Shown here: one piece after another, positions 1-64,000 of the stretch | Numbering within the stretch: position 1 is the first letter of the stretch | Layout: each line of letters begins with the position of its first letter | Assembly: GCA_027491915.1 (NCBI GenBank) | Contig: JAOZGC010000002.1 | Span: 443,344 to 507,343 of the forward strand | Source of the DNA: Thermoproteota archaeon | GTDB lineage: Archaea; Korarchaeota; Korarchaeia; Korarchaeales; Korarchaeaceae | DNA length: 64,000 nt | Reading direction: 5' to 3' | The notes under the pieces: model-generated | What the model was told of the DNA's origin: nothing | The model's input: the letters and a program-made list of their open reading frames with translations, nothing else | Database searches by the model: none | Position numbers and translations under genes: made by a program

Positions 1-884
1 CTCCCCCCGCAGTACCTGAGGTAGGGGCACGACGCGCAGGGCTCCCCTATCGAGACCCTCCCCGGGAGATCCCCGGGCCCAACCGAGCCGAGCCTCCCCA
101 GCTCGGCCCACCCCTCGGCCACGGCTATGGGGCACGCCAGTACCCTGCCGTCGGTGGACACGGCGAAGGCGTCCCTCCCGGCCCCGCAGGGCGGGATCCC
201 CATGGACTCTCCCGTGAGCTCCACCCTCAGCACCCCGAGCACCGGGACCAACCCCGGGACCCTGCCCTCCCTGGCCTCGGAGATCCAGTAGTCGACCAGC
301 CTGGAGACCCCCGGCTTGTAGACGCGCTCGGCCCACCCCCGGAAGTCCGCCCACCCCTCGCTCCAGACGGCGTCTATCTGCCAGTGGACGTGGTCGAATA
401 GGCCCAGCTCGAGCAGGTGCCTGGCGTCCCTGTAGACGTCGCTCCCCTCGGAGACGGTCATCCTGGCTATCAGGTCCCCGGAGAAGCCGACCTCCCTCAG
501 CCACCTGGCCGAGGACAGGACGGTCCGGTACACCCCCCTGCCCCTGTAGCCGTCGGTGACCCCTTCCGGCCCGTCTATGGACAGCAGGACGGCGTCCATC
601 CTCCTCCAGTACTCCGGGGGGAGCGCCCTGACCGCGGTCCCGTTGGTCTGCACCACGAACCTCCTGGCCGGCACCGCGTCCATGACCTCCATTATGAAAC
701 CCGGGTTTAGGAGGGGTTCCCCCCCGTAGAAGGCTATCGTGGCGTCTCCGTCCCCCTCCACGAGCCTTATCAGGTCTCCGAGATCGTACTCCACCCGCCA
801 CGGGACGATCTCGGGGTTGAAGCTCCCCCCGCAGTAGGAGCACCTCAGGTTGCACCTGCCGGTGGTGAACACGAAGTACAGCAA
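1..884 (-). CDS. Radical SAM/SPASM protein, AF1577-like (3' end outside window)
   Basis: Translating the minus strand from a TTG at 884 gives a protein that opens with a short beta strand and the radical SAM motif CxxxCxxC (Cys 11, 15 and 18), the [4Fe-4S]/SAM site. A glycine-rich FYGGEP motif follows, typical of SPASM-type enzymes. Near the window edge CxxCxxxxxC (CASC...YC) begins the auxiliary-cluster SPASM domain, so the protein continues past base 1. Such enzymes modify peptides or mature enzymes; the early position of the cluster motif suggests the archaeal AF1577 group. No substrate peptide gene is visible. The TTG is preferred because it keeps the strand before the motif and lies about 30 bp from a TATA-like element. 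Family certain, subgroup tentative. Confidence 0.85.
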   Translation of the reverse strand, partial: MLYFVFTTGRCNLRCSYCGGSFNPEIVPWRVEYDLGDLIRLVEGDGDATIAFYGGEPLLNPGFIMEVMDAVPARRFVVQTNGTAVRALPPEYWRRMDAVLLSIDGPEGVTDGYRGRGVYRTVLSSARWLREVGFSGDLIARMTVSEGSDVYRDARHLLELGLFDHVHWQIDAVWSEGWADFRGWAERVYKPGVSRLVDYWISEAREGRVPGLVPVLGVLRVELTGESMGIPPCGAGRDAFAVSTDGRVLACPIAVAEGWAELGRLGSVGPGDLPGRVSIGEPCASCPYLRYCGG

Positions 885-914
885 CGGCGGCGGGGGGTCC
901 GGGATCGGGTCGGG

Positions 915-921
915 TTATAAA
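915..921. promoter_or_regulatory. TATA-like element between the radical SAM gene and rnhB
   Basis: TTATAAA sits 24 bp before the rnhB ATG, the spacing expected of a leaderless archaeal transcript. The same A/T core is about 31 bp from the divergent start at 884, so it may serve both genes. Seen by eye; transcription is inferred. Confidence 0.5.
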
Positions 922-944
922 CGTCCGCCCCCCGCCGGGTCTGG

Positions 945-1598
945 ATGCTCGTCGCCGGGGTGGACGAGGCCGGCAGGGGTCCGGTCATAGGGCCCATGGT
1001 CCTGGCCGCGGTGATGATCGAGGACGGAGACGAGGAGACCCTGGCCGAGGCCGGCGTCAGGGACTCGAAGCTCGTTCCTCCCGGCGAGAGGAGGAGGCTG
1101 GCCGCCCTGATAAGGGAGCTGGCGGTGGACTGGAGGGTGGAAGTCATCCCAGCCAGGACCGTGGACTCCTTCGCCTCCTCCGGGGGGCTGAACCGTCTGG
1201 AGGCCGAGGTCGCGGCGCGGCTGCTGTCCTCGCTGAGGCCCGCCCCCGAGACCGCGGTGGTGGACGCCCCCGAGAGGAAGCCGGGGAGGTTCTCCCGCCT
1301 CCTGGCCGCCAGGGTGAGAATCCCCAGGCTGTTGACCGTGGCGGAGGCAGACAGGAGGTATCCGGTGGTGTCCGCCGCATCCATACTCGCTAAGGAGGAG
1401 AGGGAGGCGAGGGTGGCCGATCTGAGGGAGAGGCTCGGCGACTTCGGCAGCGGGTACCCCCACGACCCGAAGACCATAGAGTTCCTCAGGAGGGTCCTCT
1501 CGTCCGGGGAGGTTCCGCCGGAGGTCAGGAGGAGCTGGCTCACCGTGTCCAGGGTCAGGAGGGAGCTGGGATTGGATTCGCTGGAGGGCTACCTCTGA
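945..1598 (+). CDS. rnhB: Ribonuclease HII
   Basis: 217 aa, the usual length of archaeal RNase HII. It cleaves the RNA strand of RNA-DNA hybrids and acts at ribonucleotides embedded in DNA. The N-terminus carries the signature DEAGRGP, whose Asp7 and Glu8 are the first two catalytic acidic residues. The family's other conserved blocks are visible: RDSK near residue 46, VVDAP near 105 and ADRRYPVVSAASI near 128. The ATG places DEAGRGP at residue 7, as is usual. The gene is monocistronic or leads into the Rieske gene 26 bp downstream; no functional link to that gene is evident. Confidence 0.97.
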   Translation: MLVAGVDEAGRGPVIGPMVLAAVMIEDGDEETLAEAGVRDSKLVPPGERRRLAALIRELAVDWRVEVIPARTVDSFASSGGLNRLEAEVAARLLSSLRPAPETAVVDAPERKPGRFSRLLAARVRIPRLLTVAEADRRYPVVSAASILAKEEREARVADLRERLGDFGSGYPHDPKTIEFLRRVLSSGEVPPEVRRSWLTVSRVRRELGLDSLEGYL

Positions 1599-1624
1599 CG
1601 ATCAGTTAAGATTATTTCTGCGGG

Positions 1625-2248
1625 TTGCCGGTGTCGCCGGAGTTGGACTTGGCCGCCGAGATCCTCTGGGGGGCAGCCGCGGCGGGGCTGGCCTTTCTCG
1701 GGATCCTGGTATACCTGGCGATCCACAGGAGGATAGCCGCCAGGGGGGGAGTGGTCCCCGAGCCCGATCCCCTGCGCAGGCTGGCCCTCAAGCTGGCCGC
1801 CTACGCCTCGGTCCTGGTGGCGGTCGGTCAGGGGTGGGACCTGCTGTACGGGTACCTGACCAGCGTGGTCGGGAGGGTCAGGCTGGAGCCCGTCAGGGTG
1901 GCCAGGGTGGACGAGCTCGGGCCCGGTCAGTTCGTCTACTTCACCCTGCCGGTCCACCCCGACATGACCCCGGGGGACCACCAGTGCATGCTCATAAGGC
2001 TGGAGCCGGAGGAGGCGGCCTCCCTGGGGGAGGAGTTCGTGGCCTACAGCGCGGTCTGCACCCACCTGGGGTGCATAGTGCAGTACAAGCCTGATCAGGA
2101 CGACATATACTGCCCGTGCCACGCCGGGATATTCGACCTCTCCGGAAAGAACGTGTCCGGTCCACCCCCGAGGCCCCTCCCCAGGGTGGAGATAGAGGTC
2201 ACCGAGGACGGCGAGGTTATCGCCCTGGGGTGGGCGGGGGAGCGTTAA
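1625..2248 (+). CDS. Rieske [2Fe-2S] protein of a cytochrome bc-type complex
   Basis: 207 aa from a TTG; a GTG two codons later is an alternative. Box I CTHLGC (Cys145, His147, Cys150) and box II CPCH (Cys163, Cys165, His166) form the Rieske site; Cys145, His147, Cys163 and His166 bind the cluster and Cys150/Cys165 form the disulfide. The protein takes electrons from quinol at the Qo site. Two hydrophobic stretches (about 12-33 and 53-72) precede the soluble domain, whereas most Rieske proteins have one anchor. Cytochrome b lies downstream with a ferredoxin gene between, so an operon is likely. No cytochrome c is nearby, so the electron acceptor is unknown. Confidence 0.95.
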   Translation: MPVSPELDLAAEILWGAAAAGLAFLGILVYLAIHRRIAARGGVVPEPDPLRRLALKLAAYASVLVAVGQGWDLLYGYLTSVVGRVRLEPVRVARVDELGPGQFVYFTLPVHPDMTPGDHQCMLIRLEPEEAASLGEEFVAYSAVCTHLGCIVQYKPDQDDIYCPCHAGIFDLSGKNVSGPPPRPLPRVEIEVTEDGEVIALGWAGER

Positions 2249-2287
2249 GTTTTTTGCCTGCCTCCCCTCCGGGGCCCGGCGATCGCC

Positions 2288-2527
2288 ATGGGGAAGATCC
2301 GGGTCACCATAGACCGGGACTCCTGCATATCCGACTTCGCCTGCGTCGCCGTATGCCCCGACGTCTTCGAGATGGCCGACGACGGGAAGAGCGCCATAAC
2401 CGAGCAGTACAGGGTGGGCGGGGATCTGGGGGTCGGGGAGGTCCCCGACGACCTGGAGGACTGCGTGAACCAGGCCGTGGACATATGCCCGGTCAAGATC
2501 ATAAAGGCCGAGAAGGTGGGGGGCTGA
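2288..2527 (+). CDS. Single-cluster [4Fe-4S] ferredoxin with Asp ligand
   Basis: 79 aa soluble electron carrier. The cysteine pattern is Cys13, Asp16, Cys19, Cys23 and then Cys59, Cys67. It matches Pyrococcus furiosus ferredoxin, where one cluster is held by three Cys and one Asp and two further Cys form a disulfide. By analogy Cys13, Asp16, Cys19 and Cys67 bind the cluster and Cys23/Cys59 pair. It probably takes electrons from ferredoxin-linked oxidoreductases such as the AOR enzymes of this window. It lies between the Rieske and cytochrome b genes with short gaps, which hints at a role beside that complex. Strongly acidic, as is usual. Confidence 0.93.
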   Translation: MGKIRVTIDRDSCISDFACVAVCPDVFEMADDGKSAITEQYRVGGDLGVGEVPDDLEDCVNQAVDICPVKIIKAEKVGG

Positions 2528-2572
2528 GCCCCTCCCCTCCCATCTTTTGACGGTCGCGGCGGGGGAGTCCGG

Positions 2573-3961
2573 GTGCCCGGTCGGAGGGGTACCCTGGGTC
2601 CCTGGCTCAGGACCCACTCCATATGCAAGATACCCGCGCACTCCCTCGGCCCACTGAACGGTCTTGGGGGCCTGGCGGCCCTGATGCTCGGCGTGGAGGC
2701 GCTGACCGGGATCCTCCTCTCCCTCTTCTACGTCCCCAGGTTCGGCGGGGAGAACCTGGCCTACCGGAGCATAGTGGCGATTACCAGCGAGGTGAGGTAC
2801 GGGCTCCTCCTGAGGTCCGTCCACTACCACGCCGGCAACCTGATGCTGCTGCTGTCGGTGGCCCACTTCCTGAAGACCTACATCCTGGGGAACTACGCCC
2901 AGCCCAAGGGGCTCTCCCACCTGCTGGGGGTGGCGACCGGGCTGACCGCCGTGGCCGCGGCCGTGACGGGCTACTCCATGAGGGCCGACTACGTGGGGGT
3001 GGAGGCCATACTGATAGGCCAGAACCTGGTCAAGGCCCTGCCCATGGGCGGGCTGATCTTCAGGGCGATCTACGGGACGGGGGGGATGGACGACTCGCTC
3101 CTCAGGTACAACGCTCTGCACTTCACCCTGGGGGGCCTCCTCTTCCTGGAGCTTCTCCTCCACGTCTGGTTCAGCCACAGGCACCACGCCGCCCCCCCGG
3201 CCGACGGGTCCAGGCCCAGGCCCCTGATGCCGGTGTGGCCCAACTTCTTCCTCTCCGTCTCCTCGGGCGCCCTGATGGCCGTCGGGGCCCTCTTGGTGTT
3301 ATCCTCCCTCTTCCCCCCCGGCCTGGCCGAGCCATACGTCCCCGGGACCGCGATACCGCCGGGAGTCCCGGAGTGGTTCATGGTGGCGGACTACACCCTA
3401 ATCAAGAGCGGGATCCACCCCGGATTCGCCGGTGTGTTCGTCCCGCTGGCGGCCGTCGCCCCGATAGCCCTGATGCCGTGGATAGAGGGGACCGGGGACC
3501 GGGACCGGAGGATAGGGAAGAGGAGGTTCGCGGCGGCCTACCTGGCCGCCTTCATGTCCGTGTTCGCAGTCTTCACGGTCTGGGGGTACCTCACCGTCGG
3601 GGAGCAGGTCTCCCTGGAGGCCGAGCTGGCGGTCGGCGCGGCCGCCGCGGCCGTCCCCGCCGCCGCGGTCCTCTGGCTCACGAGGGTCCCCAGGGTCAGG
3701 TGGCCCGCCCGCCCGGGCACCGCCCCCGGGGACCGCGCCCCCCGGGACCGCCTCGCCGCCCTCGGTTCCGGCATACTGTCGTCGGCCGGGAAGATCTGCT
3801 GGACGGCGCTGGCGGGGCAGGTCGCGATAGCCTACCTGGGGTGGTCCCTGTCCCAGCGCGGGGAGTGGCTCTGGGCCGGGGCCTCCCTCGGCGCCTCCCT
3901 GATGCTGGCCGGGCTCACGGTCCTGGTGGCCAAGGCGGCGACCCTGGACTCCCCGGTGTGA
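2573..3961 (+). CDS. Cytochrome b of a bc-type quinol-oxidising complex
   Basis: 462 aa from a GTG. Four haem-ligand His occur as H84/H98 and H183/H197, each pair 14 residues apart as in classical cytochrome b. At residues 266-269 PEWF replaces the Qo-site PEWY motif. So the N-terminal haem b domain and the C-terminal subunit IV-like domain are in one chain, followed by extra hydrophobic segments up to the C-terminus. It should oxidise quinol with the Rieske protein encoded just upstream. The Tyr-to-Phe change is conservative. No cytochrome c1 or oxidase gene is near. Confidence 0.93.
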   Translation: MPGRRGTLGPWLRTHSICKIPAHSLGPLNGLGGLAALMLGVEALTGILLSLFYVPRFGGENLAYRSIVAITSEVRYGLLLRSVHYHAGNLMLLLSVAHFLKTYILGNYAQPKGLSHLLGVATGLTAVAAAVTGYSMRADYVGVEAILIGQNLVKALPMGGLIFRAIYGTGGMDDSLLRYNALHFTLGGLLFLELLLHVWFSHRHHAAPPADGSRPRPLMPVWPNFFLSVSSGALMAVGALLVLSSLFPPGLAEPYVPGTAIPPGVPEWFMVADYTLIKSGIHPGFAGVFVPLAAVAPIALMPWIEGTGDRDRRIGKRRFAAAYLAAFMSVFAVFTVWGYLTVGEQVSLEAELAVGAAAAAVPAAAVLWLTRVPRVRWPARPGTAPGDRAPRDRLAALGSGILSSAGKICWTALAGQVAIAYLGWSLSQRGEWLWAGASLGASLMLAGLTVLVAKAATLDSPV

Positions 3962-4010
3962 GCCCGGACGTGTTTTCCATTATTGGTAACGTGCCCGAGA
4001 AAAGATAACG

Positions 4011-4020
4011 TTTAATTAAA
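4011..4020 (+). promoter_or_regulatory. TATA-like box (TTTAATTAAA) before the DUF835 gene
   Basis: A ten-base A/T palindrome in G+C-rich surroundings. Its centre is about 12 bp from the GTG at 4027 but 30 bp from an in-frame TTG at 4045, so the TTG may be the true start if transcripts are leaderless. The T-rich stretch just before it (about 3970-3985) may end cytochrome b transcription. Confidence 0.5.
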
Positions 4021-4026
4021 CTTCCG

Positions 4027-5274
4027 GTGGGCGCCCCGGCGAAATTGCTCGGATTTGCGTCTCCACCGGCCGCGGCCGCCGGCGGGTTGGTTACCCCCGC
4101 GCCGGTGCTGGTCCTCGCTTCTGTGGGGTTCTCCACCCTCCTCTCGAGGCTGCTGACCACGCTGCCCCGCCTCACGTCCGGCCCGGGCCGGAGGCGCGCT
4201 GTGCTCGGCCCGGCCGTCGGGCTGGCCGCGCTGGTCGCCTCGTCGGCAGCCTTCCTCTGGGGGCTGGTGTCCCCGCCGTCGGGCCCGGCTTTGACGCTGG
4301 TCACACTGATCCTGGCGGTCGCGGGTCACCGGATGGCGTCTGGGGGGGTGCGATCCCGGCCCGGGGGCCGGTCCACCCGGATCGCGGCCGCCGCATGCGT
4401 CGCCTGCGCCCTGGGGACGGCCGCCTGGTCTTCCTGGTGCGGACTCCGGGCCGGGCGGCCGTCTTGGGACGCTGTAGACCTGGCCCTCGGCCTCGCGGCG
4501 CTCGCCCTGGCGGCGGCCGAGTCTACCCACGCGATCCGGGCCTCTCTCGGGGTTGGCAGCCCCATGGAGAGCCTCTTCCTCTCCTCCTCTTCCCTCCTGC
4601 CCGTCTACTCCCTCTCCCTCCTGATCCCGTGCGGTTCGGCCTCACCCTCCCCGACCTGTCCAGATCCGGCCGGTCTGGTGGCCCCCCTGACCTTCTTCAT
4701 CGCGTCCGGGATCGGGCTGGTCGCGGCCCCGGCGGAGCCGGCGGCCCCGCCCGCCGAGGTCGGGTTCATCCCGGATTCTGGGATCCTGCTCGAGGTGGAT
4801 CCCACCCCGGCCGGGGTGATGTCCGCCGTCGCCTACATAAGGAGGGCGAGCCGGCTGGTCGGGGGCCCCCTGGTCCTCATATCCAGGAGGACCTCCCCTC
4901 TGCTCAGGTTCCTGTCCGACGAGCCGGGCGTGGACCTGCTGATAGAGGTGTCCCCGGGGGTCTCCTACTCCCGATCTGGGGGCGGGATCTCCTCCCCTCC
5001 CGACGCCCCCTCAATATCCAAGGCGGTCAGGGACGCGGAGGAGAGGCTGGGCGGGGACCGGGGGCTCCTCGTCGTCGACTCCATGACCGACCTGATATTC
5101 CTCTCCGGGGTGGAGGAGGCCTACAAGATAGCCAGGGGGGTATCCGAGGTCATTTCCGACAGCGGGTGGCGCGGTATCTTCCTTCTGACCCGGGGCGCCC
5201 ACCCCCCTCAGGTGCCCAACCTCCTGAGGGGCCTGCTCTGGCCCTCTTGGGAGATCCGGGGTCCCGAGGGTTAG
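4027..5274 (+). CDS. Multi-helix membrane protein with C-terminal DUF835-like domain
   Basis: Up to 415 aa. The first about 240 residues hold several hydrophobic helices rich in Ala/Leu. The soluble C-terminal part (about 255-400) has the alternating strands and helices of archaeal DUF835: a strand, helix, LVLISRR strand, then a LLVVDSMTDLI strand followed by a helix and a final FLLTRG strand. DUF835 resembles a reduced RecA/KaiC fold and is often attached to membrane or sensor modules in archaea; its function is unknown. A start at TTG 4045 would remove six residues. Transcribed toward the oppositely oriented sdhB with about 10 bp between the ends. Confidence 0.7.
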   Translation: MGAPAKLLGFASPPAAAAGGLVTPAPVLVLASVGFSTLLSRLLTTLPRLTSGPGRRRAVLGPAVGLAALVASSAAFLWGLVSPPSGPALTLVTLILAVAGHRMASGGVRSRPGGRSTRIAAAACVACALGTAAWSSWCGLRAGRPSWDAVDLALGLAALALAAAESTHAIRASLGVGSPMESLFLSSSSLLPVYSLSLLIPCGSASPSPTCPDPAGLVAPLTFFIASGIGLVAAPAEPAAPPAEVGFIPDSGILLEVDPTPAGVMSAVAYIRRASRLVGGPLVLISRRTSPLLRFLSDEPGVDLLIEVSPGVSYSRSGGGISSPPDAPSISKAVRDAEERLGGDRGLLVVDSMTDLIFLSGVEEAYKIARGVSEVISDSGWRGIFLLTRGAHPPQVPNLLRGLLWPSWEIRGPEG

Positions 5275-5284
5275 CCGGGGCGGC

Positions 5285-6064
5285 CTATATCCTGCCGGAT
5301 ATCCTGGCCCTCAGGACCTCCCTCTTGAGCTCCGCTATCAACTCCCCCGGGTTTATGTGCTTCGGGCAAACCTCGGAGCAGGCGTGGGCCTGGTGGCACC
5401 TCCAAACCCCGGCGCAGTCGTCGTCCGCGATCACCAGCCTTAGGGGCTTGACCGAGGGGTCCTCCCTCGAGTCCACCTCGAACCTGAACAGCTGGCCCAG
5501 GGCGGCCGGCCCCAGGTAGTAGGGGTTGGAGTAGGCCGCCGGGCAGGCGCTGTAGCACGCCGCGCACCATATGCAGTCCGAGGCGACCCTGTACCTCTCG
5601 AACTCCTCCGGCGGGACCCTGATGTTCTCTGAGTCGCTCCTCGGGATCAGGTAGGGCATCGAGGCCTTCATCTTGTCGAGGAAGGGTTCCACGTCCACCA
5701 CCAGGTCCTTTATCACCGGGAGGTGGGGCAGGGGCTCCATGGTCACGGTTCGGCCCACCTCGGCCACCTGGGTCTCGCAGGCGAGCCTCTCCCTCCCGTT
5801 TATGAGCATGGCGCAGGATCCGCATATCTTCTGCCTGCAGGAATACCTGAGGGACAGGGTCTGGTCTACCTCCCTGAGTATGTGGAGGAGGCCGTCCAGC
5901 ACCGTCATGCCCGGCCTGTAGGGGACCTCGTACTCCTGATAGTAGGGGCCGACGCCCGACTCCGGGTCGTACCTCCTGACCCGGAAGACGACCGTCTCCC
6001 CGCTGCCGCCGGCGGGGACCCCTGCCCCTCCGCCCTCTCCCTCCACCCTCAACGGTCCCGTCAC
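5285..6064 (-). CDS. sdhB: Succinate dehydrogenase iron-sulfur subunit
   Basis: 259 aa from a GTG with a GGGAGG-type ribosome site directly before it, 11 bases after the sdhA stop. An N-terminal plant-type ferredoxin domain carries CRQKICGSC plus a later Cys for [2Fe-2S]. The C-terminal domain has CIWCAACYSACP for [4Fe-4S] and CHQAHACSEVCP with an upstream Cys for the third centre. It passes electrons from the SdhA flavin to quinone. The reading frame stays open far upstream inside sdhA, but that part is not protein-like. Last gene of sdhC-A-B. Confidence 0.95.
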   Translation of the reverse strand: MTGPLRVEGEGGGAGVPAGGSGETVVFRVRRYDPESGVGPYYQEYEVPYRPGMTVLDGLLHILREVDQTLSLRYSCRQKICGSCAMLINGRERLACETQVAEVGRTVTMEPLPHLPVIKDLVVDVEPFLDKMKASMPYLIPRSDSENIRVPPEEFERYRVASDCIWCAACYSACPAAYSNPYYLGPAALGQLFRFEVDSREDPSVKPLRLVIADDDCAGVWRCHQAHACSEVCPKHINPGELIAELKREVLRARISGRI

Positions 6065-6075
6065 CTCCCCTCCCC

Positions 6076-7785
6076 TCAGTACTTCCTCTCCCTCGGCGGC
6101 CACCTGGTGATCACCACCGGTCTGTACTCCAGGACCGGGCCGTCCGGCGTGAACCTGGCCAGCGTGTGCTTGAGCCAATTTTCGTCGTCCCTCCTGGGGT
6201 AGTCGGTCCTGTAGTGGGCGCCCCTGCTCTCCCTCCTGGCCAGGGCCCCGGAGGCCACCGCCAGGGCCACGTCTATCATTCCCCCGGTGGCCAGGGCGTC
6301 GTACAGGGCCACGTTGAAGGTCTTCCCGCCGCTCCGGACCCCGGCCCCCTCCCAGTACCTCTTCCTTATGGACTTCAGCTCCGCCACGGCCGCCGACAGG
6401 CCCTCCTCGTCCCTGAATATGCCGACCTTCTCCCACATGACCCTCTGCATCTCGGCCCGGAGGTGGTAGGGGTTCTCGGCCCGCTCCTCACCGCCCCTCT
6501 CCACCAGCCTCCCGATCCAGGCCTCGACCTCCCTCTCCGCCTCCTCGAACGGTCCGGAGGGGGGGTCCGAGGCCGAGGCGGCGTCCGAGGAGGCGGACTC
6601 CCCGGCCCTCTTCCCGAAGACGACGCACTCCAGCAGGGAGTTCCCCCCCAACCTGTTCGCCCCGTGGACGCTCACGCAGGCGCACTCCCCGGCCGCGTAA
6701 AGGCCCGGGACCTCGGTCCTCCCGTGCTTGTCGGTGTCTATCCCGCCCATGGTGTAGTGGTGCCCCGGCTGGACGGGGATGGGCTCGTATCTGGCGTCGA
6801 CCCCGGCGAACTTCAGGGCGAGCTCCCATATCTGGGGGAGCCTCTCCATGATCCTGTCCTCTCCGAGTCCGGTTATGTCCAGGTGGACGTACTCCCCCTC
6901 GAACCCCCTCCCCTCCAGCACCTCCCTGTATATCGACCTGGCCACTATGTCCCTGGGGGCCAGCTCCATCTTCTCCGGGGCGTACCTGGCCATGAACCTC
7001 TCCCCCCTGTTGTTGAGCAGCACCCCTCCCTCCCCCCTGGCCGCCTCGCTGATGAGTATGTTCGTCCCGTACAGCGTGGTCGGGTGGAACTGGATGAACT
7101 CCATGTCCTCCAGCGGGGCGCCGGCCCAGTAGGCCAGGGCCATTCCGAACCCGGTGCTGTGGTGGGAGTTGGTGGTCCTGGCGTATATCCTGCCCGCGCC
7201 CCCGGTCGCCATGACCACCGCCCTCGCGGCGTAGGACTCCAGCTCCCCGGTCCTGAGGTTCATGGCGACGACGCCCACCACCCTCTCCCCTTCCTTGACC
7301 AGCTTCAGGGCCACCCTCTCGTCGTAGAAGGTGATCCCCAGCCTCAGGGACTGCTGGTATAGGGTGTGCATCACCGCGTGTCCCGTGTGGTCGGCCGCGT
7401 AGCACGTCCTCGGGAAGGCCGCGCCGCCGAAGGGCCTCTGGGCTATCCTGCCGTCCTCGGTCCTGCTGAACGGGACGCCCCACCTGTCGAGCTCCAGAAC
7501 CCTCTCTATGGCGTCCCGGGCGTACTCCTCCACGGCGTCCTGGTCGGCCAGGTAGTCAGCCCCCTTTATCGTGTCGAAGGCGTGCCTCTCCCAGCTGTCC
7601 GTCGGATCAGCGTTCCCCAGGGCGGCGTTTATCCCGCCCTGGGCCGCGACCGAGTGGCTCCTCATCGGGTAGACCAGGCTCAGGACGGCCACGTCAGCCC
7701 CCGAGAGCTTGGCCTCGACGGCCGCCCTGAGACCCGCCAGGCCTCCCCCGACCACCAGCACCCCGTGCCTCTCCAAGGGGGCCAC
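6076..7785 (-). CDS. sdhA: Succinate dehydrogenase flavoprotein subunit
   Basis: 569 aa from a GTG one base after the sdhC stop. The N-terminus has the FAD-binding GGGLAGL motif. HSVAAQGG near residue 44 contains the His that normally carries covalent FAD. HPTTLYG and the following SEAARGEGG block are the substrate-site region of SDH/fumarate reductase flavoproteins. Near residue 380 ANRLGGNSLLE is another family hallmark. The reaction is succinate to fumarate with quinone reduction. Short for the family but complete. Confidence 0.96.
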   Translation of the reverse strand: MAPLERHGVLVVGGGLAGLRAAVEAKLSGADVAVLSLVYPMRSHSVAAQGGINAALGNADPTDSWERHAFDTIKGADYLADQDAVEEYARDAIERVLELDRWGVPFSRTEDGRIAQRPFGGAAFPRTCYAADHTGHAVMHTLYQQSLRLGITFYDERVALKLVKEGERVVGVVAMNLRTGELESYAARAVVMATGGAGRIYARTTNSHHSTGFGMALAYWAGAPLEDMEFIQFHPTTLYGTNILISEAARGEGGVLLNNRGERFMARYAPEKMELAPRDIVARSIYREVLEGRGFEGEYVHLDITGLGEDRIMERLPQIWELALKFAGVDARYEPIPVQPGHHYTMGGIDTDKHGRTEVPGLYAAGECACVSVHGANRLGGNSLLECVVFGKRAGESASSDAASASDPPSGPFEEAEREVEAWIGRLVERGGEERAENPYHLRAEMQRVMWEKVGIFRDEEGLSAAVAELKSIRKRYWEGAGVRSGGKTFNVALYDALATGGMIDVALAVASGALARRESRGAHYRTDYPRRDDENWLKHTLARFTPDGPVLEYRPVVITRWPPRERKY

Positions 7786-7786
7786 C

Positions 7787-8212
7787 TCACAGGCCTATCA
7801 CCCAGGCCCAGTATATCAGGAAGCCCACGGTCGACAGGACGACCGCCCAGAACAGCCTATCCTCGTTCCTGGCGGCCCACGGGGAGAGCTCTATGGCCAG
7901 CACCCTCAGGCCGTTCAGGGCGTGGTAGACGCCGGAGAAGACCACCAGGTCGTCCGTCAGGAGGGTCCCGAAGGGAAAGGCGTACCCGAAGTGGTTGGCC
8001 AGCACGTGGATCAGGGTCCCCACTACCAGGATCACGGCCGTCACCCTGTGGAGGACCCAGGCCCACATCCCCCACCCCCTCCTCCGGGCGTGGGTTATCC
8101 AGTGCACCACGTTACCGGGCCCGGCCGCCGGGTTGTAGTGTCCGGGCCTCCTCTCCCGCTGGTCCTCTCCCTCTCCCTCGCCCGGCATCCCCATCGCCCG
8201 GCCGGGGCCCAT
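7787..8212 (-). CDS. sdhC: Succinate dehydrogenase cytochrome b-type membrane anchor
   Basis: 141 aa with about 35 polar N-terminal residues, then three hydrophobic helices. LHRVTAV (for SxxHRxTG) and YHALNGLRVL (for HxxxGxRH) are the SdhC haem b and quinone-site signatures. It anchors SdhAB and reduces quinone. Only one anchor gene is present, whereas most complexes have two. The order sdhC-A-B with 1 and 11 bp gaps indicates one transcript. A T-rich TATA-like sequence lies at about 8220-8227, overlapping the mobB 3' end. An internal ATG at the eighth residue is another start. Confidence 0.88.
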   Translation of the reverse strand: MGPGRAMGMPGEGEGEDQRERRPGHYNPAAGPGNVVHWITHARRRGWGMWAWVLHRVTAVILVVGTLIHVLANHFGYAFPFGTLLTDDLVVFSGVYHALNGLRVLAIELSPWAARNEDRLFWAVVLSTVGFLIYWAWVIGL

Positions 8213-8225
8213 TTCTGTAAAAAAG

Positions 8226-8759
8226 TTATCCGACCTCCACCCGGGCGGCCCCGAGCAGGTCGGAGCACAGGAGGTCCTCTTCTCCGGGCCCGTAGACCCT
8301 CAGCCTCACACCTCCGACCACCCAGGTCCCGCCGCCGGAGAGGCAGTAGACGCCGAACAGCGTGCCCGGGTCGTCCACAATATCTTCCACCTCCTCCGGG
8401 CTCCCGGCGGCGATCAGCCCGAGCGAGCCTCCGAGGAGGCCGACCTCCGACTTGAACCCCTCAACGACCACCGCCTCGGCCCCCAGGGACTCGGCCAGCC
8501 CGACGGCCCTCCCGAGGTCCAGTCCCTCTCCCAGGACTATTCTGGTTACTCCCTCGGAGGTCAGCACCACCCCGGCGGCCCCGGCCGCCGCCATCCTCCA
8601 ACCGTCCTTCCCCTCGGGCTCCCTCAGGTCCTCCGGGTGGGAGGAGTGCTTCACGCCGAAGACCCTCAACCCCCTGGCCGAGAGGCACCGCACGACCGCC
8701 TCGGCCGCCCTAGTCTTGCCCCTTCCGCTCCACCCGAACACGTGGACGAGGAGCGCCAT
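8226..8759 (-). CDS. mobB: MobB-like GTPase, molybdopterin guanine dinucleotide synthesis
   Basis: 177 aa. The N-terminus has a strand and a P-loop GWSGRGKT, then VKHSSH, where MobB proteins carry KHxxH, then GKDGWRMAAAGA, the conserved GKDS/T-R-AGA block, and VVVEGFKS as the Walker B region. MobB assists conversion of molybdopterin to its guanine dinucleotide. In this organism the cofactor may hold tungsten for the AOR enzymes. The start codon directly abuts the stop of the 97-aa upstream gene, so the two are probably co-translated. Confidence 0.88.
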   Translation of the reverse strand: MALLVHVFGWSGRGKTRAAEAVVRCLSARGLRVFGVKHSSHPEDLREPEGKDGWRMAAAGAAGVVLTSEGVTRIVLGEGLDLGRAVGLAESLGAEAVVVEGFKSEVGLLGGSLGLIAAGSPEEVEDIVDDPGTLFGVYCLSGGGTWVVGGVRLRVYGPGEEDLLCSDLLGAARVEVG

Positions 8760-9053
8760 CTACTCCCCGCCCCTCCTCCTGTCTATTATCCTCCTTATCA
8801 GGTCGAGCGTGGCCCTCATCTGGTACCCCCCGCCGGCCCTTTCCATCTCCTCCCTGACGGCCCTGGCCGCCTCGGCGAAGTCAAAACCCCCGAGGCCGTC
8901 TCTCAGCTCCCCCTCCAACTCTATCGCGTCGGAGACCCGCCCCTCCATCAGCGCGTCCACCCAGTCCTCCAGGTCGTCGAGGTGCGACTCGTCGCAGTAC
9001 GAGGCGGCCACTATGAGCCTCCTGAGGTAGAACTCCGTGTCCCTGCGGGGCAA
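8760..9053 (-). CDS. Small helical protein of unknown function before mobB
   Basis: 97 aa from a TTG. Sequence is acidic and mostly helical, without membrane segments, cysteine clusters or nucleotide motifs that I recognise. Support for a real gene is its position: it ends exactly one base before the mobB start, and a TATA-like AACTTAAGATC lies about 30-40 bp upstream (about 9085-9095). Codon use resembles its neighbours. It may be a partner of MobB in cofactor insertion, but this is only a guess from neighbourhood. Confidence 0.6.
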   Translation of the reverse strand: MPRRDTEFYLRRLIVAASYCDESHLDDLEDWVDALMEGRVSDAIELEGELRDGLGGFDFAEAARAVREEMERAGGGYQMRATLDLIRRIIDRRRGGE

Positions 9054-9111
9054 GGTCCCTCCCGGCGCCGGAGGCAGGAAGATCTTAAGTTTCTCGGAGG
9101 CGGCGCGGGCC

Positions 9112-9558
9112 TCAGTCCCACTCGGGCCCCTCCGAGTCGCAGGGGGATCCCGTCAGGAATATCTCCACGATCTCCCCCGCGTCCCTGGCGTAGACCCCAT
9201 AATCCCCGTCCTGAGTTTCCCTCAGGGCGAAAACCGTGACGGTGCAACCGGATTCATCCTCCAGCTCAACCTCGCACGTCCACTCCTCTTCCCCGTACTC
9301 GTCCTCCGGCTCCCCCTCGTAGAGGGGCACCCTGACCGTGGAGGCCACCCACTCCCCGCACTCGAACAGGATCGCCGTGGCGCCCACGAACCTGGCGATG
9401 GGGGTCAGGAGCCTCCTTAGGATCGACCTCCTCTCCTCTGGAGACAACCTGGCGAACTCCCCCGGATCTTCGGCCACCTCGACGATGAACCTGTCCCAGG
9501 CGGCCCCCACTTCCTCCAGCTCCAAGCTCCTCCTCAGTCCCGGGGGAGCCGGACCCAA
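9112..9558 (-). CDS. Acidic protein of unknown function
   Basis: 148 aa from a TTG. The N-terminal half is helical with alternating hydrophobic residues (FARLSPEERRSILRRLL); the C-terminal half has beta-like stretches with a long acidic run around residues 85-100. No catalytic motif or signal peptide is recognised. An A/T-rich ACATTATCAC lies immediately upstream (about 9560-9570), close for a leaderless promoter, so the start could be further downstream. It sits between the 97-aa gene and a phosphoesterase on the same strand. Gene likely, function unknown. Confidence 0.55.
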   Translation of the reverse strand: MGPAPPGLRRSLELEEVGAAWDRFIVEVAEDPGEFARLSPEERRSILRRLLTPIARFVGATAILFECGEWVASTVRVPLYEGEPEDEYGEEEWTCEVELEDESGCTVTVFALRETQDGDYGVYARDAGEIVEIFLTGSPCDSEGPEWD

Positions 9559-9578
9559 GTGATAATGTTTTCCCGCCG

Positions 9579-10232
9579 CTACGGCCTCACCAGCCGCGCG
9601 GAGGGATCCCCTCCCCCCCAGTGGATCACGGCGGCCTGGAGCCTGTAGGCCGGCCCCGGGTTGACCGCCAGGGTCTCGCCGAGCCTCTCGATACCCCTGG
9701 CCTCGTGTATGTGGCCGCAGACGCAGAGCCGGGGTCTCCTCTCCAGCAGGAACCTCGCCACCTCGGCCGACCCGCCGTGCCCCCCTCCGGGCAGGAGATC
9801 CAACCTGGACGGCCTCGGAGGGCTGTGCGTCAGGAGGACGTCTACTTCCCCCAGTCGGGACAGGATCTCGGCCACCTTCCCCTCGGGAATCTCGTTCGGC
9901 GTGCCGTGCGGGGTGGGCGTGGAGCCCCCCACCCCTCCGACTCTGAGGCCGGCAGCCTCCACCACCCTCCCGTGGGCGTTCGCGGCCGAGCCTACGGCCG
10001 GCGCGCCCATGAGCTCCGGGGGGTCCATGTTTCCGGGGACCAGGACGACGGGCGCCGGATCACCATCCAGCACCCTCTCGACCTCCCTCAGCCCCTTACC
10101 ACAGTTGGATAGGTCGCCGGAGATCAGCAGGAGGTCGTGGTCGAACTCTCTCAGGATCCTCCCGAGTCTGTCGGCCCAGCCGTGGACGTCGCTGAGGGCC
10201 AGTATCACCAGGTCCCCCATCCCGATCCCCAC
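9579..10232 (-). CDS. Calcineurin-like metallophosphoesterase
   Basis: 217 aa. All five blocks of the metallophosphoesterase fold are present: SDVHG near residue 14, SGDLS near 38, PGNMD near 67, LTHSPP near 133 and CGHIH near 172. These Asp, Asn and His residues bind two metal ions and activate water. It belongs to the small soluble archaeal/YfcE-like phosphoesterases, whose substrate cannot be told from sequence. An ATG at codon 5 is an alternative start. Transcribed divergently from the beta-propeller gene. Confidence 0.92.
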   Translation of the reverse strand: MGIGMGDLVILALSDVHGWADRLGRILREFDHDLLLISGDLSNCGKGLREVERVLDGDPAPVVLVPGNMDPPELMGAPAVGSAANAHGRVVEAAGLRVGGVGGSTPTPHGTPNEIPEGKVAEILSRLGEVDVLLTHSPPRPSRLDLLPGGGHGGSAEVARFLLERRPRLCVCGHIHEARGIERLGETLAVNPGPAYRLQAAVIHWGGGDPSARLVRP

Positions 10233-10251
10233 GGGATCCCGAAACCACTAT

Positions 10252-10263
10252 TATTGTATTTTT
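10252..10263 (+). promoter_or_regulatory. A/T-rich TATA region before the beta-propeller gene
   Basis: TATTGTATTTTT lies about 20-25 bp before the GTG at 10278, consistent with a leaderless transcript. It is also about 20-30 bp from the divergent phosphoesterase start at 10232, so the element could be shared. Confidence 0.45.
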
Positions 10264-10277
10264 CCCCCGGTGGGCCC

Positions 10278-12326
10278 GTGGGCGCCAGATCGATACCGGC
10301 GGTCATCCTCCTGGCGTGCCTGGCGGCCCCCGCGGCCCAGACCCTCCGGGCCGGCGGCCTGGGTCAGGGCGGCGAGGCCTGGACGGTTCCCCTCAGGAGG
10401 GTCAGCGCCGTCTCCTGGTCTCCGAACGGGTCCCTCCTGGCCGTGGGCGCCGGCGACGCCGTCCTCATCTTGAACTCCTCCGGGTCTGTGGTCTCTGAGG
10501 CGGAGCTGGGCGGAGAGGTTCTGGACGTCTCCTGGATGCCCGGATCCGTCGTGGCGTCCACCGCGCGGGGTCTTTTCAGGGCCTACCCGGGGCCCGTCGA
10601 AGAGATCTTCTCCCTCTCCGGCGAGGCCGACGCGTCCATCTTGGAACCCTCGCCCGACGGCGGCCTGATGGCGGCCGCCTGGGGGTGGTCCCGGGGGCTC
10701 GAGGAGGGGGGCGTCCTCGCCCTCGTCGATCCGTCGGGCGGCGTGGCGGCCAGGTTGGATCTCCCCTCCTCTCCGTCTGATCTGGACTGGAGGCCGGACG
10801 GATCGGCCCTGGCCGTCGGGACCGTCGGGGGGATCACCCTGGCGGTGTCCCGCTCCGGCGAGAGGCTCTGGATCACCGACGTGAGGTCGGCCAGGCCCTT
10901 CGCCAACACCGTCAGGTCGGTCGAGTGGGTCCCGAACGGGACCCTGCTGTCCGAGGGACTGGGTCCCAGGTTCGTGGACTTCCTCAGGGCCGAGACCGGG
11001 GGGCTGGCGGGGTACTTCACGATCCCGGGGATGCCCGCTGGCATCGATTGGACCCAAGAGGGGGACCTGCTGTGCGCCGGCGCGGGGGACAGGATCGCCA
11101 TAGTTTCCCGGTCTGGCGAGCAGATCTGGGTGTCCGACGCCTTCATATCTCCCCCCAAAGTGATCGGCTGGTCCCCAGACGGCGACTCCTGCCTGGCCAT
11201 CTCCCAGAAGTGGGCCTTGGCCGTCTCCCGGGACGGGGAGACCCTCTGGTTTGCATCTCCGGGGGATAGGGTGGTGGACGCCGAGTGGGGTCCGGCCGGG
11301 GCGGCCGTGGCGCTGGCCTGGGAGTCAGGCGTGGGGGTGTTCGCAGCCCGCCCCCAGCGGATTGAGCTATCCGCCGACCCCCTGGTCCCGGCCGGGGAGA
11401 CCGAGGTGGAGATCCGCCTCTTCAACCCGCTCCCTTGGTCGATCGACGCGCGCCTCGACCTCTCCGTGGGGGGATCGGGGGCAGGATCCCTGGAGCTCGA
11501 GGCCTCCCCTGGATGGAACTCCTGGAACGCGACCCTGGATCTCCCGCCCGGGGAGGTGGAGGTGGGGGCGCTGGCCGAGACCCCCCTGGGCGCCGCGTCC
11601 GCCTCGACCCGGGTGTCGGCCTTCCTCCCCCCGGAGGTAAACCTCTCCGTCTCCGCCTCTCCCGGCGGGCCGGCCGAGGTTCGGGCCCTCATCCACAACC
11701 CGAACCCGTCCGGGGGAAACTGCTCAGCCTCCCTCCTGATCGACGGGGCGCCCCGGGACGGGTGGTCCGGCCCGTGTCCCTACGGCTGGACAGAGGCCTC
11801 CTGGGAGGTTCCCCTGGACCCCGGAGCCCACGGGGTGGAGGTCTCCCTCGAGTTCCTCGGGGTGGAGGTGAGATCTGGGACGGTCGAGGTGAGACAGCCG
11901 GCCGACCGGGTGGAGGTCTCCATAGGGAGGCCCTCTGGGGTGTGGGGCGAGGTCTCGGTCCCCGTGAGGGCGTCCAACCCCTATGACGGCGAGGTGGACC
12001 TGACGCTGGAAGTTTGGGTCGACGGGGTCCTCGCCGCGTCCCGCAACCTGACCCTCCCTCCCAGGGGAGAGGAGACGCTGCGGGTGCCCCTCCCGGGTGG
12101 AGACCACGAGGTCTACTCGAGGGCCCTCTGGCTCGGGAGGGTCCTGGGGGAGGCCAGGGCCAGGGTCTCGGTCCTCCCCGCCTGGCTCCCCGTCGCGGCC
12201 GCCGGCGCGGCGGCAGCCCTGGCCCTGGCTCTCCTGATGAGGAGGATCAGGGGCGCCCGAGAGGACAGGCGGGAGGCCCTCTTCCGCATCCTCGCGGGAT
12301 CCCCGGACGGGGGAGGGTCGAGGTAG
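10278..12326 (+). CDS. Secreted beta-propeller protein with CARDB-like domains and C-terminal anchor
   Basis: 682 aa from a GTG chosen for the promoter and the signal peptide it exposes (hydrophobic residues 6-20 ending in an Ala-rich cleavage region). Residues about 35-365 contain around eight WD40/PQQ-like repeats of the form VxWxPxGxxLAVG...ILxxSG, enough for a seven- or eight-bladed propeller. Residues about 370-640 form tandem beta-sandwich repeats with AEVRALIHNPNP-type strands, like CARDB or NEW3 adhesion domains. A single hydrophobic helix near 650 is followed by basic residues, so the protein should sit outside the cell, held by its C-terminus. Partner and ligand unknown. Confidence 0.8.
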   Translation: MGARSIPAVILLACLAAPAAQTLRAGGLGQGGEAWTVPLRRVSAVSWSPNGSLLAVGAGDAVLILNSSGSVVSEAELGGEVLDVSWMPGSVVASTARGLFRAYPGPVEEIFSLSGEADASILEPSPDGGLMAAAWGWSRGLEEGGVLALVDPSGGVAARLDLPSSPSDLDWRPDGSALAVGTVGGITLAVSRSGERLWITDVRSARPFANTVRSVEWVPNGTLLSEGLGPRFVDFLRAETGGLAGYFTIPGMPAGIDWTQEGDLLCAGAGDRIAIVSRSGEQIWVSDAFISPPKVIGWSPDGDSCLAISQKWALAVSRDGETLWFASPGDRVVDAEWGPAGAAVALAWESGVGVFAARPQRIELSADPLVPAGETEVEIRLFNPLPWSIDARLDLSVGGSGAGSLELEASPGWNSWNATLDLPPGEVEVGALAETPLGAASASTRVSAFLPPEVNLSVSASPGGPAEVRALIHNPNPSGGNCSASLLIDGAPRDGWSGPCPYGWTEASWEVPLDPGAHGVEVSLEFLGVEVRSGTVEVRQPADRVEVSIGRPSGVWGEVSVPVRASNPYDGEVDLTLEVWVDGVLAASRNLTLPPRGEETLRVPLPGGDHEVYSRALWLGRVLGEARARVSVLPAWLPVAAAGAAAALALALLMRRIRGAREDRREALFRILAGSPDGGGSR

Positions 12327-12361
12327 CCGGGGTACCTGGGGGCGCGGGGGACCGAGGGATC

Positions 12362-12370
12362 TTTTTTTAT
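12362..12370 (+). promoter_or_regulatory. TATA-like T-run before apgM
   Basis: TTTTTTTAT is about 30 bp before the TTG start of apgM, which suits leaderless initiation. The run follows the previous gene's stop by 36 bp, so it may also terminate that transcript. Confidence 0.5.
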
Positions 12371-12397
12371 GGTCGCCCCACCTCAAACCGGATCCGC

Positions 12398-13672
12398 TTG
12401 CCAAAGCTCCTCTTCCTGGTGCTGGACGGCGCCGCCGACAGGCCCGAGCCCGGATCCGAGACCCCCCTGGAGGTGGCGTCGAAGCCGGGGATTGACTCCA
12501 TCGCCCGCAGGTCGAGGTGCGGCCTGATGTACGTGCTGGGCAGGGGGAGGGCCCCGGAGAGCGACGCCGCCGTGATGGCTCTCCTGGGTCACGACCCGGA
12601 CGAGTACTACCCCGGCAGGGGGGCCGTAGAGGCCCTGGGGGCGGGGGTGGAGTTGGGAGAGGGAGACGTGGCCTTCAGGGCCAACTTCGCGACCGTGGAC
12701 CCGCGGACCCTCAGGATAGTGGACAGGAGGGCCGGGAGGGACGTCTCCCCGGAGGAGGCCTCGGACCTGGCCGCGGCCCTGGACGGGCTGGAGCTGGACG
12801 GCGTGAGGGTCAGGGTCAGGCCCACGCTGGGCCACAGGGCCGTGGTGGTCTTCTCCCCGAGGTCCGGGAGGCTGTCGCCCTCGGTGGGCAACACAGATCC
12901 GGCCTACGTCAGGTCCGGCCGCATAAGCGTGGCCGTCCCCAAGCCGGGAGACTCCATCGTGCCGTGCGAGCCCCTGTCCCGGGACCCGGCCGCCGAGGCG
13001 ACGGCGGCAGCCGTGAACGAGTTCACCAGGAGGGCCGTCGAGATACTGGACTCCCACCCGGTGAACAGGATCAGGAGGGATCGGGGGAGCCTCCCTGCGA
13101 ACGCCATCCTCCTGAGGGACGCCGGCGGCGCCCCCAGGACGCTGAGCCCCATCTGGGGATCCCGGGGGCTGAGGTTCGGGGCCGTCGCGGAGATGCCGGT
13201 GGAGGTGGGGGTGGCCAGGCTGCTCGGGATGGAGGTGGCTCAGGTCCCGCCGCCGACCGGGGACCTGAGGGCCGACGCCCCCTCCAGGCTGGAGGCGACG
13301 CTGAGGCTGCTGAACTCGGTCGACGGAGTCTACGTCCACCTCAAGGGGCCCGACGAGCCCGGCCACGACGGGAACTTCTCCAGGAAGGTGGCCGCCATAG
13401 AGGCCATAGACTCGGCCTTCGTCTCCCCCCTTCTGGGGGAGCTGGACCCCTCCGAGGTCGGCCTGGTGGTGACGTCCGACCACGCCACCCCCTGGCGGCT
13501 GAGGAGCCACAGCGACGACCCGGTCCCCGTCGCCCTCACCGCTCCCGGATCCGGCGGGGACGGGGTGGACTCGTTCGACGAGGTCTGCTGCGGCCGGGGA
13601 TCTCTGGGGGTGATTGACCACGCCCGGCGCCTCCTGCCGGAGGCGCTCGATGAGATCTTCGGGCCGGCGTGA
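12398..13672 (+). CDS. apgM: 2,3-bisphosphoglycerate-independent phosphoglycerate mutase, archaeal type
   Basis: 424 aa from a TTG. The N-terminus LVLDGAADRP is the alkaline-phosphatase-superfamily metal-site strand of ApgM, and ESDAAVMALLGHDP contains the Ser nucleophile region. The C-terminal half has HLKGPDEPGHDG and VTSDHATPW with the second set of metal-binding Asp and His. It interconverts 3- and 2-phosphoglycerate in glycolysis/gluconeogenesis. Length is normal for archaeal ApgM. The frame is open upstream, but that part is the antisense-like tail of the previous gene region. The mptA start overlaps its stop. Confidence 0.94.
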   Translation: MPKLLFLVLDGAADRPEPGSETPLEVASKPGIDSIARRSRCGLMYVLGRGRAPESDAAVMALLGHDPDEYYPGRGAVEALGAGVELGEGDVAFRANFATVDPRTLRIVDRRAGRDVSPEEASDLAAALDGLELDGVRVRVRPTLGHRAVVVFSPRSGRLSPSVGNTDPAYVRSGRISVAVPKPGDSIVPCEPLSRDPAAEATAAAVNEFTRRAVEILDSHPVNRIRRDRGSLPANAILLRDAGGAPRTLSPIWGSRGLRFGAVAEMPVEVGVARLLGMEVAQVPPPTGDLRADAPSRLEATLRLLNSVDGVYVHLKGPDEPGHDGNFSRKVAAIEAIDSAFVSPLLGELDPSEVGLVVTSDHATPWRLRSHSDDPVPVALTAPGSGGDGVDSFDEVCCGRGSLGVIDHARRLLPEALDEIFGPA

Positions 13673-14622
13673 TCCGGAAAACCTTTTTCCGGTCGATCCC
13701 GCCGGGGCCGGGCGAGAACTTGGGGTTCGAGCGAGAGCGAAAGGAAGAGGGAGGGCCCGGGGAACCGTATGGGAGGCTCGCGTCCGAGGCCAGGGACGTG
13801 CACGCCGAGAGGCCGGCCAGGCCGCTGGGCCTCGACAGGGTCGGCTCGATCGGGGTGAGGGTTCCCCTGAGGGTCCCGGAGGGGATGATAGTCCCGGCGG
13901 AGGTGGACCTGCTCGTGGACCTCCCCCCAGGGAGGAGGGGAGTCGACCTCTCGAGGCAGGTGCTCGCCCTGCTGGAGGCCTCGGCCGGGGCCTCGGGGGG
14001 TCTGGACCTGGCGCGCCGGGCCGCCGAGGCCGCGTCCTCCAGGCTCCCCTACGCGAGGTCCGTGGAAGTCCGGGTGAGGTACTCGGGCCTCATCCCCAGG
14101 GGGCCGAACTCCTCGCCCGAGCCCTACTGGGCCGAGGCCGCCGTCCTGTCCCGCGCGGGGTCCAGGCGCGAGGAGCTCTCGGTCACCGTCCTGGGGACGA
14201 CGGCCTGCCCCTGCACGCAGGAGCTGCTGCGCGCCCTGGCCGAGATGAGGGGGATGCCGCCCGGCGTCCCGGCGCCGACCCACACCCAGAGGGCCTCGGC
14301 CACCCTGACGGTCTCCTCCCGGGACGTCTCAGGGATCGGCGAGGGGGATCTGGTGGGGGTCCTCGAGCGGGGCCTGAGCTCCCCGGTCAGGTCGGCCCTT
14401 AAGAGGCCCCAGGAGGCCAGGCTCGTCGAGTCCATGCTGGAGAACCCGAGGCTGGTCGAGGACGCCGCGAGGGAGATCATGTGGCTGGCGGCCGATCTCC
14501 CCCTGCCGGAGGACGCGGAGATCAGGGTCTCGGTCAGGACCCAGGAGAGCGTCCACGGTCACGACCTGCTGGCCGAGGGGAGGGCCACCGTGGCGGACGT
14601 CAGGGCCGCCTCCGGGGCCTGA
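13669..14622 (+). CDS. mptA: GTP cyclohydrolase IV (MptA/FolE2 family)
   Basis: 317 aa from a GTG that overlaps the apgM stop. Homology to MptA begins near residue 43 (DVHAERPARP), so a downstream TTG (13720) is possible. GTTACPC, with the Cys that replaces the zinc-site residue of type I enzymes, and THTQRA are the two signatures of this family. The enzyme opens GTP to a 7,8-dihydroneopterin cyclic phosphate, the first step toward methanopterin-type or folate-type carriers. It runs convergently into cofE and the two coding regions overlap by 23 bp. mptE and a dihydropteroate synthase-like gene follow. Confidence 0.93.
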   Translation: MIRKTFFRSIPPGPGENLGFERERKEEGGPGEPYGRLASEARDVHAERPARPLGLDRVGSIGVRVPLRVPEGMIVPAEVDLLVDLPPGRRGVDLSRQVLALLEASAGASGGLDLARRAAEAASSRLPYARSVEVRVRYSGLIPRGPNSSPEPYWAEAAVLSRAGSRREELSVTVLGTTACPCTQELLRALAEMRGMPPGVPAPTHTQRASATLTVSSRDVSGIGEGDLVGVLERGLSSPVRSALKRPQEARLVESMLENPRLVEDAAREIMWLAADLPLPEDAEIRVSVRTQESVHGHDLLAEGRATVADVRAASGA

Positions 14623-15361
14623 GGGCTCCGGCCACCGCGCACTCCCCCCAGGGGACGCTCAGGTCCCCCACGGATCCGGGCCCCAGGGCGTCCATCCCGC
14701 GCACCAGGGCCGCGGGCACGCCCTCTCCCCCCTCGCCGATCACCAGGTGGGCGGCGGACGCCAGGGAGTCGAGCAGGTCCAGTTGGGTGATCCCTATCCT
14801 CCTCCCGAAGAGGTCGGTCCTCCCCCTGAGATCCAGCAGGGGCCTGACTCCCCAGGAACCTATTGCCACGGACACGGTCCCCCTCCTGAGGGGCAGCAGG
14901 TAGCTGTCCGCCACCACCACCCCGACCCTGACCCCCTCCGCCCCCTCGATCCCCCGGGCCACCCTCCTGGCCGATCCGTCCGGGTCCTCGGGCCAGAGGG
15001 AGGCCATCCCGGCCGGGGCGTTCTTGAGGTCCACCCCGGCGTTCGGGACCATGATCCCCCGCTTTAGGGTCAGGATGGCCCACCTTACAGCCCCCAAAAC
15101 CTCGTCCGCCTCGTCCAGCACCAGCTGGCAGAATTCAGGGGCCAGCCCAGTCTCGACGGCTAGGTCCCGGGCCCGACCGCCCGGCCTCACCTCCGAGAGG
15201 TCGGCGTACCTCCCCTCCACGGCCGACACCGCCTTTGAGGACACCACCACCACATCCCCGACCTCGACGGGTCTGCCCGATCTCCTGGCGGCGGAGGCGA
15301 CGGCGGCCGCCAGGTCGTCGCCGGGTCCGAGGATCCCCGTCCTGAGCGGGATCACCTCCAC
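14600..15361 (-). CDS. cofE: Coenzyme F420-0:gamma-glutamyl ligase
   Basis: 253 aa. The N-terminus VEVIPLRTG..GPGDD is the CofE opening. VVSSKAVSAVEGR, MVPNAGVDLKNAP, VVVADSYLLPLRRGTV and VIGEGGEGVPAA are family blocks that bind GTP and metal. It adds glutamate to F420-0, so the host probably makes the deazaflavin F420. The GTG at 15361 gives MEVIP; a GTG at 15355 would give a four-base GTGA overlap with the mptE stop behind a GGAGG site. It follows mptE in one transcript and its 3' end overlaps mptA on the other strand. Confidence 0.93.
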   Translation of the reverse strand: MEVIPLRTGILGPGDDLAAAVASAARRSGRPVEVGDVVVVSSKAVSAVEGRYADLSEVRPGGRARDLAVETGLAPEFCQLVLDEADEVLGAVRWAILTLKRGIMVPNAGVDLKNAPAGMASLWPEDPDGSARRVARGIEGAEGVRVGVVVADSYLLPLRRGTVSVAIGSWGVRPLLDLRGRTDLFGRRIGITQLDLLDSLASAAHLVIGEGGEGVPAALVRGMDALGPGSVGDLSVPWGECAVAGALRPRRRP

Positions 15362-16125
15362 CGCCCCTCTCGCCAAATCGAGATCGCCTCCCACAGGGAG
15401 CCGACCCTCTCCACCCCGGGGATCTCCCTCCCCCACCCGGTGAGCGTGGCGACCCTGACCTCCGCTGCCAGGTCGGCGAGCAGCCTCGCGGCGACCTCGA
15501 GCTTCAGGAACTTCCTCCCGAGGTCCTTCCCAGACTCCTCGTCGTGTCGACTCACCCCGGCCAGGTCCATGCCGGCCAGGATGATCCCGTCCGCCCCGGC
15601 GGCGGCCGCCAGGTGGGCGGCCCTGTCCCCGTCCGTGAACCCGCCGAAGTTCCTGACCCCGCCGACCGGCGCCGCCTGGGTCGTCCCGAGGCACGGCGCC
15701 AGCCTGGGCACGAGGGACCTGAGCCTCCCCAGGTTGTCCCCGTGGGCGTGGACCACCAGGATGGAACCGGCCCTCCCGGCCGCCTCCAGGATATCGGGAT
15801 CTCCGTCCAGGTCTGTGACGACCACCTCCGGCACCAGCCCGGCCCTCAGGGCCTCGGCGGCGGCCCCGTCGGCGGCCACCACGGGCACCCCCCCGCCCAC
15901 CACCCCCCTGCCCAGGTCCCTCCCGGCCGAGGGGCCGTTCCCGAGGACGACGACGGGCCCCCCGCCCAGCCTCTCCTCGACCTCCCCGGGGTCCACCCGA
16001 CCGTGCTCCTCCAGGAGATCGTCCAGCGCCTCGGCCGCGGCCGCGTCCGCGGCCGGGTCGAGCCCGAGGAGGTCCGCTATCCACCGGTAGGTCGGGAGCC
16101 ACCGGCCTAGATCCGCGTCCATCAT
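15352..16125 (-). CDS. mptE: 6-hydroxymethyl-7,8-dihydropterin diphosphokinase, MptE-like (DUF115)
   Basis: 257 aa. VVLGNGPSAGRD is the nucleotide-binding loop of DUF115 enzymes. VTDLDGDPD, VHAHGDN and GFTDGDRA carry the acidic and His residues of the MptE active site, and LAGMDLAG follows. It activates 6-hydroxymethyldihydropterin with ATP, the step before joining to an aminobenzoate-type unit. The start is an ATG pair 25 bp from a TATA-like element shared with the divergent dihydropteroate synthase-like gene. It overlaps cofE. Confidence 0.9.
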   Translation of the reverse strand: MMDADLGRWLPTYRWIADLLGLDPAADAAAAEALDDLLEEHGRVDPGEVEERLGGGPVVVLGNGPSAGRDLGRGVVGGGVPVVAADGAAAEALRAGLVPEVVVTDLDGDPDILEAAGRAGSILVVHAHGDNLGRLRSLVPRLAPCLGTTQAAPVGGVRNFGGFTDGDRAAHLAAAAGADGIILAGMDLAGVSRHDEESGKDLGRKFLKLEVAARLLADLAAEVRVATLTGWGREIPGVERVGSLWEAISIWREGRWR

Positions 16126-16147
16126 CGCCCCGCCGCGGCCCGGAAGG

Positions 16148-16155
16148 AATATATC
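16148..16155. promoter_or_regulatory. Shared TATA-like element between mptE and the DHPS-like gene
   Basis: AATATATC is centred about 27 bp before the ATG at 16178 and about 26 bp from the divergent ATG at 16125. Both distances fit leaderless starts, so one A/T-rich core may drive both pterin genes. Confidence 0.55.
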
Positions 16156-16177
16156 AGTCTCGTCGCCGGATCGCCGG

Positions 16178-17410
16178 ATGTCAGAGTCCTCCCTTGGGGG
16201 CCTTAAGGTGGGATGGGGCTACCCCGTGCGCGTCTTCGCCGTCGTTAACCTAAGTCCCGAGTCCTTCTACAGGGGATCCGTGGCCAGAGACCTCGACTCC
16301 CTGATGGAGATGGTGGAGTCTGCCGTGGAGGCGGGGGCCGACGCCGTGGACGTGGGGGGAATGTCGTCGGCCCCGTACGTGGACGGGTGGGTCCCCGCCG
16401 AGGAGGAGACCAGGAGGGTGATCCCGGCCGTCAGGTCGATATCGGGCTCCTTCGACGTCCCGGTGATAGTGGACACGTGGAGGTCGGAGGTCGCCGAGGC
16501 GGCCCTTGGGGCGGGCGCAGCGGCTGTGAACGACGTCACCGGTCTTAGGGGGGACGAGCGGATGGCCGACCTGATAGCCGAGAGCGGGGCCTCCGCCGTC
16601 CTGTGCGCCAGCGGCCCGGTGGTGGACCCCTCCGACCCGATCCTGGAGGTCAGGAGGCTCCTGAGGGAGAGCCTCTCCGTTGCCAGGGGGGCAGGGATCG
16701 ACCCGGAGAGGATCCTGATAGACCCGGCGATAGGCTTCTTCAGGGATGCCGGCGTCCCCTGGTACGAGTGGGACGCTAAGATCCTGGCCGGCCTGAGGCG
16801 GCTCTCGATACTTGAGAGGCCCGTGGAGGTGGGCGTGTCAAGGAAGTCCTTCATAGGCGAGATAGCCGGCGCGCCCACCCCGGAGGGGAGGCTCCCAGGG
16901 TCCCTGGCCGCGGCGGCGGCCGCCGTGATTAACGGGGCCTCGGCCGTTAGGACCCACGATCCGGCCGAGACGGTCCAGGCTGTCAGGGTGGCCGAGGCGA
17001 TTAGGGATCCCCCAAGGGAGTGCTCCTACGGCCTGGTCTCGTGCTCCGAGCTTGTGGGACTCACCGCGGACGACGCGATGGAGCTCATGGGGGAGATGGG
17101 GGTCCACCCGGTCGGCTCCAGGATAATGGCGCGAAAGTCCACGTTCAGGCTCCTCCTCCTTAGGAACGTGGCCGCCCCGGTGGCCAGCGTGGTCAAGCAG
17201 GAGATGCTCGCCTCCGGGGGTGACTGCGCCACCCCCACGCAGACCATCGTGTCGGGGAGTGGGGGAAGGGTTCGGATCCTGATCATGGGCACCGACGCCC
17301 AGATCTCGAGGCTGATCTCGAAGCTCAAGGCCGACGTGAGCCACGGGATGGGTCTCAGGTCCGACTTCGAGGACGTTCTCATGGTGATATCCGAGATCCT
17401 CGGCGGGTGA
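16178..17410 (+). CDS. folP: Dihydropteroate synthase-like protein with C-terminal extension
   Basis: 410 aa. Residues 15-285 form a TIM-barrel DHPS: VVNLSPESFY (for NxTPDSF), AVDVGGMSSAP, VIVDTWRSEVA, VNDVTGL, ILIDPAIGF and VGVSRKSFIG. The enzyme joins activated pterin to an aminobenzoate-type acceptor. The Pro-Asp of the first motif is Pro-Glu here. Residues about 290-410 hold an extra domain with VKQEMLASGGD and ILIMGTDAQ. In bacterial DHPS proteins that I recall, such a domain precedes the barrel; here it follows. The product may be a methanopterin or a folate precursor. Confidence 0.88.
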   Translation: MSESSLGGLKVGWGYPVRVFAVVNLSPESFYRGSVARDLDSLMEMVESAVEAGADAVDVGGMSSAPYVDGWVPAEEETRRVIPAVRSISGSFDVPVIVDTWRSEVAEAALGAGAAAVNDVTGLRGDERMADLIAESGASAVLCASGPVVDPSDPILEVRRLLRESLSVARGAGIDPERILIDPAIGFFRDAGVPWYEWDAKILAGLRRLSILERPVEVGVSRKSFIGEIAGAPTPEGRLPGSLAAAAAAVINGASAVRTHDPAETVQAVRVAEAIRDPPRECSYGLVSCSELVGLTADDAMELMGEMGVHPVGSRIMARKSTFRLLLLRNVAAPVASVVKQEMLASGGDCATPTQTIVSGSGGRVRILIMGTDAQISRLISKLKADVSHGMGLRSDFEDVLMVISEILGG

Positions 17411-18260
17411 GCCCGGGGGCGGACGCCGCGGCGGCCCCGGCCAGTATGAGGGCGACTCCCGCCAGCCTGCGCCCGGACGGCGGCTCCCCCAGGATCAGGA
17501 TCCCGAGGACCGCGGCCGTGGCCGGCTCCAGCGTGGATATGACGCCCGCCCTGGAGGCCTCGATCCTCCTGAGCCCCTCGGCCTGGAGGACATAGGCCAG
17601 GGCCGCCGTGGCGAGGCCCATGTACGCGCCCGGGAGGACCGAGCAGGTCGGCGGGAGACCCGGCTCGACCGCCGCGGCCTCCAGGGCGGCCCACGGGAGG
17701 GGGCCCAGGCCGACCTCCAGGGGGCTGAGCCCCGCCCTGTCCACCAGGTACCTGGAGGCGGCGATCACGCCGGCGTAGGCCAGGCCGGACCCGAGACCCA
17801 GCGCGAGCCCCCGGGCCGAGAGCCCTTCCCCCGGGCCGGACCTGATGGTCGCCACACCGGCCAGGGCCAGGATCACGGCCGCGGCCTTGGCCCGGGTGAG
17901 CTCCTCCCCCAGGAAGATCTTCCCCAGGATGGGGACCATCGCCGGGGCCGTGTAAAGCAGGGCGGCCGCCGTCCCGGCGTCGGACGCTTCCACGGCCCCC
18001 AGGTAGAGCAGGTAGAGGGGGCCGGAGAGCGCGAGTCCGTAGAGGATCACCCTGGGGTCGGGCGGCCTCCTGACGATCATGTAGTACGCCAGGCTGGCGG
18101 CCGAGCCGAAGGCGGCCCTTAGGAAGGCCCACCGCGCGGGAGAGACGCCGCACGATGAGAAGGCCCTCTCCACGATCCCGAGGGTCCCCCATATCAGGGC
18201 CGCGGCCGCGACGAAGGCGGCCCCGCCGACCTCATCCCCATCTGATACACCTGCCCTCAC
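17379..18260 (-). CDS. EamA/DMT-family transporter
   Basis: 293 aa with ten predicted hydrophobic helices in two EamA repeats. The first repeat has AAALIWGTLGIVERAF and GTAAALLYTAPAMVPILGKIFLGEELT; the second has ASRAGVISTLEPATAAVLGILILGEPPS. These are the paired signatures of drug/metabolite exporters. Substrate cannot be told. The 3' end overlaps the convergent DHPS-like gene by 32 bp. The start is not well fixed because the N-terminal dozen residues are variable. Confidence 0.88.
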   Translation of the reverse strand: MRAGVSDGDEVGGAAFVAAAALIWGTLGIVERAFSSCGVSPARWAFLRAAFGSAASLAYYMIVRRPPDPRVILYGLALSGPLYLLYLGAVEASDAGTAAALLYTAPAMVPILGKIFLGEELTRAKAAAVILALAGVATIRSGPGEGLSARGLALGLGSGLAYAGVIAASRYLVDRAGLSPLEVGLGPLPWAALEAAAVEPGLPPTCSVLPGAYMGLATAALAYVLQAEGLRRIEASRAGVISTLEPATAAVLGILILGEPPSGRRLAGVALILAGAAAASAPGLTRRGSRISP

Positions 18261-18316
18261 CCCTGGTCCCCCCGGCCGCCGCGGTCCGCCGATCCGCGTC
18301 CGCCGCGGCCTCCCTA

Positions 18317-18326
18317 CTTTTAAAAC
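18317..18326. promoter_or_regulatory. TATA-like palindrome before the PrsW-like gene
   Basis: CTTTTAAAAC is centred 26 bp before the ATG at 18347, which fixes that start as a leaderless one. The divergent EamA gene starts about 60 bp away. Confidence 0.5.
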
Positions 18327-18346
18327 GCCCCGGGGCCCGTCCCCGG

Positions 18347-19102
18347 ATGCCGTCCGTCAGGACTGTTCCCGCCCTCGCCCTCGCGGCGGCCTTCGCCGCG
18401 GCGCTCGCCCTGGGGGCCGCCGGGGCGCTGGACCCCCAGTCCGCCCTGATCTCCGGGGCCCTGCTCCCGGCGGCCATGTGGGTGATGTACGTTCGGGGGT
18501 GGGACTACAGGGAGCCGGAGCCCTGGTCCCTCATAGCCTTGGCCTTCGTCGTCGGGATGGCCTCGGTCCTGCCGGCGCTGCTCGGGGAGGCGCTCCTGGA
18601 GACGGGGGACGACCTCCTGGACGCCTCCGTCGTGGCCCCCCTAGTGGAGGAGGCCTCGAAGCCCCTGGGACTCTACGTCCTCTGGAGGAGCGTGGAGCTG
18701 GACGACGAGTTGGACGCCGTGTTCTACGCCGTCACCAGCGGCATGGGGTTCGCCTTCGTGGAGAACGTCCTTTACGAGATCGCCCCCCTCTCGACCGGGT
18801 ACGGGGAGTGGGCCCTGGTGTCGGCCGCGAGGGGGACCGCCTCCATGGTGGGGCACGCCTGCTACACCTCCCTGACGGGCCTGGGCCTCGCCGCCGCCAG
18901 GTTCGGCCGGGGGTGGGGGGGCTTCCTCCCCCCCTACCTGCTCGCGGTCGCGCTGCACGGGGCGGGAAACGCCCTGCTGATACTCTCAGGCGGAGACGGA
19001 TCTCCCCTCCTCCTGGCGCTCGCCCTCCTGGCGGAGCCCCTGATCGAGCTGCTGATACTCAGGTGGGTCTTCTCGCGCGTCAGCTCCCCGGGGGGTGGGT
19101 AG
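18347..19102 (+). CDS. PrsW-like intramembrane metalloprotease
   Basis: 251 aa with about eight hydrophobic helices. The PrsW/CPBP-like zinc residues are visible in order: EExxK at 101-105 (VEEASK), FxEN with Glu139, His170 in GHACYTS, and a later HGAGN near 205. Bacterial PrsW cuts a membrane anti-sigma factor; archaeal homologues have unknown substrates. The next gene, a small HExxH protein, starts inside its last codons (8-bp overlap), so the pair is probably coupled. Confidence 0.85.
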   Translation: MPSVRTVPALALAAAFAAALALGAAGALDPQSALISGALLPAAMWVMYVRGWDYREPEPWSLIALAFVVGMASVLPALLGEALLETGDDLLDASVVAPLVEEASKPLGLYVLWRSVELDDELDAVFYAVTSGMGFAFVENVLYEIAPLSTGYGEWALVSAARGTASMVGHACYTSLTGLGLAAARFGRGWGGFLPPYLLAVALHGAGNALLILSGGDGSPLLLALALLAEPLIELLILRWVFSRVSSPGGG

Positions 19103-19481
19103 CCTGGCGTCTAGACTGAGCGACGATCTCAAGGCGAGGATCGTGGAGCTGATACTGGAGTCCAGGCTGAGGGAGGCGCTGGCCGAGCTGTCCGAGGCGA
19201 TGGGCGTGCCGGAGCCGAGGTTCAGGGTCGGCCACGTCAAGGGTCACTCCTCGGCCCTGGCGGTGTACGTGCCCTCGAGGGAGACCATCTTCTTCTCCAG
19301 CGGGGAGGCCATGAGGGACCCCCTCGTCGTGCTGCACGAATTTTACCACCACGCCAGGATGTTCGCCGGGAGGCACCGCGGGACCGAGAGGCACGCCGAC
19401 GAGTTCGCGGCCGACTTCGTGAGGGCGTACCTGAGGAGGTCCCGGGGATCGCGCTCCGATGGGGGACCCGGGAGGCCCTGA
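19095..19481 (+). CDS. Small HExxH zinc-peptidase-like protein
   Basis: 128 aa from a GTG. HEFYHH places His81, Glu82 and His85 in an HExxH motif after a hydrophobic VVLHE strand; ERHADEFAADF about 17 residues later gives a Glu/Asp that could be the third metal ligand. The helical N-terminus and SSALAVYVPSRETIFFS strands resemble minimal metallopeptidases such as the IrrE or SprT-like folds. No signal peptide, so cytoplasmic. It overlaps the PrsW-like gene by 8 bp, which suggests a shared proteolytic pathway. Substrate unknown. Confidence 0.75.
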   Translation: MGSLASRLSDDLKARIVELILESRLREALAELSEAMGVPEPRFRVGHVKGHSSALAVYVPSRETIFFSSGEAMRDPLVVLHEFYHHARMFAGRHRGTERHADEFAADFVRAYLRRSRGSRSDGGPGRP

Positions 19482-19488
19482 TTTATAT
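19482..19488 (+). promoter_or_regulatory. TATA box of the P-type ATPase gene
   Basis: TTTATAT begins one base after the previous stop codon and is centred about 27 bp before the ATG at 19513, supporting that start over an earlier in-frame GTG inside the upstream gene. Confidence 0.6.
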
Positions 19489-19512
19489 CGCCGGCGGCCC
19501 GCCCCACGGGAG

Positions 19513-22221
19513 ATGGAGGAAGGGCATCGTCGGTGGCACGGCCTCGGGGTGGGGGAGGTGCTCTCCCTCCTCTCGACCTCCCCATCTGGGCTGACCCGGA
19601 GGGAGGCGGAGGAGAGGCTCTCCAGATTCGGGCCGAACGAGATCCGGGCCGAGGGGGGGCCATCTGCCCTGAGAATACTCGCCTCCCAATTCGCCAACTT
19701 CCTCGTGGGCCTGCTGCTGGTCTCCCTGGCGATATCCCTCCTCCTGGGAGAGTTGTACGACGCGGCCGCCATAGGGGCGATAGTGGCGGCCAACGCGGTC
19801 ATCGGCTTCTACCAGGATTACAGGGCCGAGAGGGCCATGGAGGCCCTGAAGAGGCTCGTCACCCCCATGGCCAGGGTGGTCAGGGAGGGGGAGACCCTGG
19901 AGATCCCGGCCAGGGAGCTGGTCCCGGGCGACGTCGTCCTGATAGAGGCGGGGGATAGAATACCGGCCGACGCGAGGCTCATAGAGTCCTTCGACCTCGA
20001 GGTGGACGAGTCCGTCCTGACGGGCGAGTCCGGCGCCGTATCCAAGGAGGCTGGGGTCGTCCTCCCGCCGGACACCCCCCTCCAGGACAGGATGAACATG
20101 GTCTACATGGGGACCGTGGCCGTGAGGGGGGCCGGTAGGGCCGCGGTCGTGTCCACCGGCATGGAGACCGAGTTCGGCAGGATAGCCAGCATGGTCCAGG
20201 AGATAGAGAGGGAGGAGACCCCCCTCATGAGGAGGCTGGGGAGATTCGGCAGGAGGCTGGGGGCCCTGGTGTTCGTCCTGGCGGTGGCCGCCTCCCTGGC
20301 CCAGCTGATCCACGGGCTCCCCCCGGTGAGCTCCTTCATGACGGCCGTGGCCCTGGCCGTGTCCGCCGTCCCCGAGGGGCTGCCCGCCGTGGTCACCGTG
20401 ACCCTGGCCTTCGGCATGAGGGAGATGGCCAGGAGGAACGCCCTGGTTAGGAGGCTCTCCAGCGTCGAGACCCTGGGGAGCACGACGGTCATATGCTCCG
20501 ACAAGACCGGGACCATAACCAAGAACGAGATGACCGTGAGGGTCGTCTACGTCCCGTGGCAGGAGGTGGCGGTCAGCGGGACCGGGTACGAGCCCGTGGG
20601 GGAGTTCACCCTCCCGGGCGGCGGAGAGGTGCCGGCCGACGTCATGGGGGCCGTCAGGGAGACGCTGCTAGGGATGGCCCTCTGCTCCTCCTCCGAGATA
20701 CGGGAGGAGGGAGGGAGGTGGATCGTGGTGGGAGATCCGACCGAGGGGGCCCTGCTGGCCGCGGCCGCCAAGGCCGGGATATGGAGGGAGGAAGCCCTCG
20801 CCAGCAGGCCCCTGGTCGACGAGGTACCCTTCGAGTCGGCCAGGAAGAGCATGACCACGGTGCACAGGGTAGGGGATGGGCTGGTGGCCTACACCAAGGG
20901 GGCGCCCGAGGTGATACTCGAGATCTGCGACAGGATATCCGTCTCCGGGGAGGTCAGGGAGATGAGGCCGGAGGACAGGGAGAGGCTGCTGGAGGTGGTC
21001 GAAGCCCTGAGCTCCAGGGCCCTCAGGGTGCTCGCCGTTGGTTACAGGGAGGTCCGGGAGGGGGAGGGCGGAGGGGACGCGTCTGGGGACGGCCTGGTGT
21101 TCCTCGGCCTGGCCGCCATGATGGACCCCCCCAGGGAGGAGGTGGCCGGAGCCCTGGCCAGGTGCAGGGCGGCGGGGATAAGGGTGATCATGATAACGGG
21201 GGACCACAGGTCGACGGCCGTGGCCGTGGCCAGGGAGATAGGCCTGCTCTCCGGCGGGGAGGAGGGAAGGGTGTTCACGGGGGCCGAGATAGACGCCATG
21301 GGGGAGGAGGAATTCATGGAGGCCGTCAGGAGGGCCGTGGTGTTCGCCAGGGTCTCCCCGGAGCACAAGCTCAGGATAACGTCTGCCCTGCAGCGGGAGG
21401 GCCACGTCGTGGCCGTGACCGGGGACGGGGTGAACGACGCCCCGGCCCTGAAGAAGGCGGACATAGGGGTGGCCATGGGGATAAAGGGGACCGAGGTGGC
21501 CAAGGAGGCGGCGGACATGGTGCTCCTCGACGACAACTTCGCCACCATAGTCGGGGCGGTGGAGGCGGGCAGGGTGGTTTACGACAACATAAGGAAGTTC
21601 ATCAGGTTCCTGCTGGCCTGCAACTTCGACGAGATAGCCGTCATAGCCACCTCCGCGATGCTGGGACTCCCGCTGCCGCTGAGGCCCATCCAGATCCTGT
21701 GGCTCAACCTGGCCACCGACGGCCTCCCGGCCACGGCCCTGGCCTTCGACCCCCCCGAGGAGGACGTCATGTCGAGGCCGCCCAGGAGGCCCGGCGAGGG
21801 GATCCTCCACGGCATGCTCCGGTTCGTCGCCGCGTCCGCCGTGATGCAGTACGCCGGGACCATGCTGACCTTCGCCTACAGCTACCTGGTCCTGGGGGAG
21901 TCCTATCCCGAGGCCAACACCCTCGCCTTCACCCAGGCGGTCCTCTTCGAGCTCCTGGTCGTCTTCAACTGCAGGTCGGACACCAGGTCCGTGTGGAGGC
22001 TGGGGATCCTGGGCAACAAGAAGCTGCTGGCCTCCGTGATTGCCATGATCGCACTCCACGTCGCGGTCATCTACCTGCCGCCCCTCCAGGCCACCTTCGG
22101 GACGGCCCCGCTGACGGCGACCGACTGGACCATAACTTTCGCCGCCGCCTCCGGGGGTCTCCTGGTGCTACCGGAGGTCTTCATCCGCGGACGCGCCGGG
22201 AGGGGAGGCGGGTCCGAGTGA
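19513..22221 (+). CDS. P2-type cation ATPase, probably Ca2+-transporting
   Basis: 902 aa, full length. LTGES near 169 is the actuator loop. SDKTGTITKNE carries the phosphorylated Asp330. KGAPE, MITGDH and VTGDGVNDAPALKKADIG (about 636) complete the catalytic parts. In the membrane, PEGLP in helix 4, NFDE in helix 5 and NLATDG in helix 6 match the calcium-binding positions of SERCA-type pumps (Glu, Asn/Glu, Asn/Thr/Asp), so Ca2+ export is the best prediction; Mn2+ is possible. The next gene starts inside its stop. Confidence 0.92.
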   Translation: MEEGHRRWHGLGVGEVLSLLSTSPSGLTRREAEERLSRFGPNEIRAEGGPSALRILASQFANFLVGLLLVSLAISLLLGELYDAAAIGAIVAANAVIGFYQDYRAERAMEALKRLVTPMARVVREGETLEIPARELVPGDVVLIEAGDRIPADARLIESFDLEVDESVLTGESGAVSKEAGVVLPPDTPLQDRMNMVYMGTVAVRGAGRAAVVSTGMETEFGRIASMVQEIEREETPLMRRLGRFGRRLGALVFVLAVAASLAQLIHGLPPVSSFMTAVALAVSAVPEGLPAVVTVTLAFGMREMARRNALVRRLSSVETLGSTTVICSDKTGTITKNEMTVRVVYVPWQEVAVSGTGYEPVGEFTLPGGGEVPADVMGAVRETLLGMALCSSSEIREEGGRWIVVGDPTEGALLAAAAKAGIWREEALASRPLVDEVPFESARKSMTTVHRVGDGLVAYTKGAPEVILEICDRISVSGEVREMRPEDRERLLEVVEALSSRALRVLAVGYREVREGEGGGDASGDGLVFLGLAAMMDPPREEVAGALARCRAAGIRVIMITGDHRSTAVAVAREIGLLSGGEEGRVFTGAEIDAMGEEEFMEAVRRAVVFARVSPEHKLRITSALQREGHVVAVTGDGVNDAPALKKADIGVAMGIKGTEVAKEAADMVLLDDNFATIVGAVEAGRVVYDNIRKFIRFLLACNFDEIAVIATSAMLGLPLPLRPIQILWLNLATDGLPATALAFDPPEEDVMSRPPRRPGEGILHGMLRFVAASAVMQYAGTMLTFAYSYLVLGESYPEANTLAFTQAVLFELLVVFNCRSDTRSVWRLGILGNKKLLASVIAMIALHVAVIYLPPLQATFGTAPLTATDWTITFAAASGGLLVLPEVFIRGRAGRGGGSE

Positions 22222-22907
22222 GGCGGAGGGTGGGCGGCGGGGTGGCGGGGCATCGGCCCCCGCGTGCCGGCCCCCTCAGGCTCTCGGTCCCAACCGCGAT
22301 ACTGGAGTACAGGGTGGAGACCGACCTTGGGGAGACCTCCGGGGAGATCGGCCTGAACGCCTTCCTCTCCAGGTGGGCGTCCGACCTGATCAGGATGTCC
22401 TACCTGCTCAGGCCGCCTCCCCGCCGCGCGGGCGGCGGGATCCCCCTGCCGGTTACCGAGGACCCGGCCGAGGCCGCGGCCAGGATACCCTCCCTGTACA
22501 GGAGCGCTGTCGACGACGTCGCCGAGCTGGAGGGGAGGGCCGCCCGCATCTGGCGGGCCTCGAGGTACCAGCTGCTGTTCCCTCCTCCCCCCGGGGCCGC
22601 CTCCCTGGAGGACAGGATATCCAGGAGGGCGGCCGAGATCAGATCCGCCGTCCAGGCGTTCCACCTGCTCCTAGGCGTCGACCTGGGAGCCGAGATATCG
22701 CGCATGGAGTTCAGGCCGGTCGGGATGTCCCGCGAGGGGGTGACCTTCTCCTACTCGGGGGAGGGGCCTGTGTGGATTCGGGGGGACGGGCTGAGGTCGA
22801 GGGGGATAGAGGAGATGATATCCTCGGAGAGGGAGATCCTGGAGATGCTCCTGGGATCCCGATCCGACGGCGGCCGGTCCCCCGCCGCGGGGGACTCCCC
22901 CACTTAA
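22218..22907 (+). CDS. Protein of unknown function coupled to the P-type ATPase
   Basis: 229 aa from a GTG that shares four bases with the ATPase stop (GTGA). The protein has a Gly/Arg-rich first 20 residues, then a mixed alpha/beta body (VPTAILEYRVETDL, helix-rich 40-160, then short strands VTFSYSGEGPVWI) and an acidic amphipathic helix near the end. No membrane span, cysteine cluster or nucleotide motif. I do not recognise the family. The overlap suggests co-translation with the pump. Confidence 0.65.
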   Translation: MRRRVGGGVAGHRPPRAGPLRLSVPTAILEYRVETDLGETSGEIGLNAFLSRWASDLIRMSYLLRPPPRRAGGGIPLPVTEDPAEAAARIPSLYRSAVDDVAELEGRAARIWRASRYQLLFPPPPGAASLEDRISRRAAEIRSAVQAFHLLLGVDLGAEISRMEFRPVGMSREGVTFSYSGEGPVWIRGDGLRSRGIEEMISSEREILEMLLGSRSDGGRSPAAGDSPT

Positions 22908-22909
22908 AT
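22903..22909 (+). promoter_or_regulatory. TATA-like CTTAAAT before the second EamA gene
   Basis: Centred about 27 bp before the ATG at 22933 and partly inside the stop codon of the gene before it. Confidence 0.5.
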
Positions 22910-22932
22910 CGTCCCCGCCCCGGGTCGGCCCG

Positions 22933-23781
22933 ATGTGGACCGGGTCCGTGGTCGCGGGCCTGGCGGCCGCCCTGGGGGCCGGGACCGTGTGGGGCCTCAC
23001 CCCCGCCCTCTACCTCAGGGCCTCCAGGAGCGGCGGGTCGATCAGGGCGAACGCGTGGAAGAGCCTCGGCGGGCTGGCCGGTCTCTCCATACCCTGGCTG
23101 GCCTTCGGAGCCCCCCTCCCCGGCGACCCCGTCTCCGCGGGGCTCATAGCGCTGGCCGCCCTCTTCGGGGGAGGCTTCGGGGACTACGCCTACTTCAGGG
23201 GGCTGGCCCGGGTGGGCCCCTCCAGGGCCACCCCGATAGGGTACACCTACATGCTCTGGACCTCCCTGGCGTCCCTCCTGATCTACGGCGAGCCGCCCAC
23301 CGTCAATCAGGCGGTCGGGATGATCCTGGCCCTGGCCGGGATATGGCTCATATCCCAGGACGGGGAGGGGGGGAGGTGGGACGCCGCCGGGGTGGCCTGG
23401 TCCCTGGCGGCCTCCGCCTCCTGGGCCCTCTCCCCCATAGCCATAAGGGGGGCCCTGGAGCGGGTGGCTCCGGCGGTCGCCTCCTTCTGGAACTCCCTCT
23501 TCCTCGCGGTCGGGTTCGCCGCGGCCGCGGCCCTCGGGGGCGGGATGTCCTGTGACGGGTGGGCCGAGTCAGCCCTCGGGGGCCTCCTGGGGATAGGCCT
23601 CGGGGTGACCCTCTACTACTACGGGGTGGAGGCGGCCGGGGTCAACCTTACGGTGCTAGCCAACTCCGTCACCCCGGTGGTTTCCCAGGCGGCCGGGTGG
23701 GCGGCCGGGGAGCCCCCCACGAGGAGGGTCGCCTCCGGGGCGGCGCTCGTCGCCCTCGGCCTGGCCGCCGGGGTTCTCTGA
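22933..23781 (+). CDS. EamA/DMT-family membrane transporter
   Basis: 282 aa with ten hydrophobic helices in two repeats. AALGAGTVWGLTPALYLRA opens the first repeat and SLAASASWALSPIAIRGAL the second; TPIGYTYMLWTSLASLLIYGE and LANSVTPVVSQAAGWAAGEPP are the matching ends. This is the usual plan of drug/metabolite transporters. The substrate is unknown. It lies immediately before the peptide-transporter operon, but a separate TATA box precedes that operon. Confidence 0.88.
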   Translation: MWTGSVVAGLAAALGAGTVWGLTPALYLRASRSGGSIRANAWKSLGGLAGLSIPWLAFGAPLPGDPVSAGLIALAALFGGGFGDYAYFRGLARVGPSRATPIGYTYMLWTSLASLLIYGEPPTVNQAVGMILALAGIWLISQDGEGGRWDAAGVAWSLAASASWALSPIAIRGALERVAPAVASFWNSLFLAVGFAAAAALGGGMSCDGWAESALGGLLGIGLGVTLYYYGVEAAGVNLTVLANSVTPVVSQAAGWAAGEPPTRRVASGAALVALGLAAGVL

Positions 23782-23793
23782 TACGTCTCAAGG

Positions 23794-23800
23794 TTTATAT
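23794..23800 (+). promoter_or_regulatory. TATA box of the peptide ABC transporter operon
   Basis: TTTATAT lies about 40 bp before the ATG at 23839. With initiation near 23822, the transcript would have a short leader, unlike most genes here. Confidence 0.55.
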
Positions 23801-23838
23801 CTGTCCGGCGACCGTCTAACCCACCCAAGGGGTCTGTT

Positions 23839-25620
23839 ATGAGGAAATATCTCGCCGTCATACTCTCCCTCGTCGCCGTGGCGGGGCTGTTCGGCGCGGT
23901 GTCCGGATCCCCCGCCCAGGCGGCCCCCCAGCCCCAGGAGGGACAGGAACTCGAGCTGGAGCTGATGGTCCTCAGCTGGGACGACTGGTCCGTCCACTGC
24001 GGCGAGGCCCTGGCCGACGAGCTGGGTCAGATAGGGATCAAGGTCGACCTGAACCCGCTGGACGACTCGGTCATGTATCCCAGGATAGACGCCAGGAACT
24101 ACTCCATGTTCGAGATGGCGCTGGGCTATGACGCCGTCCCGACCCACATGTTCTACAGGTTCCACTCCTCCCAGGACTTCGAGGGAGGATCCAACTACTG
24201 GAGCTACAGGAACCCCCAGTACGATCAGGTGATAGAGCAGGCCATGTCCGCCCCCAGCCTGGATCAGGCCAAGCAGTACATGTACCAGGCCCAGGAGATC
24301 CTGGTCGACGACCTGCCCTACATACCCCTCTTCCTGACCCAGGACGTGCACGCCTTCTACAAGGGTTGGGAGGGGGTCCACGCCATGCCCGGCGGGCCCA
24401 TAAATTCCTTCAACAAGCTCACGATAGTGGACCTGCATCACCCAGAGAAGGACACCTTCGTCATGGCCTACCCGAGCTTCCCGAGGTCCCTCAACCCGAT
24501 GCCCGCGACCGACGGCAGGTCCCTCTGGTACGTCCTCCTGGTCTACGACTCCCTGCTGGCCTACGACGACAACCTCAACCTCATACCCTGGATGGCCGAC
24601 AACTGGTCCGTCTCCGACAACGGCCAGACCATAACCTTCCACCTCAGGGACGGGCTCAAGTGGCACGACGGCCAGCCCGTGACCGCCGAGGACGTGGCCT
24701 TCACCTTCGAGTACGCCAAGCAGAACGAGGCCTACGGGAGCTTCTACGTGGACGTCACCACCTACCTGGACAGCGTCGAGACGCCCGACAACAGGACCGT
24801 CGTGGTCCACCTGACCAAGCCCTACGTCTTCGCCGCCAACGCCTTCGGCCTCGTCCCGATAGTGCCGAAGCACATCTGGGAGAGCGTCCCGAGCTGGGAC
24901 TGGCCGAGCTCCGACGCCCTCCAGTACGGCATAGGGAGCGGCCCGTTCAAGCTGGTCGACTTCGTGGAGGGGGACTACATAGAGCTGGAGAAGTTCGACG
25001 ACTACTGGCTCGAGGGGGCTCCCAAGGTCGATCACGTGACCATAAGGGTGATAGACTCCTCGGAGGCCAGGATCCTGGCCATAAAGAACGGGGAGGCCGA
25101 CACCCACAGGTACGAGCTGGAGCCGGCCTACATCGCTCAGCTGGAGAACGACCCCAACATAGACCTCTACAGGACCTCCACCATATGGGACTACGTGCTC
25201 GGCTTCAACCTCAACCAGTGGCCGATGAACGACAGCAGGTTCAGAGAGGCCATAGCCCTGGCCATAGACAGGGATGAGATAGTCCAGAGGGCGGCCCTGG
25301 GGGCCGGCTACGCCACCGACTCCTTCGTGCCCTCGGTCAACTTCGGGGATTGGGAGAACCCGAACGCCAAGCTCCCGTCCCGCGACCTCGACCGCGCCAG
25401 GCAGCTGCTGGCCGAGATGGGATTCAGGGACGTGGACAACGACGGGATCCTGGAGTACTCGCCGCCCGCCCCGACTCCGCCGCCCTCCGAGAACGTCACG
25501 CCCTCTCCGCCGCCTCCACCTCCGCCCCCGCAGGCCGGCGCCGACATGACGTGGCTCATAGCGGGCGTAGTGATCGTGATAATAGGGGTGGCGGCCGCCC
25601 TGATCCTCAAGAGGAGGTGA
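23839..25620 (+). CDS. Peptide-binding protein of ABC transporter (SBP family 5), circularly permuted
   Basis: 593 aa. Residues 1-29 are a signal peptide ending in AQA. Residues 38-202 (LMVLSWDDW...IGIKV...GGSNYWSY..P.YD..I) match what is normally the C-terminal lobe of family 5 binding proteins. Only then, from about 205 (DTFVMAYPSFPRSLNP), does the normal N-terminus begin, followed by FHLRDGLKWHDGQPVTAEDV, GSGPFKLVDF and LGFNLN. It ends at the place where the C-lobe should start (DVDNDGILEY), then a Pro-rich linker and a C-terminal membrane helix. It binds peptides outside the cell and delivers them to the permeases encoded next. Confidence 0.93.
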   Translation: MRKYLAVILSLVAVAGLFGAVSGSPAQAAPQPQEGQELELELMVLSWDDWSVHCGEALADELGQIGIKVDLNPLDDSVMYPRIDARNYSMFEMALGYDAVPTHMFYRFHSSQDFEGGSNYWSYRNPQYDQVIEQAMSAPSLDQAKQYMYQAQEILVDDLPYIPLFLTQDVHAFYKGWEGVHAMPGGPINSFNKLTIVDLHHPEKDTFVMAYPSFPRSLNPMPATDGRSLWYVLLVYDSLLAYDDNLNLIPWMADNWSVSDNGQTITFHLRDGLKWHDGQPVTAEDVAFTFEYAKQNEAYGSFYVDVTTYLDSVETPDNRTVVVHLTKPYVFAANAFGLVPIVPKHIWESVPSWDWPSSDALQYGIGSGPFKLVDFVEGDYIELEKFDDYWLEGAPKVDHVTIRVIDSSEARILAIKNGEADTHRYELEPAYIAQLENDPNIDLYRTSTIWDYVLGFNLNQWPMNDSRFREAIALAIDRDEIVQRAALGAGYATDSFVPSVNFGDWENPNAKLPSRDLDRARQLLAEMGFRDVDNDGILEYSPPAPTPPPSENVTPSPPPPPPPPQAGADMTWLIAGVVIVIIGVAAALILKRR

Positions 25621-25639
25621 ATCCTCCTCCCCACCCTCC

Positions 25640-25645
25640 TTTTTT
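25640..25645 (+). terminator. T-tract after the binding-protein gene
   Basis: TTTTTT followed by ATCC lies 20 bp after the stop. Archaeal terminators are often simple T-tracts, so partial termination could raise binding-protein mRNA over the permeases. It could instead be a TATA element for the permease gene, though the spacing (about 48 bp) is long. Confidence 0.35.
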
Positions 25646-25690
25646 ATCCTCCCGCCGCAGGCGCCCACCGTCGGGTGAGCCCCACTGGGG

Positions 25691-26665
25691 ATGAGGGAGT
25701 ACGTTCTCAGGAGGGCCGCGTCCTCCCTGGTCACCTTCCTCCTGATAATAGTCCTGAACTTCTTCATATTCAGGATAATGCCCGGGGATCCGGCCAGGGC
25801 CGTCGTCGGGGACGTCAGGATGAAGCCCGAGATCAGGGAGATACTGGTCAGGAAGTTCGGCCTAGACAAGCCCATATGGGTCCAGTTCCTCTACTACCTG
25901 GACAGGCTGGCCCACGGCGACCTGGGCTACTCCTTCCAGTATCCGGGAACCCCGGTCACGGACCTGATCTTGGGCAGGAGGATGGTGAACACCTTCCTCC
26001 TGATGGGGACCTCAATAATCATATCCCTGGTGATAGGGATGGCCCTCGGCGTCGTGGCGGCCTGGAAGAGGGGGTCCAAGCTGGACGTCGGGATACTCAC
26101 CTTCTCCCTGGTGACCTACTCGATACCCACCTTCTGGATGGGCATAATGATAATACTCCTGCTCGGATTCTACGGGAAGCTCATACCCCTGGGGGGGACG
26201 GTGACCCCCGGGGTCGCCTCCGAGGGGCCCGTCCAGTACTGGCTCGACTACCTGCACCACATGATAGGCCCGACCATAACCCTCGTCCTCTCCTTCCTGG
26301 GCTACTACTTCCTCATCATGAGGAACACCCTGCTGGACGTCTTCACCGAGGACTACATGCTCACCGCCAGGGCCAAGGGACTGAGGGACAGGACCATCCT
26401 GTTCAAGCACGCCATGAGGAACGCCCTCCTGCCCATGATCTCGGTCATAGCCCTCGAGGTGATATACCTGTTCAGCGGGGCCACGGCCACGGAGACCGTG
26501 TTCTCCTGGCACGGCCTCGGGCTGCTGGTGTACGAGTCGGTCCTGAGGTCCGACCTGCCCGTCCTGCAGGGCCTCTTCATATTCATAGCCATCTCCGTGC
26601 TCGTGGCCAACCTGCTGGCCGACATAACTTACGCCCTGGTGGACCCGAGGATCAGGTACGGGTGA
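25691..26665 (+). CDS. dppB: Peptide ABC transporter permease, DppB type
   Basis: 324 aa with six hydrophobic helices. The opening REYVLRRAASSLVTFLLIIVL and IMPGDPA are hallmarks of DppB/OppB proteins. The EAA-type loop ARAKGLRDRTILFKHAMRNALLP, near residue 230, contacts the ATPase subunits. The first of four transport genes following the binding-protein gene; the next starts five bases after its stop. Moves peptides across the membrane. Confidence 0.94.
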   Translation: MREYVLRRAASSLVTFLLIIVLNFFIFRIMPGDPARAVVGDVRMKPEIREILVRKFGLDKPIWVQFLYYLDRLAHGDLGYSFQYPGTPVTDLILGRRMVNTFLLMGTSIIISLVIGMALGVVAAWKRGSKLDVGILTFSLVTYSIPTFWMGIMIILLLGFYGKLIPLGGTVTPGVASEGPVQYWLDYLHHMIGPTITLVLSFLGYYFLIMRNTLLDVFTEDYMLTARAKGLRDRTILFKHAMRNALLPMISVIALEVIYLFSGATATETVFSWHGLGLLVYESVLRSDLPVLQGLFIFIAISVLVANLLADITYALVDPRIRYG

Positions 26666-26669
26666 TGGC

Positions 26670-27551
26670 ATGTCCGGCCGCGGCGCCGTCAGGAGGAGGG
26701 TGCTGGTCAGGAGGCTGAGGAACTTCTGGTCCCTCTACTCCTCCAGCAGGCTGGGCGTGTTCGGCCTCGCAGTGATCCTCTTCTACACCGCGCTGGCCGC
26801 GTTAGCGCCGCTGCTGGCCCCCTACGATCCGGACGAGTTCGTCGGCAGGCCCCTCGACTCGCCGAGCTGGGAGCATCCCCTGGGCACCGATCAGATGGGG
26901 AGGGACCTGCTCAGCAGGCTGATAGTCGGGACCAGGGTGTCCCTGGTGGTTGGGCTGGCCGCCAGCGCCATGGCCGTGGTCATAGGGTCGGTGATAGGGC
27001 TGGTCTCGGGGTACTTCGGGGGGATCCTGGACACGGTCCTCATGAGGATAACGGACATCTTCATACAGCTGCCGACCCTCCCGCTGATGCTCATATTCGT
27101 GGCCATCCTGGGGAAGGGGATCTTCAACATAGTGCTGGTGATAGCCATCCTGGGCTGGACCGCCACGGCCAGGATGGTGAGGTCCCAGACCCTCTCCCTG
27201 AAGGAGAGGCCCTTCGTCGAGGCGGCCAGGGCCGTCGGGGCCGGGGACCTCCAGATACTGGCGGTCCACATAGCCCCCAACGTTGTCCCCCTGATCTTCG
27301 CCAACGCCACCATCTCGGTCGTCAACGCCATACTCTCCGAGTCCTTCCTGAGCTTCCTCGGGTTCGGCGATCCGAGGATGCCCAGCTGGGGCATGCTCCT
27401 CTACTACGCCAGGATGGCCGGCGCCACGGTGAACGGGTTCTGGTGGTTCATAGTTCCCCCGGGTGTGGCCATAATGATGCTGGCCCTGGGGTTCGCCTGC
27501 ATGAACTACAGCCTGGACCAGATACTGAACCCCAGGCTGAGGAAGAGGTAG
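26670..27551 (+). CDS. dppC: Peptide ABC transporter permease, DppC type
   Basis: 293 aa, six hydrophobic helices. APYDPDEFVGRPLDSPSWEHPLGTDQMGRDLLSR includes the GTDxxGRDxLSR motif typical of DppC/OppC. The loop EAARAVGAGDLQILAVHIAPN is the coupling EAA motif. LSFLGFGDPRMPSWG is another family block. It pairs with the DppB-type permease to form the channel. ATG lies four bases after the dppB stop, so translation is probably coupled. Confidence 0.94.
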   Translation: MSGRGAVRRRVLVRRLRNFWSLYSSSRLGVFGLAVILFYTALAALAPLLAPYDPDEFVGRPLDSPSWEHPLGTDQMGRDLLSRLIVGTRVSLVVGLAASAMAVVIGSVIGLVSGYFGGILDTVLMRITDIFIQLPTLPLMLIFVAILGKGIFNIVLVIAILGWTATARMVRSQTLSLKERPFVEAARAVGAGDLQILAVHIAPNVVPLIFANATISVVNAILSESFLSFLGFGDPRMPSWGMLLYYARMAGATVNGFWWFIVPPGVAIMMLALGFACMNYSLDQILNPRLRKR

Positions 27552-27555
27552 GTAG

Positions 27556-28530
27556 GTGAGTCCCTTGGGAGACGAGGTTCTCAGGGTCGAGGACCTGGCC
27601 GTCTACTACGAGACCATGAAGGGGACTGTCAGGGCCGTGGACGGGGTCTCCTTCTCGGTCAGGAGGGGGGAGATAGTCGGGCTGGCCGGGGAGTCGGGGA
27701 GCGGCAAGACCACCACCGCCATGGCCATAATCAGGCTGCTGCCGGAGAACGGGAGGATAGTGAGGGGGAGGATACTGCTCGGGGACCTGGACGTGGCCTC
27801 CCTCCCCGAGGAGGAGATGAGGAGGGTGAGGTGGAACAGGGTGTCCATGGTCTTCCAGGGAGCCATGAACGCCCTCAACCCGGTCCTGAGGGTCGGGGAG
27901 CAGATAGGGGAGGTCCTGGTCGAGAAGAAGGGTCTCTCGAAGAGGGAGGCCTGGGAGAGGGTGAAGGAGCTCTTCAGGCTGGTCGGGATAGACCCCTCCA
28001 GGGCGTGGGACTACCCCCACGAGTTCAGCGGCGGGATGAGGCAGAGGGCCATGATAGCCATGGCCATCGCCCTGAACCCGGACCTGGTGATAGCCGACGA
28101 GCCGGTCACCGCCCTGGACGTGGTGGTCCAGTCGCGCATCCTGGACCTCCTGAGGGACCTCAGGGACAAGTTGGGGATAAGCGTCCTGATGATAACCCAC
28201 GACCTATCGGTCATAGCGGAGACCTGCGACAGGACCGCCATAATGTACGCCGGGAAGATAGTGGAGTACGGGGACACGGAAGTCGTCTTCGCCAGGTCCC
28301 TCCACCCCTACACCAGGGCCCTGATAGCCGCCTTCCCCAGCATAACCGGGGAGAGGAGGAACTTCGAGCCGATAAGGGGGGACCCGCCCAACATGCTGGA
28401 GGTACCGCCCGGGTGCCCCTTCCACCCAAGGTGCCCGAGCAGGTTCGAGCCCTGCGACAGGAGGGAGCCGGAGCTGGTGGAGGCCGAGCCGGGACACTGG
28501 GTGGCGTGCCACCTGACGGGAGGAGGTTGA
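27556..28530 (+). CDS. dppD: Peptide ABC transporter ATPase, DppD type
   Basis: 324 aa from a GTG. Walker A GESGSGKTT, Q-loop MVFQGAM, signature FSGGMRQR, Walker B LVIADEPVTALD and the switch ITHDLS are complete. The C-terminal region CPFHPRCPSRFEPCDR matches the Cys-rich tail of oligopeptide-type ATPases, which in some members binds a cluster. It powers transport with the DppF-type partner encoded next. The signature is SGGM, as in DppD rather than SGGQ. Confidence 0.95.
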   Translation: MSPLGDEVLRVEDLAVYYETMKGTVRAVDGVSFSVRRGEIVGLAGESGSGKTTTAMAIIRLLPENGRIVRGRILLGDLDVASLPEEEMRRVRWNRVSMVFQGAMNALNPVLRVGEQIGEVLVEKKGLSKREAWERVKELFRLVGIDPSRAWDYPHEFSGGMRQRAMIAMAIALNPDLVIADEPVTALDVVVQSRILDLLRDLRDKLGISVLMITHDLSVIAETCDRTAIMYAGKIVEYGDTEVVFARSLHPYTRALIAAFPSITGERRNFEPIRGDPPNMLEVPPGCPFHPRCPSRFEPCDRREPELVEAEPGHWVACHLTGGG

Positions 28531-28532
28531 GC

Positions 28533-29528
28533 TTGGCGGAGAAGCTGCTGGAGGTCAGGGACCTCAGGGTCTGGTTCCCGGCCAGGACCGGCCTCCTGGC
28601 CGCCCTCAGGGGGGTTAAGAGGTGGGTCAAGGCCGTCGACGGGGTGAGCTTCGACGTCAAGAGGGGGGAGGTGGTGTGCCTGGTGGGCGAGTCTGGGAGC
28701 GGCAAGACCACCACCGCCAGGGCCGTGCTGAGGCTTATAGAGCCCACCGGGGGGGAGGTCCTGTTCGACGGGGTGGACGTCCTCTCGCTCCCCAAGGCGG
28801 AGCTGAAGAGGTGGAGGACCGAGGCCCAGCTGATATTCCAGGACCCCTACGAGTCCATAGATCCCAGGATGGTGGTGTACGACGTCGTGGCGGAGCCCCT
28901 GAGGGTGAACCGGCTGGCCGAGGGGGCAGACGACGAGTACGACAGGGTCGCCAGGGCCCTGGAGGACGTCAGGCTGGTCCCCCCGGAGGACTTCATGTCC
29001 AGGTTCCCCCACGAGCTGTCTGGGGGGCAGAGGCAGAGGGTGGCCATAGCCAGGGCCCTGATACTCAGGCCCAGGTTCCTGGTAGCGGACGAGCCGGTCA
29101 GCATGCTGGACGCCTCGATAAGGACCCAGATACTCACCCTGATGGAGGACCTGAGGAGGGAGTACGGGCTCACGTACCTCTACATAACCCACGACCTCGC
29201 CCAGGCCAGGTACACGGGGGACAGGATAGTGGTCATGTACCTGGGGAGGATAATGGAGGTGGGGCCCACCGAGGAGGTAATAAGGGATCCCCTGCACCCC
29301 TACACCAAGGTGCTCCTGTCCCACGTGCCAGTCCCGGATCCCAGGGAGGCCAGGAGGAGGGAGAAGATAGAGATACCCGGTGAGACTCCCAACCCCATAG
29401 ATCTTCCGCCGGGGTGCAGGTTCTGGCCCAGGTGCCCCTTCGCCAGGGAGGAGTGCAGGGAGAGGGAGCCGGAGCTGGTTGAGGTCAGTCCGGGGCGGTT
29501 CGTGGCATGCCACCTGGCAGGAGGGTGA
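28533..29528 (+). CDS. dppF: Peptide ABC transporter ATPase, DppF type
   Basis: 331 aa. Walker A GESGSGKTT, Q-loop LIFQDPYES, signature LSGGQRQR, Walker B FLVADEPVSMLD and ITHDLA are all present. The Cys-rich tail CRFWPRCPFAREECRE is typical of this family. The TTG at 28533 has a GGAGG site at a suitable distance; a TTG at 28527 overlapping the dppD stop is an alternative. The frame is open upstream inside dppD, but that part is not protein-like. Last transporter gene. Confidence 0.94.
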   Translation: MAEKLLEVRDLRVWFPARTGLLAALRGVKRWVKAVDGVSFDVKRGEVVCLVGESGSGKTTTARAVLRLIEPTGGEVLFDGVDVLSLPKAELKRWRTEAQLIFQDPYESIDPRMVVYDVVAEPLRVNRLAEGADDEYDRVARALEDVRLVPPEDFMSRFPHELSGGQRQRVAIARALILRPRFLVADEPVSMLDASIRTQILTLMEDLRREYGLTYLYITHDLAQARYTGDRIVVMYLGRIMEVGPTEEVIRDPLHPYTKVLLSHVPVPDPREARRREKIEIPGETPNPIDLPPGCRFWPRCPFAREECREREPELVEVSPGRFVACHLAGG

Positions 29529-29881
29529 CGGCGGCGTCGGCCGCCCTGTACGGGATCGGCGTCGGCCTCCTGATGGCCGGCACCCGATTCGGCGTCTTCC
29601 CCTCCCACCTGACCCTGTCCATCGGGGCGATCCTGACGGCGATCGCCTGCCGGGGGCGCGATCCCCGGGAGTCCGCCGAGAACCTGGTGATCCTGCTCGC
29701 GTCCGCCCTGGTATCCGAGGCCGCGGTCAACTGCGCCCCGGCCCTGGCCGTGGGAGACCGCGTCCTGGCCAACGCCATACTGCTCGTGGGGGTTGGGGAC
29801 GCCGTCGCGGGACAGCTTATCCTGATCCCGGTCCTGTCGACCGCGGCCGCCTTGGCCGCCCTGGCCTCGGGGTATAGGTAA
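29525..29881 (+). CDS. Small membrane protein of unknown function
   Basis: 118 aa from a GTG that shares four bases with the dppF stop; an ATG at 29507 would add six residues. Four hydrophobic helices (about residues 4-22, 33-42, 53-72 and 83-112) leave little soluble part. No motif recognised. The overlap suggests that it is translated with the transporter, although its Pro-poor, Ala/Leu-rich make-up gives no clue to function. Confidence 0.55.
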   Translation: MTAASAALYGIGVGLLMAGTRFGVFPSHLTLSIGAILTAIACRGRDPRESAENLVILLASALVSEAAVNCAPALAVGDRVLANAILLVGVGDAVAGQLILIPVLSTAAALAALASGYR

Positions 29882-29905
29882 TATCCTTCCCGGGCGGCTC
29901 GTCCT

Positions 29906-31087
29906 ATGCGCAGCCCCAGCCCCGGGGAACTGGCCGAGCTCAAGGCGGCGGCCTTCGACGCAATAGACGAGGCCGCCGACGATGTTTGGGAACTGGCCCT
30001 GTACCTCCACGAGAATCCCGAGCTCGGGGGGAGGGAGAGGGCCTCGGTCGCTAAGATAACCTCCCTCCTGAGGTCCAGGGGTTTCTCCGTCGAGGTGGGG
30101 GTGGCCGGTATGGACACGGCCTTCGTGGCATCGGCCCCCGGATCATCGGGGAGGCCATCCCTGGCCTACCTGGCGGAGTACGACGCCCTGCCCGGGATCG
30201 GCCACGCCTGCGGTCACAACCTAATAGCCGCCTCCAGCGTGGCGGCCGCCCTGGGCGCGTCGTCAGCCCTCCCGTCCCTCGGCGGGTCCGTGGCCGTGGT
30301 GGGCACGCCCGGCGAGGAGAACATCGGGGGGAAGGTCATAATGGTCAGGGAGGGGGTCTTCTCAGGGTTCGACGCGGCCCTCATGGCCCACCCGGGGGAC
30401 AGGTGGTCGCTGGACCAGAGGCTCCTGGCCCTCACCGCCCTGGAGTTCACCTTCAGGGGGAGGTCCTCCCACGCCGCCGCGGCCCCGGAGGAGGGGAGGG
30501 ACGCCCTGGACGCGGTCGTCCTATTCATAAACGGGATAAACGCCCTGAGGGAGCACGTGAAGCCGGACGTCCGGATGCACGGGATTGTGGCGGAGGGGGG
30601 CAGGGCTCCGAACGTCGTCCCCGACCGGACCGTCTACAGGATGTACGTCAGGGCCTCCACCAGGGAGAGGGTAGACGAGGTGGTCTCCAGGGTCCTGGAC
30701 GCCGCCAGGGGGGCGGCCCTCATGACCGGGTGCGAGGTCGAGTGGAGGGAGTACGAGCTTCCCCTGGATGAGATGAGGGTGAGCGAGACCCTGATTCGGC
30801 TGTTCGAGTCCAACGCCGCCCTCCTGGGGGTGAAGGAGTTCAAGGCTCACGAGGGCCTCGGCTCCAGCGACGTGGGCAATGTCAGCAGGGTGATCCCGAC
30901 CATACAGCCCACCTTCAAGATAGTCCGTGAGGGGGTCCCGCCCCACACGGAGGAGTTCGCCAGGGCGGCCGCCTCCGAGGAGGCCCGGGAGGCTACCCTG
31001 AAGGTGGCCAAGATCCTGGCCGCCACCGGGGTGGACCTACTCGCCGACCCGGGCCTGTTGGAGAGGGCCAGATCCGAGATAGCGTGA
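29906..31087 (+). CDS. M20-family amidohydrolase (AbgB/peptidase M20D-like)
   Basis: 393 aa. YLHENPELGG opens the family. YLAEYDALPGIGHACGHN carries the first metal Asp/His block, GTPGEENIGGK contains the catalytic Glu and metal Glu, and MAHPGD and HTEEFARAA near the end give the remaining His residues. Such enzymes hydrolyse N-acyl or aminobenzoyl-glutamate-type amides and small peptides. It follows the peptide transporter, so it may process imported peptides. A possible TATA-like GTAATATCC lies at about 29877-29885. Confidence 0.9.
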   Translation: MRSPSPGELAELKAAAFDAIDEAADDVWELALYLHENPELGGRERASVAKITSLLRSRGFSVEVGVAGMDTAFVASAPGSSGRPSLAYLAEYDALPGIGHACGHNLIAASSVAAALGASSALPSLGGSVAVVGTPGEENIGGKVIMVREGVFSGFDAALMAHPGDRWSLDQRLLALTALEFTFRGRSSHAAAAPEEGRDALDAVVLFINGINALREHVKPDVRMHGIVAEGGRAPNVVPDRTVYRMYVRASTRERVDEVVSRVLDAARGAALMTGCEVEWREYELPLDEMRVSETLIRLFESNAALLGVKEFKAHEGLGSSDVGNVSRVIPTIQPTFKIVREGVPPHTEEFARAAASEEAREATLKVAKILAATGVDLLADPGLLERARSEIA

Positions 31088-31115
31088 CGCGAGATCCCGG
31101 CCGGGCTCGTACCAC

Positions 31116-31499
31116 CTATTCGGTCTTTCCCGCGTCGGATCGGCGGCCGACCGCCCCCAGCCTGAGCCCGTACTCCTTCAACCTAGCGAAGTGCCTCTCG
31201 TTACCGGTGAGAAGGTCCATCCCCTTGGAGATGGCCGTGGCCCCTATTATCAGGTCGGCGTCCCCCAATAGCTCTCCCCTCTCCCTCAGCCGATCGTATA
31301 GCCTGCAGTACTCGATGATCACCTCGTTGTCCAGGCCGATCACCTCGAAGGCCTCCTCCAGGAGTTCCTTGGCCCTCTCCCTGTCCCCCTCCGGCATTCC
31401 CCTGAGGAACTCGAGGACCGTCAGCACGGATACGGCGTCCCCCCTCATCTCCCCCCTCCTGAGGGAGTCTATCAGGACGTCAGTGTCCACGAGCTCCAA
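31116..31499 (-). CDS. vapC: VapC-type PIN-domain toxin
   Basis: 127 aa. The PIN ribonuclease acidic residues are visible: VDTDVLID near 4-11, VLTVLEFLRG with a Glu near 31, and GDADLIIGATA near 78-88. VapC toxins cut tRNA or rRNA when not bound by their antitoxin. The start overlaps the 3' end of the upstream vapB by 20 bp, which is the usual arrangement. Confidence 0.9.
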   Translation of the reverse strand: MELVDTDVLIDSLRRGEMRGDAVSVLTVLEFLRGMPEGDRERAKELLEEAFEVIGLDNEVIIEYCRLYDRLRERGELLGDADLIIGATAISKGMDLLTGNERHFARLKEYGLRLGAVGRRSDAGKTE

Positions 31500-31716
31500 G
31501 GGAGAACCCCCCCCTCCTAAACTCCCTGCTGGACTCCTCGATCCGATCCAGGTGATCTGAGGCGATCTCTCTAAGCCTGTGGAAGGCGTCCTCCCTCTTG
31601 ATCTTCAAGATCTCCTCGGCGACGTCGCTCAGGAACTCACTCCAATCCCTGGCGCCTTTGAGCTTCTCCAGTCTCTCCTTCACCTCCCTCCTGACGGGGA
31701 TGGTGGTATACCCCAT
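31480..31716 (-). CDS. vapB: VapB-type antitoxin (ribbon-helix-helix-like)
   Basis: 78 aa. The first 50 residues (TIPVRREVKERLEKLK..DWSEFLSDVAEEIL) fit the RHH/DUF217 DNA-binding antitoxins of archaea; the C-terminal tail should bind and block the PIN active site. It overlaps the toxin gene. An A/T-rich element lies about 25 bp before the ATG. Confidence 0.85.
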   Translation of the reverse strand: MGYTTIPVRREVKERLEKLKGARDWSEFLSDVAEEILKIKREDAFHRLREIASDHLDRIEESSREFRRGGFSLGARGH

Positions 31717-31736
31717 CGCGGCTCTTGATTTGTGTG

Positions 31737-31756
31737 ATTATTTAATTATTAATAAT
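31737..31756 (-). promoter_or_regulatory. A/T-rich promoter of the first VapBC pair
   Basis: Twenty bases almost without G or C, including TAATTAAATAATC on the minus strand about 25 bp from the vapB ATG. It contains short inverted repeats around AATTATTAATAATT that could be an antitoxin-binding operator, which is inference. Confidence 0.5.
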
Positions 31757-31765
31757 CGCCGGGGA

Positions 31766-32188
31766 TCACGGCTCGAAGTCCCCTACGCGCCTGACCCACT
31801 CGGTTCCGACCTTCCTCACGAGGGTCTCGTCGGCCGTGTACAGCGGGGCCCCCGAGAGCTCGGAGAGCGCCGCGTAGGACGCGTCGTAGACGGTTATCCC
31901 CTTCCTCATGGCCAGCTCCACAGTTCTGCGGGCCAGATCGCCGGACAGGGGGTGGAGCGTCAGTTGGAAGTCGTCCAGCGTCTCTGCGATCTCCTTCAGT
32001 TCCTCCTCCCCGAACGCGCCCGAGTACTTCAGGGCGTTCAGAACCTCGTAGGGCAATATGTCCGGCGCCTCCAGGTCCAGGGCGCCAGAGGAGTAGGCGT
32101 CCCTCAGCAGCCTGGCCTCGGCCGAGTCATCCTCCTCCACGAACCACTTCACCACGACCGAGGCGTCTACTACCGCCTTTCCCTCCAT
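31766..32188 (-). CDS. vapC: VapC-type PIN-domain toxin
   Basis: 140 aa from the ATG at 32188; an in-frame ATG at 32215 would add nine residues. VVDASVVVKWF, APDILPYEVLNAL and VYDASYAALSE hold the three acidic blocks of the PIN fold, and LYTADETL the fourth. It overlaps the antitoxin gene by 19 bp. The second of two VapBC pairs side by side on this strand; they are different in sequence, so not a recent duplication. Confidence 0.9.
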   Translation of the reverse strand: MEGKAVVDASVVVKWFVEEDDSAEARLLRDAYSSGALDLEAPDILPYEVLNALKYSGAFGEEELKEIAETLDDFQLTLHPLSGDLARRTVELAMRKGITVYDASYAALSELSGAPLYTADETLVRKVGTEWVRRVGDFEP

Positions 32189-32418
32189 CTCCTTATCTCC
32201 TCCACGGAGCTCCATCCCTCAACCTTTCTGGAGAGCTTCTCCGACCTCAGGGCTGCCCTCTTTATCCTGAGCGCGTCTTTCTCGCGCCTCCTTGCCTCCT
32301 CCCTCTCGATGACCTCTACGATCGCCCTCCTGACCACCTCGCTCCAGTTCACGTGCCTCAGCTCATCCATCTTCCTCTTTATCCTCCTGTCAATCCTGAA
32401 GCTCACGACCACGGACAT
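32170..32418 (-). CDS. vapB: VapB-type antitoxin (ribbon-helix-helix)
   Basis: 82 aa. The N-terminus SVVVSFRIDRRIKRKMDELRHVNWSE is an RHH strand and helix with the usual Val/Ile alternation; the second half is a highly charged helix that would wrap the toxin. TATA-like sequence precedes it by about 26 bp. Confidence 0.88.
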   Translation of the reverse strand: MSVVVSFRIDRRIKRKMDELRHVNWSEVVRRAIVEVIEREEARRREKDALRIKRAALRSEKLSRKVEGWSSVEEIRRWRERR

Positions 32419-32436
32419 CGGGCCGCATTACTGGTT

Positions 32437-32455
32437 TGTAATATAAGTATATACA
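32437..32455 (-). promoter_or_regulatory. TATA region of the second VapBC pair
   Basis: Two overlapping TATA-like cores (TATATAC and TTATATT on the minus strand). The nearer is centred about 26 bp from the vapB ATG, fitting a leaderless transcript. Confidence 0.6.
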
Positions 32456-32566
32456 GATTGGGGGCCCTGCTGGCCGGGCCGGATCCCCCCGCCGCGGCGT
32501 CGGGATTCGGGAACCGGGTCGGCGGGGGCGCGCCTCTTTTTATCGGGTGAGACCGCGGACCCTCCA

Positions 32567-33031
32567 ATGAGTTCCGGCGTCGAGAGGGCGGTCTGCCTCA
32601 TGAGGGAGCTCGGCGTCCGAGGGGAGGTGATCCCCCACGAGGGGTCCAGCGGCAGGACCTCAGAGGGGGCGGCCGAGGCCCTCGGCGTCCCGCTAGAGAG
32701 GATCGTCAAGACGCTGATATTCACCTCCGAGGGCAGGTTCGTCGCCGTGGTCGCCCGAGGGGACAGGAGAGTTAATGTGGACGCCCTCCGCCGGGTGGCA
32801 GGTTTCCGCCGGAGACCCAGGCTGGCCTCCGCCGGGGAGGTGGAGGAGCTGACCGGCTTCAGCCCGGGTGGCCTTCCCCCCTTCGCCCCGACCGGCAGGA
32901 TGCCGTGCTACGTGTCGGCCAGCGTGCTGGAGATGGACTGGGTGATCGGGGCGGCCGGGACCGAGTTCGCCGGGGTGAAGTTCGACCCCCGAGAGCTCCT
33001 CGGGCTGGGGTTCAGGGCGGTCGACGTCTGA
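32567..33031 (+). CDS. YbaK/ProX-like aminoacyl-tRNA deacylase
   Basis: 154 aa, the size of single-domain editing proteins. RIVKTLIF, with the conserved Lys of the YbaK active site, FVAVVARGDRRVN, and GGLPPFA are family blocks; the terminal part MDWVIGAAGTEFAGVKFDP is typical. These free-standing domains hydrolyse mischarged tRNAs such as Cys- or Ala-tRNA(Pro). A TATA-like CTTTTTATC (32536-32544) lies about 27 bp upstream of the ATG. Substrate tRNA not determined. Confidence 0.9.
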   Translation: MSSGVERAVCLMRELGVRGEVIPHEGSSGRTSEGAAEALGVPLERIVKTLIFTSEGRFVAVVARGDRRVNVDALRRVAGFRRRPRLASAGEVEELTGFSPGGLPPFAPTGRMPCYVSASVLEMDWVIGAAGTEFAGVKFDPRELLGLGFRAVDV

Positions 33032-33069
33032 CCCTCAACTCACGTCGGTCGCGGGGGGCTATCTCCGGC

Positions 33070-34302
33070 TCACTCCAGCTCCCTTCCCCTCGTCTCCACC
33101 CCCAGGACGGCCACCGCCGCTGCGGCCGTCAGCTGGGCCGCGGCGAAGGTGAGGAGGGCCAGCTGGTAGCTGCCGGTGAGATCCAGCACCGCCCCCACCA
33201 GGTAGGGACCCAGGATGCCGCCCAGCCTGCCGAAGGAGTTGGCCGCGCCGGCCCCAGTGGCCCTCAGGTCGGTGGGATAGAGCTCCGGCGTGTAGGCGTA
33301 GGTCACCCCCCAGGCCCCGAGGTTGAAGAAGGATAGGGTCAAGGCGCCGGCCAGCGCCTGGGTCGGGTCTGAGGCCCACCAGTAGACGGCGGTGCCGAGC
33401 CCGGCGAGCGCCATGTAGGCCGATAGGGAGGTCCGCCTGCCCACCCTCTCCACCAGGTAGGCCGCGCTCCAGTAGCCGGGTATCTGGGCCGCCGTGACCA
33501 TCAGGTTGTACCTGAGGGACCCCACGAGGGAGAGGCCCCTGTCGGCCAGGATCTTGGGGAACCACAGGAAGACCCCCCAGTAGGTCATCACTATGGCGAA
33601 CCAGTGGATCCAGAGCATGGCGGTCCTCCGGAGGTAGGGCCCCCTGAGTATCTCCGAGACCGGCCTCCTGGGCGGGGGAGGGGTGAGCTCTATGCCGAGC
33701 TCCTCGGCCAGCCTCTCCGCCTCGTCCCGCCTGCCGGCCGCAGCCAGGTACCTGGGGGATTCCCCGAGGCCCGCCGCCGGTATGAGGACCGCGGCCAGCA
33801 GCGGGAGCGGCCCGCCCCAGGCGAACACCGACCTCCAACCCTCATCGGCCAGGGCCAGGCCTATCCCCGCCGACAAGAGCCATCCGAAGGCCCAGCCGGA
33901 CTCCATTAGGGCCACGTACCTCCCCCTGACCGACCGGGGTGCCACCTCGGACAGGTAGGTGCTGGCCGACACCAGGTACCCAGCCGCCCCGAGGCCCGCG
34001 GCGAACCTGATCGCGGCCATGTCGACCCAGCCGGCGGACGCGGCGCAGGCCGCCGTCGCCGCGGCCGTCAGGACCAGCGAGGCCACAGAGGCCGTCCTCC
34101 GCCCGAGGGAGTCGGCCGCCCTGCCGAACAGGAGGGCCCCGGCGAACATTCCTATCATGAACGAGTTCAGCAGGATCCCGGTCTCGGTCCCGGTCAGCCC
34201 CCACTCGTCGGCGATCTTCTTGAGGGTGGTCGAGACCAGCCCCGAGTCCGCGGCCACCAGCGCCCACCCCAGCGTGAGCGCCGCCAGGTACCTGCGGCCC
34301 AA
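33070..34302 (-). CDS. Major facilitator superfamily transporter
   Basis: 410 aa with about twelve hydrophobic helices. The motif GRAADSLGRRT between helices 2 and 3 and the repeat ERVGRRTSL between helices 8 and 9 are MFS loop motifs; SEVAPRSVRGRYVALMESGWAFG near residue 125 suggests the sugar/metabolite:H+ symporter group. Substrate unknown. A minus-strand TTTTTTAAC (34335-34343) is a candidate TATA box about 36 bp upstream. Convergent with the YbaK-like gene. Confidence 0.9.
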   Translation of the reverse strand: MGRRYLAALTLGWALVAADSGLVSTTLKKIADEWGLTGTETGILLNSFMIGMFAGALLFGRAADSLGRRTASVASLVLTAAATAACAASAGWVDMAAIRFAAGLGAAGYLVSASTYLSEVAPRSVRGRYVALMESGWAFGWLLSAGIGLALADEGWRSVFAWGGPLPLLAAVLIPAAGLGESPRYLAAAGRRDEAERLAEELGIELTPPPPRRPVSEILRGPYLRRTAMLWIHWFAIVMTYWGVFLWFPKILADRGLSLVGSLRYNLMVTAAQIPGYWSAAYLVERVGRRTSLSAYMALAGLGTAVYWWASDPTQALAGALTLSFFNLGAWGVTYAYTPELYPTDLRATGAGAANSFGRLGGILGPYLVGAVLDLTGSYQLALLTFAAAQLTAAAAVAVLGVETRGRELE

Positions 34303-34567
34303 GGGATCCGCACCCGACCTAACGCGCCGGGGAGTTAAAAAAGTTGGAGATCTCAGACCCCCGAGATCCCTGGGAGACCGGGGCCCCGGGGCCCCGTATG
34401 GAGACCGGCCGAGGGGCGCTCGGCCCGCTGTCCACCCGTCCGGCGGGTCCCCCGGCCGCGCGCCTTCGCCTGGGGCGGAGGGAGGGGCCCAGGAGGTCGG
34501 GCTCCCCGAACCGCGGGCGGGGCCGCGGGCGCGCGCCTACTTTTAGGAGACCGGCGGGGCCGCGGGG
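34303..34567. other. G+C-rich intergenic region with inverted repeats
   Basis: The longest gene-free stretch (265 bp). Apart from T/A-rich promoter cores near each end (34335-34343 and about 34540-34546), it is almost all G and C. It includes the self-complementary GGGGCCCCGGGGCCCC near 34381-34397 and other short inverted repeats. I see no tRNA, rRNA or protein-like frame. It may be only spacer, or encode a structured RNA. Confidence 0.4.
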
Positions 34568-35518
34568 GTGCCCTTGTCTGGCCTCGATCTGTCCGGCCTC
34601 AGGTGCGTCGCCTTCGCCGGGAAGGGCGGGGTGGGGAAGACCACCTGCTCCGCGGCCCTGGCCCTGGCCCTATCCAGGGGCGGAGAGAGGGTGCTCCTCG
34701 TCTCCAGCGACCCGGAGCCCTCCATCTCCGACCTGTTCGGAGTCGATGTCAGGGGGAGGCCCAGGGAGGTCGCCCCGAACCTCGAGGCCGTGGAGCTGGA
34801 CGGCGACTCCGTGCTCGAGATGTGGAGAGAGAGGTACGGGGAGGAGGTGTACCGGGTGGTGAGCGGGTTCATCCCGGTCGGCCGGGAGATCGTGGACTAC
34901 GTGGCCGGGGCCCCTGGGATAGCCGAAGAGTTCTCTCTGGCATACCTCTTGGATTTCTGGGAGTCGGGAAATTTCGACAGGATCGTGTGGGACACCGCCC
35001 CGGCCGGGGGAACCCTCTCCCTCCTCCGGCTGGAGCAGACATTCTACGATCACCTGGGGGAAGCGGCCGGGCTGTTCCTCAGGATCAGGGACGCGCTCGA
35101 CAGGATCCGCCGCGGGGGTTGGGAGGGGGGGAGGGGTCCGCTGGAGATTATAGGGGGGTGGAGGAACCTGCTTGGCAGGGTGTTGGGGATGCTCAGGTCC
35201 GACCGCCTGGGCGCGCTGGTCGTCTCCGAGCCCGAGGCGCTCTCGGCCGCCCAGGCCCTCAGGATCGCCGACCGGTTGGAGGAGTTCGGGGTGAGGGTGG
35301 CGGGCCTCGTGATAAACGGACTGATCTCGGAGGACCTGGTCAGATCCTGCCCGCGCCTCGAGGCGAGGCTGCGCGGACAGGGTGAGGCGGTCTCGAGGCT
35401 CCTGCTGGGGAGGATGTGGCCCCAGGTGGTCGAGGTTCCCCTGATGCCCCGGGACATCTCTTCTCGGACCGACCTGCGGCCCGTGGCCGAGGCCCTGATG
35501 GGGGGTGGCCAGCCTTGA
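34568..35518 (+). CDS. ArsA/Get3-family ATPase
   Basis: 316 aa from a GTG. The deviant Walker A AGKGGVGKTT is at about 18-27, switch I SDPEPSISDLFG (for DPAHSLSD) near 56, and switch II WDTAPAGGTLSLL (for DTAPTGHTLRLL) near 141. VVSEPEALSAAQA is a further family block. Homologues act in arsenite efflux or tail-anchored protein targeting; no ars genes lie here. The last four bases (TTGA) are shared with the start of the downstream AOR gene, so the two are translationally coupled. A maturation role for that enzyme is possible but only inferred. Confidence 0.9.
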   Translation: MPLSGLDLSGLRCVAFAGKGGVGKTTCSAALALALSRGGERVLLVSSDPEPSISDLFGVDVRGRPREVAPNLEAVELDGDSVLEMWRERYGEEVYRVVSGFIPVGREIVDYVAGAPGIAEEFSLAYLLDFWESGNFDRIVWDTAPAGGTLSLLRLEQTFYDHLGEAAGLFLRIRDALDRIRRGGWEGGRGPLEIIGGWRNLLGRVLGMLRSDRLGALVVSEPEALSAAQALRIADRLEEFGVRVAGLVINGLISEDLVRSCPRLEARLRGQGEAVSRLLLGRMWPQVVEVPLMPRDISSRTDLRPVAEALMGGGQP

Positions 35519-37293
35519 GGGGTTGGACCGGCAGGCTCCTGAGGGTGGACGCCGGGTCCGGAGACGTGTGGACGGAGGAGATACCGGCGGAGGTGCTCAG
35601 GTCTCTCCTGGGGGGGAAGGGGTTGGGAGCCTACCTGCTCCACAGGCTGGCTCCGCCGGGCGCCGACCCCCTGGGTCCCGACAACCCGATCATATTCGCC
35701 GTGGGGCCCCTGACCGCCCTGTTCCCGGGGTGCGGGAGGTACGCCGTGGTCACCAAGTCCCCGATGACCGGGTACTTCCTCGACTCCCACGCGTCCGGCA
35801 ACCTGGGAGCGGAGATCAAGCTGGCCGGCTTCGACGCGGTGGCGATCACGGGGTCGGCCCCGGTTCCCAGCTACCTGCTGGTAGAGTCCGGCGAGGGGGA
35901 GCTCGTGGAGGCCCCTTGGCTGGCGGGGGCCGACGTTTACGACGCCCACGACCGGGTCGCCTCGCGCGAGCCCGGCGCGTCGGTGGCCGTCGTCGGCCCG
36001 GCGGCGGAGAGGCTCGTCAGGTTCTGCGTGGTCCACTCCGAGAGGCTCCACGCGGCGGGCAGGGGAGGGGCCGGGACCGTCATGGCATCGAAGGGGCTGA
36101 AGGCCCTGGCGGCCAGGGGGTCCGAGGCCCCGGCCGCGGCCGACCCGGAGGCCCTGCTGTCGCTCTGGTCCGCCGTGGAGTCCAGGTACTCGGGCAGGTG
36201 GGGCCCAGCCAACGATGGGACCACCGGGGCGGTTGAAGACGCCCAGGAGCTCGGCATGCTCCCGACGAGGAACTTCTCCACGACCAGCTTCGAGTTCGCG
36301 GACAGGTACTCGGCCGATGAGGTCAGGAGGTACAGGGCGGCCGACCTGTCCTGCTTCGCCTGCCCCAGGGCCTGCGTGAAGCTGCACAGGCTGCCCGACG
36401 GGACCGTGACGGCCGTCAGGTACGAGGGCATGGCCATGCTCGGATCGAACCTGGGCCTCGAGGACCCGAGGGACATGATCCGCCTGTACGAGAGGTGCAA
36501 CAGGCTGGGAATGGACGTGATATCCGCCGGGTCGGCCATGGCCCTGGCGGCGGAGGCCGCGGAGATGGGCCTGATAGAGGGGGAGTTCTCAGATCTTAGG
36601 TTCGGGGACGCCGAGGGCTTCCTCAGGCTGGCCGACGCCATAGCGAGGAGGGAGGGGATCGGGGACCTGCTGGCCGAGGGGGCCGCCAGGGCCGCGGCGA
36701 GGCTGGGGGTCCCGGAGCTCGCGGTCCACGTTAAGGGGCTGGACGTCCCGGCCTGGGACCCAAGGGGGCGGCTCGGCCTGGGGCTGAGCTACGCCACCGC
36801 CGACGTGGGCGCCTCCCACCTCAGGGGGTGGCCCTCGTCCCCCGAGAAGCCGGACCGCAGCGCCCTGGACGTGGTGGAGTCCATGGTCAGGAGCAGGGAC
36901 CAGAAGGCCGTCGCCGACAGCCTGGTGATATGCTCCTTCCTGGACGTGGGGCTGGGCGAGTACGCGGAGGCCCTGGAGGCCGCCGCCGGGGAGAGGTACT
37001 CGGAGGAGGACCTCCTCCGGGTCGGGTGGAGGGTGGAGACCCTGACCAGGCTGTTCAACCTCAGGGAGGGGTTGGACCCGGGATCCGAGGACGTCCTCCC
37101 TCCCAAGCTCTGGAAGCCCGTGCCGGACGGGCCCTCCAAGGGGAGAAGGGCGTTCGTCAGCGAGGAGGACTTCAGGGCCTGCCTGAGGAAATTCTACCTC
37201 ATCAGGGGGTGGGACGAGCGTGGGAGGCCCACGGGGGAGACGGTCAGGTCCCTGGGAATAGACCGGCTGCTCCGGGACCAGATCCGGCGGTAG
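35515..37293 (+). CDS. Aldehyde ferredoxin oxidoreductase-family tungsten enzyme (AOR 1)
   Basis: 592 aa from a TTG overlapping the ArsA-like gene. The N-terminal LLGGKGLGAYLL matches the pterin-binding region. CFACPRAC gives CxxCxxxC and a later DSLVICSF gives the fourth Cys of the single [4Fe-4S] cluster. YEGMAMLGSN contains the catalytic-site Glu and ASHLRG a conserved His. Such enzymes oxidise aldehydes to acids with ferredoxin, using tungsten bound to two pterins. Substrate is unknown; it is clearly diverged from the second AOR in this window. Confidence 0.92.
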   Translation: MRGWTGRLLRVDAGSGDVWTEEIPAEVLRSLLGGKGLGAYLLHRLAPPGADPLGPDNPIIFAVGPLTALFPGCGRYAVVTKSPMTGYFLDSHASGNLGAEIKLAGFDAVAITGSAPVPSYLLVESGEGELVEAPWLAGADVYDAHDRVASREPGASVAVVGPAAERLVRFCVVHSERLHAAGRGGAGTVMASKGLKALAARGSEAPAAADPEALLSLWSAVESRYSGRWGPANDGTTGAVEDAQELGMLPTRNFSTTSFEFADRYSADEVRRYRAADLSCFACPRACVKLHRLPDGTVTAVRYEGMAMLGSNLGLEDPRDMIRLYERCNRLGMDVISAGSAMALAAEAAEMGLIEGEFSDLRFGDAEGFLRLADAIARREGIGDLLAEGAARAAARLGVPELAVHVKGLDVPAWDPRGRLGLGLSYATADVGASHLRGWPSSPEKPDRSALDVVESMVRSRDQKAVADSLVICSFLDVGLGEYAEALEAAAGERYSEEDLLRVGWRVETLTRLFNLREGLDPGSEDVLPPKLWKPVPDGPSKGRRAFVSEEDFRACLRKFYLIRGWDERGRPTGETVRSLGIDRLLRDQIRR

Positions 37294-37317
37294 GCCCCCG
37301 CCGCCCGTCGGCCGAAG

Positions 37318-37325
37318 GTTTATCT
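37318..37325 (+). promoter_or_regulatory. TATA box of the class II amidotransferase gene
   Basis: GTTTATCT is centred about 28 bp before the ATG at 37349, supporting the start that puts Cys at position 2. Confidence 0.6.
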
Positions 37326-37348
37326 CTAATTGGATGGTACATCGGTCT

Positions 37349-38131
37349 ATGTGCGAACTATTTGGATTGTCAGCCAATAAAGTCGTCAAGATAAGTTTCA
37401 CCTGGAGGGGATTCAGAAGGAGGGGCCGCATCCACCGCGACGGCTGGGGCGTGGCCTGGTACCTCGACGGCGGGCTGGTCGGCCTCGTCAAGGAGCCCCG
37501 ACCCGCCCCGAGCAGCCCCATAGCCGGGCTGCTGCTGGGTGGTGTCAGGAGCAGGGTGGTGGTGAGTCACGTCAGGCTGGCCTCCAGGGGCGGCGTCAGC
37601 TACGTCAACACGCACCCCTTCGTCAGGAGGTTCCTCGGCAGGGACTGGGTCTTCGCGCACAACGGGGACGTCTCGGGCATTGTGGGGAGGCCGGGATACG
37701 GACTGAGGTGGTGCTCGCCCGCCGGAGACACAGACTCGGAGTACGCATTCTGCTACCTGCTCGAGAGGCTCAGGGATTCGGGCGCCGTCCGGAGAGGAGT
37801 TGAGAGGCTCTCGCGGGAGCTGTGGGAGACAGCGGAGGACGTCGGGACCAGCGGCAAGTTCAACTTCCTCCTGAGCGATGGGACGCACCTGTTCGCCTAC
37901 TCAAACAGGGAGGGGACCCTCTACTATCTCAAGAGGCACCCGCCCCACCTCGGATCGGTAGGGCTTGCGGACGAGGACTACGAGGCCAGGCTCGAGGAGC
38001 TCAAGGCTCCGGACGAGCGCGCGGTCATAGTGGCCACCAAGCCCCTCACCGACGAGGATTGGTCGCCCGTGAGGCCGCACACCCTCCACGCGTTCCGCGA
38101 CGGAGATCCGGTCCTTTCGGTTGGGGGGTGA
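37349..38131 (+). CDS. Class II glutamine amidotransferase (YafJ/GATase_4 type)
   Basis: 260 aa. The ATG at 37349 gives MCELFG, so removal of Met exposes the N-terminal nucleophile Cys. HRDGWGVAWY, SHVRLAS, THPFVR and FAHNGD are the substrate-pocket blocks of this family, and GDTDSEYAFCYLL follows. It hydrolyses glutamine or a gamma-glutamyl compound; no synthase domain is fused and no partner gene is obvious. An in-frame GTG-type start 15 bp upstream would bury the Cys and is rejected. Confidence 0.92.
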   Translation: MCELFGLSANKVVKISFTWRGFRRRGRIHRDGWGVAWYLDGGLVGLVKEPRPAPSSPIAGLLLGGVRSRVVVSHVRLASRGGVSYVNTHPFVRRFLGRDWVFAHNGDVSGIVGRPGYGLRWCSPAGDTDSEYAFCYLLERLRDSGAVRRGVERLSRELWETAEDVGTSGKFNFLLSDGTHLFAYSNREGTLYYLKRHPPHLGSVGLADEDYEARLEELKAPDERAVIVATKPLTDEDWSPVRPHTLHAFRDGDPVLSVGG

Positions 38132-38174
38132 CCCCCCGAGACCTCGGCGAGATCGGCCTCCCGGGGGGCGGTCG

Positions 38175-38182
38175 AATTTTTG
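38175..38182 (+). promoter_or_regulatory. TATA-like AATTTTTG before homoserine dehydrogenase
   Basis: Centred about 28 bp before the GTG at 38206 in otherwise G+C-rich sequence. Confidence 0.45.
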
Positions 38183-38205
38183 ACCTCCCGGCCTCCCGTC
38201 CGCCC

Positions 38206-39258
38206 GTGGAGCTCCGGATAGCCCTCATAGGGTTCGGAAACGTGGGTCAAGGATTTGTCAAGATTTTGGCCAGAAAGTCCCCCCTTCTGGCGGAGAGATA
38301 CGGCGTGGACCTCAGGGTGGTGGCGGTCTCGGACCGCTCAAAGGGATCGGTCTACGACCCCGGGGGTCTCGACCCATCCGCCCTCCTCTCCCTGATCGAG
38401 GAGGAGGGGTCCGTCTCCGGCTACCCCGGCGGCGTCAAGGGGATGGGCAGCCTGGCCACCATAAGGGAGACGGACTCCGACGTGGTGGTCGAGGTCACCC
38501 CCACCGATCTCGAGACCGGGGAGCCGGGCCTCTCCCACATCAGGGCGGCCCTCGAGGCGGGAAAGCACGTGATCACCTCCAACAAGGGCCCAATAGCCCT
38601 CGCCTACGGGGAGCTCTCTTCCCTCGCCCGGGAGTCCGGCGTGGAGCTGAGGTTCGAGGGGACCGTGCTGAGCGGGACGCCGGCCATAAGCCTGGCCACG
38701 GAGGCCCTGGCCGGGGCCGAGGTGCTGGGGGTGGAGGGAGTGCTGAACGGGACGACGAACTTCATCCTCACCAGGATGGAGGAGGGGGTCGACTACGAAG
38801 ACGCCCTGCGGGAGGCCCAGAGGCTGGGATACGCCGAGGCCGACCCGACCGCCGACGTTGACGGGTGGGACGCGGCCGCCAAGCTCGTCATACTCGCGAA
38901 CGTTGTGATGGGGGCCGACCTGTCCCTAGGAGACGTGGAGAGGGAGGGGATAGGCGGGGTGACTCGAGAGGCGGTGGCGCGGGCGTCCGCCTACGGCAGG
39001 AGGGTCAGGCTCCTGGCCTCCGCCTGGCGGTCGGGCGGCGCCGTAGCGGCCAGGGTGGCGCCGGCCGAGATCCCGCTGAGCCACCCGCTGGCCTCGGTCT
39101 CCGGGGTCACGAACGCCCTGACACTCAGGACGGACCACCTGGGGGACGTCACCATAGTGGGCCCCGGGGCCGGGGGTGTGGAGACGGGGCAGGCCCTGCT
39201 CTCCGACCTGCTCGCGGTGGCCAGGTCCCTCCGGGCGCGCTCCGGCCCGCCGCTGTGA
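38206..39258 (+). CDS. hom: Homoserine dehydrogenase
   Basis: 350 aa from a GTG. IGFGNVGQGF is the NAD(P)-binding loop. VITSNKGPIAL, LSGTPAISL, GVLNGTTNFILT and AEADPTADVDGWDAAAK are substrate and cation-site blocks of the family. The C-terminal ACT domain of longer enzymes is absent, as in many archaea. It reduces aspartate semialdehyde to homoserine for Thr/Met synthesis. The frame is open upstream inside the amidotransferase gene; the GTG is chosen because it lies just before the Rossmann strand and 28 bp after a TATA-like element. Confidence 0.94.
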   Translation: MELRIALIGFGNVGQGFVKILARKSPLLAERYGVDLRVVAVSDRSKGSVYDPGGLDPSALLSLIEEEGSVSGYPGGVKGMGSLATIRETDSDVVVEVTPTDLETGEPGLSHIRAALEAGKHVITSNKGPIALAYGELSSLARESGVELRFEGTVLSGTPAISLATEALAGAEVLGVEGVLNGTTNFILTRMEEGVDYEDALREAQRLGYAEADPTADVDGWDAAAKLVILANVVMGADLSLGDVEREGIGGVTREAVARASAYGRRVRLLASAWRSGGAVAARVAPAEIPLSHPLASVSGVTNALTLRTDHLGDVTIVGPGAGGVETGQALLSDLLAVARSLRARSGPPL

Positions 39259-39309
39259 TGGGTCGCCCGGCTGGGTCTGCGGCCCCGGCGGTTCCCGGCC
39301 CGGCCGGGA

Positions 39310-40557
39310 TCAGGACCTATCAGACGGGACCAGACCCAGGACCTCCAGATCCCCCAGGGATCGACCCTCGCCGATCATGGGGATCGCCGCCGCGACCGGG
39401 CGCCTGGAGCCGGCCCAGCCCACGGCTTCCAGGCCCAGGACCCTGTCGCTCCCCCTCTCCACCACCGCCAGGTAGTCGGCCCCGTCGCCGTACCACCAGC
39501 CGACCCCCCCGGGCCTCCTCTCAGACCTCAGGGTGACCACCTCGTGGGGCACCCCGAGGGCCCTGGCCTCGGCCCCGCTCAGGCCGACGCTCGTCACCTC
39601 GATGCCGAGCACGACCTCCGCCTGCCTCCTCACGAACCCCCGGTACGAGGCCCCGGCCCCGGCCGCGTTCAGCCCGGCGATCGTCCCGGACAGGTAGGCC
39701 ACGCTCCCCACCGGCCTGTAAGTCCTCTCCCCGGACGGGAGGTCGAAGCTCTCGGCGCAGTCCCCGGCGGCGTAGATCCCCTCCCCGGCCCTCGCCCGCC
39801 TGTCCACCCTGACGGCCCCCCTGATCCCCCTCGCGAGTTCCGGGACGTCCCCCGGGACGGTCGGCCTGACCCCGGTGGCGACGACCACCAGGTCCGCCGG
39901 GATCGCCGTCCCGCCGGCCACCACCTCCCGGACCCTCCCGTCCCCCCGGACCGACTCCAGCGCCGCGCCCTCCATCACCCGAACCCCGTCGGCCTCGAGC
40001 GCCGCCCTTATCCTATCGGAGAGCGGCGGGTCCAGGACCGTCCACATGACGCTCAGCATCTCTATCAGAGTCACCTTCAGCCCGGCCCTCGCCAGGTGGG
40101 CGGCCATCTTGACCCCTATGAGCCCCGCCCCGACCACCGCGGCCCGGACTCCGGGCTCGATCCCCCCCCTGAGGGAGAACGCGTCCCCGATTCCCCTGAA
40201 GGTGTGGACCCCGGCCAGATCGATCCCCCCGACGGGGGGGACCCAGGCCGAGGCGCCGGTCGCCAGGACTAGTGCGCCGTACTCTACCTCCTCCCCGCCC
40301 ACGGCGATAGCGCCCCCCTCCTCGAACCCGGCCCTCCTCCCGACCCTGACGTCGACGCCGGCCCTCCTCAGCTCGGCTCCCAGCGTGTCTATCTCGGAGG
40401 GGGGGAGCCCCTCCATCACGGAGAATATGTCGGGCCTCCTGTAGGGGGGCTCGTCCCCGACCAGCACGACCCTCAGCCCTGGCTCCCTCCTCTTGGCCGC
40501 CAGGGCCGCGGCGGCGCCGGCGACCCCGGCCCCCACCACCAGGACGTCCGCCCTCAA
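39310..40557 (-). CDS. FAD-dependent pyridine nucleotide oxidoreductase (AorC-like)
   Basis: 415 aa from a TTG. Two Rossmann motifs, VVGAGVAGAAAAL near 7 and VVGAGLIGVKMA near 145, bind FAD and NAD(P)H; ATGxxP-type VATGVRP and YAAGDCAES complete the class I disulfide-reductase fold. No CxxxxC redox pair is present, so it is an NADH oxidase/ferredoxin-reductase-like type. moaD precedes it by four bases. With the polyferredoxin and AOR transcribed divergently next door, it resembles AorC of bacterial AOR complexes, which passes electrons to NAD+. Confidence 0.85.
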   Translation of the reverse strand: MRADVLVVGAGVAGAAAALAAKRREPGLRVVLVGDEPPYRRPDIFSVMEGLPPSEIDTLGAELRRAGVDVRVGRRAGFEEGGAIAVGGEEVEYGALVLATGASAWVPPVGGIDLAGVHTFRGIGDAFSLRGGIEPGVRAAVVGAGLIGVKMAAHLARAGLKVTLIEMLSVMWTVLDPPLSDRIRAALEADGVRVMEGAALESVRGDGRVREVVAGGTAIPADLVVVATGVRPTVPGDVPELARGIRGAVRVDRRARAGEGIYAAGDCAESFDLPSGERTYRPVGSVAYLSGTIAGLNAAGAGASYRGFVRRQAEVVLGIEVTSVGLSGAEARALGVPHEVVTLRSERRPGGVGWWYGDGADYLAVVERGSDRVLGLEAVGWAGSRRPVAAAIPMIGEGRSLGDLEVLGLVPSDRS

Positions 40558-40561
40558 GGGC

Positions 40562-40846
40562 TCACCCGCCGCCCACCGGCGGGAGGACGTCTATCACTGA
40601 CCCCTCCGGCAGCTCCTCGTCCAGGGACTGCGGCAGCCTGAGCACCCTCCCGTCCATCACAAGGGTGAGGTGCTCCCTGACCTTCCCGCCGTCGTCGAAC
40701 ACCGCGCCGGCCTTGGGGCCGAGCCTGGACCTGAGGGCCTCCAGCGCGGCCCCCAGCCTCGGGGGGGAACCCCCGTCCACCTCAACCTCCCTGGACCCTA
40801 TTATCTCCCTGGCGGTCAGGTAGAACCTGAACCTGACCCTGCCCAT
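40562..40846 (-). CDS. moaD: MoaD-like sulfur carrier
   Basis: 94 aa from an ATG fitting the promoter; a start about 30 codons earlier exists but is less likely. The beta-grasp pattern and the C-terminal Gly-Gly-Gly end (PPVGGG) are typical of MoaD/ThiS. Adenylated and thiolated at its C-terminal Gly, it supplies sulfur for molybdopterin or tungstopterin. It is located between AOR-related genes, as in bacterial aor clusters, so it probably serves the tungsten cofactor. Confidence 0.88.
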   Translation of the reverse strand: MGRVRFRFYLTAREIIGSREVEVDGGSPPRLGAALEALRSRLGPKAGAVFDDGGKVREHLTLVMDGRVLRLPQSLDEELPEGSVIDVLPPVGGG

Positions 40847-40874
40847 GCTCTCCCCGACCCAGACTTCCCCGGGC

Positions 40875-40885
40875 GATAGAAAAAC
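40875..40885 (-). promoter_or_regulatory. TATA-like element before moaD
   Basis: GTTTTTCTATC on the minus strand, centred about 33 bp before the ATG at 40846. Confidence 0.45.
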
Positions 40886-40997
40886 CCCGCGCATCCGGTC
40901 CCGGTCGTCCGACTCCACCCCCGGGTCCGGCCCCACGTGGGGTGACCGGGCGGGTCTGGCGGGTGCCCCGGAGCCGGACCGGCCTGACCTGCTAAGG

Positions 40998-41008
40998 GGT
41001 TAAATCCA
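40998..41008 (+). promoter_or_regulatory. TATA-like element before the polyferredoxin gene
   Basis: GGGTTAAATCC is centred about 33 bp before the ATG at 41036. Together with the moaD element it makes the divergent control region of the AOR set. Confidence 0.45.
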
Positions 41009-41035
41009 ACCCGGGGAGCCCGATCCGGTGATCCC

Positions 41036-41542
41036 ATGGCCAAGCTGATGACGCTCATGGTCCTGCCGGAGAGGTGCACCGGCTGCAGGACCTGCGAGAA
41101 CGTCTGCTCCTACTACCACGAGGGGTCCTTCAACCCGGCCAGGTCCAGGATCCAGGTGGTCAGGGACGTGATCCGCGGAGTCAACGTCCCCCTCGTCTGC
41201 CAGCAGTGCGAAGACGCCCCCTGCGTGGCGGCCTGCCCGACCGGGGCCCTGAGCAGGGACGCCGAGAGGGGGCTGGTGGAGATAGACTACTCCAGGTGCA
41301 TAGGGTGCAAGACCTGCGTCTCCGTGTGCCCGTTCGGCGGCATGTCCACGGATCCGGTGACCAACAGGCCGATAAAGTGCGACTTCTGCGGCGGGGATCC
41401 CCAGTGCGTGAAGCACTGCGTTCCGGGCGCCCTGCTGTACGTCCCCGTCACGGCCGCCAACGTGCTGCAGAAGAGGAGGGTGCTGGAGAGGATACCCCAG
41501 TTCGTGGAGGTGGCCCTCCCGAAGCTGCCGGAGGTGGGCTGA
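41036..41542 (+). CDS. Polyferredoxin with four [4Fe-4S] sites (AorA-like)
   Basis: 168 aa with sixteen Cys in four groups of four: RCTGCRTCENVC, VCQQCEDAPCVAACP, RCIGCKTCVSVCP and KCDFCGGDPQCVKHC. This is the plan of DMSO-reductase/HycB-type electron-transfer subunits and of AorA. It would carry electrons from the AOR encoded directly downstream (TTG one base after the stop) to the FAD protein encoded divergently. No signal peptide, so cytoplasmic. Confidence 0.93.
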   Translation: MAKLMTLMVLPERCTGCRTCENVCSYYHEGSFNPARSRIQVVRDVIRGVNVPLVCQQCEDAPCVAACPTGALSRDAERGLVEIDYSRCIGCKTCVSVCPFGGMSTDPVTNRPIKCDFCGGDPQCVKHCVPGALLYVPVTAANVLQKRRVLERIPQFVEVALPKLPEVG

Positions 41543-41543
41543 G

Positions 41544-43475
41544 TTGGCGCTGGGCGGGTACGCCGGCCGCTACCTGGAGGTGGACCTCACCTCCGGTAGG
41601 TGGGTCGTCAGGGAGCTCCCCGGGAGGTGGGCCGTCGAGTACATAGGGGGGACGGGGTTCGCCGCCAGGTACCTCTGGGACCACGTCGGTCCGGGTGTGG
41701 ACCCCCTCTCCCCCGAGAACGTCCTGGTGGTGGCCACCGGCCCGGCTACGGGCTCGGCCGCGCCCATGAGCGGGAGGTTCGTCATTGCGTCCAAGGCCCC
41801 GCTCACCGGGATATGGGGGGAGTCCCACGCCGGGGGTCACTTCGGGCCGGCCCTGAAGTTCGCCGGCTACGACCTCGTCGCCGTCACCGGCAGGAGCGAG
41901 TCCCCGGTCTATCTCTGGATAGACGACGACAGCGTGGAGATAAGGGACGCCTCGGACCTCTGGGGGAAGACCACGACGGAGACCTTCTCGGCCATAAGGG
42001 AGGAGCTGGGCGATCCGGAGGTCCAGGCCGCCGTCATAGGCCCGGCCGGGGAGAGGCTGGTCAGGTTCGCCAACGTGATGGCCGACACGTGCGACGCCGC
42101 CGGCAGGACCGGCATGGGGGCCGTGATGGGGTCCAAGAACCTGAAGGCCGTGGCGGTCAGGGGGAGCCGCGGGGTGGAGCCGGCCTCGGACGAGTTCTAC
42201 GACGTGGTGAACGGGCTCTACGAGAAGGCCACCCGGGGGGAGTGGAGCAGGATAGCCGACGAGACCATCAGGGGGTACGGCACCCCCTACCTGATAGACG
42301 TCATGACCCAGATAGGGAGGCTCCCGACCAAGAACCACTACACGGGCCTGTTCGACCGGGCCGAGGACATAAACGCCACCGCCCTTGAGAGGTACAGGAT
42401 CAGCAAGAAGTCCTGCTTCAACTGCTTCCTCCAGTGCAAGTACGTCCACTACGTCCCGTCGGGGAGGTACGCCGGGACCCTGACCTGCGGCCCCGAGTAC
42501 GAGGCCCTGGTGGCCCTGGGATCCAACGTCATGGTGGGCAACCTGGAGGCCATACTCCACTACAACAGGCTGTGCAACGACTACGGCATGGACGTCATAA
42601 CGGCGGGGAAGATAGTCTCCTGGCTGATGGAGATCTACGAGAGGGGGCTCGTCTCGGAGGACGACCTCGGGGGGATCAGGCCCGTCTGGGGAGACGAGGA
42701 GGTGGTCGAGACCCTGATACACGCCATGGCCAGGAGGGAGGGGATCGGGGACCTGCTGGCCGAGGGCGGCCTGAGGGCGGCCAAGAAGATCGGGAGGGGA
42801 ACCGAGAGGTACCTGATCCACGTCAAGGGGCTGGAGGCCTCCGCCCAGGACGGCAGGAGCCACAAGTCCATAGGGCTGGCCCACGCCGTCAACGTCAGGG
42901 GCGCCGATCACCTGAGGGGTCTCTGCACCTACGACGAGCTCCCCTGGGCCGTGAAGTACGCGTACGAGAGGTTCGGCGAGGAGGAGGCCAGGAAGATGGT
43001 GGTGGACGACAGGCTGGATCCCCGGGGGAAGGGCTATCTAACCTGGCTCACCGAGAACTTCTACTCCGTCGTGGACTCCATAATCACCTGCAAGTACGGC
43101 ACCATGTGGCCCATGATCTACTACTACGACGACTTCGCCCCCATGCTGAGGACCCTCACCGGGCTGGAAGAGCTGGGAGACGAGAGGCGCCTGAGGATCG
43201 CGGGGGAGAGGATATACATGCTCAGGAGGGCCTTCAACGCCAGGGAGGGGGTTGGCAGGTCTCAGGACACCCTGAACCCCAGGTTCACCGAGGAGCCGAT
43301 GCCGGAGGGGCCGGGCAGGGGTCAGGTGGTGGAGCTGGACGTTATGCTCCCCGAGTACTACGAGTACAGGGGGCTGGACCTGGAGACCGGGTGGCCCAAG
43401 AGGGAGAAGCTGATCCAGCTCGGCCTGGGGGACGTGGCCGAGGAGCTGGCCGGGATGGGGAGGCTGGCCGAGTGA
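41544..43475 (+). CDS. Aldehyde ferredoxin oxidoreductase-family tungsten enzyme (AOR 2, AorB-like)
   Basis: 643 aa from a TTG. YIGGTGFAARYL is the pterin region; CFNCFLQC gives CxxCxxxC and SIITCKYG the fourth cluster Cys. GPEYEALVALGSN contains the catalytic Glu and ADHLRG the conserved His. It should oxidise aldehydes to carboxylic acids with a tungsten bis-pterin. Directly follows a four-cluster ferredoxin, and MoaD plus an FAD oxidoreductase are divergent, so it probably forms an AorABC-type complex. Confidence 0.94.
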   Translation: MALGGYAGRYLEVDLTSGRWVVRELPGRWAVEYIGGTGFAARYLWDHVGPGVDPLSPENVLVVATGPATGSAAPMSGRFVIASKAPLTGIWGESHAGGHFGPALKFAGYDLVAVTGRSESPVYLWIDDDSVEIRDASDLWGKTTTETFSAIREELGDPEVQAAVIGPAGERLVRFANVMADTCDAAGRTGMGAVMGSKNLKAVAVRGSRGVEPASDEFYDVVNGLYEKATRGEWSRIADETIRGYGTPYLIDVMTQIGRLPTKNHYTGLFDRAEDINATALERYRISKKSCFNCFLQCKYVHYVPSGRYAGTLTCGPEYEALVALGSNVMVGNLEAILHYNRLCNDYGMDVITAGKIVSWLMEIYERGLVSEDDLGGIRPVWGDEEVVETLIHAMARREGIGDLLAEGGLRAAKKIGRGTERYLIHVKGLEASAQDGRSHKSIGLAHAVNVRGADHLRGLCTYDELPWAVKYAYERFGEEEARKMVVDDRLDPRGKGYLTWLTENFYSVVDSIITCKYGTMWPMIYYYDDFAPMLRTLTGLEELGDERRLRIAGERIYMLRRAFNAREGVGRSQDTLNPRFTEEPMPEGPGRGQVVELDVMLPEYYEYRGLDLETGWPKREKLIQLGLGDVAEELAGMGRLAE

Positions 43476-43548
43476 GACCGCCTCGTCCCCCGGCCCGGCC
43501 GGACCCGATCTCATCCGACCAGCGTCAGCCTACGGTGGGGGATCCGGG

Positions 43549-44388
43549 TTGACGCCGCCCGGCCGTCCCGGGGACTCCTTCGAGAGGTTGAGGGGTGATC
43601 AGACCTCTGGGGCGGAGGAGCTTGCGGCCGCGGCCGCCGAGGCCGCGTCGGCCGCCCTGAGATTCGGGTGGAGTCGGGAGCGGGTCCTGGCCGAGCTCGA
43701 ACTCGTCCGCGACGCGCACCCAGAGATGATCCCCCTGGCCAACCTGCTGGCGGCGGCCCCCGGGATGGACCCCGGCGACTTCAGGGATGCGGCGGCCGCC
43801 ATGAGGGAGGCCGGGGCCGCGGCGGCCGCCGCGGCGGCCGACCTGCTGTCGGGGGCCGAGGTCGTCGCGACGCTCAGCAGGAGCTCCACGGTCCTGAGGG
43901 CGGTGGAGATGGCCCGCCCCGAGAGGCTGATCGTGCTGATCTCCGAGCCCGGGGGGGAGGGGAGGGCCGCGGCCTCCGCCGCGGCGGATATGGGGATCAG
44001 CGTGGACCTGATCCCCGACTCCTGCGCGGGGCACTTCGCCTCCGAGGTGGACGTCGGTCTGGTCGGGGCGGACGCGGTCCTCCGGGACGGGTCGCTGGTC
44101 AACAAGGCCGGGACCTCCGTCCTGGCGGCCGCCCTCCGGCGTCTGGGGAGGCCCCTCTACTCGGCCACCTCCCTGTGGAAGGTCGACGTCCTCGGCCTGT
44201 GGCCCGGGGTCAGGGAGGTGGGCTGGGATCCCGGCGGCGTCCCCCCCGGCGTCGGGACCAGGGCCGTCCTGTTCGACGTGACCCCGTCCCAGCACGTTGG
44301 GGCCTACGCGACGGAGAGGGGGGTGCTCGACCCCGGGGACGTCCTCGGGGAGGCCAGGTCCTCACTCCCCCTCCCCGTCCGGGGGTGA
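43549..44388 (+). CDS. eIF2B-alpha-like protein (IF-2B family)
   Basis: 279 aa from a TTG. The N-terminal half is helical and Ala-rich. The C-terminal half has VATLSRSSTVLRAV, LISEPGGEGR, VGADAVLRDGSLVNKAGTSVLA and FDVTP, matching eIF2B alpha/beta/delta and ribose-1,5-bisphosphate isomerase folds. The GAD...NKxGT block is the family signature. Archaeal members act as sugar-phosphate isomerases or as regulators of aIF2; sequence alone does not decide. Its 3' end overlaps the convergent vapC by 27 bp. Confidence 0.82.
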   Translation: MTPPGRPGDSFERLRGDQTSGAEELAAAAAEAASAALRFGWSRERVLAELELVRDAHPEMIPLANLLAAAPGMDPGDFRDAAAAMREAGAAAAAAAADLLSGAEVVATLSRSSTVLRAVEMARPERLIVLISEPGGEGRAAASAAADMGISVDLIPDSCAGHFASEVDVGLVGADAVLRDGSLVNKAGTSVLAAALRRLGRPLYSATSLWKVDVLGLWPGVREVGWDPGGVPPGVGTRAVLFDVTPSQHVGAYATERGVLDPGDVLGEARSSLPLPVRG

Positions 44389-44838
44389 TCCGCCGCCCCC
44401 GCCGGTCCTCCCCCGCGGCGGGCCCCCGTACTCCCACAGCCAGATCACTGGGGTCACCGATCTCGCCGCCTCCCCCTGCCTCCCGTCGGCCGTCACCAGG
44501 GGGGCGCCCATCAGCTCGGACAGCGCGATGTAGGAGGAGTCGTAGAACGTGACGCCGAGCGTCCTGGCGAGCCTGGCCGCCTCGGCGGCCGCCTCACGGG
44601 ACGGCGGCCTGAGGTCCACCCCCAGGTTCAGGAGGGCCTCCAGGGCGAGGGCGCAGTCGTCGGCCGACAGCTGAGGGTTCCTCCACAGGGCGTTCCCCAC
44701 CTCGTAAAGCAGGTGGTCCGGCGCCGAGAGCTCGATCGAGCCGCCGACCAGGTCGTCCCTCAGGGCCAGGGCCCGATCCGTCCACTCCTCCGCGTTGAAC
44801 CACTTGACCGCCACGCTGGCGTCCACCACGAGCCTCAA
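44362..44838 (-). CDS. vapC: VapC-type PIN-domain toxin
   Basis: 158 aa. VVDASVAVKWF, APDHLLYEVGNAL, FYDSSYIALSEL and LVTADG hold the PIN acidic residues. The last 25 residues are Gly/Pro/Arg-rich and look like a tail added by read-through into the convergent gene region. Resembles the second VapC of this window in motif layout. Overlaps vapB by four bases. Confidence 0.9.
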   Translation of the reverse strand: MRLVVDASVAVKWFNAEEWTDRALALRDDLVGGSIELSAPDHLLYEVGNALWRNPQLSADDCALALEALLNLGVDLRPPSREAAAEAARLARTLGVTFYDSSYIALSELMGAPLVTADGRQGEAARSVTPVIWLWEYGGPPRGRTGGGGGSPPDGEGE

Positions 44839-45050
44839 GAATCCCTATCCTCCCTCACCGAGCGGGCGGCCTCGAAGGCGCCGGGGCGCGTCTTCGACCT
44901 GATCGCGTCGACCAACTCGGCCGCCCTACTCCTCCGCTCGAGCTCGATCCTCTCCTCTATCTTCCTCCTGAGGTACTCGCTCCAGTTTATCCTCACCAGC
45001 CTCATCTCCTCCTTGAGCCTCTCGGGCACGCGCACGGACACGACCGGCAT
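44835..45050 (-). CDS. vapB: VapB-type antitoxin (ribbon-helix-helix)
   Basis: 71 aa. VVSVRVPERLKEEMRLVRINWSE is the RHH strand and first helix, closely similar in pattern to the second VapB in this window (INWSE versus VNWSE). The ATG at 45050 is 27-36 bp from a TATA-like element. The frame is open far upstream through nuoN but that part is not protein-like. Confidence 0.88.
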   Translation of the reverse strand: MPVVSVRVPERLKEEMRLVRINWSEYLRRKIEERIELERRSRAAELVDAIRSKTRPGAFEAARSVREDRDS

Positions 45051-45076
45051 GCTGCCCTCGGTCAAACGCCACTGTC

Positions 45077-45087
45077 TATACTTATAT
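45077..45087 (-). promoter_or_regulatory. TATA element of the third VapBC pair
   Basis: ATATAAGTATA on the minus strand, about 30 bp before the vapB ATG. Confidence 0.55.
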
Positions 45088-45139
45088 GTCGTGCGCCGAC
45101 GTACTGAGGCTGAGGGCGCGGCCCGGCCGCCGGCCCCGC

Positions 45140-46558
45140 TCACGGGTTGAGGAGCCCGGCCAGCAGCTGGGCCGGTCCCAGACCCAGCAGCACGGTCAGG
45201 GCGGCCGCGGCCGCGGCGACCAGCACCGCCGGATCGCCGACCCTCTCCCGGGGCATGCCCTCCCTGGGGCCGCCGGCGAAGTACATGTACCTTATGACCT
45301 GGGCGTAGTAGCCCACCGACACCCCGCTGTTCAGGACCCCCGCCAGGGCCAGCCACGGGGCGGCGTCTGCCACGGAGAGGAAGAGGTAGGTGAACTTGCT
45401 CCAGAACCCTATGAGGGGCGGCATGCCCATGAGGCTGAGCATCAGCACCGTGACGGCCGCGCCCAGCGTCGGCATCCTCCTCCCCAGCCCCCTGATGTCC
45501 TCCAACCCGACGCCCACCCCCTCCCTCACCAGGTAGGCCAGGGCGACGAATATCCCGACCTTGGCCAGCACGTAAGTGGTCATGTGGAGGGCCACCCCCT
45601 GAAGCCCCAGGGCCCGGGCGGCTGGGTCGGACGCGGCGGCGAGCCCCACCAGCAGGTAGCCGGCGTGGGCTATGCTGCTGTAGGCCATCATCCTCTGGAC
45701 GTTCCCCTGGACCAGCGCGGCCACGTTCCCGAACGTCATGGTGGCCACGGCGAACAGCGCCAGCGAGGGGAGCCATGAGGCGAGCCCTGGCGCCATGGGG
45801 ACGACGACCCTCAGGAGTCCGGCGACGGCGGCCATCTTGACCACCCCCGCTATGTAGGCCACCAGTATCGGGTGGACGCCGCCGTAGACGTCCGGGAGCC
45901 AGCCGTGGAACGGGAAGACCCCCAGCTTGAAGCCGAAGGCGGCCACCAGCAGCAGGATCCCCAGGGCCGCCATCGTCGGGTCGACCCCCGCCGGCAGCCC
46001 GGCCAGCCGGGCGGTCCCGGTCAGCCCCACGGCCACCCCCAGCCCGTATATCAGCAGCGAGGAGGAGACGGCGCCCATGATCCCGTACTTCATGGCCCCC
46101 TGCAGGGAGGCCCCGTCCTTCCTGATCCCGGCCAGAACGTAGGAAGCCACCGCCACCAGGGCCCACGCGGCCACCAGGGTCACCGCGTCGGCCACGTGGA
46201 CCATGACGTGGACCCCGGCCAGGGCCAGGAGCATCAGGGCGTAGGCGCTGTAGGAGGTCGGCCAGGACCCCACCTCCGGCGCGGAGGCCCCGGCGACCAG
46301 CAGGGCCCCGAGGGTCGCCAGGAGCCCCAGGTAGGAGGAGTAGGGGTCGAGCCTGATCGCCCCGGAGAATATCTCGACGGGTCCCGCGGCGGTCAGCTCA
46401 GCCGCCAGCGCGCAGGAGAGGGCCAGGGCGGCGGCCAGCGTCGCCAGCGCGACGGCCGCCGGGGTCCTCCTCCCCCTCCCCTCCAGGAGGGGCAGGATCA
46501 GTCCCGGCGCCGTCAGCACGACCATCAGCACCTCGAATGTGGTCGCCGGATCCGCCAT
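45140..46558 (-). CDS. nuoN: NADH dehydrogenase-like complex I subunit N
   Basis: 472 aa with about fourteen hydrophobic helices. LFPFHGWLPDVYGG-type (VFPFHGWLPDVYGGVH) and SIAHAGYLLVGLAA are antiporter-type subunit motifs; the Lys and His in the mid-membrane proton path are kept. Proton-pumping subunit of the membrane arm. Last gene of the nuo cluster, starting three bases after the nuoL stop. The order ends L-N, which identifies it as N rather than M. Confidence 0.93.
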   Translation of the reverse strand: MADPATTFEVLMVVLTAPGLILPLLEGRGRRTPAAVALATLAAALALSCALAAELTAAGPVEIFSGAIRLDPYSSYLGLLATLGALLVAGASAPEVGSWPTSYSAYALMLLALAGVHVMVHVADAVTLVAAWALVAVASYVLAGIRKDGASLQGAMKYGIMGAVSSSLLIYGLGVAVGLTGTARLAGLPAGVDPTMAALGILLLVAAFGFKLGVFPFHGWLPDVYGGVHPILVAYIAGVVKMAAVAGLLRVVVPMAPGLASWLPSLALFAVATMTFGNVAALVQGNVQRMMAYSSIAHAGYLLVGLAAASDPAARALGLQGVALHMTTYVLAKVGIFVALAYLVREGVGVGLEDIRGLGRRMPTLGAAVTVLMLSLMGMPPLIGFWSKFTYLFLSVADAAPWLALAGVLNSGVSVGYYAQVIRYMYFAGGPREGMPRERVGDPAVLVAAAAAALTVLLGLGPAQLLAGLLNP

Positions 46559-46561
46559 GCC

Positions 46562-48688
46562 TCACACCACCCACACCAGGACGTACACGAGCAGGGCCAG
46601 CCCGGCGAAGAACAGGAGCAGGTAGTGGTTGACCGCGCCCGTCTGCAGCCTCCTGAACTGCCTCCCGATCCAGAGGGCCAGGGCTGGGAGGGCCTCGTTG
46701 TAGCCGCGGTCCACCACCCCCCTCTCGAAGGTCCAGCCCAGCTCGCTGGCCCCCCAGGCGGAAGCCGGCACGAGCCTGTGGTAGAACCCGTCGACCACGA
46801 TGCTCTCGAAGTATCGGAACCCCGCCCTCGAGAGCCACGCGAACCCCCCGACTATCACCCTGTAGTAGAGGCTGTTGACGTACCACCTGTCGTAGAGGAA
46901 CTCCCTGAGGGCCCGGAGCGGCCCGGGGCCGGCCGCGGCCGCCAGCAGCCTCCCGCCCGCCGGCGTCTGGTAGGCCACCCACCCCAGGGCCACCCCGCCG
47001 AACACCATCGAGAGCGAGGCGGCGAGCATCCCGGGCTCGAGGTGCACCTCGAATCCGGGGACCTCCCCCAGGGCAAGCACGTTTCTGGAGACGGCCTCCA
47101 GGATTCGGGGGCCGACGAGCGGCCAGGCGACGCCGAGCAGGAGGGTGGCCGCCGCCAGCGTCAGGTAGGGAGCCAGCATGAGCGGGCGGGCCTCGTGCAG
47201 CCTGTGCTCCCTCCTGAGGCGGGACACGTTGTCCGACTCCTCGTAGAAGAAGGTCCTCAGCACAAGGCGGGTGGAGTAGAAGGCGGTCAGCCCGGCCGTG
47301 ACCACGCCCAGCGCGTACGCGGCCGCGATCCCCGACTCGGCGGCGGCCTCGACGACCGCGTCCTTGCTCCAGAAACCCATCAGCGGGGGGACCCCGGCCA
47401 GGCTGAGCGCGGTCACCAGCATGGAGGCCATGGTGAGCCTCATGGGATCGGACAGGCGCCCCATGTCGTCCAGGTACTTCGAGTGGACCGCGTGTATCAC
47501 GGCCCCGGCCCCCAGGAACAGAGCCGCCTTGAACATGGCGTGGCTCATGAAGTGGGAGAACCCGGCCATGAGCCCGGAGGAGAACTCCCCCATGAGCCCC
47601 GCGCTCCCCAGGGCCAGGAACATGTACCCGAGCTGGGAGGCCGTGGAGAAGGCCAGTACGAGCTTCAATTCCCGGGCCACTAGGGCCTGGGTGGCCATGA
47701 AGAACGCGGTGAAGGCCCCCGCCAGGGCCACCACCTCGAAGTAGGTGGAGACGGCCTGGGACGCCGCCGGGACGGCGGCCAGCTCGGCCTGGGCCAGCTT
47801 GAATATGGGGCCGAACCTCAGCAGGAAGTAGACCCCCGCCTTGACCATCGTGGCGGCGTGTATCAGGGCGCTGACCGAGGTGGGCCCGGTCATCGCCGTG
47901 ACCAGCCACTCGTGGAACGGGAACTGGGCGCTCTTCGCCATGGCCCCGAGGGAGAAGGTCAGCAGGAAGGGCAGCAGGAGCCCCCTGGCGGCCAGCCAGG
48001 AAGCCCACTCCCCGGCCGACGACGCTATCTCGGGGATGCTGAAGGTGCCCGTCAGGAGGTAGAGGACCCCTATCCCCACCAGGAAGCCGACGTCCCCGAG
48101 CCTGGTGAACACCAGGGCCCTGAGGCCGCTGTGACTCGGGGTGAACCACATCGGGACTCCCAGGGCCCTCCTCCCGACGTCCCCCACGCACCTCTCCTCC
48201 TCGTCGGTGTGCCAGTGTCCTATCAGGGCGTAGGACGCCAGGCCGGTCCCCTCCCATCCCAGGAACATCACCAGCAGGTTGTCGGCCATGACGAGCAGGA
48301 GCATGCTGCCCACGAAGAAGTCGAAGAAGAACCAGTACCTGGTCCTCCCGGGATCCTCTGCCATGTACTCCAGGCTGTAGATCCCTATCAGGAAGCACAG
48401 CCAGGATATTATCAGGGCCATCGCGGCGGACAGGGTGTCCACGTAGACCCCGGCGTCCAGCCCCAGGCTGGGCACCCAGGGGACCGACCACGTCACCAGG
48501 CCCTCTGGGGAGGAGAAGACGTCCCACGCCAGGATCGAGGCCGAGAGGGCCGACACCCCAAGCAGGGATGCGGCCAGCGCGTCCCTCCCCCTGTCGAGCC
48601 TGGACAGGAGCAGGGACAGGACGGCCCCGGCGTAGGGGAGGGCCCAAGTGACGACGGCCGCGACCTGAGCCGGGTCCACCGTGACCAC
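46562..48688 (-). CDS. nuoL: NADH dehydrogenase-like complex I subunit L
   Basis: 708 aa, about sixteen hydrophobic helices. FPFHEWLVTAMTGPTSVSALIHAATMVKAGVYFL is the antiporter core with the key Lys and His residues, and ends with a long C-terminal helix region as in NuoL. An inserted WHTDEEERCVGDVGRR stretch near 158 is a feature I associate with archaeal versions. It pumps protons at the distal membrane arm. Start overlaps the nuoM 3' end closely. Confidence 0.95.
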   Translation of the reverse strand: MVTVDPAQVAAVVTWALPYAGAVLSLLLSRLDRGRDALAASLLGVSALSASILAWDVFSSPEGLVTWSVPWVPSLGLDAGVYVDTLSAAMALIISWLCFLIGIYSLEYMAEDPGRTRYWFFFDFFVGSMLLLVMADNLLVMFLGWEGTGLASYALIGHWHTDEEERCVGDVGRRALGVPMWFTPSHSGLRALVFTRLGDVGFLVGIGVLYLLTGTFSIPEIASSAGEWASWLAARGLLLPFLLTFSLGAMAKSAQFPFHEWLVTAMTGPTSVSALIHAATMVKAGVYFLLRFGPIFKLAQAELAAVPAASQAVSTYFEVVALAGAFTAFFMATQALVARELKLVLAFSTASQLGYMFLALGSAGLMGEFSSGLMAGFSHFMSHAMFKAALFLGAGAVIHAVHSKYLDDMGRLSDPMRLTMASMLVTALSLAGVPPLMGFWSKDAVVEAAAESGIAAAYALGVVTAGLTAFYSTRLVLRTFFYEESDNVSRLRREHRLHEARPLMLAPYLTLAAATLLLGVAWPLVGPRILEAVSRNVLALGEVPGFEVHLEPGMLAASLSMVFGGVALGWVAYQTPAGGRLLAAAAGPGPLRALREFLYDRWYVNSLYYRVIVGGFAWLSRAGFRYFESIVVDGFYHRLVPASAWGASELGWTFERGVVDRGYNEALPALALWIGRQFRRLQTGAVNHYLLLFFAGLALLVYVLVWVV

Positions 48689-48689
48689 C

Positions 48690-50240
48690 TCATCCCAGGA
48701 TCGAGCTCACCGCGGCGCTCAGCGGATCGAGCACCACGCCCGGCCAGAGGAACAGCAGGATCCCGGCGGCCGCCACGACCGCCATCGGACCCAGCAGGGT
48801 CCAGCCGGCCTCCTCTGCCCCCTCGGTCCGATCCGTCGGCTGGCCGAAGAATATCCTCTTCATGGTCAGGAAGGCGTAGGCCGTGGAGAGCCCTATGCCG
48901 ACGAGTAGGATCAGCACCATGGCCGAGAAGTAGGCGGCCGACCCGCCCACGGCGGTGCCGGCCAGCCCGGTCAGTATCAGGATCTCGCTCCAGAGCCCCA
49001 GGGACGGGGGTATCCCGGTTATGTGCATGAACCCCAACAGGGCCAGGGACGACGTCATCGGCATCCTGGAGGCCAGCCCCCCCATCTTGGATATGCTCCT
49101 GAGGCCGTCCATCTGCACTATCAGGACCCCGGCCGTCGAGAAGAGCAGGGCCTTCCCCACCGCGTGGGCCGCGTAGTGGGTCATGGCCCCGGCGACGCCG
49201 GCCGGGGTCAGGGTCGACACCCCGGCCAGTATGTAACCCATCTGGGACACGCTGGAGTAGGCCAGCAGCCTCTTGAAGTCGTCCTGGGCGAGGGCCATCA
49301 GCCCCCCGTAGACTATGGTGAACAGCCCCAGGGGCAGGGTGTAGGTGGCCAGGCGGGCGAACTCGGCCGGGAACATGGGGTACACTATCCTGACCAGGGC
49401 GTAGCCCGCGATGCCTATCAGGTTGGGGGACAGCAGGGCCGAGACGGGGGTGGGCGCCTCGGCGTGCGCGTACGGAAGCCATATGTGGACCCCGAACACC
49501 GCCAGCTTGACGAAGAGCCCGAGGCAGAGGGCCGCCACCACCGGCATCCTCAGGCCGGCCGGGAGGAGGGCCCCAACCTCGACGGGCCGCAGGAGCTCCG
49601 GATCATAGAAGTCGAAGGTCCCGGCCGCAAGCCCGGCGACCAGCGCGCCGACCAAGAAGACCAGGGCACCCACGTGCGTCCATATCAGGTACAGGAGGGC
49701 TATCCTCCCCCGGTTCCCGTATCCGTAGAAGGCTATCAGGAGGAAGCTGGGCAGGAGCGACACCTCCAGGAAGAGGTAGAACTCTATCAGGTTGGTGGAC
49801 AGGACCGTCCCCATCATGGCCGCGGCGAACATGACGTAGAGCATGTAGTAGACGCCCCAGCCGGGCGCACCCCCTCCCTCCTCCCGCTCGAACTCCTCGA
49901 AGCGGTGCTCCATGTACCTCAGGGAGTACACCGAGATCGTCACGGTCACCAGGGCTATGGAGATGGCCAGCGGCGCGCTGAGCCCGTCCAGGAGCATGCT
50001 GAACCTCCCTATGGACTCGGATCGGAAGAACACCGGATCGACGACCGGCCCCCCGAGGCCGAACCTCGCCGCGATCCACGCCACGGCGGCGGCCGGGATC
50101 ATCAGCAGGACGGTCCCGGCGGCCGCGGTCCCCCTCCTGCCCAGGGAATCGTCCAGGAGCGGGAGCGCCAGCGAGATCGCGATGGGGGCGACCACGCTGG
50201 TGAACAGGATGGGACTGTCCAGGATCAACTCACTCACCAC
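48690..50240 (-). CDS. nuoM: NADH dehydrogenase-like complex I subunit M
   Basis: 516 aa, about fourteen hydrophobic helices. VFGVHIWLPYAHAEAPTPVSALLSPNLIGIAGYALVR and YSSVSQMGYILAGV are NuoM antiporter motifs. Membrane-arm proton pump. It overlaps the nuoK 3' end by 11 bp. Identified as M by its position between K and L and by the WLPxAHxEAP motif. Confidence 0.94.
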   Translation of the reverse strand: MVSELILDSPILFTSVVAPIAISLALPLLDDSLGRRGTAAAGTVLLMIPAAAVAWIAARFGLGGPVVDPVFFRSESIGRFSMLLDGLSAPLAISIALVTVTISVYSLRYMEHRFEEFEREEGGGAPGWGVYYMLYVMFAAAMMGTVLSTNLIEFYLFLEVSLLPSFLLIAFYGYGNRGRIALLYLIWTHVGALVFLVGALVAGLAAGTFDFYDPELLRPVEVGALLPAGLRMPVVAALCLGLFVKLAVFGVHIWLPYAHAEAPTPVSALLSPNLIGIAGYALVRIVYPMFPAEFARLATYTLPLGLFTIVYGGLMALAQDDFKRLLAYSSVSQMGYILAGVSTLTPAGVAGAMTHYAAHAVGKALLFSTAGVLIVQMDGLRSISKMGGLASRMPMTSSLALLGFMHITGIPPSLGLWSEILILTGLAGTAVGGSAAYFSAMVLILLVGIGLSTAYAFLTMKRIFFGQPTDRTEGAEEAGWTLLGPMAVVAAAGILLFLWPGVVLDPLSAAVSSILG

Positions 50241-50550
50241 CCTCCCTAAGTCCGTAAACGTCCAGGCTCCCCCTCAACCTGAACATGAGCACGGCCAGCG
50301 AGACCACAACCCCTATCTCCGCGGCCCCCAGGGACACGGCCAGGAGGGCGAGGACGCCGCCCTCCGCGGCCCCAACCCGAGACGCGGAGGTCAGGGCCAG
50401 CAGGGCCAGCAGGGCCGCGTTGAACATCAGCTCCGTGGCCAGGAGCATGCGTATGACGTTCCTCCGCGTGAGGACCCCGTAGAGCCCCACGCAGAACATG
50501 ATCGACGAGACGACCAGGTAGGCGTAGGGGTTCCCAGCGATCGCGATCAC
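50230..50550 (-). CDS. nuoK: NADH dehydrogenase-like complex I subunit K
   Basis: 106 aa, three hydrophobic helices. GLYGVLTRRNVIRMLLATELMFNAALLAL contains the conserved Glu of helix 2 and the Asn, and the third helix has a second Glu (LGAAEIGVVVSLAVL), both part of the proton path. Overlaps nuoJ by four bases. Confidence 0.94.
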   Translation of the reverse strand: MIAIAGNPYAYLVVSSIMFCVGLYGVLTRRNVIRMLLATELMFNAALLALLALTSASRVGAAEGGVLALLAVSLGAAEIGVVVSLAVLMFRLRGSLDVYGLREGGE

Positions 50551-51065
50551 CTGCCGTCACCCCCCTCCCCGCCCCCGTGGGCCTCCCTCCTGGCCAGGGC
50601 CAGCGCCTCTATCATGGTGGCCGCCAGGGCGGCCGCGGCCACCAGCAGGGCGAACCAGTACCTCTCCGTCATCGCCGAGGCCATCTCGGAGATGGGGATT
50701 GCCCCGCTGGCCAGGCTGAGCGACCCCTCCGGCCGGAACAGCAGCGCCAGGGAGGCGAAGATCAGGATCGCCGTGAAGACGGCCGCCCCCCTGGCCTCGG
50801 CCTCCACCGGGGGGGCCTCCCTCATCATGACGACGGAGAATATGATGAACGTCACGGCGGCCCCGACGTAGACCGCGAGCTGGAAGACCGCCACCGCGGT
50901 GAATCCGAGTTCGGCGAAGAGGGCGGCGTTGAACGCCCCGACCATGCCCAGGAACAGGGCGGAGTACACCATGGACCTGGACCTTATCACCATGACCGAG
51001 GACGCCACCGCGCAGGCGGCGGACGCCAGGAAGGCGAGGTCGGCCAGGTCAACCCACGGGCTCAT
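50547..51065 (-). CDS. nuoJ: NADH dehydrogenase-like complex I subunit J
   Basis: 172 aa, five hydrophobic helices. FAELGFTAVAVFQLAVYVGAAVTFIIFSVVMM is the typical third-helix region of NuoJ with its conserved Gly and Tyr (AVYVGA). Overlaps nuoI by 17 bp. The C-terminal end is a short acidic/His tail. Confidence 0.92.
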   Translation of the reverse strand: MSPWVDLADLAFLASAACAVASSVMVIRSRSMVYSALFLGMVGAFNAALFAELGFTAVAVFQLAVYVGAAVTFIIFSVVMMREAPPVEAEARGAAVFTAILIFASLALLFRPEGSLSLASGAIPISEMASAMTERYWFALLVAAAALAATMIEALALARREAHGGGEGGDGR

Positions 51066-51600
51066 ACGATATCCCCCTCCTCTCGTCCATCACGGGCCTG
51101 AGCCTCTTGGGGGGCCTCTCGAACTCCACGGTCGGGGGACCGGCGGCGAACTCCTCCGGCCGGTAGAGCATGTCCTCCACCCTCTCGTACGCGGCGTCGT
51201 GAACCTTGCTGTGCTCCAGGGCCCCGGTCGGGCAGATGTCGACGCAGAAACCGCAGAAGATGCACCTCGCGTAGTCTATCCCCGGATGCCTCTTCGGGGG
51301 GGTCTCGGGCTTCTCCCCCCCGCCCTCGCCCCCGCCCCCTCCCGAGGGCAGGTACATCTTTATGGCGTTCGCGGGGCATATGGTGGCGCAGAGCCCGCAG
51401 CTTATGCACAGGTCCTGGTGGTAGATCAGCATCCCCCTGTACCCGTCGGGCAGCTCTATCACCTCGTCCGGGTACTTCACCGTCATCCTGGGGACCGCGA
51501 TCAGGTACTTGAGCCCGGTCCCGACGGCCTTCAGGTGGCCCCACAGGCTGACCACGGGGTTCCTCCCCCCGCGCCCTCCGACCTCCTCGACTCCGCCCAT
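51049..51600 (-). CDS. nuoI: NADH dehydrogenase-like complex I subunit I, two [4Fe-4S] clusters
   Basis: 183 aa. CISCGLCATICPANA and CIFCGFCVDICPTGA bind two [4Fe-4S] clusters (N6a/N6b). A Gly-rich loop (GGGGEGGGE) lies between the two motifs. It passes electrons toward NuoB. With no NuoEFG here, it may receive electrons directly from ferredoxin or from an F420H2 module elsewhere. Starts close to the nuoH stop. Confidence 0.96.
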   Translation of the reverse strand: MGGVEEVGGRGGRNPVVSLWGHLKAVGTGLKYLIAVPRMTVKYPDEVIELPDGYRGMLIYHQDLCISCGLCATICPANAIKMYLPSGGGGGEGGGEKPETPPKRHPGIDYARCIFCGFCVDICPTGALEHSKVHDAAYERVEDMLYRPEEFAAGPPTVEFERPPKRLRPVMDERRGISYEPVG

Positions 51601-51604
51601 GACC

Positions 51605-52630
51605 TCACGCCCCCGTCAGACCCAACCACGCCGCGCCCATCGAGACGAACACGGACGCGACGGACAGCGGCAGCAGGTAGTGCCAGGCCAGCCTGATGGC
51701 CTGATCCACCCTGTACCTCGGGTAGACTGCCCTCAGGAAGACCCCCAAGGCCATGAGGGCCAGGGCCTTCGCGAACACCACCACGCCCGGCCCGAACGGG
51801 ACGGCCGCCAGCTGGGGCGGGACCGGTTCCCACCCGCCGAGGAACATTATCGAGAACAGGAGGCACAGGACGTAGTACTTCAGGTAGGAGGCCCCCATGG
51901 TCAGGCCGTACATTATGCCGCTGTACTCCGTGAAGGGCCCCATCACCAGCTCGCTCTCGGCCTCCGATATCTCGAACGGGAACCTGGAGGTGGCCAGGAA
52001 GGATATCACCAGGAAGACGAACGCAGCCAGCGGATTCAGCGCCACCCCCCAGGCGGTCTCGGCCTGGACCTCCACCATGTCCACCAGGTCCAACGTCCCG
52101 TAGGCCGCCGCCATGGACAGGGCCGCGACGAAGAGGGGTATCTCGTAGGCCATGGACAGGAACCCCTCCCTCAGTCCCCCTATGAGGGAGAACTTGTTGT
52201 TCCCGGCCCAGCCGATTATCAGGGTCATGGCGGCCCCGAGCGTCAGCAGCGCCAGGACTATCAGCAGGGAGACGTCGCTCCTGATCGCGTAGAACGTGCC
52301 GCTGACCGGGATGGCCACGACCGGGAGGAGCGTCAGCCCGAACAGCAGCGCGGGCCCCATCACGAAGGCCAGCGCGTCGGCCTCCTCCGGGATTATCGGC
52401 TCGGCGAAGAGGTACCTTATCAGGTCCGCCACGAGCTGCGTCGCGCCCCCCAGGTGCCTGAGCACGTAGTAGGGGCCGAACCTCCTCTGAACCTTCGCCG
52501 CCAGCTTCCTCTCGAACCATATTATGAACAGCAGAACGGCGAAGGCGGACACGAGCCCCGGGTATATCAGGGGCACGAACACCCAGGGAGAGAGAAGTAG
52601 ACCCAGGATCCAGCCCAGGGCGCCCATCAC
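51605..52630 (-). CDS. nuoH: NADH dehydrogenase-like complex I subunit H
   Basis: 341 aa, eight hydrophobic helices. IIWFERKLAAKVQRRFGPYYV near the N-terminus (E-R-K-x-A-x-x-Q-x-R-x-G-P) and EAESELVMGPFTEYSGIMYG (E-x-E-S-E-L-x-x-G) are the NuoH quinone-chamber signatures. It joins the soluble arm to the membrane arm. Overlaps nuoD by four bases. Confidence 0.96.
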   Translation of the reverse strand: MMGALGWILGLLLSPWVFVPLIYPGLVSAFAVLLFIIWFERKLAAKVQRRFGPYYVLRHLGGATQLVADLIRYLFAEPIIPEEADALAFVMGPALLFGLTLLPVVAIPVSGTFYAIRSDVSLLIVLALLTLGAAMTLIIGWAGNNKFSLIGGLREGFLSMAYEIPLFVAALSMAAAYGTLDLVDMVEVQAETAWGVALNPLAAFVFLVISFLATSRFPFEISEAESELVMGPFTEYSGIMYGLTMGASYLKYYVLCLLFSIMFLGGWEPVPPQLAAVPFGPGVVVFAKALALMALGVFLRAVYPRYRVDQAIRLAWHYLLPLSVASVFVSMGAAWLGLTGA

Positions 52631-53808
52631 CGATCAGCCTCCGGCGGGAAGTAGTCCAGGCTGCCGTATATCGCCGGGATGTCCGCCACCCTGCAGCCCC
52701 TGGTCAGGTGCGAGAACAGCACCACGTTCCTGAGGGAGGGGGTGACCATCCTCATCCTGTAGGGCCTCGGGCCCCCGTCGCTCACCAGGTAGAACACCGC
52801 CTCCCCCCTGGCCGCCTCCACCCTTGACACGGCCTCCGCGCCCTTCGGCGGCCTGAGGGATGCCAGGATCGCCGGGAACTTGATCCTCCCGGTCTCCCTG
52901 ACGTAGTCCCTCCACTTCGGGGGGATCATCTTGGCGTACCTCTCGGCCAGTATGGGCCCGTCGGGCATGCGCGCCAGGATCTGCCTTATCATTCGGATGC
53001 TCTCCCTGATCTCCCCGACCCTGACCAGCATCCTGGCCATGGAGTCTCCCTCGCTCCTGGTGACCACCTGGAAGTCCAGCTCCGGGTAGGCCGCGTAGGG
53101 CCTCGCCCTCCTGACATCGTAGGCCACTCCGGAGGCCCTGAGGTTGGGTCCGACGACCCCGAGCCTTATGGCGTCCTCGCGCGTGAGGACCCCGACCCCC
53201 TCGAGCCTCGCCCTCGTTACGGGGTTGCTGAAGAAGATCCTGTCGTAGTCCGGCAGCCTCCTCTCCAGGTACCTGAGGGCCTTCTCCATCTCCTCGGCGA
53301 ATCCCGGCGGGAGGTCCCTCCTCACCCCGCCCGGTATCATGTAGGAGTAGGTTATCCTGGCCCCGGTGAGCCTCTTGGCCATCTCTATCATGATCTCCCT
53401 GTCCCCGAAGGCCCACATGAAGGCCGTGGACGAGCCCAGCATTATCCCGTGGATCCCGAGTCCGTAGAGGTGGCTGTGTATCCTGTTCATCTCGGCCAGG
53501 AGGGTCCTGAGCCACTGGGCCCTGGGCGGCGCCTCCACCCCCAGGAGCCTCTCCACCGCCATCACGTACCCCAGGTTGTGGTTGGCGGTGTCGGCCAGGG
53601 GGGGCCTCTCTATCAGCGGGATCGTCTGGAGGTAGGTCTTGGTCTCCGCTATCTTCTCGACCGTCCTGTGGACGTACCCTATGTCCGGCCTCAGCCTGAC
53701 CACGACGTCCCCGTCTACCTCGGCGACCAGCCTCATGTGGCCGGAGGCCGGGTGCTGTGGACCTATCAGCAGCTCGAGAGTCCTCTCCCCGCTCCCGGCG
53801 CCGCTCAT
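52627..53808 (-). CDS. nuoD: NADH dehydrogenase-like complex I subunit D
   Basis: 393 aa. GPQHPASGHMRL (quinone-site loop with conserved His) and HRTVEKIAETKTYLQ open the protein. GPNLRASGVAYDVRRARPYAAY and the final segment YGSLDYFPPEADR are NuoD/hydrogenase large-subunit-like signatures without the nickel-binding Cys. Contacts quinone with NuoB. Overlaps nuoC by four bases. Confidence 0.96.
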   Translation of the reverse strand: MSGAGSGERTLELLIGPQHPASGHMRLVAEVDGDVVVRLRPDIGYVHRTVEKIAETKTYLQTIPLIERPPLADTANHNLGYVMAVERLLGVEAPPRAQWLRTLLAEMNRIHSHLYGLGIHGIMLGSSTAFMWAFGDREIMIEMAKRLTGARITYSYMIPGGVRRDLPPGFAEEMEKALRYLERRLPDYDRIFFSNPVTRARLEGVGVLTREDAIRLGVVGPNLRASGVAYDVRRARPYAAYPELDFQVVTRSEGDSMARMLVRVGEIRESIRMIRQILARMPDGPILAERYAKMIPPKWRDYVRETGRIKFPAILASLRPPKGAEAVSRVEAARGEAVFYLVSDGGPRPYRMRMVTPSLRNVVLFSHLTRGCRVADIPAIYGSLDYFPPEADR

Positions 53809-54299
53809 GCGTTTATCCCCTCCGTCGGTATCTTGAAGTCCTTCCTCAGCGGCGGGGGACCCCCGAAGTCCTCTGGTAGGAGGAGCCTCTCCAGCTCAGG
53901 GTGTCCCTCGAAGATCACCCCCAGCATCTCCCACTGCTCCCTCTCCTGGTAGAGGGCGCTCGGCCAGATCTCGGTCAGCGTGGGGACCCTGGGGTCGTCC
54001 CTCGGGACCGACGTCCTGAGCTCCGCGATGATCCCCGTCAGCCCGGGGTTCCCGTAGGAGGACGCGTGGTACACCACCTCTATGATCCCCTCCCCGGGCC
54101 TGTCTATGGCCGTGACCGCCTTCACGTGGTCGAATCCCAGCCTGAGGAGCCTCTCGGCCGCCTCCCTGAGATCCTCCGGCCTGACCCTTATGGACACCAC
54201 CTCTCCCCTGACCGAGAGCTCCGAGGAGATTCCCGAGAGGGCGCCCTCTATGGGCGCGGCCACCTCCCCGACCTCAGACCCGGAGGCCAACGGACTCAC
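53805..54299 (-). CDS. nuoC: NADH dehydrogenase-like complex I subunit C
   Basis: 164 aa. The 30-kDa subunit block REQWEMLGVIFEGHPELERLLLPEDFGGPPPLRKDF (E-R-E-x-x-[DE]-M-[FL]-G-I-x-F-x-G-H-P) is nearly standard. It stabilises the NuoB-NuoD pair. Overlaps nuoB by about 26 bp. Confidence 0.95.
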   Translation of the reverse strand: MSPLASGSEVGEVAAPIEGALSGISSELSVRGEVVSIRVRPEDLREAAERLLRLGFDHVKAVTAIDRPGEGIIEVVYHASSYGNPGLTGIIAELRTSVPRDDPRVPTLTEIWPSALYQEREQWEMLGVIFEGHPELERLLLPEDFGGPPPLRKDFKIPTEGINA

Positions 54300-54798
54300 C
54301 CCTCTCTATCCTCTTCTGCAGCATTATGATCGACCTGGCCACGGCCTCCGGCCTCGGCGGGCAGCCCGGGACGAACACCTCCACGGGCAGTATGTCCTTG
54401 GGCCTGACTATGTTGTAGCTGTTCCAGAATATCCCCCCGTCTATCGCGCAGGCGCCCATGGACATGACGAACTTCGGCTCGGGCATCTGCTCGTAGACCC
54501 ACACGGCGGCCTCGGCCATCTTCCTCGTCAGGGTTCCCTCTATCAGCATCAGGTTGCACTGCCTCGGCCCCACGAACGGGAGGAACCCGAACCTCTCGGC
54601 GTCGAACCTGGGGGCCGACGCGGCGGCGAACTCCGCCCCGCAGCACGCGGTGGTGAAGTGGACCGGCCAGAGCGAGAACTTGATCCCCCAGTCCCTTATC
54701 CCCCTCACCGGGGTCCTCTCCACCAGCCACCTGGCGGCCCTCCTGGCCGACCTCTCCAGGTTGCCCACCAGCACGGTCCCGCTCAGTCCGCAGACCAT
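54274..54798 (-). CDS. nuoB: NADH dehydrogenase-like complex I subunit B
   Basis: 174 aa. FTTACCGAEF, SMGACAIDGG and PGCPPRPEA hold the four Cys of cluster N2 at the quinone site. An extra Cys occurs in RQCNLMLIEGT. The ATG at 54798 overlaps the nuoA stop by 16 bp; the longer open frame upstream lies across nuoA and is not protein-like. Confidence 0.96.
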   Translation of the reverse strand: MVCGLSGTVLVGNLERSARRAARWLVERTPVRGIRDWGIKFSLWPVHFTTACCGAEFAAASAPRFDAERFGFLPFVGPRQCNLMLIEGTLTRKMAEAAVWVYEQMPEPKFVMSMGACAIDGGIFWNSYNIVRPKDILPVEVFVPGCPPRPEAVARSIIMLQKRIERGESVGLRV

Positions 54799-55169
54799 AG
54801 CTCTATCCTCCCGGCCAGTCTCAGGCCGTAGACCAGGGGCGGGAGGAGCAGGGCGAATATGCCGGCGAACACGCCGGCCGCCCTGACCGGGGCGGACGCC
54901 GCGGTCAGGCACACGAAGAAGGAGTACACCATCGCCGGCTCGACCGTCAGGAAGAGGATGAGGTAGGGATAGTACTGCATCCAGAACATCCCCCTGGCCC
55001 TGCCGACCGGCGGGTTGGCGCACTCGTACCTCTTCCTCTTCTTTGGTAGCTCCCTGGTCGGGGAGAGGATCCGCCCGAGGGCGAAACCCACCACTCCGAT
55101 GCCGACGCCCAGCGCCAGGGCGACGGCGAACGCCAGGATCGCCTGCCCCCCCGCCGCCTGAACGGCCAT
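54783..55169 (-). CDS. nuoA: NADH dehydrogenase-like complex I subunit A
   Basis: 128 aa, three hydrophobic helices. YECANPPVGRARGMFWMQYYPYLILFLTVE is the NuoA loop with its conserved Cys-Asn/Gly-Pro and Tyr residues followed by the acidic residue of helix 2. First gene of the 11-gene cluster A-B-C-D-H-I-J-K-M-L-N, in which almost all adjacent genes overlap. A TATA-like sequence is about 35 bp upstream. Confidence 0.94.
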   Translation of the reverse strand: MAVQAAGGQAILAFAVALALGVGIGVVGFALGRILSPTRELPKKRKRYECANPPVGRARGMFWMQYYPYLILFLTVEPAMVYSFFVCLTAASAPVRAAGVFAGIFALLLPPLVYGLRLAGRIELWSAD

Positions 55170-55199
55170 TCAACCACCCTCGCCGGGCGGGCGCCAGTC

Positions 55200-55207
55200 A
55201 ATATTAA
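55200..55207 (-). promoter_or_regulatory. TATA element of the complex I operon
   Basis: TTTAATAT on the minus strand in an A/T-rich stretch (55199-55211), giving a predicted start of transcription a few bases before the nuoA ATG. Confidence 0.55.
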
Positions 55208-55222
55208 AAACTTTAACAAAAT

Positions 55223-55236
55223 GTGGGATCTCCCAC
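55223..55236. promoter_or_regulatory. Inverted repeat upstream of the complex I TATA box
   Basis: GTGGGA, two bases, TCCCAC: a perfect six-base inverted repeat about 15-20 bp upstream of the TATA element. That is a normal place for an activator or other regulator to bind. Function inferred only from position. Confidence 0.4.
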
Positions 55237-55363
55237 CCCAGAGGCCGCCGGGCGATCAGGCCTGCGCCCCATCGTTCCGGGGCCCAATCCCAGCACAAGC
55301 TCCTCCTCTGGCGGGGAACTCCCATAGGCCCCGCTTTTATAGGCCCGCCCTCCCCGGGTCCCG

Positions 55364-56071
55364 ATGCTGGAGGGGATCGGGTTCGTCGTGGTGGGGCACA
55401 GGGGGGCGAGCGCCTACGAGCCGGAGAACACCCTGGCTTCCATCAGGAGGGCCCTGGACATGGGGGCCGACGCGGTGGAGGTGGACGTCAGGCTCTCGGC
55501 CGACGGAGTCCCCGTCGTGATCCACGACGACACGGTGGATCGGACCACGGACGGGACCGGGAGGGTCGGGGACATGTCGCTGGACGAGCTCAGGGGGCTG
55601 GACGCCGGGGGAGGGGAGAGGATTCCCACGCTGGGCGAGGCGCTGGGGGAGGTCCGGGGCAGGGGGGTCCTCTTCCTGGAGCTCAAGGTCCGGGAGGCGG
55701 CCGCCCCAGCCCTGGACCTCGTGAGGGGGGAGGACATGCTGGAAGAGGTCCTCTTCACGTCCTTCTCCGCCGAGACCCTCCGGGACCTCCGGGAGGCGGA
55801 GCCCTCCTCCCACCTGGGACTGATATACCTCAAGCCGTCCGACGGGGTGGTGGGGGCCAGGAGGCTGGGGTGCGAGTTCGTCCTTCCCTTCCACAGGATG
55901 GCCACGGCCCGGGCCGTGGCCTTCGCCCACAGGATGGGGCTGAGGGTGATCCCCTGGGTGGTGGACGACCCCGGGATGGCGGCGGAGTACGCCTCCAGGG
56001 GGGTCGACGGGGTGGCCACCAACAGGCCCGACGTCATGGTCGATCTCAGGAGGTCCCTCGGCCTGGGGTGA
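55364..56071 (+). CDS. Glycerophosphodiester phosphodiesterase
   Basis: 235 aa. GHRGASAYEPENTLASIRRAL contains the first catalytic His and the Glu/Asn pair, VEVDVRLSADGVPVVIHDDTVDRTT the metal-binding Glu-Asp and the second His; ELK near residue 107 is the third metal site. The fold is a TIM barrel ending in GVDGVATNRPD. It hydrolyses glycerophosphodiesters to glycerol phosphate. A TTTTATA element (55336-55342) lies about 27 bp upstream. No signal peptide. Confidence 0.95.
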   Translation: MLEGIGFVVVGHRGASAYEPENTLASIRRALDMGADAVEVDVRLSADGVPVVIHDDTVDRTTDGTGRVGDMSLDELRGLDAGGGERIPTLGEALGEVRGRGVLFLELKVREAAAPALDLVRGEDMLEEVLFTSFSAETLRDLREAEPSSHLGLIYLKPSDGVVGARRLGCEFVLPFHRMATARAVAFAHRMGLRVIPWVVDDPGMAAEYASRGVDGVATNRPDVMVDLRRSLGLG

Positions 56072-56082
56072 CGGGGCGGGGC

Positions 56083-56089
56083 TTTTATC
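56083..56089 (+). promoter_or_regulatory. TATA-like TTTTATC before the helical membrane protein gene
   Basis: Centred 21-27 bp before the alternative starts at 56107 and 56113. Confidence 0.45.
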
Positions 56090-56106
56090 GGTCCGGGTCG
56101 GTCCCG

Positions 56107-56631
56107 GTGGGGGTGTCCTTCCTGCGTATCGGGAGGGCGGCCGCGCTCGCCCTGTCCGCCGCCGGCGTCCTCCAGGCGGCAGCGGCCGCGGGCGCGGCCC
56201 ACTATGGATCCGTCGTCGCGGCCGAGGTCGGGGCCGCCGCCTCCGACCTCGCGGCGGAGCTGGACGGGCTCGAGGGGACCCTCGCCTCAGCCCGGTCCGG
56301 GCTGGATCGGGCCTCCTCAGGACTCAGGGGTGGGGCGGCCAGCCTGGAGAGGCTGGCTGGGGAGCTGGAGTCCGTGGAGATAATGGGATACAGGCCGCTG
56401 TCCGGGGCGGCGGCCGACCTCAGGTCCCTGGCCTCCAACCTCTCCGCGACGGCCGAGGGCATATCCTCCGTGAGCCTGCCCGACGTCTCCGGGCTGAGGG
56501 CCCGGTTGGCCGGGATATCCGAGGTCGTCTCCTCGGCCGAGGCGGCCCTGAATCTGCTGGCCGCCTCCCTGGGGCTCGGGGGGGTCGGCCTCGCGCTGGC
56601 CGGCGCGGCCCTCTACCGGCTATCCGACTGA
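56107..56631 (+). CDS. Membrane protein with extracytoplasmic helical domain
   Basis: 174 aa from a GTG (56113 is an alternative). A hydrophobic helix at about residues 9-30, then about 110 residues of heptad-like helix (repeated Leu with Ser/Ala/Glu, e.g. ASDLAAELDGLEGTL and LESVEIMGYRPL) and a final hydrophobic helix near 150-168. This is the plan of a short extracytoplasmic coiled coil held by two membrane spans, like the ligand domain of small sensors or some transport accessory proteins. Family unknown. The 3' end overlaps the convergent methyltransferase by 19 bp. Confidence 0.65.
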   Translation: MGVSFLRIGRAAALALSAAGVLQAAAAAGAAHYGSVVAAEVGAAASDLAAELDGLEGTLASARSGLDRASSGLRGGAASLERLAGELESVEIMGYRPLSGAAADLRSLASNLSATAEGISSVSLPDVSGLRARLAGISEVVSSAEAALNLLAASLGLGGVGLALAGAALYRLSD

Positions 56632-57470
56632 CGCAGGACCCTCGGAATCCCCAGATCGCCGGGCCTCACCCTGACGTCCCTGGGCCTGGCCGCCAGGACG
56701 AACCCGGAGAGGCGCCTCCCCGGCGTCGGAGAGAAATCCACGTCCTCGAACTCGGTCCACAGGATGGCCATCAACCCGGCCAGGTCCCAGAAGCGGACGT
56801 GGTGGATGGCGGGTCCCCTACCGGACAGCAGGTCCACCGCGGCCCTCCTGTAGCTCCCCCTGAGGTGATCGTACCCCAGGTGGGCCGTGACCAGGAGCCT
56901 CCCCGGGCCCACGTCCTCGGCCAGCAGCCTCTCGTACCTCCCGGGCCTGAGGATCCCCTCCACCCTGTCCTGCTCCTGCACCACGAACAGCCCGTCTCTG
57001 GACAGGGACTCCGCGACCGACGCCGCCAGCCTCACCAGGTCCCAGGCGTCGAAGTGGGGGGTGGAGTGACCGTAGAGGAGCGCCACGTCGAACTCGCCCC
57101 CGAGAGAGTGGACGTCGACGGCGTCCACCTCGGCCGTGGAGATCTCCAGGCCGAGCTCTTCCCTCGCGAATCTCCGGGCCTTCTCCAGGTCTTCCCCCCT
57201 CAGATCGACGGCGGTCAGCTCCACCCGGGCCCCCCTACCCAGTAGGACCCTGGCCAGGGCGACGCCGCCGATCCCCGTCCCCGAGCACAGGTCGAGCAGC
57301 CTCACCCTCCCCCGGCCGACCGCCTCTCGGAGCCAAGCGTGATCAACCAGGGATTCGAGCAGCCCGACCGCCTCCCTGTATCTGGCCCTGCCGGCCTCGG
57401 ACCACGGATCCATGGGCCAGATCCCCAGGGAGTAGAGTTCCCGGAGCGAGTCGGCCCTGTCTCTCCCCAT
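56613..57470 (-). CDS. SAM-dependent methyltransferase
   Basis: 285 aa. LLDLCSGTGIGGVALAR is motif I for SAM binding; TAVDLRGEDLEKARR gives the acidic residue after strand 2, and VDAVDVHSL and VALLYGHSTPHF follow. The C-terminal half contains FWDLAGLMAIL and a beta strand pair, consistent with a class I small-molecule or lipid methyltransferase. The ATG at 57470 is preferred to a GTG at 57491 because a TATA-like core in the repeat just upstream would give a leader of a few bases. Substrate unknown. Confidence 0.82.
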   Translation of the reverse strand: MGRDRADSLRELYSLGIWPMDPWSEAGRARYREAVGLLESLVDHAWLREAVGRGRVRLLDLCSGTGIGGVALARVLLGRGARVELTAVDLRGEDLEKARRFAREELGLEISTAEVDAVDVHSLGGEFDVALLYGHSTPHFDAWDLVRLAASVAESLSRDGLFVVQEQDRVEGILRPGRYERLLAEDVGPGRLLVTAHLGYDHLRGSYRRAAVDLLSGRGPAIHHVRFWDLAGLMAILWTEFEDVDFSPTPGRRLSGFVLAARPRDVRVRPGDLGIPRVLRQSDSR

Positions 57471-57490
57471 CCGCGGAGGGCGGGGGCTCA

Positions 57491-57508
57491 CCCCCCTTAA
57501 AAGGGGGG
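57491..57508. repeat. Perfect inverted repeat with TATA-like core between proC and a methyltransferase
   Basis: Six C, TT, AA, AA, six G: an eight-base inverted repeat around a two-base centre. It lies between the proC stop and the next start on the same strand. It could form a terminator hairpin for proC, or its TTTTAA core could be the methyltransferase TATA box; both are inference. Confidence 0.45.
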
Positions 57509-57512
57509 CGGG

Positions 57513-58316
57513 TCATCCCCCTGAGTTGAGGGTCGACGCTATCTCCTTGGCCCTCTTGGTGGCGGCCTCGACGGCCCTCATGAGGGCAGTCCTTATCCCG
57601 CTCTCCTCTATGTAGAATATGCCCTCTATGGTGGTGCCCGCCGGGGTGAGCACCATCTCCTTTATGGTGGCGGGGTGGAGTCCCGTCTCCAGGTACATCT
57701 TGGCGGTCCCGAGCACGGTCTGGGCCGAGGAGAGGTAGGCCAGGTCCCTGGGGAGCCCCACCTTGAGGCCGGCGTATGCCATGGCCTCTATGAGGGTGGC
57801 CACGTACGCGGGGCCGCTCCCGCTGAGGGCGGTGACCGCGTCCATGTGCTCCTCGTCCACCTCCGCGTACGATCCCATCTCGCCCAGGAGCCTCTCCACG
57901 ATCTCCACGTCCTCGTCCGTCACCCCGGGTCCCCTGCAGTAGGCGGTGAAGGAGGCCCCGACGGACAGGGCTATGTTGGGCATGGCCCTCACAACCTTGG
58001 CCCCTGGGGCCGCGGCGGCCAGCCTCTCCACCGGGACGGCCGCCGCCACAGATATCAGGATCTTCCCGGCCAGCAGGTCGGCCACCTCGTCCAGGACCTT
58101 GACGGCCTTCCCGGGCTTGACCGAGAGGAACACCACCTCCGCCTTCGAGGCCACCTCCCTGTTGTCCCTCGTGACGGTGACCCCGTGCCTCTCCAGGTCC
58201 CTTGCCAGCTCCACCTTCCTCCTGGAGGCGATGACCTCGTACTTCCCGCTGTCGGCCAGTATCCTGGCTATGGCCGACCCTATCTGACCCGCCCCTATCA
58301 CGCCGACGCGCATCAT
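57513..58316 (-). CDS. proC: Pyrroline-5-carboxylate reductase
   Basis: 267 aa. GVIGAGQIGSAIAR is the NAD(P)-binding loop. VFLSVKPGK, VVRAMPNIALSVG, TALSGSGPAYV and MVLTPAGTTIEGI are the conserved ProC blocks, the last two around the substrate site. It makes proline from pyrroline-5-carboxylate. Divergent from the cupin gene with about 50 bp between, which contains an A/T-rich TATTTAC. Confidence 0.96.
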   Translation of the reverse strand: MMRVGVIGAGQIGSAIARILADSGKYEVIASRRKVELARDLERHGVTVTRDNREVASKAEVVFLSVKPGKAVKVLDEVADLLAGKILISVAAAVPVERLAAAAPGAKVVRAMPNIALSVGASFTAYCRGPGVTDEDVEIVERLLGEMGSYAEVDEEHMDAVTALSGSGPAYVATLIEAMAYAGLKVGLPRDLAYLSSAQTVLGTAKMYLETGLHPATIKEMVLTPAGTTIEGIFYIEESGIRTALMRAVEAATKRAKEIASTLNSGG

Positions 58317-58365
58317 GCGTCCACCAGACCCGGCCAGCCGTATTTACCCGTTTTCTTCGACTACC

Positions 58366-58761
58366 ATGGTTAAGAGCTACCCCCGGACCCGGGCGGGGAT
58401 CGGGATGGTCGAGCCGGTCGTCGGAGCGGCCGAGGAAGTCCCGGAGGAGGACGTCCCGGGGGCTCCCGGGACCAAGATAAGGTGGCTCCTGTCTCCCGGC
58501 GTGGGGGCGCCCAACTTCTCCATGAGGCTCTTCTCCATAGCCCCGGGGGGCAGGATACCCGAGCACTCCCACGACTGGGAGCACGAGATATACGTCCTCT
58601 CGGGCAGGGGGGTGATAACCATATCCGGCAGGAGGCACGAGGTCGGGCCGGGCACCTACGTTCTCATCCCCCCGAACCTGCCCCACGGATACGAGCAGGT
58701 GGGACCCGAGGAGCTCAGGTTCCTCTGCCTGATACCGAACAGGGGCGCCGGCGGCAGGTGA
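58366..58761 (+). CDS. Cupin-domain protein
   Basis: 131 aa. EHSHDWEHEIYVLSGRGVI gives HxHxxxHE and the second cupin motif PPNLPHGYEQVG gives the last His; these four residues bind a metal. PGG..P at the front of the motif and the glycine after the Tyr-Val-Leu strand are typical. Single-domain, cytoplasmic. Function may be dioxygenase, isomerase or regulatory. The TATA-like TATTTAC lies about 23-26 bp before the ATG at 58366, supporting it over an earlier frame position. Confidence 0.85.
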   Translation: MVKSYPRTRAGIGMVEPVVGAAEEVPEEDVPGAPGTKIRWLLSPGVGAPNFSMRLFSIAPGGRIPEHSHDWEHEIYVLSGRGVITISGRRHEVGPGTYVLIPPNLPHGYEQVGPEELRFLCLIPNRGAGGR

Positions 58762-58778
58762 GCGGCGGGCCCCGCCCG

Positions 58779-60701
58779 CTACAGTCCCGCCGCGGCCGCC
58801 AGGTGGGCGGCCGCCCCGGCTACCAGCAGCCCCCAGGCCAGGGCGGCGAGCTCCAGCGCAGCGGCGAACCTGCACCCCAGCTCCCGGCACGCGGTCCCGA
58901 AGGCTATCACGCACGGCAGCTGTATCGTAGAAGCCAGGCCGAAGGTGACCATCTGGGCCGGGGTCATGTAGGCCCCTATCCCGCCCTCCCCGGCTGCGAC
59001 GGCCAGCATCCCCACCGTCAGGTCCTTCTGGAGGAACCCGAAGGCCAGCGGCACGGCCGCCCCCGCCGGAAGGAGGAGCCAACCCTCCGTCAGGGGCCTG
59101 AGCGGCCCGACGACCGCCGACACGAGACCGACCTCCTCGGCCAGCCTGTATCCCATCCCCCCCAGGAACAGCAGGGGGATGACCACGTAGACGAAATCCC
59201 TCATCCTGATCCAGCTCTTCGCGAGAACGTTGGAGGCCATGGGCCTCCTGTAGGGTGGCAGCTCGAGCAGCAGGGGAGAAGAGGGCTCTCCCAGCAGCAG
59301 GGATGAGAGCCTCGTCAGGACCAGTCCCGCCGCCACGGACACCACGTAGACGGCCGCCGCGTGCCAGGGCCCGGCGTAGGACGCCACCAGACCGAAGATC
59401 ACGGCGCTCCTGGAGGAGCACGGGATTCCAACCAGTCCCACCGCGGCCCTCATCCTGCTCCTCCTGGACGGCAGTATCCTGGTGGCCTTCAGGGCGGGCA
59501 CGCTGCACCCGGCCCCGAGCATCAGGGGTATGGCCGCCTTCCCCGGGAGCCCCAACCTCCCCATGATCCTCGACAGGCTGAGGACGGTCCTGGGCAGCAC
59601 GCCCACGTCCTCCAACGCCCCCAGCATCAGGTAGAACAGGAACACGTAGGAGACGGCTATCCCGACGCCGGCGGCCGTCCCCGTCAGGGCCGCCTCCGCG
59701 AGATCCGCCCACCACCCGGCCCCGGCGAGGATCCGGTGGGAGGCGGCCAGGATCAGGTTCGCCGCCCTCGTCATGATCCCCTGGGCCGCGCCCCCCGCGA
59801 CCGTCAGCGCGTAGAAGGCCGCCCCCAGGATGCCCAGGTTGACGATCCAACCGTAGGTCGGGTTGAGGAGCACCCTGTCGGCCCGATCGGACAGGGAGGG
59901 TCGCCTCCTCCCGCCGGACACCCTCTCCATCCGGGAGCACCCGGCGGCTACGAGGGCCGCGTAGCCGTGCCTGGTGAGCATGAGGTCCCTCGCCAGATCC
60001 CCGTGGTGCTCCAGGACATCGCGGGGGAGGAGGCCGCCCGCCCTCAGGCCCACCATCTCGGCGACGTCCTCGTCCCCCTCGAGCAGCCTGATGGCCAGGA
60101 ACCTGCGGGGGAATCTCGTCCCGGCCGGGAGGGCAGAGGCGACCGACGATATGGCCTCCTCTATGTGGTCGTCGTACCTCAGCACGATGGGTCTCACCTC
60201 CATCGAGGCCGCCCCCATTATCGTGGCCACCAGCCTGGCGAGCCCCCTCCCCGTCAGCGGATTTATCGGCACCACGGGGACCCCGAGCCTCTTGGCCAGC
60301 TCCGCCGGGTCGACGCGTATCCCCTTCCTCTCCGCCTCCTCGACGAAGTTCAGGGCGACCACCATCCTGACCCCGGCCTCCCTGAGCTGCAGCGTTAGGT
60401 AGAGGGACCTCTCCAGGGAGGTGGCGTCCACCAGGTTCACCACCACGTCGTAGTCCTCCCGGAGGAGGGCCAACTTGGCGACCCTCTCGTCCTCCGAAGA
60501 GTCGGACAGGCTGTACACCCCCGGGGTGTCCAGGATGGATATCTCCAGGTCGTACACCCTGGCCGTCGCCTCGGTGACCTCCACCGTCGTCCCGGGGTAG
60601 TTGGACGCTATGACCCGACCCCCGGCCAGGGCGTTGAGGAGGCTCGACTTCCCCGCGTTCGGCTGTCCGAAGAGGATTATCGAGATCCCCGACCGGCTCA
60701 G
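58779..60701 (-). CDS. feoB: FeoB ferrous iron transporter, no ordinary start codon
   Basis: 640 aa if read from a CTG that shares four bases (CTGA) with the stop of the upstream regulator gene. The N-terminal G domain has GQPNAGKSS (G1, residues 12-20), YPGTT (G2), DTPGVYS (G3) and ALNFVEEA (G4, Glu replacing the usual Asp). The membrane part contains GAGCSVPALKATR and IPCSSRSAV, the gate motifs. No ATG, GTG or TTG lies in this frame before G2, so initiation at CTG, frameshift fusion from the regulator, or a base error in the G run must be considered. FeoB imports Fe2+. Confidence 0.88.
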   Translation of the reverse strand: MSRSGISIILFGQPNAGKSSLLNALAGGRVIASNYPGTTVEVTEATARVYDLEISILDTPGVYSLSDSSEDERVAKLALLREDYDVVVNLVDATSLERSLYLTLQLREAGVRMVVALNFVEEAERKGIRVDPAELAKRLGVPVVPINPLTGRGLARLVATIMGAASMEVRPIVLRYDDHIEEAISSVASALPAGTRFPRRFLAIRLLEGDEDVAEMVGLRAGGLLPRDVLEHHGDLARDLMLTRHGYAALVAAGCSRMERVSGGRRRPSLSDRADRVLLNPTYGWIVNLGILGAAFYALTVAGGAAQGIMTRAANLILAASHRILAGAGWWADLAEAALTGTAAGVGIAVSYVFLFYLMLGALEDVGVLPRTVLSLSRIMGRLGLPGKAAIPLMLGAGCSVPALKATRILPSRRSRMRAAVGLVGIPCSSRSAVIFGLVASYAGPWHAAAVYVVSVAAGLVLTRLSSLLLGEPSSPLLLELPPYRRPMASNVLAKSWIRMRDFVYVVIPLLFLGGMGYRLAEEVGLVSAVVGPLRPLTEGWLLLPAGAAVPLAFGFLQKDLTVGMLAVAAGEGGIGAYMTPAQMVTFGLASTIQLPCVIAFGTACRELGCRFAAALELAALAWGLLVAGAAAHLAAAAGL

Positions 60702-61303
60702 CCCCCACCACCGCCCTCCGGGATCACCAGGATCATGTCGGCCAGCTCCCTGCCCAGGGCCACCTTCCTCCCGGAGACCTCCACCACGATCCCGTCTCCC
60801 AGGTCCTCGGTCACGGAGACCACGGCGCCGGGCGCCAGCCCCATGCCCAGGAGCCTGGAGAGGATCCTAGAGTCTTGGGCAGATATGGCCACGATCTTGA
60901 CCGACGATCCCACCCTCACCTCCCCCAGACCGACCGCCCCCTCGGCTAGCCTCACCCTCTCCCTCATCTTCCCCAGGAGGTCCCCTGGGACCACGTGCTC
61001 CAGGACGTGGGCCAGGTCGTGCGCCCGCCCCTCTCGGAACTCCCTCCGGAAGAACTCCTCTATCGTCCTGTGCCTCTCGTACAGGGAGGCCCCCTCGGCC
61101 AGCCCGGGCTCGGTCAGACGGATCCTGTTCCCCCTCCTGAGGATCTTCCCCTCGGATTCCAGCTCGCCGAGGATCTCGTCCAGGTCGGCCCCCTCAATTC
61201 CCACCTCCTCCGAAAGCTCCCCCTCCCCGACCCACTCCGAGGGACGCCCGCTCTCCACCACGTACCTGAGCACGTCCTCCTTGGCCACCCTCAGGCGGTC
61301 CAT
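60698..61303 (-). CDS. DtxR-family metal-dependent regulator with FeoA-type C-terminal domain
   Basis: 201 aa. Residues 1-65 are a winged helix (ELSEEVGI, then LESEGKILRRGNRIRLTEPG). Residues 70-115 contain the dimer/metal helix RTIEEFFRREFREGRAHDLAHVLEHVVPGD. Residues 125-195 form the FeoA/SH3-like domain (LLGMGLAPGAVVSV). The complete DtxR/IdeR plan predicts iron-sensing repression. Its stop overlaps feoB and no separate feoA exists, so the FeoA domain may also serve FeoB. A TATA-like ACGTTATAG (about 61333-61341) lies within the end of the EamA gene. Confidence 0.9.
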   Translation of the reverse strand: MDRLRVAKEDVLRYVVESGRPSEWVGEGELSEEVGIEGADLDEILGELESEGKILRRGNRIRLTEPGLAEGASLYERHRTIEEFFRREFREGRAHDLAHVLEHVVPGDLLGKMRERVRLAEGAVGLGEVRVGSSVKIVAISAQDSRILSRLLGMGLAPGAVVSVTEDLGDGIVVEVSGRKVALGRELADMILVIPEGGGGG

Positions 61304-62193
61304 CTCCCCCCACCCGGGTCGGGATCATCCCCTATAACGTTTGGGTCCGGGTCTCCGGAAATCTCCGACCCGCCCGAGGCCAGCGGTATGGAGATCAGTA
61401 TCATGGCGGCCCCGACCGCCTGCCCCGCGCTCAGTCCCTCCCCGAGGAGGGCGGCGGCGAGGGCGGAGGCGAAGACGGGCTCGGCCAGGAGTCCCAGGGC
61501 GGCGGCCTCTGGGGGTATCCTCGACTGGGCCCACCCCTGGAGGTAGAAGGCCCCGGCGGTCGCCACCACGGCCGTGTAGACCACGGCGGCCAGCGAGACG
61601 GGGTCGGACGGCAGCCTCGTCTCCCCGACCGCGGGGGAGCCGGCGGCCGCCAGCAGGGCCACCGGGATGGCCTGGCCCAGGGCCAGCCTGGCGGGCCCCT
61701 CCGAACCGACGAGCCTGTCCACCGCCACCACCTGCCCGGCCCAGGCGGCGGCGCAGGCCAGGGTCAGCAGGTCCCCCCAGGATGGGGGTTCCCCTCCGTA
61801 GATCCCGGTCAGCAGGGCGAGCCCGGCGACCCCCAGGACTATTCCCAGGACCGCCCGCCGGTTGGGCTTCCTGCCGAACAGGAGGGCCTCGATGGCGGGA
61901 ACCATGGGGACGTTGAGCCCGGTTATGAAGGCGGACTTGGTGGCCGAGGTCCCGGTCAGCCCCTCCAGCTGGAGGGCGAACCCCAGGAAGACCAGGACGC
62001 CGGTGCCCATGGATCTGGGGCCGGGCGCCTCTCCCGCGATGGCCCACAGGAGGGGGATCGCCAGGGCGAACCTGGCCGCCAGGAAGGGGAGGGGATCCGA
62101 GCTCGCGAGGGCCGCCTTCATGGCCGGGAAGGTCCCGCCCCAGGCGGCGGCCACGGCCAGTATGGCCAGCGTCCCCTTGGCCGACTCGTCCAC
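61291..62193 (-). CDS. EamA/DMT-family transporter
   Basis: 300 aa, ten hydrophobic helices in two repeats. The first (AVAAAWGGTFPAMKAAL) and the second (FYLQGWAQSRIPPEAAALGLLAEPVFASALAAALLGE) carry the EamA signatures. The third of this family in the window. It overlaps the DtxR-type gene by 13 bp, so it could be in the iron-linked transcript. Substrate unknown; metal, amino acid and nucleotide-sugar export all occur in the family. Confidence 0.88.
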   Translation of the reverse strand: MDESAKGTLAILAVAAAWGGTFPAMKAALASSDPLPFLAARFALAIPLLWAIAGEAPGPRSMGTGVLVFLGFALQLEGLTGTSATKSAFITGLNVPMVPAIEALLFGRKPNRRAVLGIVLGVAGLALLTGIYGGEPPSWGDLLTLACAAAWAGQVVAVDRLVGSEGPARLALGQAIPVALLAAAGSPAVGETRLPSDPVSLAAVVYTAVVATAGAFYLQGWAQSRIPPEAAALGLLAEPVFASALAAALLGEGLSAGQAVGAAMILISIPLASGGSEISGDPDPNVIGDDPDPGGGRWTA

Positions 62194-62251
62194 CCGACCG
62201 CCGCCGGGCGCACCGATATAACTCCCCCGTCAAACAAAATTACTAGAACTG

Positions 62252-62261
62252 TTTAAATATT
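62252..62261 (+). promoter_or_regulatory. TATA box of the AbrB-type VapBC pair
   Basis: TTTAAATATT in an A/T-rich stretch, about 28 bp before the ATG at 62285. Confidence 0.6.
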
Positions 62262-62284
62262 AGTAACCATAATTACATAGTAGA

Positions 62285-62524
62285 ATGATCGGGGGGAGGA
62301 TCGTCAAGGTCACCAGGAACTACCAGGTCACCATACCGAAGGCCGTCAGGGAGTCCGCGGGCATCGGTGAGGGGGACTACCTGGAGGTCTCCCTCGACGG
62401 GGAAGGCCGCATAGTGATGCGCAAGGTGAGGAGGGATAGGAAGAAACTCAGGCTCGGGAGGAAGCTGACCCCGGAGGAGATAGAGAAGATCGTCAGGATC
62501 GGGCTGGGGGCGAGCCTGGATTGA
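62285..62524 (+). CDS. vapB: AbrB/SpoVT-type antitoxin
   Basis: 79 aa. VTRNYQVTIPKAVRESAGIGEGDYLEV is the swapped-hairpin AbrB DNA-binding fold. The C-terminal 40 residues are basic then helical (LTPEEIEKIVRIGLG) and should bind the toxin. Unlike the other three antitoxins here, which are ribbon-helix-helix. Its last four bases are shared with the toxin start. Confidence 0.9.
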   Translation: MIGGRIVKVTRNYQVTIPKAVRESAGIGEGDYLEVSLDGEGRIVMRKVRRDRKKLRLGRKLTPEEIEKIVRIGLGASLD

Positions 62525-62943
62525 GGGCCGTGATCGACACCAACGTGCTGGTGTACGACACCTTCGAGGACTCCCTCCACCACGAGGGCGCCAGGCGTCT
62601 CCTGGACTCGCTGGACCTCTGGGTGATCCCCCTCATAGTCATGTACGAGTACGTCTGGTTCATGCGGGGGGCCGGAGTCGACCCCCGGGACGTCGCGGGG
62701 AAGATAGAGGAGTACGCGTCCCCCGAGAGGGCGAGGGTCAGATCGGCGGGTCTGGAGGGGATCAGGTGGGCCCTGTCCGCCGTCTTGGGGGAGGGACTCT
62801 CCCTGTCGCGGTTCAACGACAAGGTGGTCCTACGGGTCGCGATCTCCGAGGGAACCCCCCTCGCCTCCTACGACTCGGCCCTCCGGAGGCAGGCCGCGGC
62901 GGAGGGGATCCAGGTCCTCCCCCGGACGATCACGGGAACCTGA
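62521..62943 (+). CDS. vapC: VapC-type PIN-domain toxin
   Basis: 140 aa from a TTG overlapping the antitoxin stop. VIDTNVLVYDTFEDS, VMYEYVWFM, FNDKVVLRVAI and LASYDSALR carry the PIN acidic positions. Convergent with the decarboxylase and overlapping it by 14 bp. Confidence 0.88.
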   Translation: MRAVIDTNVLVYDTFEDSLHHEGARRLLDSLDLWVIPLIVMYEYVWFMRGAGVDPRDVAGKIEEYASPERARVRSAGLEGIRWALSAVLGEGLSLSRFNDKVVLRVAISEGTPLASYDSALRRQAAAEGIQVLPRTITGT

Positions 62944-64000
62944 GGACTTCCAGCTCTCGGAGCCCCGGGTCCCTGCATATGAGGACTCCGCCGCTATCCC
63001 TGACGGCCCTGAGGTACTCCACGTGTTCCCTGCCCACCCTGTGCCCCCTCATGAGTATGGGTATGCCCGGCGGGTACGGGACCACGTTCTCTGCCGATAT
63101 CATACCCACGGCGGCGTCCAGTGGGACCCTCTGGGTAACCATCCTCTTGGGCATCCTCCTGAGGAGGTACGGCTCCATCCTCGGCGGGTCGACGCCTATG
63201 GGGGGGACCAGGAGCCTCTTCTCCCCCTCGAGCTCCCTCCCCGAAAGCAGGGAGGCCACCGCCCGGGCCGTCCTCTCCGGGGCGTCTCCCGGCAGCTGGA
63301 ACGTGGCCACGAACAGGAGGGAGTTGTAGTTCGCGGTGTCCGGGACCACCCTCATCCTCTCCTGGAGCTCCAGGTCGAGCCTGAACCCGGTGACGCCGAA
63401 GCCCGTCAGGGCCACCTGGACCTTGGTCAGGTCCACGCCCCCCACCCTGTCCCCCCACCTCTCCAGAGCCTCCCCCGGGTCCAGCACGCCGAGCCCCGGG
63501 ACCTCTTCCCCCAGTCGCGACCTCAGATCCCCAGCCAGGGAGATCACCCTCTCCACCTCTTCCCTCCCCCTCTCCTCCAGCCTGGCCCTGGCGGCGTCCA
63601 GGGAGGCCAGGAGGTGGTAGGAGGGGCTGGTCGTGGTGTAGCCGGAGTAGGCCTCCCACATGACCTCCGGGTCTATCCTCCCGTCCCTCCAGTGTATCAT
63701 CCCGGTCTGCTGGAGGGATCCCCCCTGCTTGTGGGTGCTCTGGATGCTGACGTCCGCTCCAACCTCCATGGCCGTCTCCGGCAGCCGGTCGCTGAACATG
63801 AAGTGGGCCCCCCAGGCCTCGTCCACTATCACCGGGATCTCGTCGTCGAACTCCCTGATCGCCCTCACGGTCTCCCTCAGCCTCCCGGACAGTCCCCCGT
63901 AGGTTGGATTCGACAGGAGGACGGCGTTGGCCTCCGGATACCTCCTGAGGGTCTCGACCACCTCGTCCGGGGTCGGGGGGATGAAGAGCTCGTACTCCGG
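62930..64000 (-). CDS. Orn/Lys/Arg decarboxylase-family PLP enzyme (5' end outside window)
   Basis: At least 356 residues; the frame is open through base 64000. VLLSNPTYGG, VDEAWGAHF and STHKQGGSLQQ, with the Lys that holds pyridoxal phosphate, are the core of the Orn/Lys/Arg decarboxylase (OKR) fold. ILMRGHRVG near the end belongs to its C-terminal domain. The product would be a polyamine precursor such as agmatine or cadaverine; which amino acid is used cannot be told. The protein begins mid-domain at the edge. Confidence 0.92.
   Translation of the reverse strand, partial: PEYELFIPPTPDEVVETLRRYPEANAVLLSNPTYGGLSGRLRETVRAIREFDDEIPVIVDEAWGAHFMFSDRLPETAMEVGADVSIQSTHKQGGSLQQTGMIHWRDGRIDPEVMWEAYSGYTTTSPSYHLLASLDAARARLEERGREEVERVISLAGDLRSRLGEEVPGLGVLDPGEALERWGDRVGGVDLTKVQVALTGFGVTGFRLDLELQERMRVVPDTANYNSLLFVATFQLPGDAPERTARAVASLLSGRELEGEKRLLVPPIGVDPPRMEPYLLRRMPKRMVTQRVPLDAAVGMISAENVVPYPPGIPILMRGHRVGREHVEYLRAVRDSGGVLICRDPGLRELEVLRFP

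Follow-up and report, generated by a model that had tools for sequence, protein, structure and literature searches.

The open reading frame at positions 23839-25620 (+) of the window, a stretch of 64,000 nucleotides from an archaeon of the Korarchaeota, raises the question of how the substrate-binding protein of an ABC importer can carry the parts of its family in what appears to be the wrong order. The frame is intact and encodes 593 amino acids. Its product belongs to SBP_bac_5 (PF00496), with a Pfam score of 294.5 bits against a cut-off of 32.4, although the match is split over two stretches. The chain begins with a signal peptide (residues 1-29, 23839..23925, +; MRKYLAVILSLVAVAGLFGAVSGSPAQAA), followed by the portion with which family-5 proteins normally end (residues 38-202, 23950..24444, +). 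This portion corresponds to columns 318-469 of a canonical profile of 477 columns and to 365-494 of 4pfu, and comprises the remainder of the C-lobe and the return to domain I. The original C- and N-termini are linked by a connector (residues 186-205, 24394..24453, +; GPINSFNKLTIVDLHHPEKD) that lies between the two profile matches and is confidently modelled. The canonical start portion comes only then (residues 206-541, 24454..25461, +; profile columns 2-320, with Pfam SBP_bac_5 matched at residues 248-542), and terminates in the loop DVDNDGILEYS, at which the ring is opened. A Pro-rich linker (PPAPTPPPSENVTPSPPPPPPPPQAG) and a C-terminal membrane anchor (TWLIAGVVIVIIGVAAALILKRR) complete the chain (residues 542-593, 25462..25620, +). 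The N-termini of three homologues (L083, L143, and L151) are likewise signal-like, and in L083 the linker and anchor are arranged as in the window protein. A preliminary description of the locus had recognized this layout from the sequence, with the usual protein end directly behind the signal peptide, the usual N-terminal part beginning at about residue 205, and the linker and anchor at the end of the chain, and each of these assignments holds. By ancestry and content the protein is a member of family 5 (cluster C), and it is a topological variant of that family in which the canonical N-lobe-first order is absent.

The rotated order is apparent against single structures and against profiles. 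In phmmer searches of the PDB, residues 233-541 align with 36-353 of 4pfu (Thermotoga TM1226) while residues 44-166 align with 365-494 of the same chain, and the swap is also seen against AppA (1xoc) and Lmo0135 (5isu). A profile of canonical relatives (n = 41) places residues 43-204 at columns 363-514 and residues 221-550 at columns 43-365. The preliminary description had called for an alignment that allows permutation, and a doubled profile serves this purpose: an alignment of 41 canonical relatives was cut to the mature domain (477 columns) and concatenated with itself, an arrangement that brings no gain to a canonical protein and renders a permuted one contiguous. The window protein is contiguous at 318-797 of the 2 x 477 columns, one full circle, and scores 435.3 bits, 111 more than the 324.2 bits of its best linear match, whereas the gain is at most 8 bits for 113 other family-5 open reading frames. 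Every part is thus present once, with none absent or duplicated, as had been supposed from the length of the protein. A linear alignment of the whole protein to standard members was looked for and not found. A profile search of contigs returned mostly canonical bacterial relatives, and the order of the window protein was present at none of those loci; match ranges such as 52-531 in that search seem contiguous because two canonical-order pieces were merged. The window protein is a complete, circularly permuted family-5 binding protein, with all parts present once each, in rotated order, and of shared descent.

Prediction of the fold agrees with this assignment. AlphaFold2 models residues 36-545 as one compact protein and not as two incomplete domains (mean pLDDT 94.0, pTM 0.90), values that may be inflated by the unlinked canonical fragments that were aligned together with permuted homologues, a few fragment tails still being misplaced in the alignment used. 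The top 50 Foldseek matches in the PDB are family-5 binding proteins (among them 4pfu, NikZ, AppA, and DppA), each with about 310-400 aligned columns and a TM score of at most 0.58; partial alignments of this kind are expected of a rotated chain because the search keeps chain order. The chain order of the window protein was absent from the solved structures found by Foldseek in the PDB, which suggests that no solved chain has it. As modelled, the protein most likely adopts the two-lobed clamshell usual for the family.

Homologues with the same order were to be sought in related archaea, and they exist there and in a second archaeal phylum. Among 29 genomes of the phylum there are exactly four full-length matches to the permuted alignment, namely the window protein, a protein in G017, and two in G002; about 75 further matches in these genomes cover the canonical N-part only. 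The G017 homologue is full length, 51% identical to the window protein, and shares its order, cut, and operon. In the second phylum the same cut is found in G191, G405, G434 (twice), G471, G475, G476, G477, G493, and G495. Thirteen same-cut proteins from the two phyla, the window protein and 12 others, all archaeal, gain 53-112 bits with the doubled profile and thereby pass that test. Three relatives each carry one in-frame stop, TAG or TGA (G209 contig 3, 80439-81461; G493 contig 284, 7111-8868; G475 contig 82, 6051-7823), and these stops represent either sequencing errors or decaying genes.

In nearly all same-cut proteins the N-part terminates in a loop of the D-x-D-x-D-G type (DVDNDGILEY in the window protein), L084 and L085 being shorter at this point, and, once past the signal peptide, the chain begins with the strand that succeeds this loop in canonical proteins. 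Residue 530 of the window protein corresponds to about position 341 of DppA (phmmer against the PDB). The C-lobe of DppA is domain III, which we take to extend from about 261 to 478, and since position 341 falls within these limits the cut lies inside the C-lobe. The preliminary description is to be corrected here, as it had the protein stop at the usual junction to the C-lobe. Judged by this correspondence, the new termini would lie in a C-lobe loop, with the first 90 or so C-lobe residues remaining joined to the N-lobe part. With the cut so placed, C-anchored members would have their linker and anchor exit from the C-lobe and not from domain I.

The gene stands at the head of an apparent peptide-transport operon. 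Downstream of the binding protein, which by sequence carries both a secretion signal and an anchor, are an OppB-type permease (25691..26665, +; Pfam BPD_transp_1 and BPD_transp_1_N), an OppC-type permease (26670..27551, +; BPD_transp_1 and OppC_N), and two ATPases with ABC_tran and oligo_HPY matches, of the OppD type (27556..28530, +) and the OppF type (28533..29528, +, start approximate). These are followed by a gene for an M20 family peptidase/amidohydrolase (29906..31087, +; Peptidase_M20 and M20_dimer), which possibly acts on imported peptides. The window OppB is 69% identical to the OppB adjoining the permuted G017 homologue, and the gene order SBP-B-C-D-F recurs in G017 and in both permuted and canonical loci of family f42. 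Between oppF and the M20 gene lies a 124-amino-acid open reading frame (29507-29881, +) that is hydrophobic by eye and has no Pfam match. Further along, on the opposite strand, two PIN-domain-like open reading frames and a short antitoxin-like one, also recognized by eye (31116-31499, 31766-32215, and 32170-32418, all -), possibly form VapBC pairs.

Three explanations would deprive the rotated order of biological meaning or of a single ancestor. A misjoin of neighboring binding-protein genes during assembly could swap the halves of tandem paralogues, and the genome is a draft in four contigs; nevertheless, the same order, cut, and operon occur beside 51% identity in G017, eleven more proteins share the cut, the genome holds no second intact copy, and other rotations are found in single-contig genomes of the Thermococcaceae type, so that the chance of such an artifact is negligible. 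The protein might instead consist of two incomplete and non-functional domains, being either a pseudogene in decay or a scaffold that does not bind. The intact full circle, the single fold predicted with confidence, and an intact signal and anchor together with an entire Opp operon, all conserved in G017, speak against this, and it is regarded as highly improbable. A hybrid, in which parts of different binding-protein genes were joined in the wrong order by domain shuffling, finds a possible source in the many family-5 paralogues of Korarchaeota-type genomes. Trees bear directly on this proposal, and they were built for the N-part and the C-part separately on alignments rotated back to canonical order. 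In both, the window, G017, G191, and G405 proteins join the same six canonical f42 proteins (SH-aLRT 99 each), a grouping that the full tree retains (100/99), and another permuted protein, L213, pairs with the canonical L099 in the full tree (100/99), the N-part tree (95), and the C-part tree (94). Because the part trees are congruent, both parts derive from one gene, which makes the change a permutation; a hybrid is very unlikely. The central claim of the preliminary description, that of circular permutation, is therefore upheld by order, completeness, a single predicted fold, same-order homologues, and congruent part trees together.

Permuted and canonical proteins may be close relatives. 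After rotation, the permuted proteins of G191 and G405 are 57-61% identical to canonical proteins of G209, G409, G415, G417, and G418, and blastp between permuted proteins and canonical sisters gives two HSPs in swapped order, with 60% and 48% identity. All same-cut proteins could still descend from one ancient permutation, or from one ancient tandem fusion resolved either way, since a lasting fused tandem could give rise to both orders, and a fusion of this kind exists in the related group of proteins resembling the OppA of T. kodakarensis (TkOppA). On the tree with 14 permuted rows, however, seven order changes are needed, at least four of them forced by well-supported branches, a count that rests on deep trees with some long branches. 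A single clade of permuted proteins is rejected (AU p 2.5e-28 with four and 9.4e-5 with six), and L084/L085, L212, and L213 fall outside the main same-cut clade, the last of these being firmly placed beside a canonical protein. Gains look the same as reversions, within the main clade as elsewhere, which leaves a common origin some room; it is nonetheless considered rather unlikely.

Rotation may also have been selected, in that transfer of the anchor, together with the signal peptide, to the C-lobe from its place in domain I could better present the binding cleft or the docking face to the permease or through the S-layer. The predicted exit of the linker from the C-lobe in C-anchored members fits this proposal, as does recurrence at the same site, and the TpMglB-2-like proteins, the only natural permuted family described among binding proteins, are also mostly tethered (PMC4990184). 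Against it, the canonical sisters have the same kind of C-terminal anchor and stand beside closely related transporters: OppB of the permuted G191/G405 loci is 66-73% identical to OppB of the canonical G209/G415/G417 loci, and OppC 68-74%. With such closely similar permeases beside both orders, the transporters presumably accept either, so that either anchor position seems workable; judged by these comparisons, the loci argue against a strong need for rotation. The hydrophobic anchor of the permuted L213 is N-terminal, and the TkOppA-like group has several different cut sites. Adaptation by this route thus appears doubtful, and the advantage suggested in the preliminary description, relief from hindrance of binding by the anchor, is not specifically favored.

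Rotation is not limited to the cut of the window protein. Just one other family-5 protein was found in the same genome (about 880 amino acids; L052, 6958-9597; G000 contig 2, about 72957-75596), and it aligns to T. kodakarensis OppA (7fi3) in three pieces, with residues 28-322 at 326-612, 323-383 at 661-720, and 387-695 at 3-302. On this alignment it too is permuted, at a point different from that of the window protein. Its AlphaFold2 model is confident (pLDDT 91.4, pTM 0.89), and Foldseek aligns only 409 columns of it to 7fi3. Its locus has Opp-type permease and ATPase genes of its own downstream, and an Ig-like stretch, a linker, and an anchor lie C-terminal of the binding part. Proteins that align to it without a change of order are spread widely among archaea and occur, for example, in several further Korarchaeota-type genomes and in families f8, f10, f28, f65, and others. 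A second doubled profile, of 715 columns, was built from canonical proteins of family f10 (Thermococcaceae-type). With this profile, the TkOppA-like proteins (L175-L187, L191, and L193) display four rotations, the canonical one and others that start at column 252 (gains of 187-204 bits), at about 300-330 (162-276 bits), and at 611 (77-79 bits). In addition, a 2085-amino-acid open reading frame in a single-contig genome (L188, 379-6633; G170 contig 1) comprises two rotated units in head-to-tail order with a PKD-like stretch between them. This fusion resembles the kind of intermediate expected if permutation passes through tandem duplication; it is the only fused tandem seen, and it belongs to the TkOppA-like group, with units already rotated, and not to the type of the window protein.

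Taken as a whole, the window gene very probably encodes a secreted, anchored, circularly permuted binding protein of the Opp/Dpp type, whose origin was probably an in-frame tandem duplication in which the copies became fused. The short connector would have bridged the canonical N- and C-termini, which are neighbors in domain I, and new termini would have opened in the D-x-D-x-D-G loop of the C-lobe, so that both signal peptide and anchor would be attached to that lobe. Loss of the outer halves would have followed the fusion, and the same route was probably taken repeatedly among archaeal family-5 proteins, at several cut points. The protein would presumably bind peptide-like substrates and pass them to the adjacent OppBCDF. 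More broadly, archaeal family 5 is likely to be topologically unstable: the ring is kept and its opening shifts repeatedly, with three or four cut sites, at the least, in addition to the canonical one and several order changes at one preferred loop, by way of fused tandems and with related transporters accepting different rotations.

Canonical members such as DppA, OppA, AppA, NikA, Thermotoga TM1223 and TM1226, and T. kodakarensis OppA (7fi3) share with the window protein the sequence of both parts, the predicted fold, the place before oppBCDF, and the signal peptide and anchor; they differ in that their termini are not joined by a connector and do not lie in the C-lobe. Swaposins and DNA methyltransferases are known examples of natural circular permutation through tandem duplication, a fused tandem being the intermediate. 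The proposed route is the same; in archaeal family 5, unlike these, order varies among close relatives and one family has several cut points. The nearest precedent among ABC importers is TpMglB-2 (Tp0684) of Treponema pallidum, a naturally permuted, membrane-tethered binding protein with a crystal structure, which binds glucose and whose authors likewise raised tethering (PMC4990184). It resembles the window protein in its natural permutation, its ABC importer, and its membrane tether, but is bacterial, belongs to the type Ic (cluster Bc) sugar class, and is cut at an unrelated site. Sequence conservation is low in its permuted segment, whereas both parts of the window protein align clearly and canonical sisters of permuted relatives are 57-61% identical. 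Placement of the window protein itself in type Ic (cluster Bc), in which N-lobe strands are moved to the C-terminus, was considered and ruled out, the matches being to family 5 (cluster C). Permuted halves have also been studied for a Thermotoga ribose-binding protein, in connection with lobe permutation in fold evolution (PMC9815098); that study concerns crystal structures of type I halves and not a natural, rotated, full-length family-5 protein. Searches of the open-access literature found no description of permuted family-5 proteins or of recurrent rotation, and yielded engineered examples besides the type I case; one paper naming both SBP_bac_5 and circular permutations proved unrelated on inspection. 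The preliminary description, which knew of no account of such a protein, accordingly stands for family 5 within that literature, and is to be corrected for ABC binding proteins in general, given TpMglB-2 (PMC4990184).

If instability of this kind is real, archaeal family 5 would offer a natural example, of a rare kind, in which circular permutation is frequent and recurrent among close relatives. Most natural circular permutations are old, isolated events, and how they came about is for this reason difficult to trace. In archaeal family 5, rotated and canonical forms of one protein differ by only about 40% of residues and adjoin closely related transporters, and there are several cut sites and one fused tandem, so that the route of permutation and its effect on fitness become directly testable. 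Permuted proteins stay hidden, as domain models call SBP_bac_5 in any order and order-keeping structure searches align only a part. Some further candidates have come to light. Three open reading frames of 687-795 amino acids (L114, 1727-4111, -; L146, 2780-4840, +; L113, 1960-4212, -) have the C-lobe end at the front and a cut inside the C-lobe, the evidence being weaker in that the moved piece scores just 15-28 bits. Two bacterial open reading frames of Anaerolineales HSG25 (L044, 124-2994 and 3487-7497) have LivJ-like domains, recognized by eye, in front of a family-5 protein whose point of rotation differs again, an arrangement that may reflect repeat-driven misassembly.

What the first reader, a model, noticed from the sequence alone, without database searches (positions are those of the whole stretch)
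39310..43475. AorABC-type aldehyde oxidoreductase set with MoaD in an archaeon
A divergent pair of transcripts encodes an FAD oxidoreductase and MoaD on one side and a four-cluster ferredoxin and AOR on the other. This is the subunit set of bacterial AOR complexes (AorA polyferredoxin, AorB tungsten enzyme, AorC FAD/NAD subunit) such as that of Aromatoleum. The usual archaeal AOR works alone with ferredoxin. If these form one complex, the archaeon could reduce NAD+ directly from aldehydes or reduce acids with NADH.
Basis: partly seen in the sequence, partly recalled or inferred. Interest (0 to 1): 0.6.

Follow-up and report, generated by a model that had tools for sequence, protein, structure and literature searches.

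The report
Archaeal NAD-linked tungsten oxidoreductase gene set
An archaeon carries, side by side, genes for a tungsten enzyme, its iron-sulfur wire and a flavin protein that could hand the electrons to NAD, resembling a known bacterial enzyme complex but apparently put together separately in archaea.

Summary
The same divergent layout stands in both other genomes that hold the FAD orthologue (another genus, same family).

By subunit content this fits a recently named kind, the Class III WOR (large, four-cluster, and FAD/NAD subunits). The claim of kinship to bacterial AorABC fails. The AOR and ferredoxin group with the archaeon's own two-subunit AORs; the FAD protein falls in an archaeal lineage, with the FAD gene that closes a Thermococci AOR-Fd-Fd-FAD operon (10 of 115 genomes) and one from a third family, outside bacterial AorC.

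Like AorC, the FAD protein lacks the catalytic cysteine of CoA-disulfide reductase/NADH oxidase, so an electron-transfer role to NAD is the best reading. Complex formation, NAD use and substrate are untested. The AOR's nearest kin sit beside PreA-like and hydantoinase genes, so the substrate may not be a plain aldehyde. Driving acid reduction with NADH alone is uphill and unlikely.

Verdict: parallel archaeal assembly of an NAD-linked tungsten oxidoreductase; a new variant of a known kind.

The parts
39310..40557 (-). FAD/NAD(P)-binding oxidoreductase, candidate NAD-linking subunit (WorN-like), 415 aa, TTG start 4 bases after the MoaD stop
   Evidence: Pyr_redox_2 1.5e-44; AF2 model pLDDT 92; only Cys is C267, none at the CoADR/Nox catalytic position; orthologues in G001, G005
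40562..40846 (-). MoaD/ThiS-like small protein (WorX-like), ends GGG; the longer ORF runs to 40936
   Evidence: ThiS 3.5e-8, TIGR01687 over cut-off; start judged from orthologues
40847..41035 (.). divergent intergenic region between MoaD and ferredoxin
   Evidence: sequence read; no promoter was tested
41036..41542 (+). four-cluster [4Fe-4S] ferredoxin, candidate WorS
   Evidence: 16 Cys; best PDB match 9mqx_E 142.6 bits, then 8c0z_C 114.9
41544..43475 (+). tungsten aldehyde oxidoreductase-family large subunit, candidate WorL; TTG start 1 base after the Fd stop
   Evidence: AFOR_N/AFOR_C; catalytic and cluster residues intact; PDB 1aor 425 bits, 9mqx_D 418, 8c0z_A 368

Best explanation
The four genes encode an archaeal tungsten oxidoreductase of the Class III layout. 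The large subunit (41544-43475) oxidises its substrate, probably an aldehyde, at a tungsten-bispterin; electrons pass over its own cluster and the four clusters of the ferredoxin subunit to the FAD of the 39310-40557 protein, which reduces NAD+. MoaD supplies sulfur for the pterin and is not a subunit. The NAD-linking part was assembled in archaea separately from bacterial AorABC. Shown: genes, intact cofactor residues, absence of the catalytic Cys, conserved neighbourhood, tree positions. Inferred: physical complex, direction of electron flow, NAD use, substrate, metal.
For: Layout kept in 3 of 3 genomes with the FAD orthologue (in one search the three score 682-851 bits against 264 for the next of 394 genomes, though the model was built from these three). 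FAD relatives sit beside Fd and AOR in 10 of 10 Thermococci orthologues (of 115 genomes) and in G600 of a third family. Of 80 FAD-family loci fetched, 12 had an AOR in the flank and all 12 are AorABC; the other 68 had none (54 of the 68 hold at least 10 kb). Catalytic Cys of CoADR/Nox: present in 15 of 15 rows labelled Nox; absent in 3 of 3 Kor, 8 of 8 Thermococci, 6 of 6 AorC and 7 of 8 Bacillota AOR-adjacent rows. Large-subunit ligands of the homodimer iron are replaced (H339/E389), as in bacterial AorB; catalytic E320/H456 and Cys291/294/298/516 are kept. No NuoF/HydB-type PF01512 in the genome, so P0001 is the only NAD link seen next to an AOR.
Against: No biochemistry and no predicted complex (single chains only). 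The FAD and Fd-AOR genes are on opposite strands, so co-expression is not assured. P0001's fold and best sequence matches are CoA-disulfide reductase/NADH oxidase, though the alignment behind the model was rich in those. The FAD is the least conserved member (50% against AOR 77%), which can mean looser constraint. The AOR's nearest kin are two-subunit enzymes, several of them next to PreA/hydantoinase genes, so neither NAD use nor an aldehyde substrate follows from kinship.
Confidence: 0.6

Rival explanations
1. The AOR and ferredoxin form an ordinary two-subunit, ferredoxin-linked Class II enzyme; the FAD protein is a separate soluble NADH:ferredoxin reductase that is only co-regulated, or not related in function.
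For: Opposite strands; P0003/P0004 group with the archaeon's own Fd-AOR pairs; the FAD fold resembles soluble reductases such as CoADR and BphA4.
Against: Neighbourhood kept across two genera, related FAD genes in AOR operons of Thermococci and beside Fd/AOR in G600; the Cys-less lineage is tied to AOR loci.
Confidence: 0.27
2. The set is a true member of the bacterial AorABC family received by lateral transfer.
For: Same subunit types and a MoaD gene as in Aromatoleum (PMC6365974 passages).
Against: AOR, Fd and FAD trees each place the bacterial subunits in clades of their own, apart from the Kor proteins; AU test of Kor + Burkholderiales AorC as one clade p 0.0147.
Confidence: 0.04
3. The set works in ring chemistry of nucleobases or hydantoins (reduction, or oxidation of a ring or of a ring-derived aldehyde), not in general aldehyde oxidation; the FAD protein may also serve a PreA-like partner.
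For: P0004's clade includes AORs beside PreA-like and hydantoinase/allantoinase-like genes in G000, G001, G005, G080 and G100, with a Bmp-type transporter in the first three; in G600 the FAD relative lies between a PreA-like gene and Fd/AOR.
Against: The window's own cluster has no such gene beside it; no substrate was tested.
Confidence: 0.18
4. FAD protein plus MoaD are a tungstopterin maturation pair rather than an electron-transfer arm.
For: The two are adjacent on one strand; the 2026 classification set aside FAD genes that also bear a ThiS designation as probable pterin-synthesis genes (PMC13328260, passage).
Against: In Thermococci and G600 the related FAD gene is next to Fd (and AOR), and no MoaD match over 50 bits was found in L299 or L297.
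Confidence: 0.06

Closest known systems
AorABC of Aromatoleum aromaticum (PDB 8c0z), the only characterised Class III WOR
   Same: Four-cluster Fd, AOR large subunit, FAD/NAD subunit without redox Cys, MoaD-like gene nearby, homodimer-iron ligands replaced
   Different: All three subunits lie in other clades; the FAD gene is divergent rather than last in one operon; filament formation and NAD use unknown here
Thermococci AOR-Fd-Fd-FAD operon (10 of 115 genomes)
   Same: FAD subunit from the same Cys-less archaeal lineage (99/94; 98/90 with two more rows)
   Different: One co-directional operon with two ferredoxins; its AOR is a long, separate branch
Class II WOR (WorLS), e.g. P. furiosus WOR5/ASOR, and the archaeon's own Fd-AOR pairs
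   Same: Large plus four-cluster small subunit; closest kin of P0003/P0004 are the archaeon's own pairs
   Different: No FAD gene seen beside them
Class IV bifurcating WOR (PDB 9mqx; that this entry is Class IV is recalled)
   Same: Best PDB match of the Fd (142.6 bits)
   Different: Needs NuoF/HydB-type subunits; PF01512 found 0 times in this genome

Membership tests
Class III WOR (WorL-WorS-WorN) | WorL with both AFOR domains and a [4Fe-4S] cluster site | tested here: met
   PF02730 and PF01314; Cys291/294/298/516
Class III WOR (WorL-WorS-WorN) | WorS with four [4Fe-4S] clusters in the gene neighbourhood | tested here: met
   16 Cys, adjacent on the same strand
Class III WOR (WorL-WorS-WorN) | FAD-binding WorN gene in the neighbourhood | tested here: met
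   Pyr_redox_2, neighbouring but divergent; layout kept in 3 of 3 genomes
Class III WOR (WorL-WorS-WorN) | The three proteins form one complex that reduces NAD+ | not testable with these tools
   only single chains could be predicted
Bacterial AorABC subfamily | Large subunit within the bacterial AorB clade | tested here: not met
   12 AorB one clade (100), P0004 in another part of the tree
Bacterial AorABC subfamily | Fd within the AorA clade | tested here: not met
   AorA one clade (100), P0003 with Korarchaeal pairs (91, weak deeper nodes)
Bacterial AorABC subfamily | FAD subunit within the AorC clade | tested here: not met
   AU p 0.0147
Bacterial AorABC subfamily | Loss of the two homodimer-iron ligands | tested here: met
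   H339/E389 in P0004
Bacterial AorABC subfamily | C-terminal helix of the Fd that drives filaments | tested here: inconclusive
   model pLDDT 46.8 only
CoA-disulfide reductase / NADH oxidase | Catalytic cysteine near residue 42 | tested here: not met
   Pro42 in P0001; Cys in 15 of 15 Nox-labelled rows
Class IV bifurcating WOR | NuoF/HydB-type WorB | tested here: not met
   PF01512 0 matches in G000 (91% complete) with controls ringing in 9 of 14

The most novel reading that the evidence does not exclude
Archaea evolved their own lineage of NAD(H)-linking flavin subunits for tungsten oxidoreductases, in parallel with bacterial AorC, and in Korarchaeota-like archaea it sits on a large-subunit clade that works in nucleobase or hydantoin ring catabolism, an activity not reported for the WOR family in the papers I saw.
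Probability: 0.2. Interest if true: 0.75.

Novelty: new variant of a known kind. Interest (0 to 1): 0.45.

Why it matters
Only one Class III WOR is characterised and it is bacterial (PMC13328260, section 10). A second, separately assembled NAD-linked type in anaerobic archaea would show that coupling these very low-potential enzymes to NAD arose more than once, would bring oxidation of aldehydes (or of ring compounds) into the NADH pool of organisms in which no NuoF-type subunit was found, and would offer heat-stable NAD-linked tungsten enzymes for biocatalysis.

Tried and rejected
Rejected: bacterial AorABC membership (three trees); CoADR/Nox/peroxidase function of P0001 (no catalytic Cys); Class IV bifurcation (no PF01512).

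The structure of P0003 came out at pLDDT 46.8 and is not used. 8c0z_E was not among the 50 rows shown of the Foldseek or VIA-align lists; this excludes nothing, and the alignment behind the model was rich in Nox-type rows. The first 108-row FAD tree joined Kor, one Thermococci row and an own paralogue by long branches, so I rebuilt it. Unrooted, the FAD trees show three groups (archaeal AOR-linked, Nox/CoADR, bacterial AorC side); they do not tell which two are nearest. Trees with Thermococci left out, or with Kor and G600 left out, gave the same three-way split. The support for G600 with Kor is 91/79 (100/99 without Thermococci and G581). G581's Cys-less FAD gene has no AOR, Fd, MoaD or PreA match in the 18 kb around it (L298), so not every member of that lineage is AOR-linked. 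The AU test of Kor with Nox was not finished. Literature searches listed no paper on this archaeal set; one search returned only the English word 'worn' in the rows shown. Supplementary tables of PMC13328260, which could list archaeal Class III members, were not open to me.

Rows dropped before counts: FAD trees use 15 of the Nox-type rows, 6 of 12 AorC, 8 or 5 of 10 Thermococci, and leave out long rows L033, L174, L177, L185; the AOR tree leaves out 8 short or duplicate rows. The label 'Nox' is mine: FAD-family rows without an AOR neighbour, chosen before the Cys was looked at.

Recalled, from no call: the names E332/H383 of P. furiosus AOR as iron ligands (I counted the positions in the alignment; PMC6365974 speaks of two residues without naming them), E313/H448 as its catalytic residues, what PDB 9mqx is, and the genome length of Korarchaeum cryptofilum.

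Full report
Observation. The ferredoxin has 16 Cys in four groups, the AOR keeps the cluster Cys and the two catalytic residues, and MoaD ends in GGG. Within each strand the genes are a few bases apart. The window lies in G000:C4, a 1.12-Mb, 91%-complete genome with six AOR genes.

Host. One same-family genome (G007) is a single contig of 1,590,757 bases, which matches my recollection of Korarchaeum cryptofilum; I therefore call the family Korarchaeota-like ('Kor'), a recalled identification.

Conservation. Of 24 genomes in the family (G000 and 23 relatives), three hold the FAD orthologue (about 50% identity). In a 394-genome search the three score 682-851 bits and the next 264 (the search model was built from these three). 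In all three the layout is MoaD-FAD diverging from Fd-AOR (in G005 the AOR runs over a contig end, with the whole gene on another contig). A fourth genome (G006) has the AOR (69%), but its contig ends inside that gene, so its neighbours are unknown.

Trees. AOR (61 rows): P0004 and its three orthologues form a clade inside an archaeal group with the genome's own Fd-AOR pairs and those of G080/G100; the 12 Burkholderiales AorB are one clade elsewhere, with Azospirillum and Thermococci AORs nearby. Fd (48 rows): P0003 groups with Korarchaeal pairs, AorA apart. FAD (46 rows, careful): Kor and the Thermococci AOR-adjacent rows together 99/94; with a G600 row and a G581 row added 98/90. The 12 reference loci are AorABC: Fd, AOR and FAD stand in that order, and the one FAD protein checked (L124) matches 8c0z_E at 555 bits. 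AU tests: Kor + Burkholderiales AorC as one clade p 0.0147; all four AOR-linked groups as one clade p 1.6e-7, so AOR-linked FAD subunits do not form one clade.

The FAD partner. P0001 has a single Cys, C267, and Pro where CoADR/Nox have the catalytic Cys; of rows compared, Cys is present in 15 of 15 Nox-labelled and absent in 3/3 Kor, 8/8 Thermococci, 6/6 AorC, 7/8 Bacillota AOR-adjacent. In AorC this position is Met42 near the FAD (PMC10413684, passages). Arg41, which holds the FAD in AorC, is kept (alignment). The model (pLDDT 92) has a CoADR-like fold.

Thermococci and G600. In the Thermococci class 10 of 115 genomes carry an orthologue of the G033 FAD (54-100% identity) and in 10 of 10 two Fd and an AOR stand beside it; an eleventh, a fragment at a contig start (G185), cannot be judged. 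A second locus was read in full (L299). In G600, of a third family, the FAD gene stands with Fd, and an 81-aa fragment of an AOR N-terminus lies between the two; an AOR (cut by the contig end) diverges from them, and PreA-like and amidohydrolase-like genes lie on the other side (the amidohydrolase call is mine, from its sequence and place). The fragment hints at an older Fd-AOR-FAD order; this is inference. Against a strict link, the Cys-less FAD gene of G581 has no AOR in the 18 kb around it.

Mechanism. By analogy with AORAa: substrate oxidation at tungsten, electrons over five clusters to FAD, then NAD+. No NuoF-type protein was found in the genome, so NADH from this enzyme would not enter the complex-I-like operon at 45140-54299 by the usual module. 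Reduction of acids by NADH is uphill by nearly 200 mV for benzoate (values from PMC9295118, passages); it would need coupling for which I saw no parts.

Substrate. P0004's closest kin outside its orthologues lie next to PreA-like and allantoinase/dihydropyrimidinase-like genes in five genomes, with a Bmp-type transporter in G000, G001 and G005 and with carbamate kinase and YgeY in G005. The window's own cluster lacks these. The substrate is open.

Literature. Seen: PMC13328260 (abstract, outline, passages, section 10): Class III has 9 of 92 clades and one characterised member, AaAOR; WorX is ThiS-like. PMC6365974 (abstract, outline, passages), PMC10413684 (passages), PMC12096430 (passages) and PMC9295118 (passages). 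Searches for the archaeal set; none of the listed titles describes it.

Noticed in passing
L029 (G000:C4:404000-422000), L102, L103, L101, L195, L297: Fd-AOR pairs with PreA-like and hydantoinase/allantoinase-like genes, and in the Kor genomes a Bmp-type ABC transporter (carbamate kinase and YgeY in G005): a possible tungsten-dependent nucleobase or hydantoin catabolic cluster kept across archaeal families.
   Followed up: partly
window 35512-37293(+): A second AOR-family gene without a four-cluster ferredoxin beside it; its orthologue also lies a few kb from the cluster in G001 and G005 (L027, L028).
   Followed up: no
window 45140-54299(-): Complex-I-like operon (antiporter-like subunits, 4L, chain 6, Fe-S, NuoH, 49K, 30K), with no PF01512 subunit found in the genome.
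   Followed up: partly
L104, L105, L106 (Azospirillum plasmids): Fd-AOR-MoaD followed by NuoL/antiporter/NuoB/NuoH-like genes: an AOR that seems tied to a membrane complex-I-like module.
   Followed up: no
L297 3749-3994(-): 81-aa fragment of an AOR N-terminus between Fd and FAD genes in G600; a remnant or an assembly effect.
   Followed up: partly
L029 11832-13877(+): The own AOR beyond the hydantoinase has Asp in place of the first cluster Cys, as described for P. furiosus WOR5/ASOR (one Asp ligand; PMC12096430, passage).
   Followed up: no
window 1-64000: No tRNA gene found in the whole window by ARAGORN.
   Followed up: no
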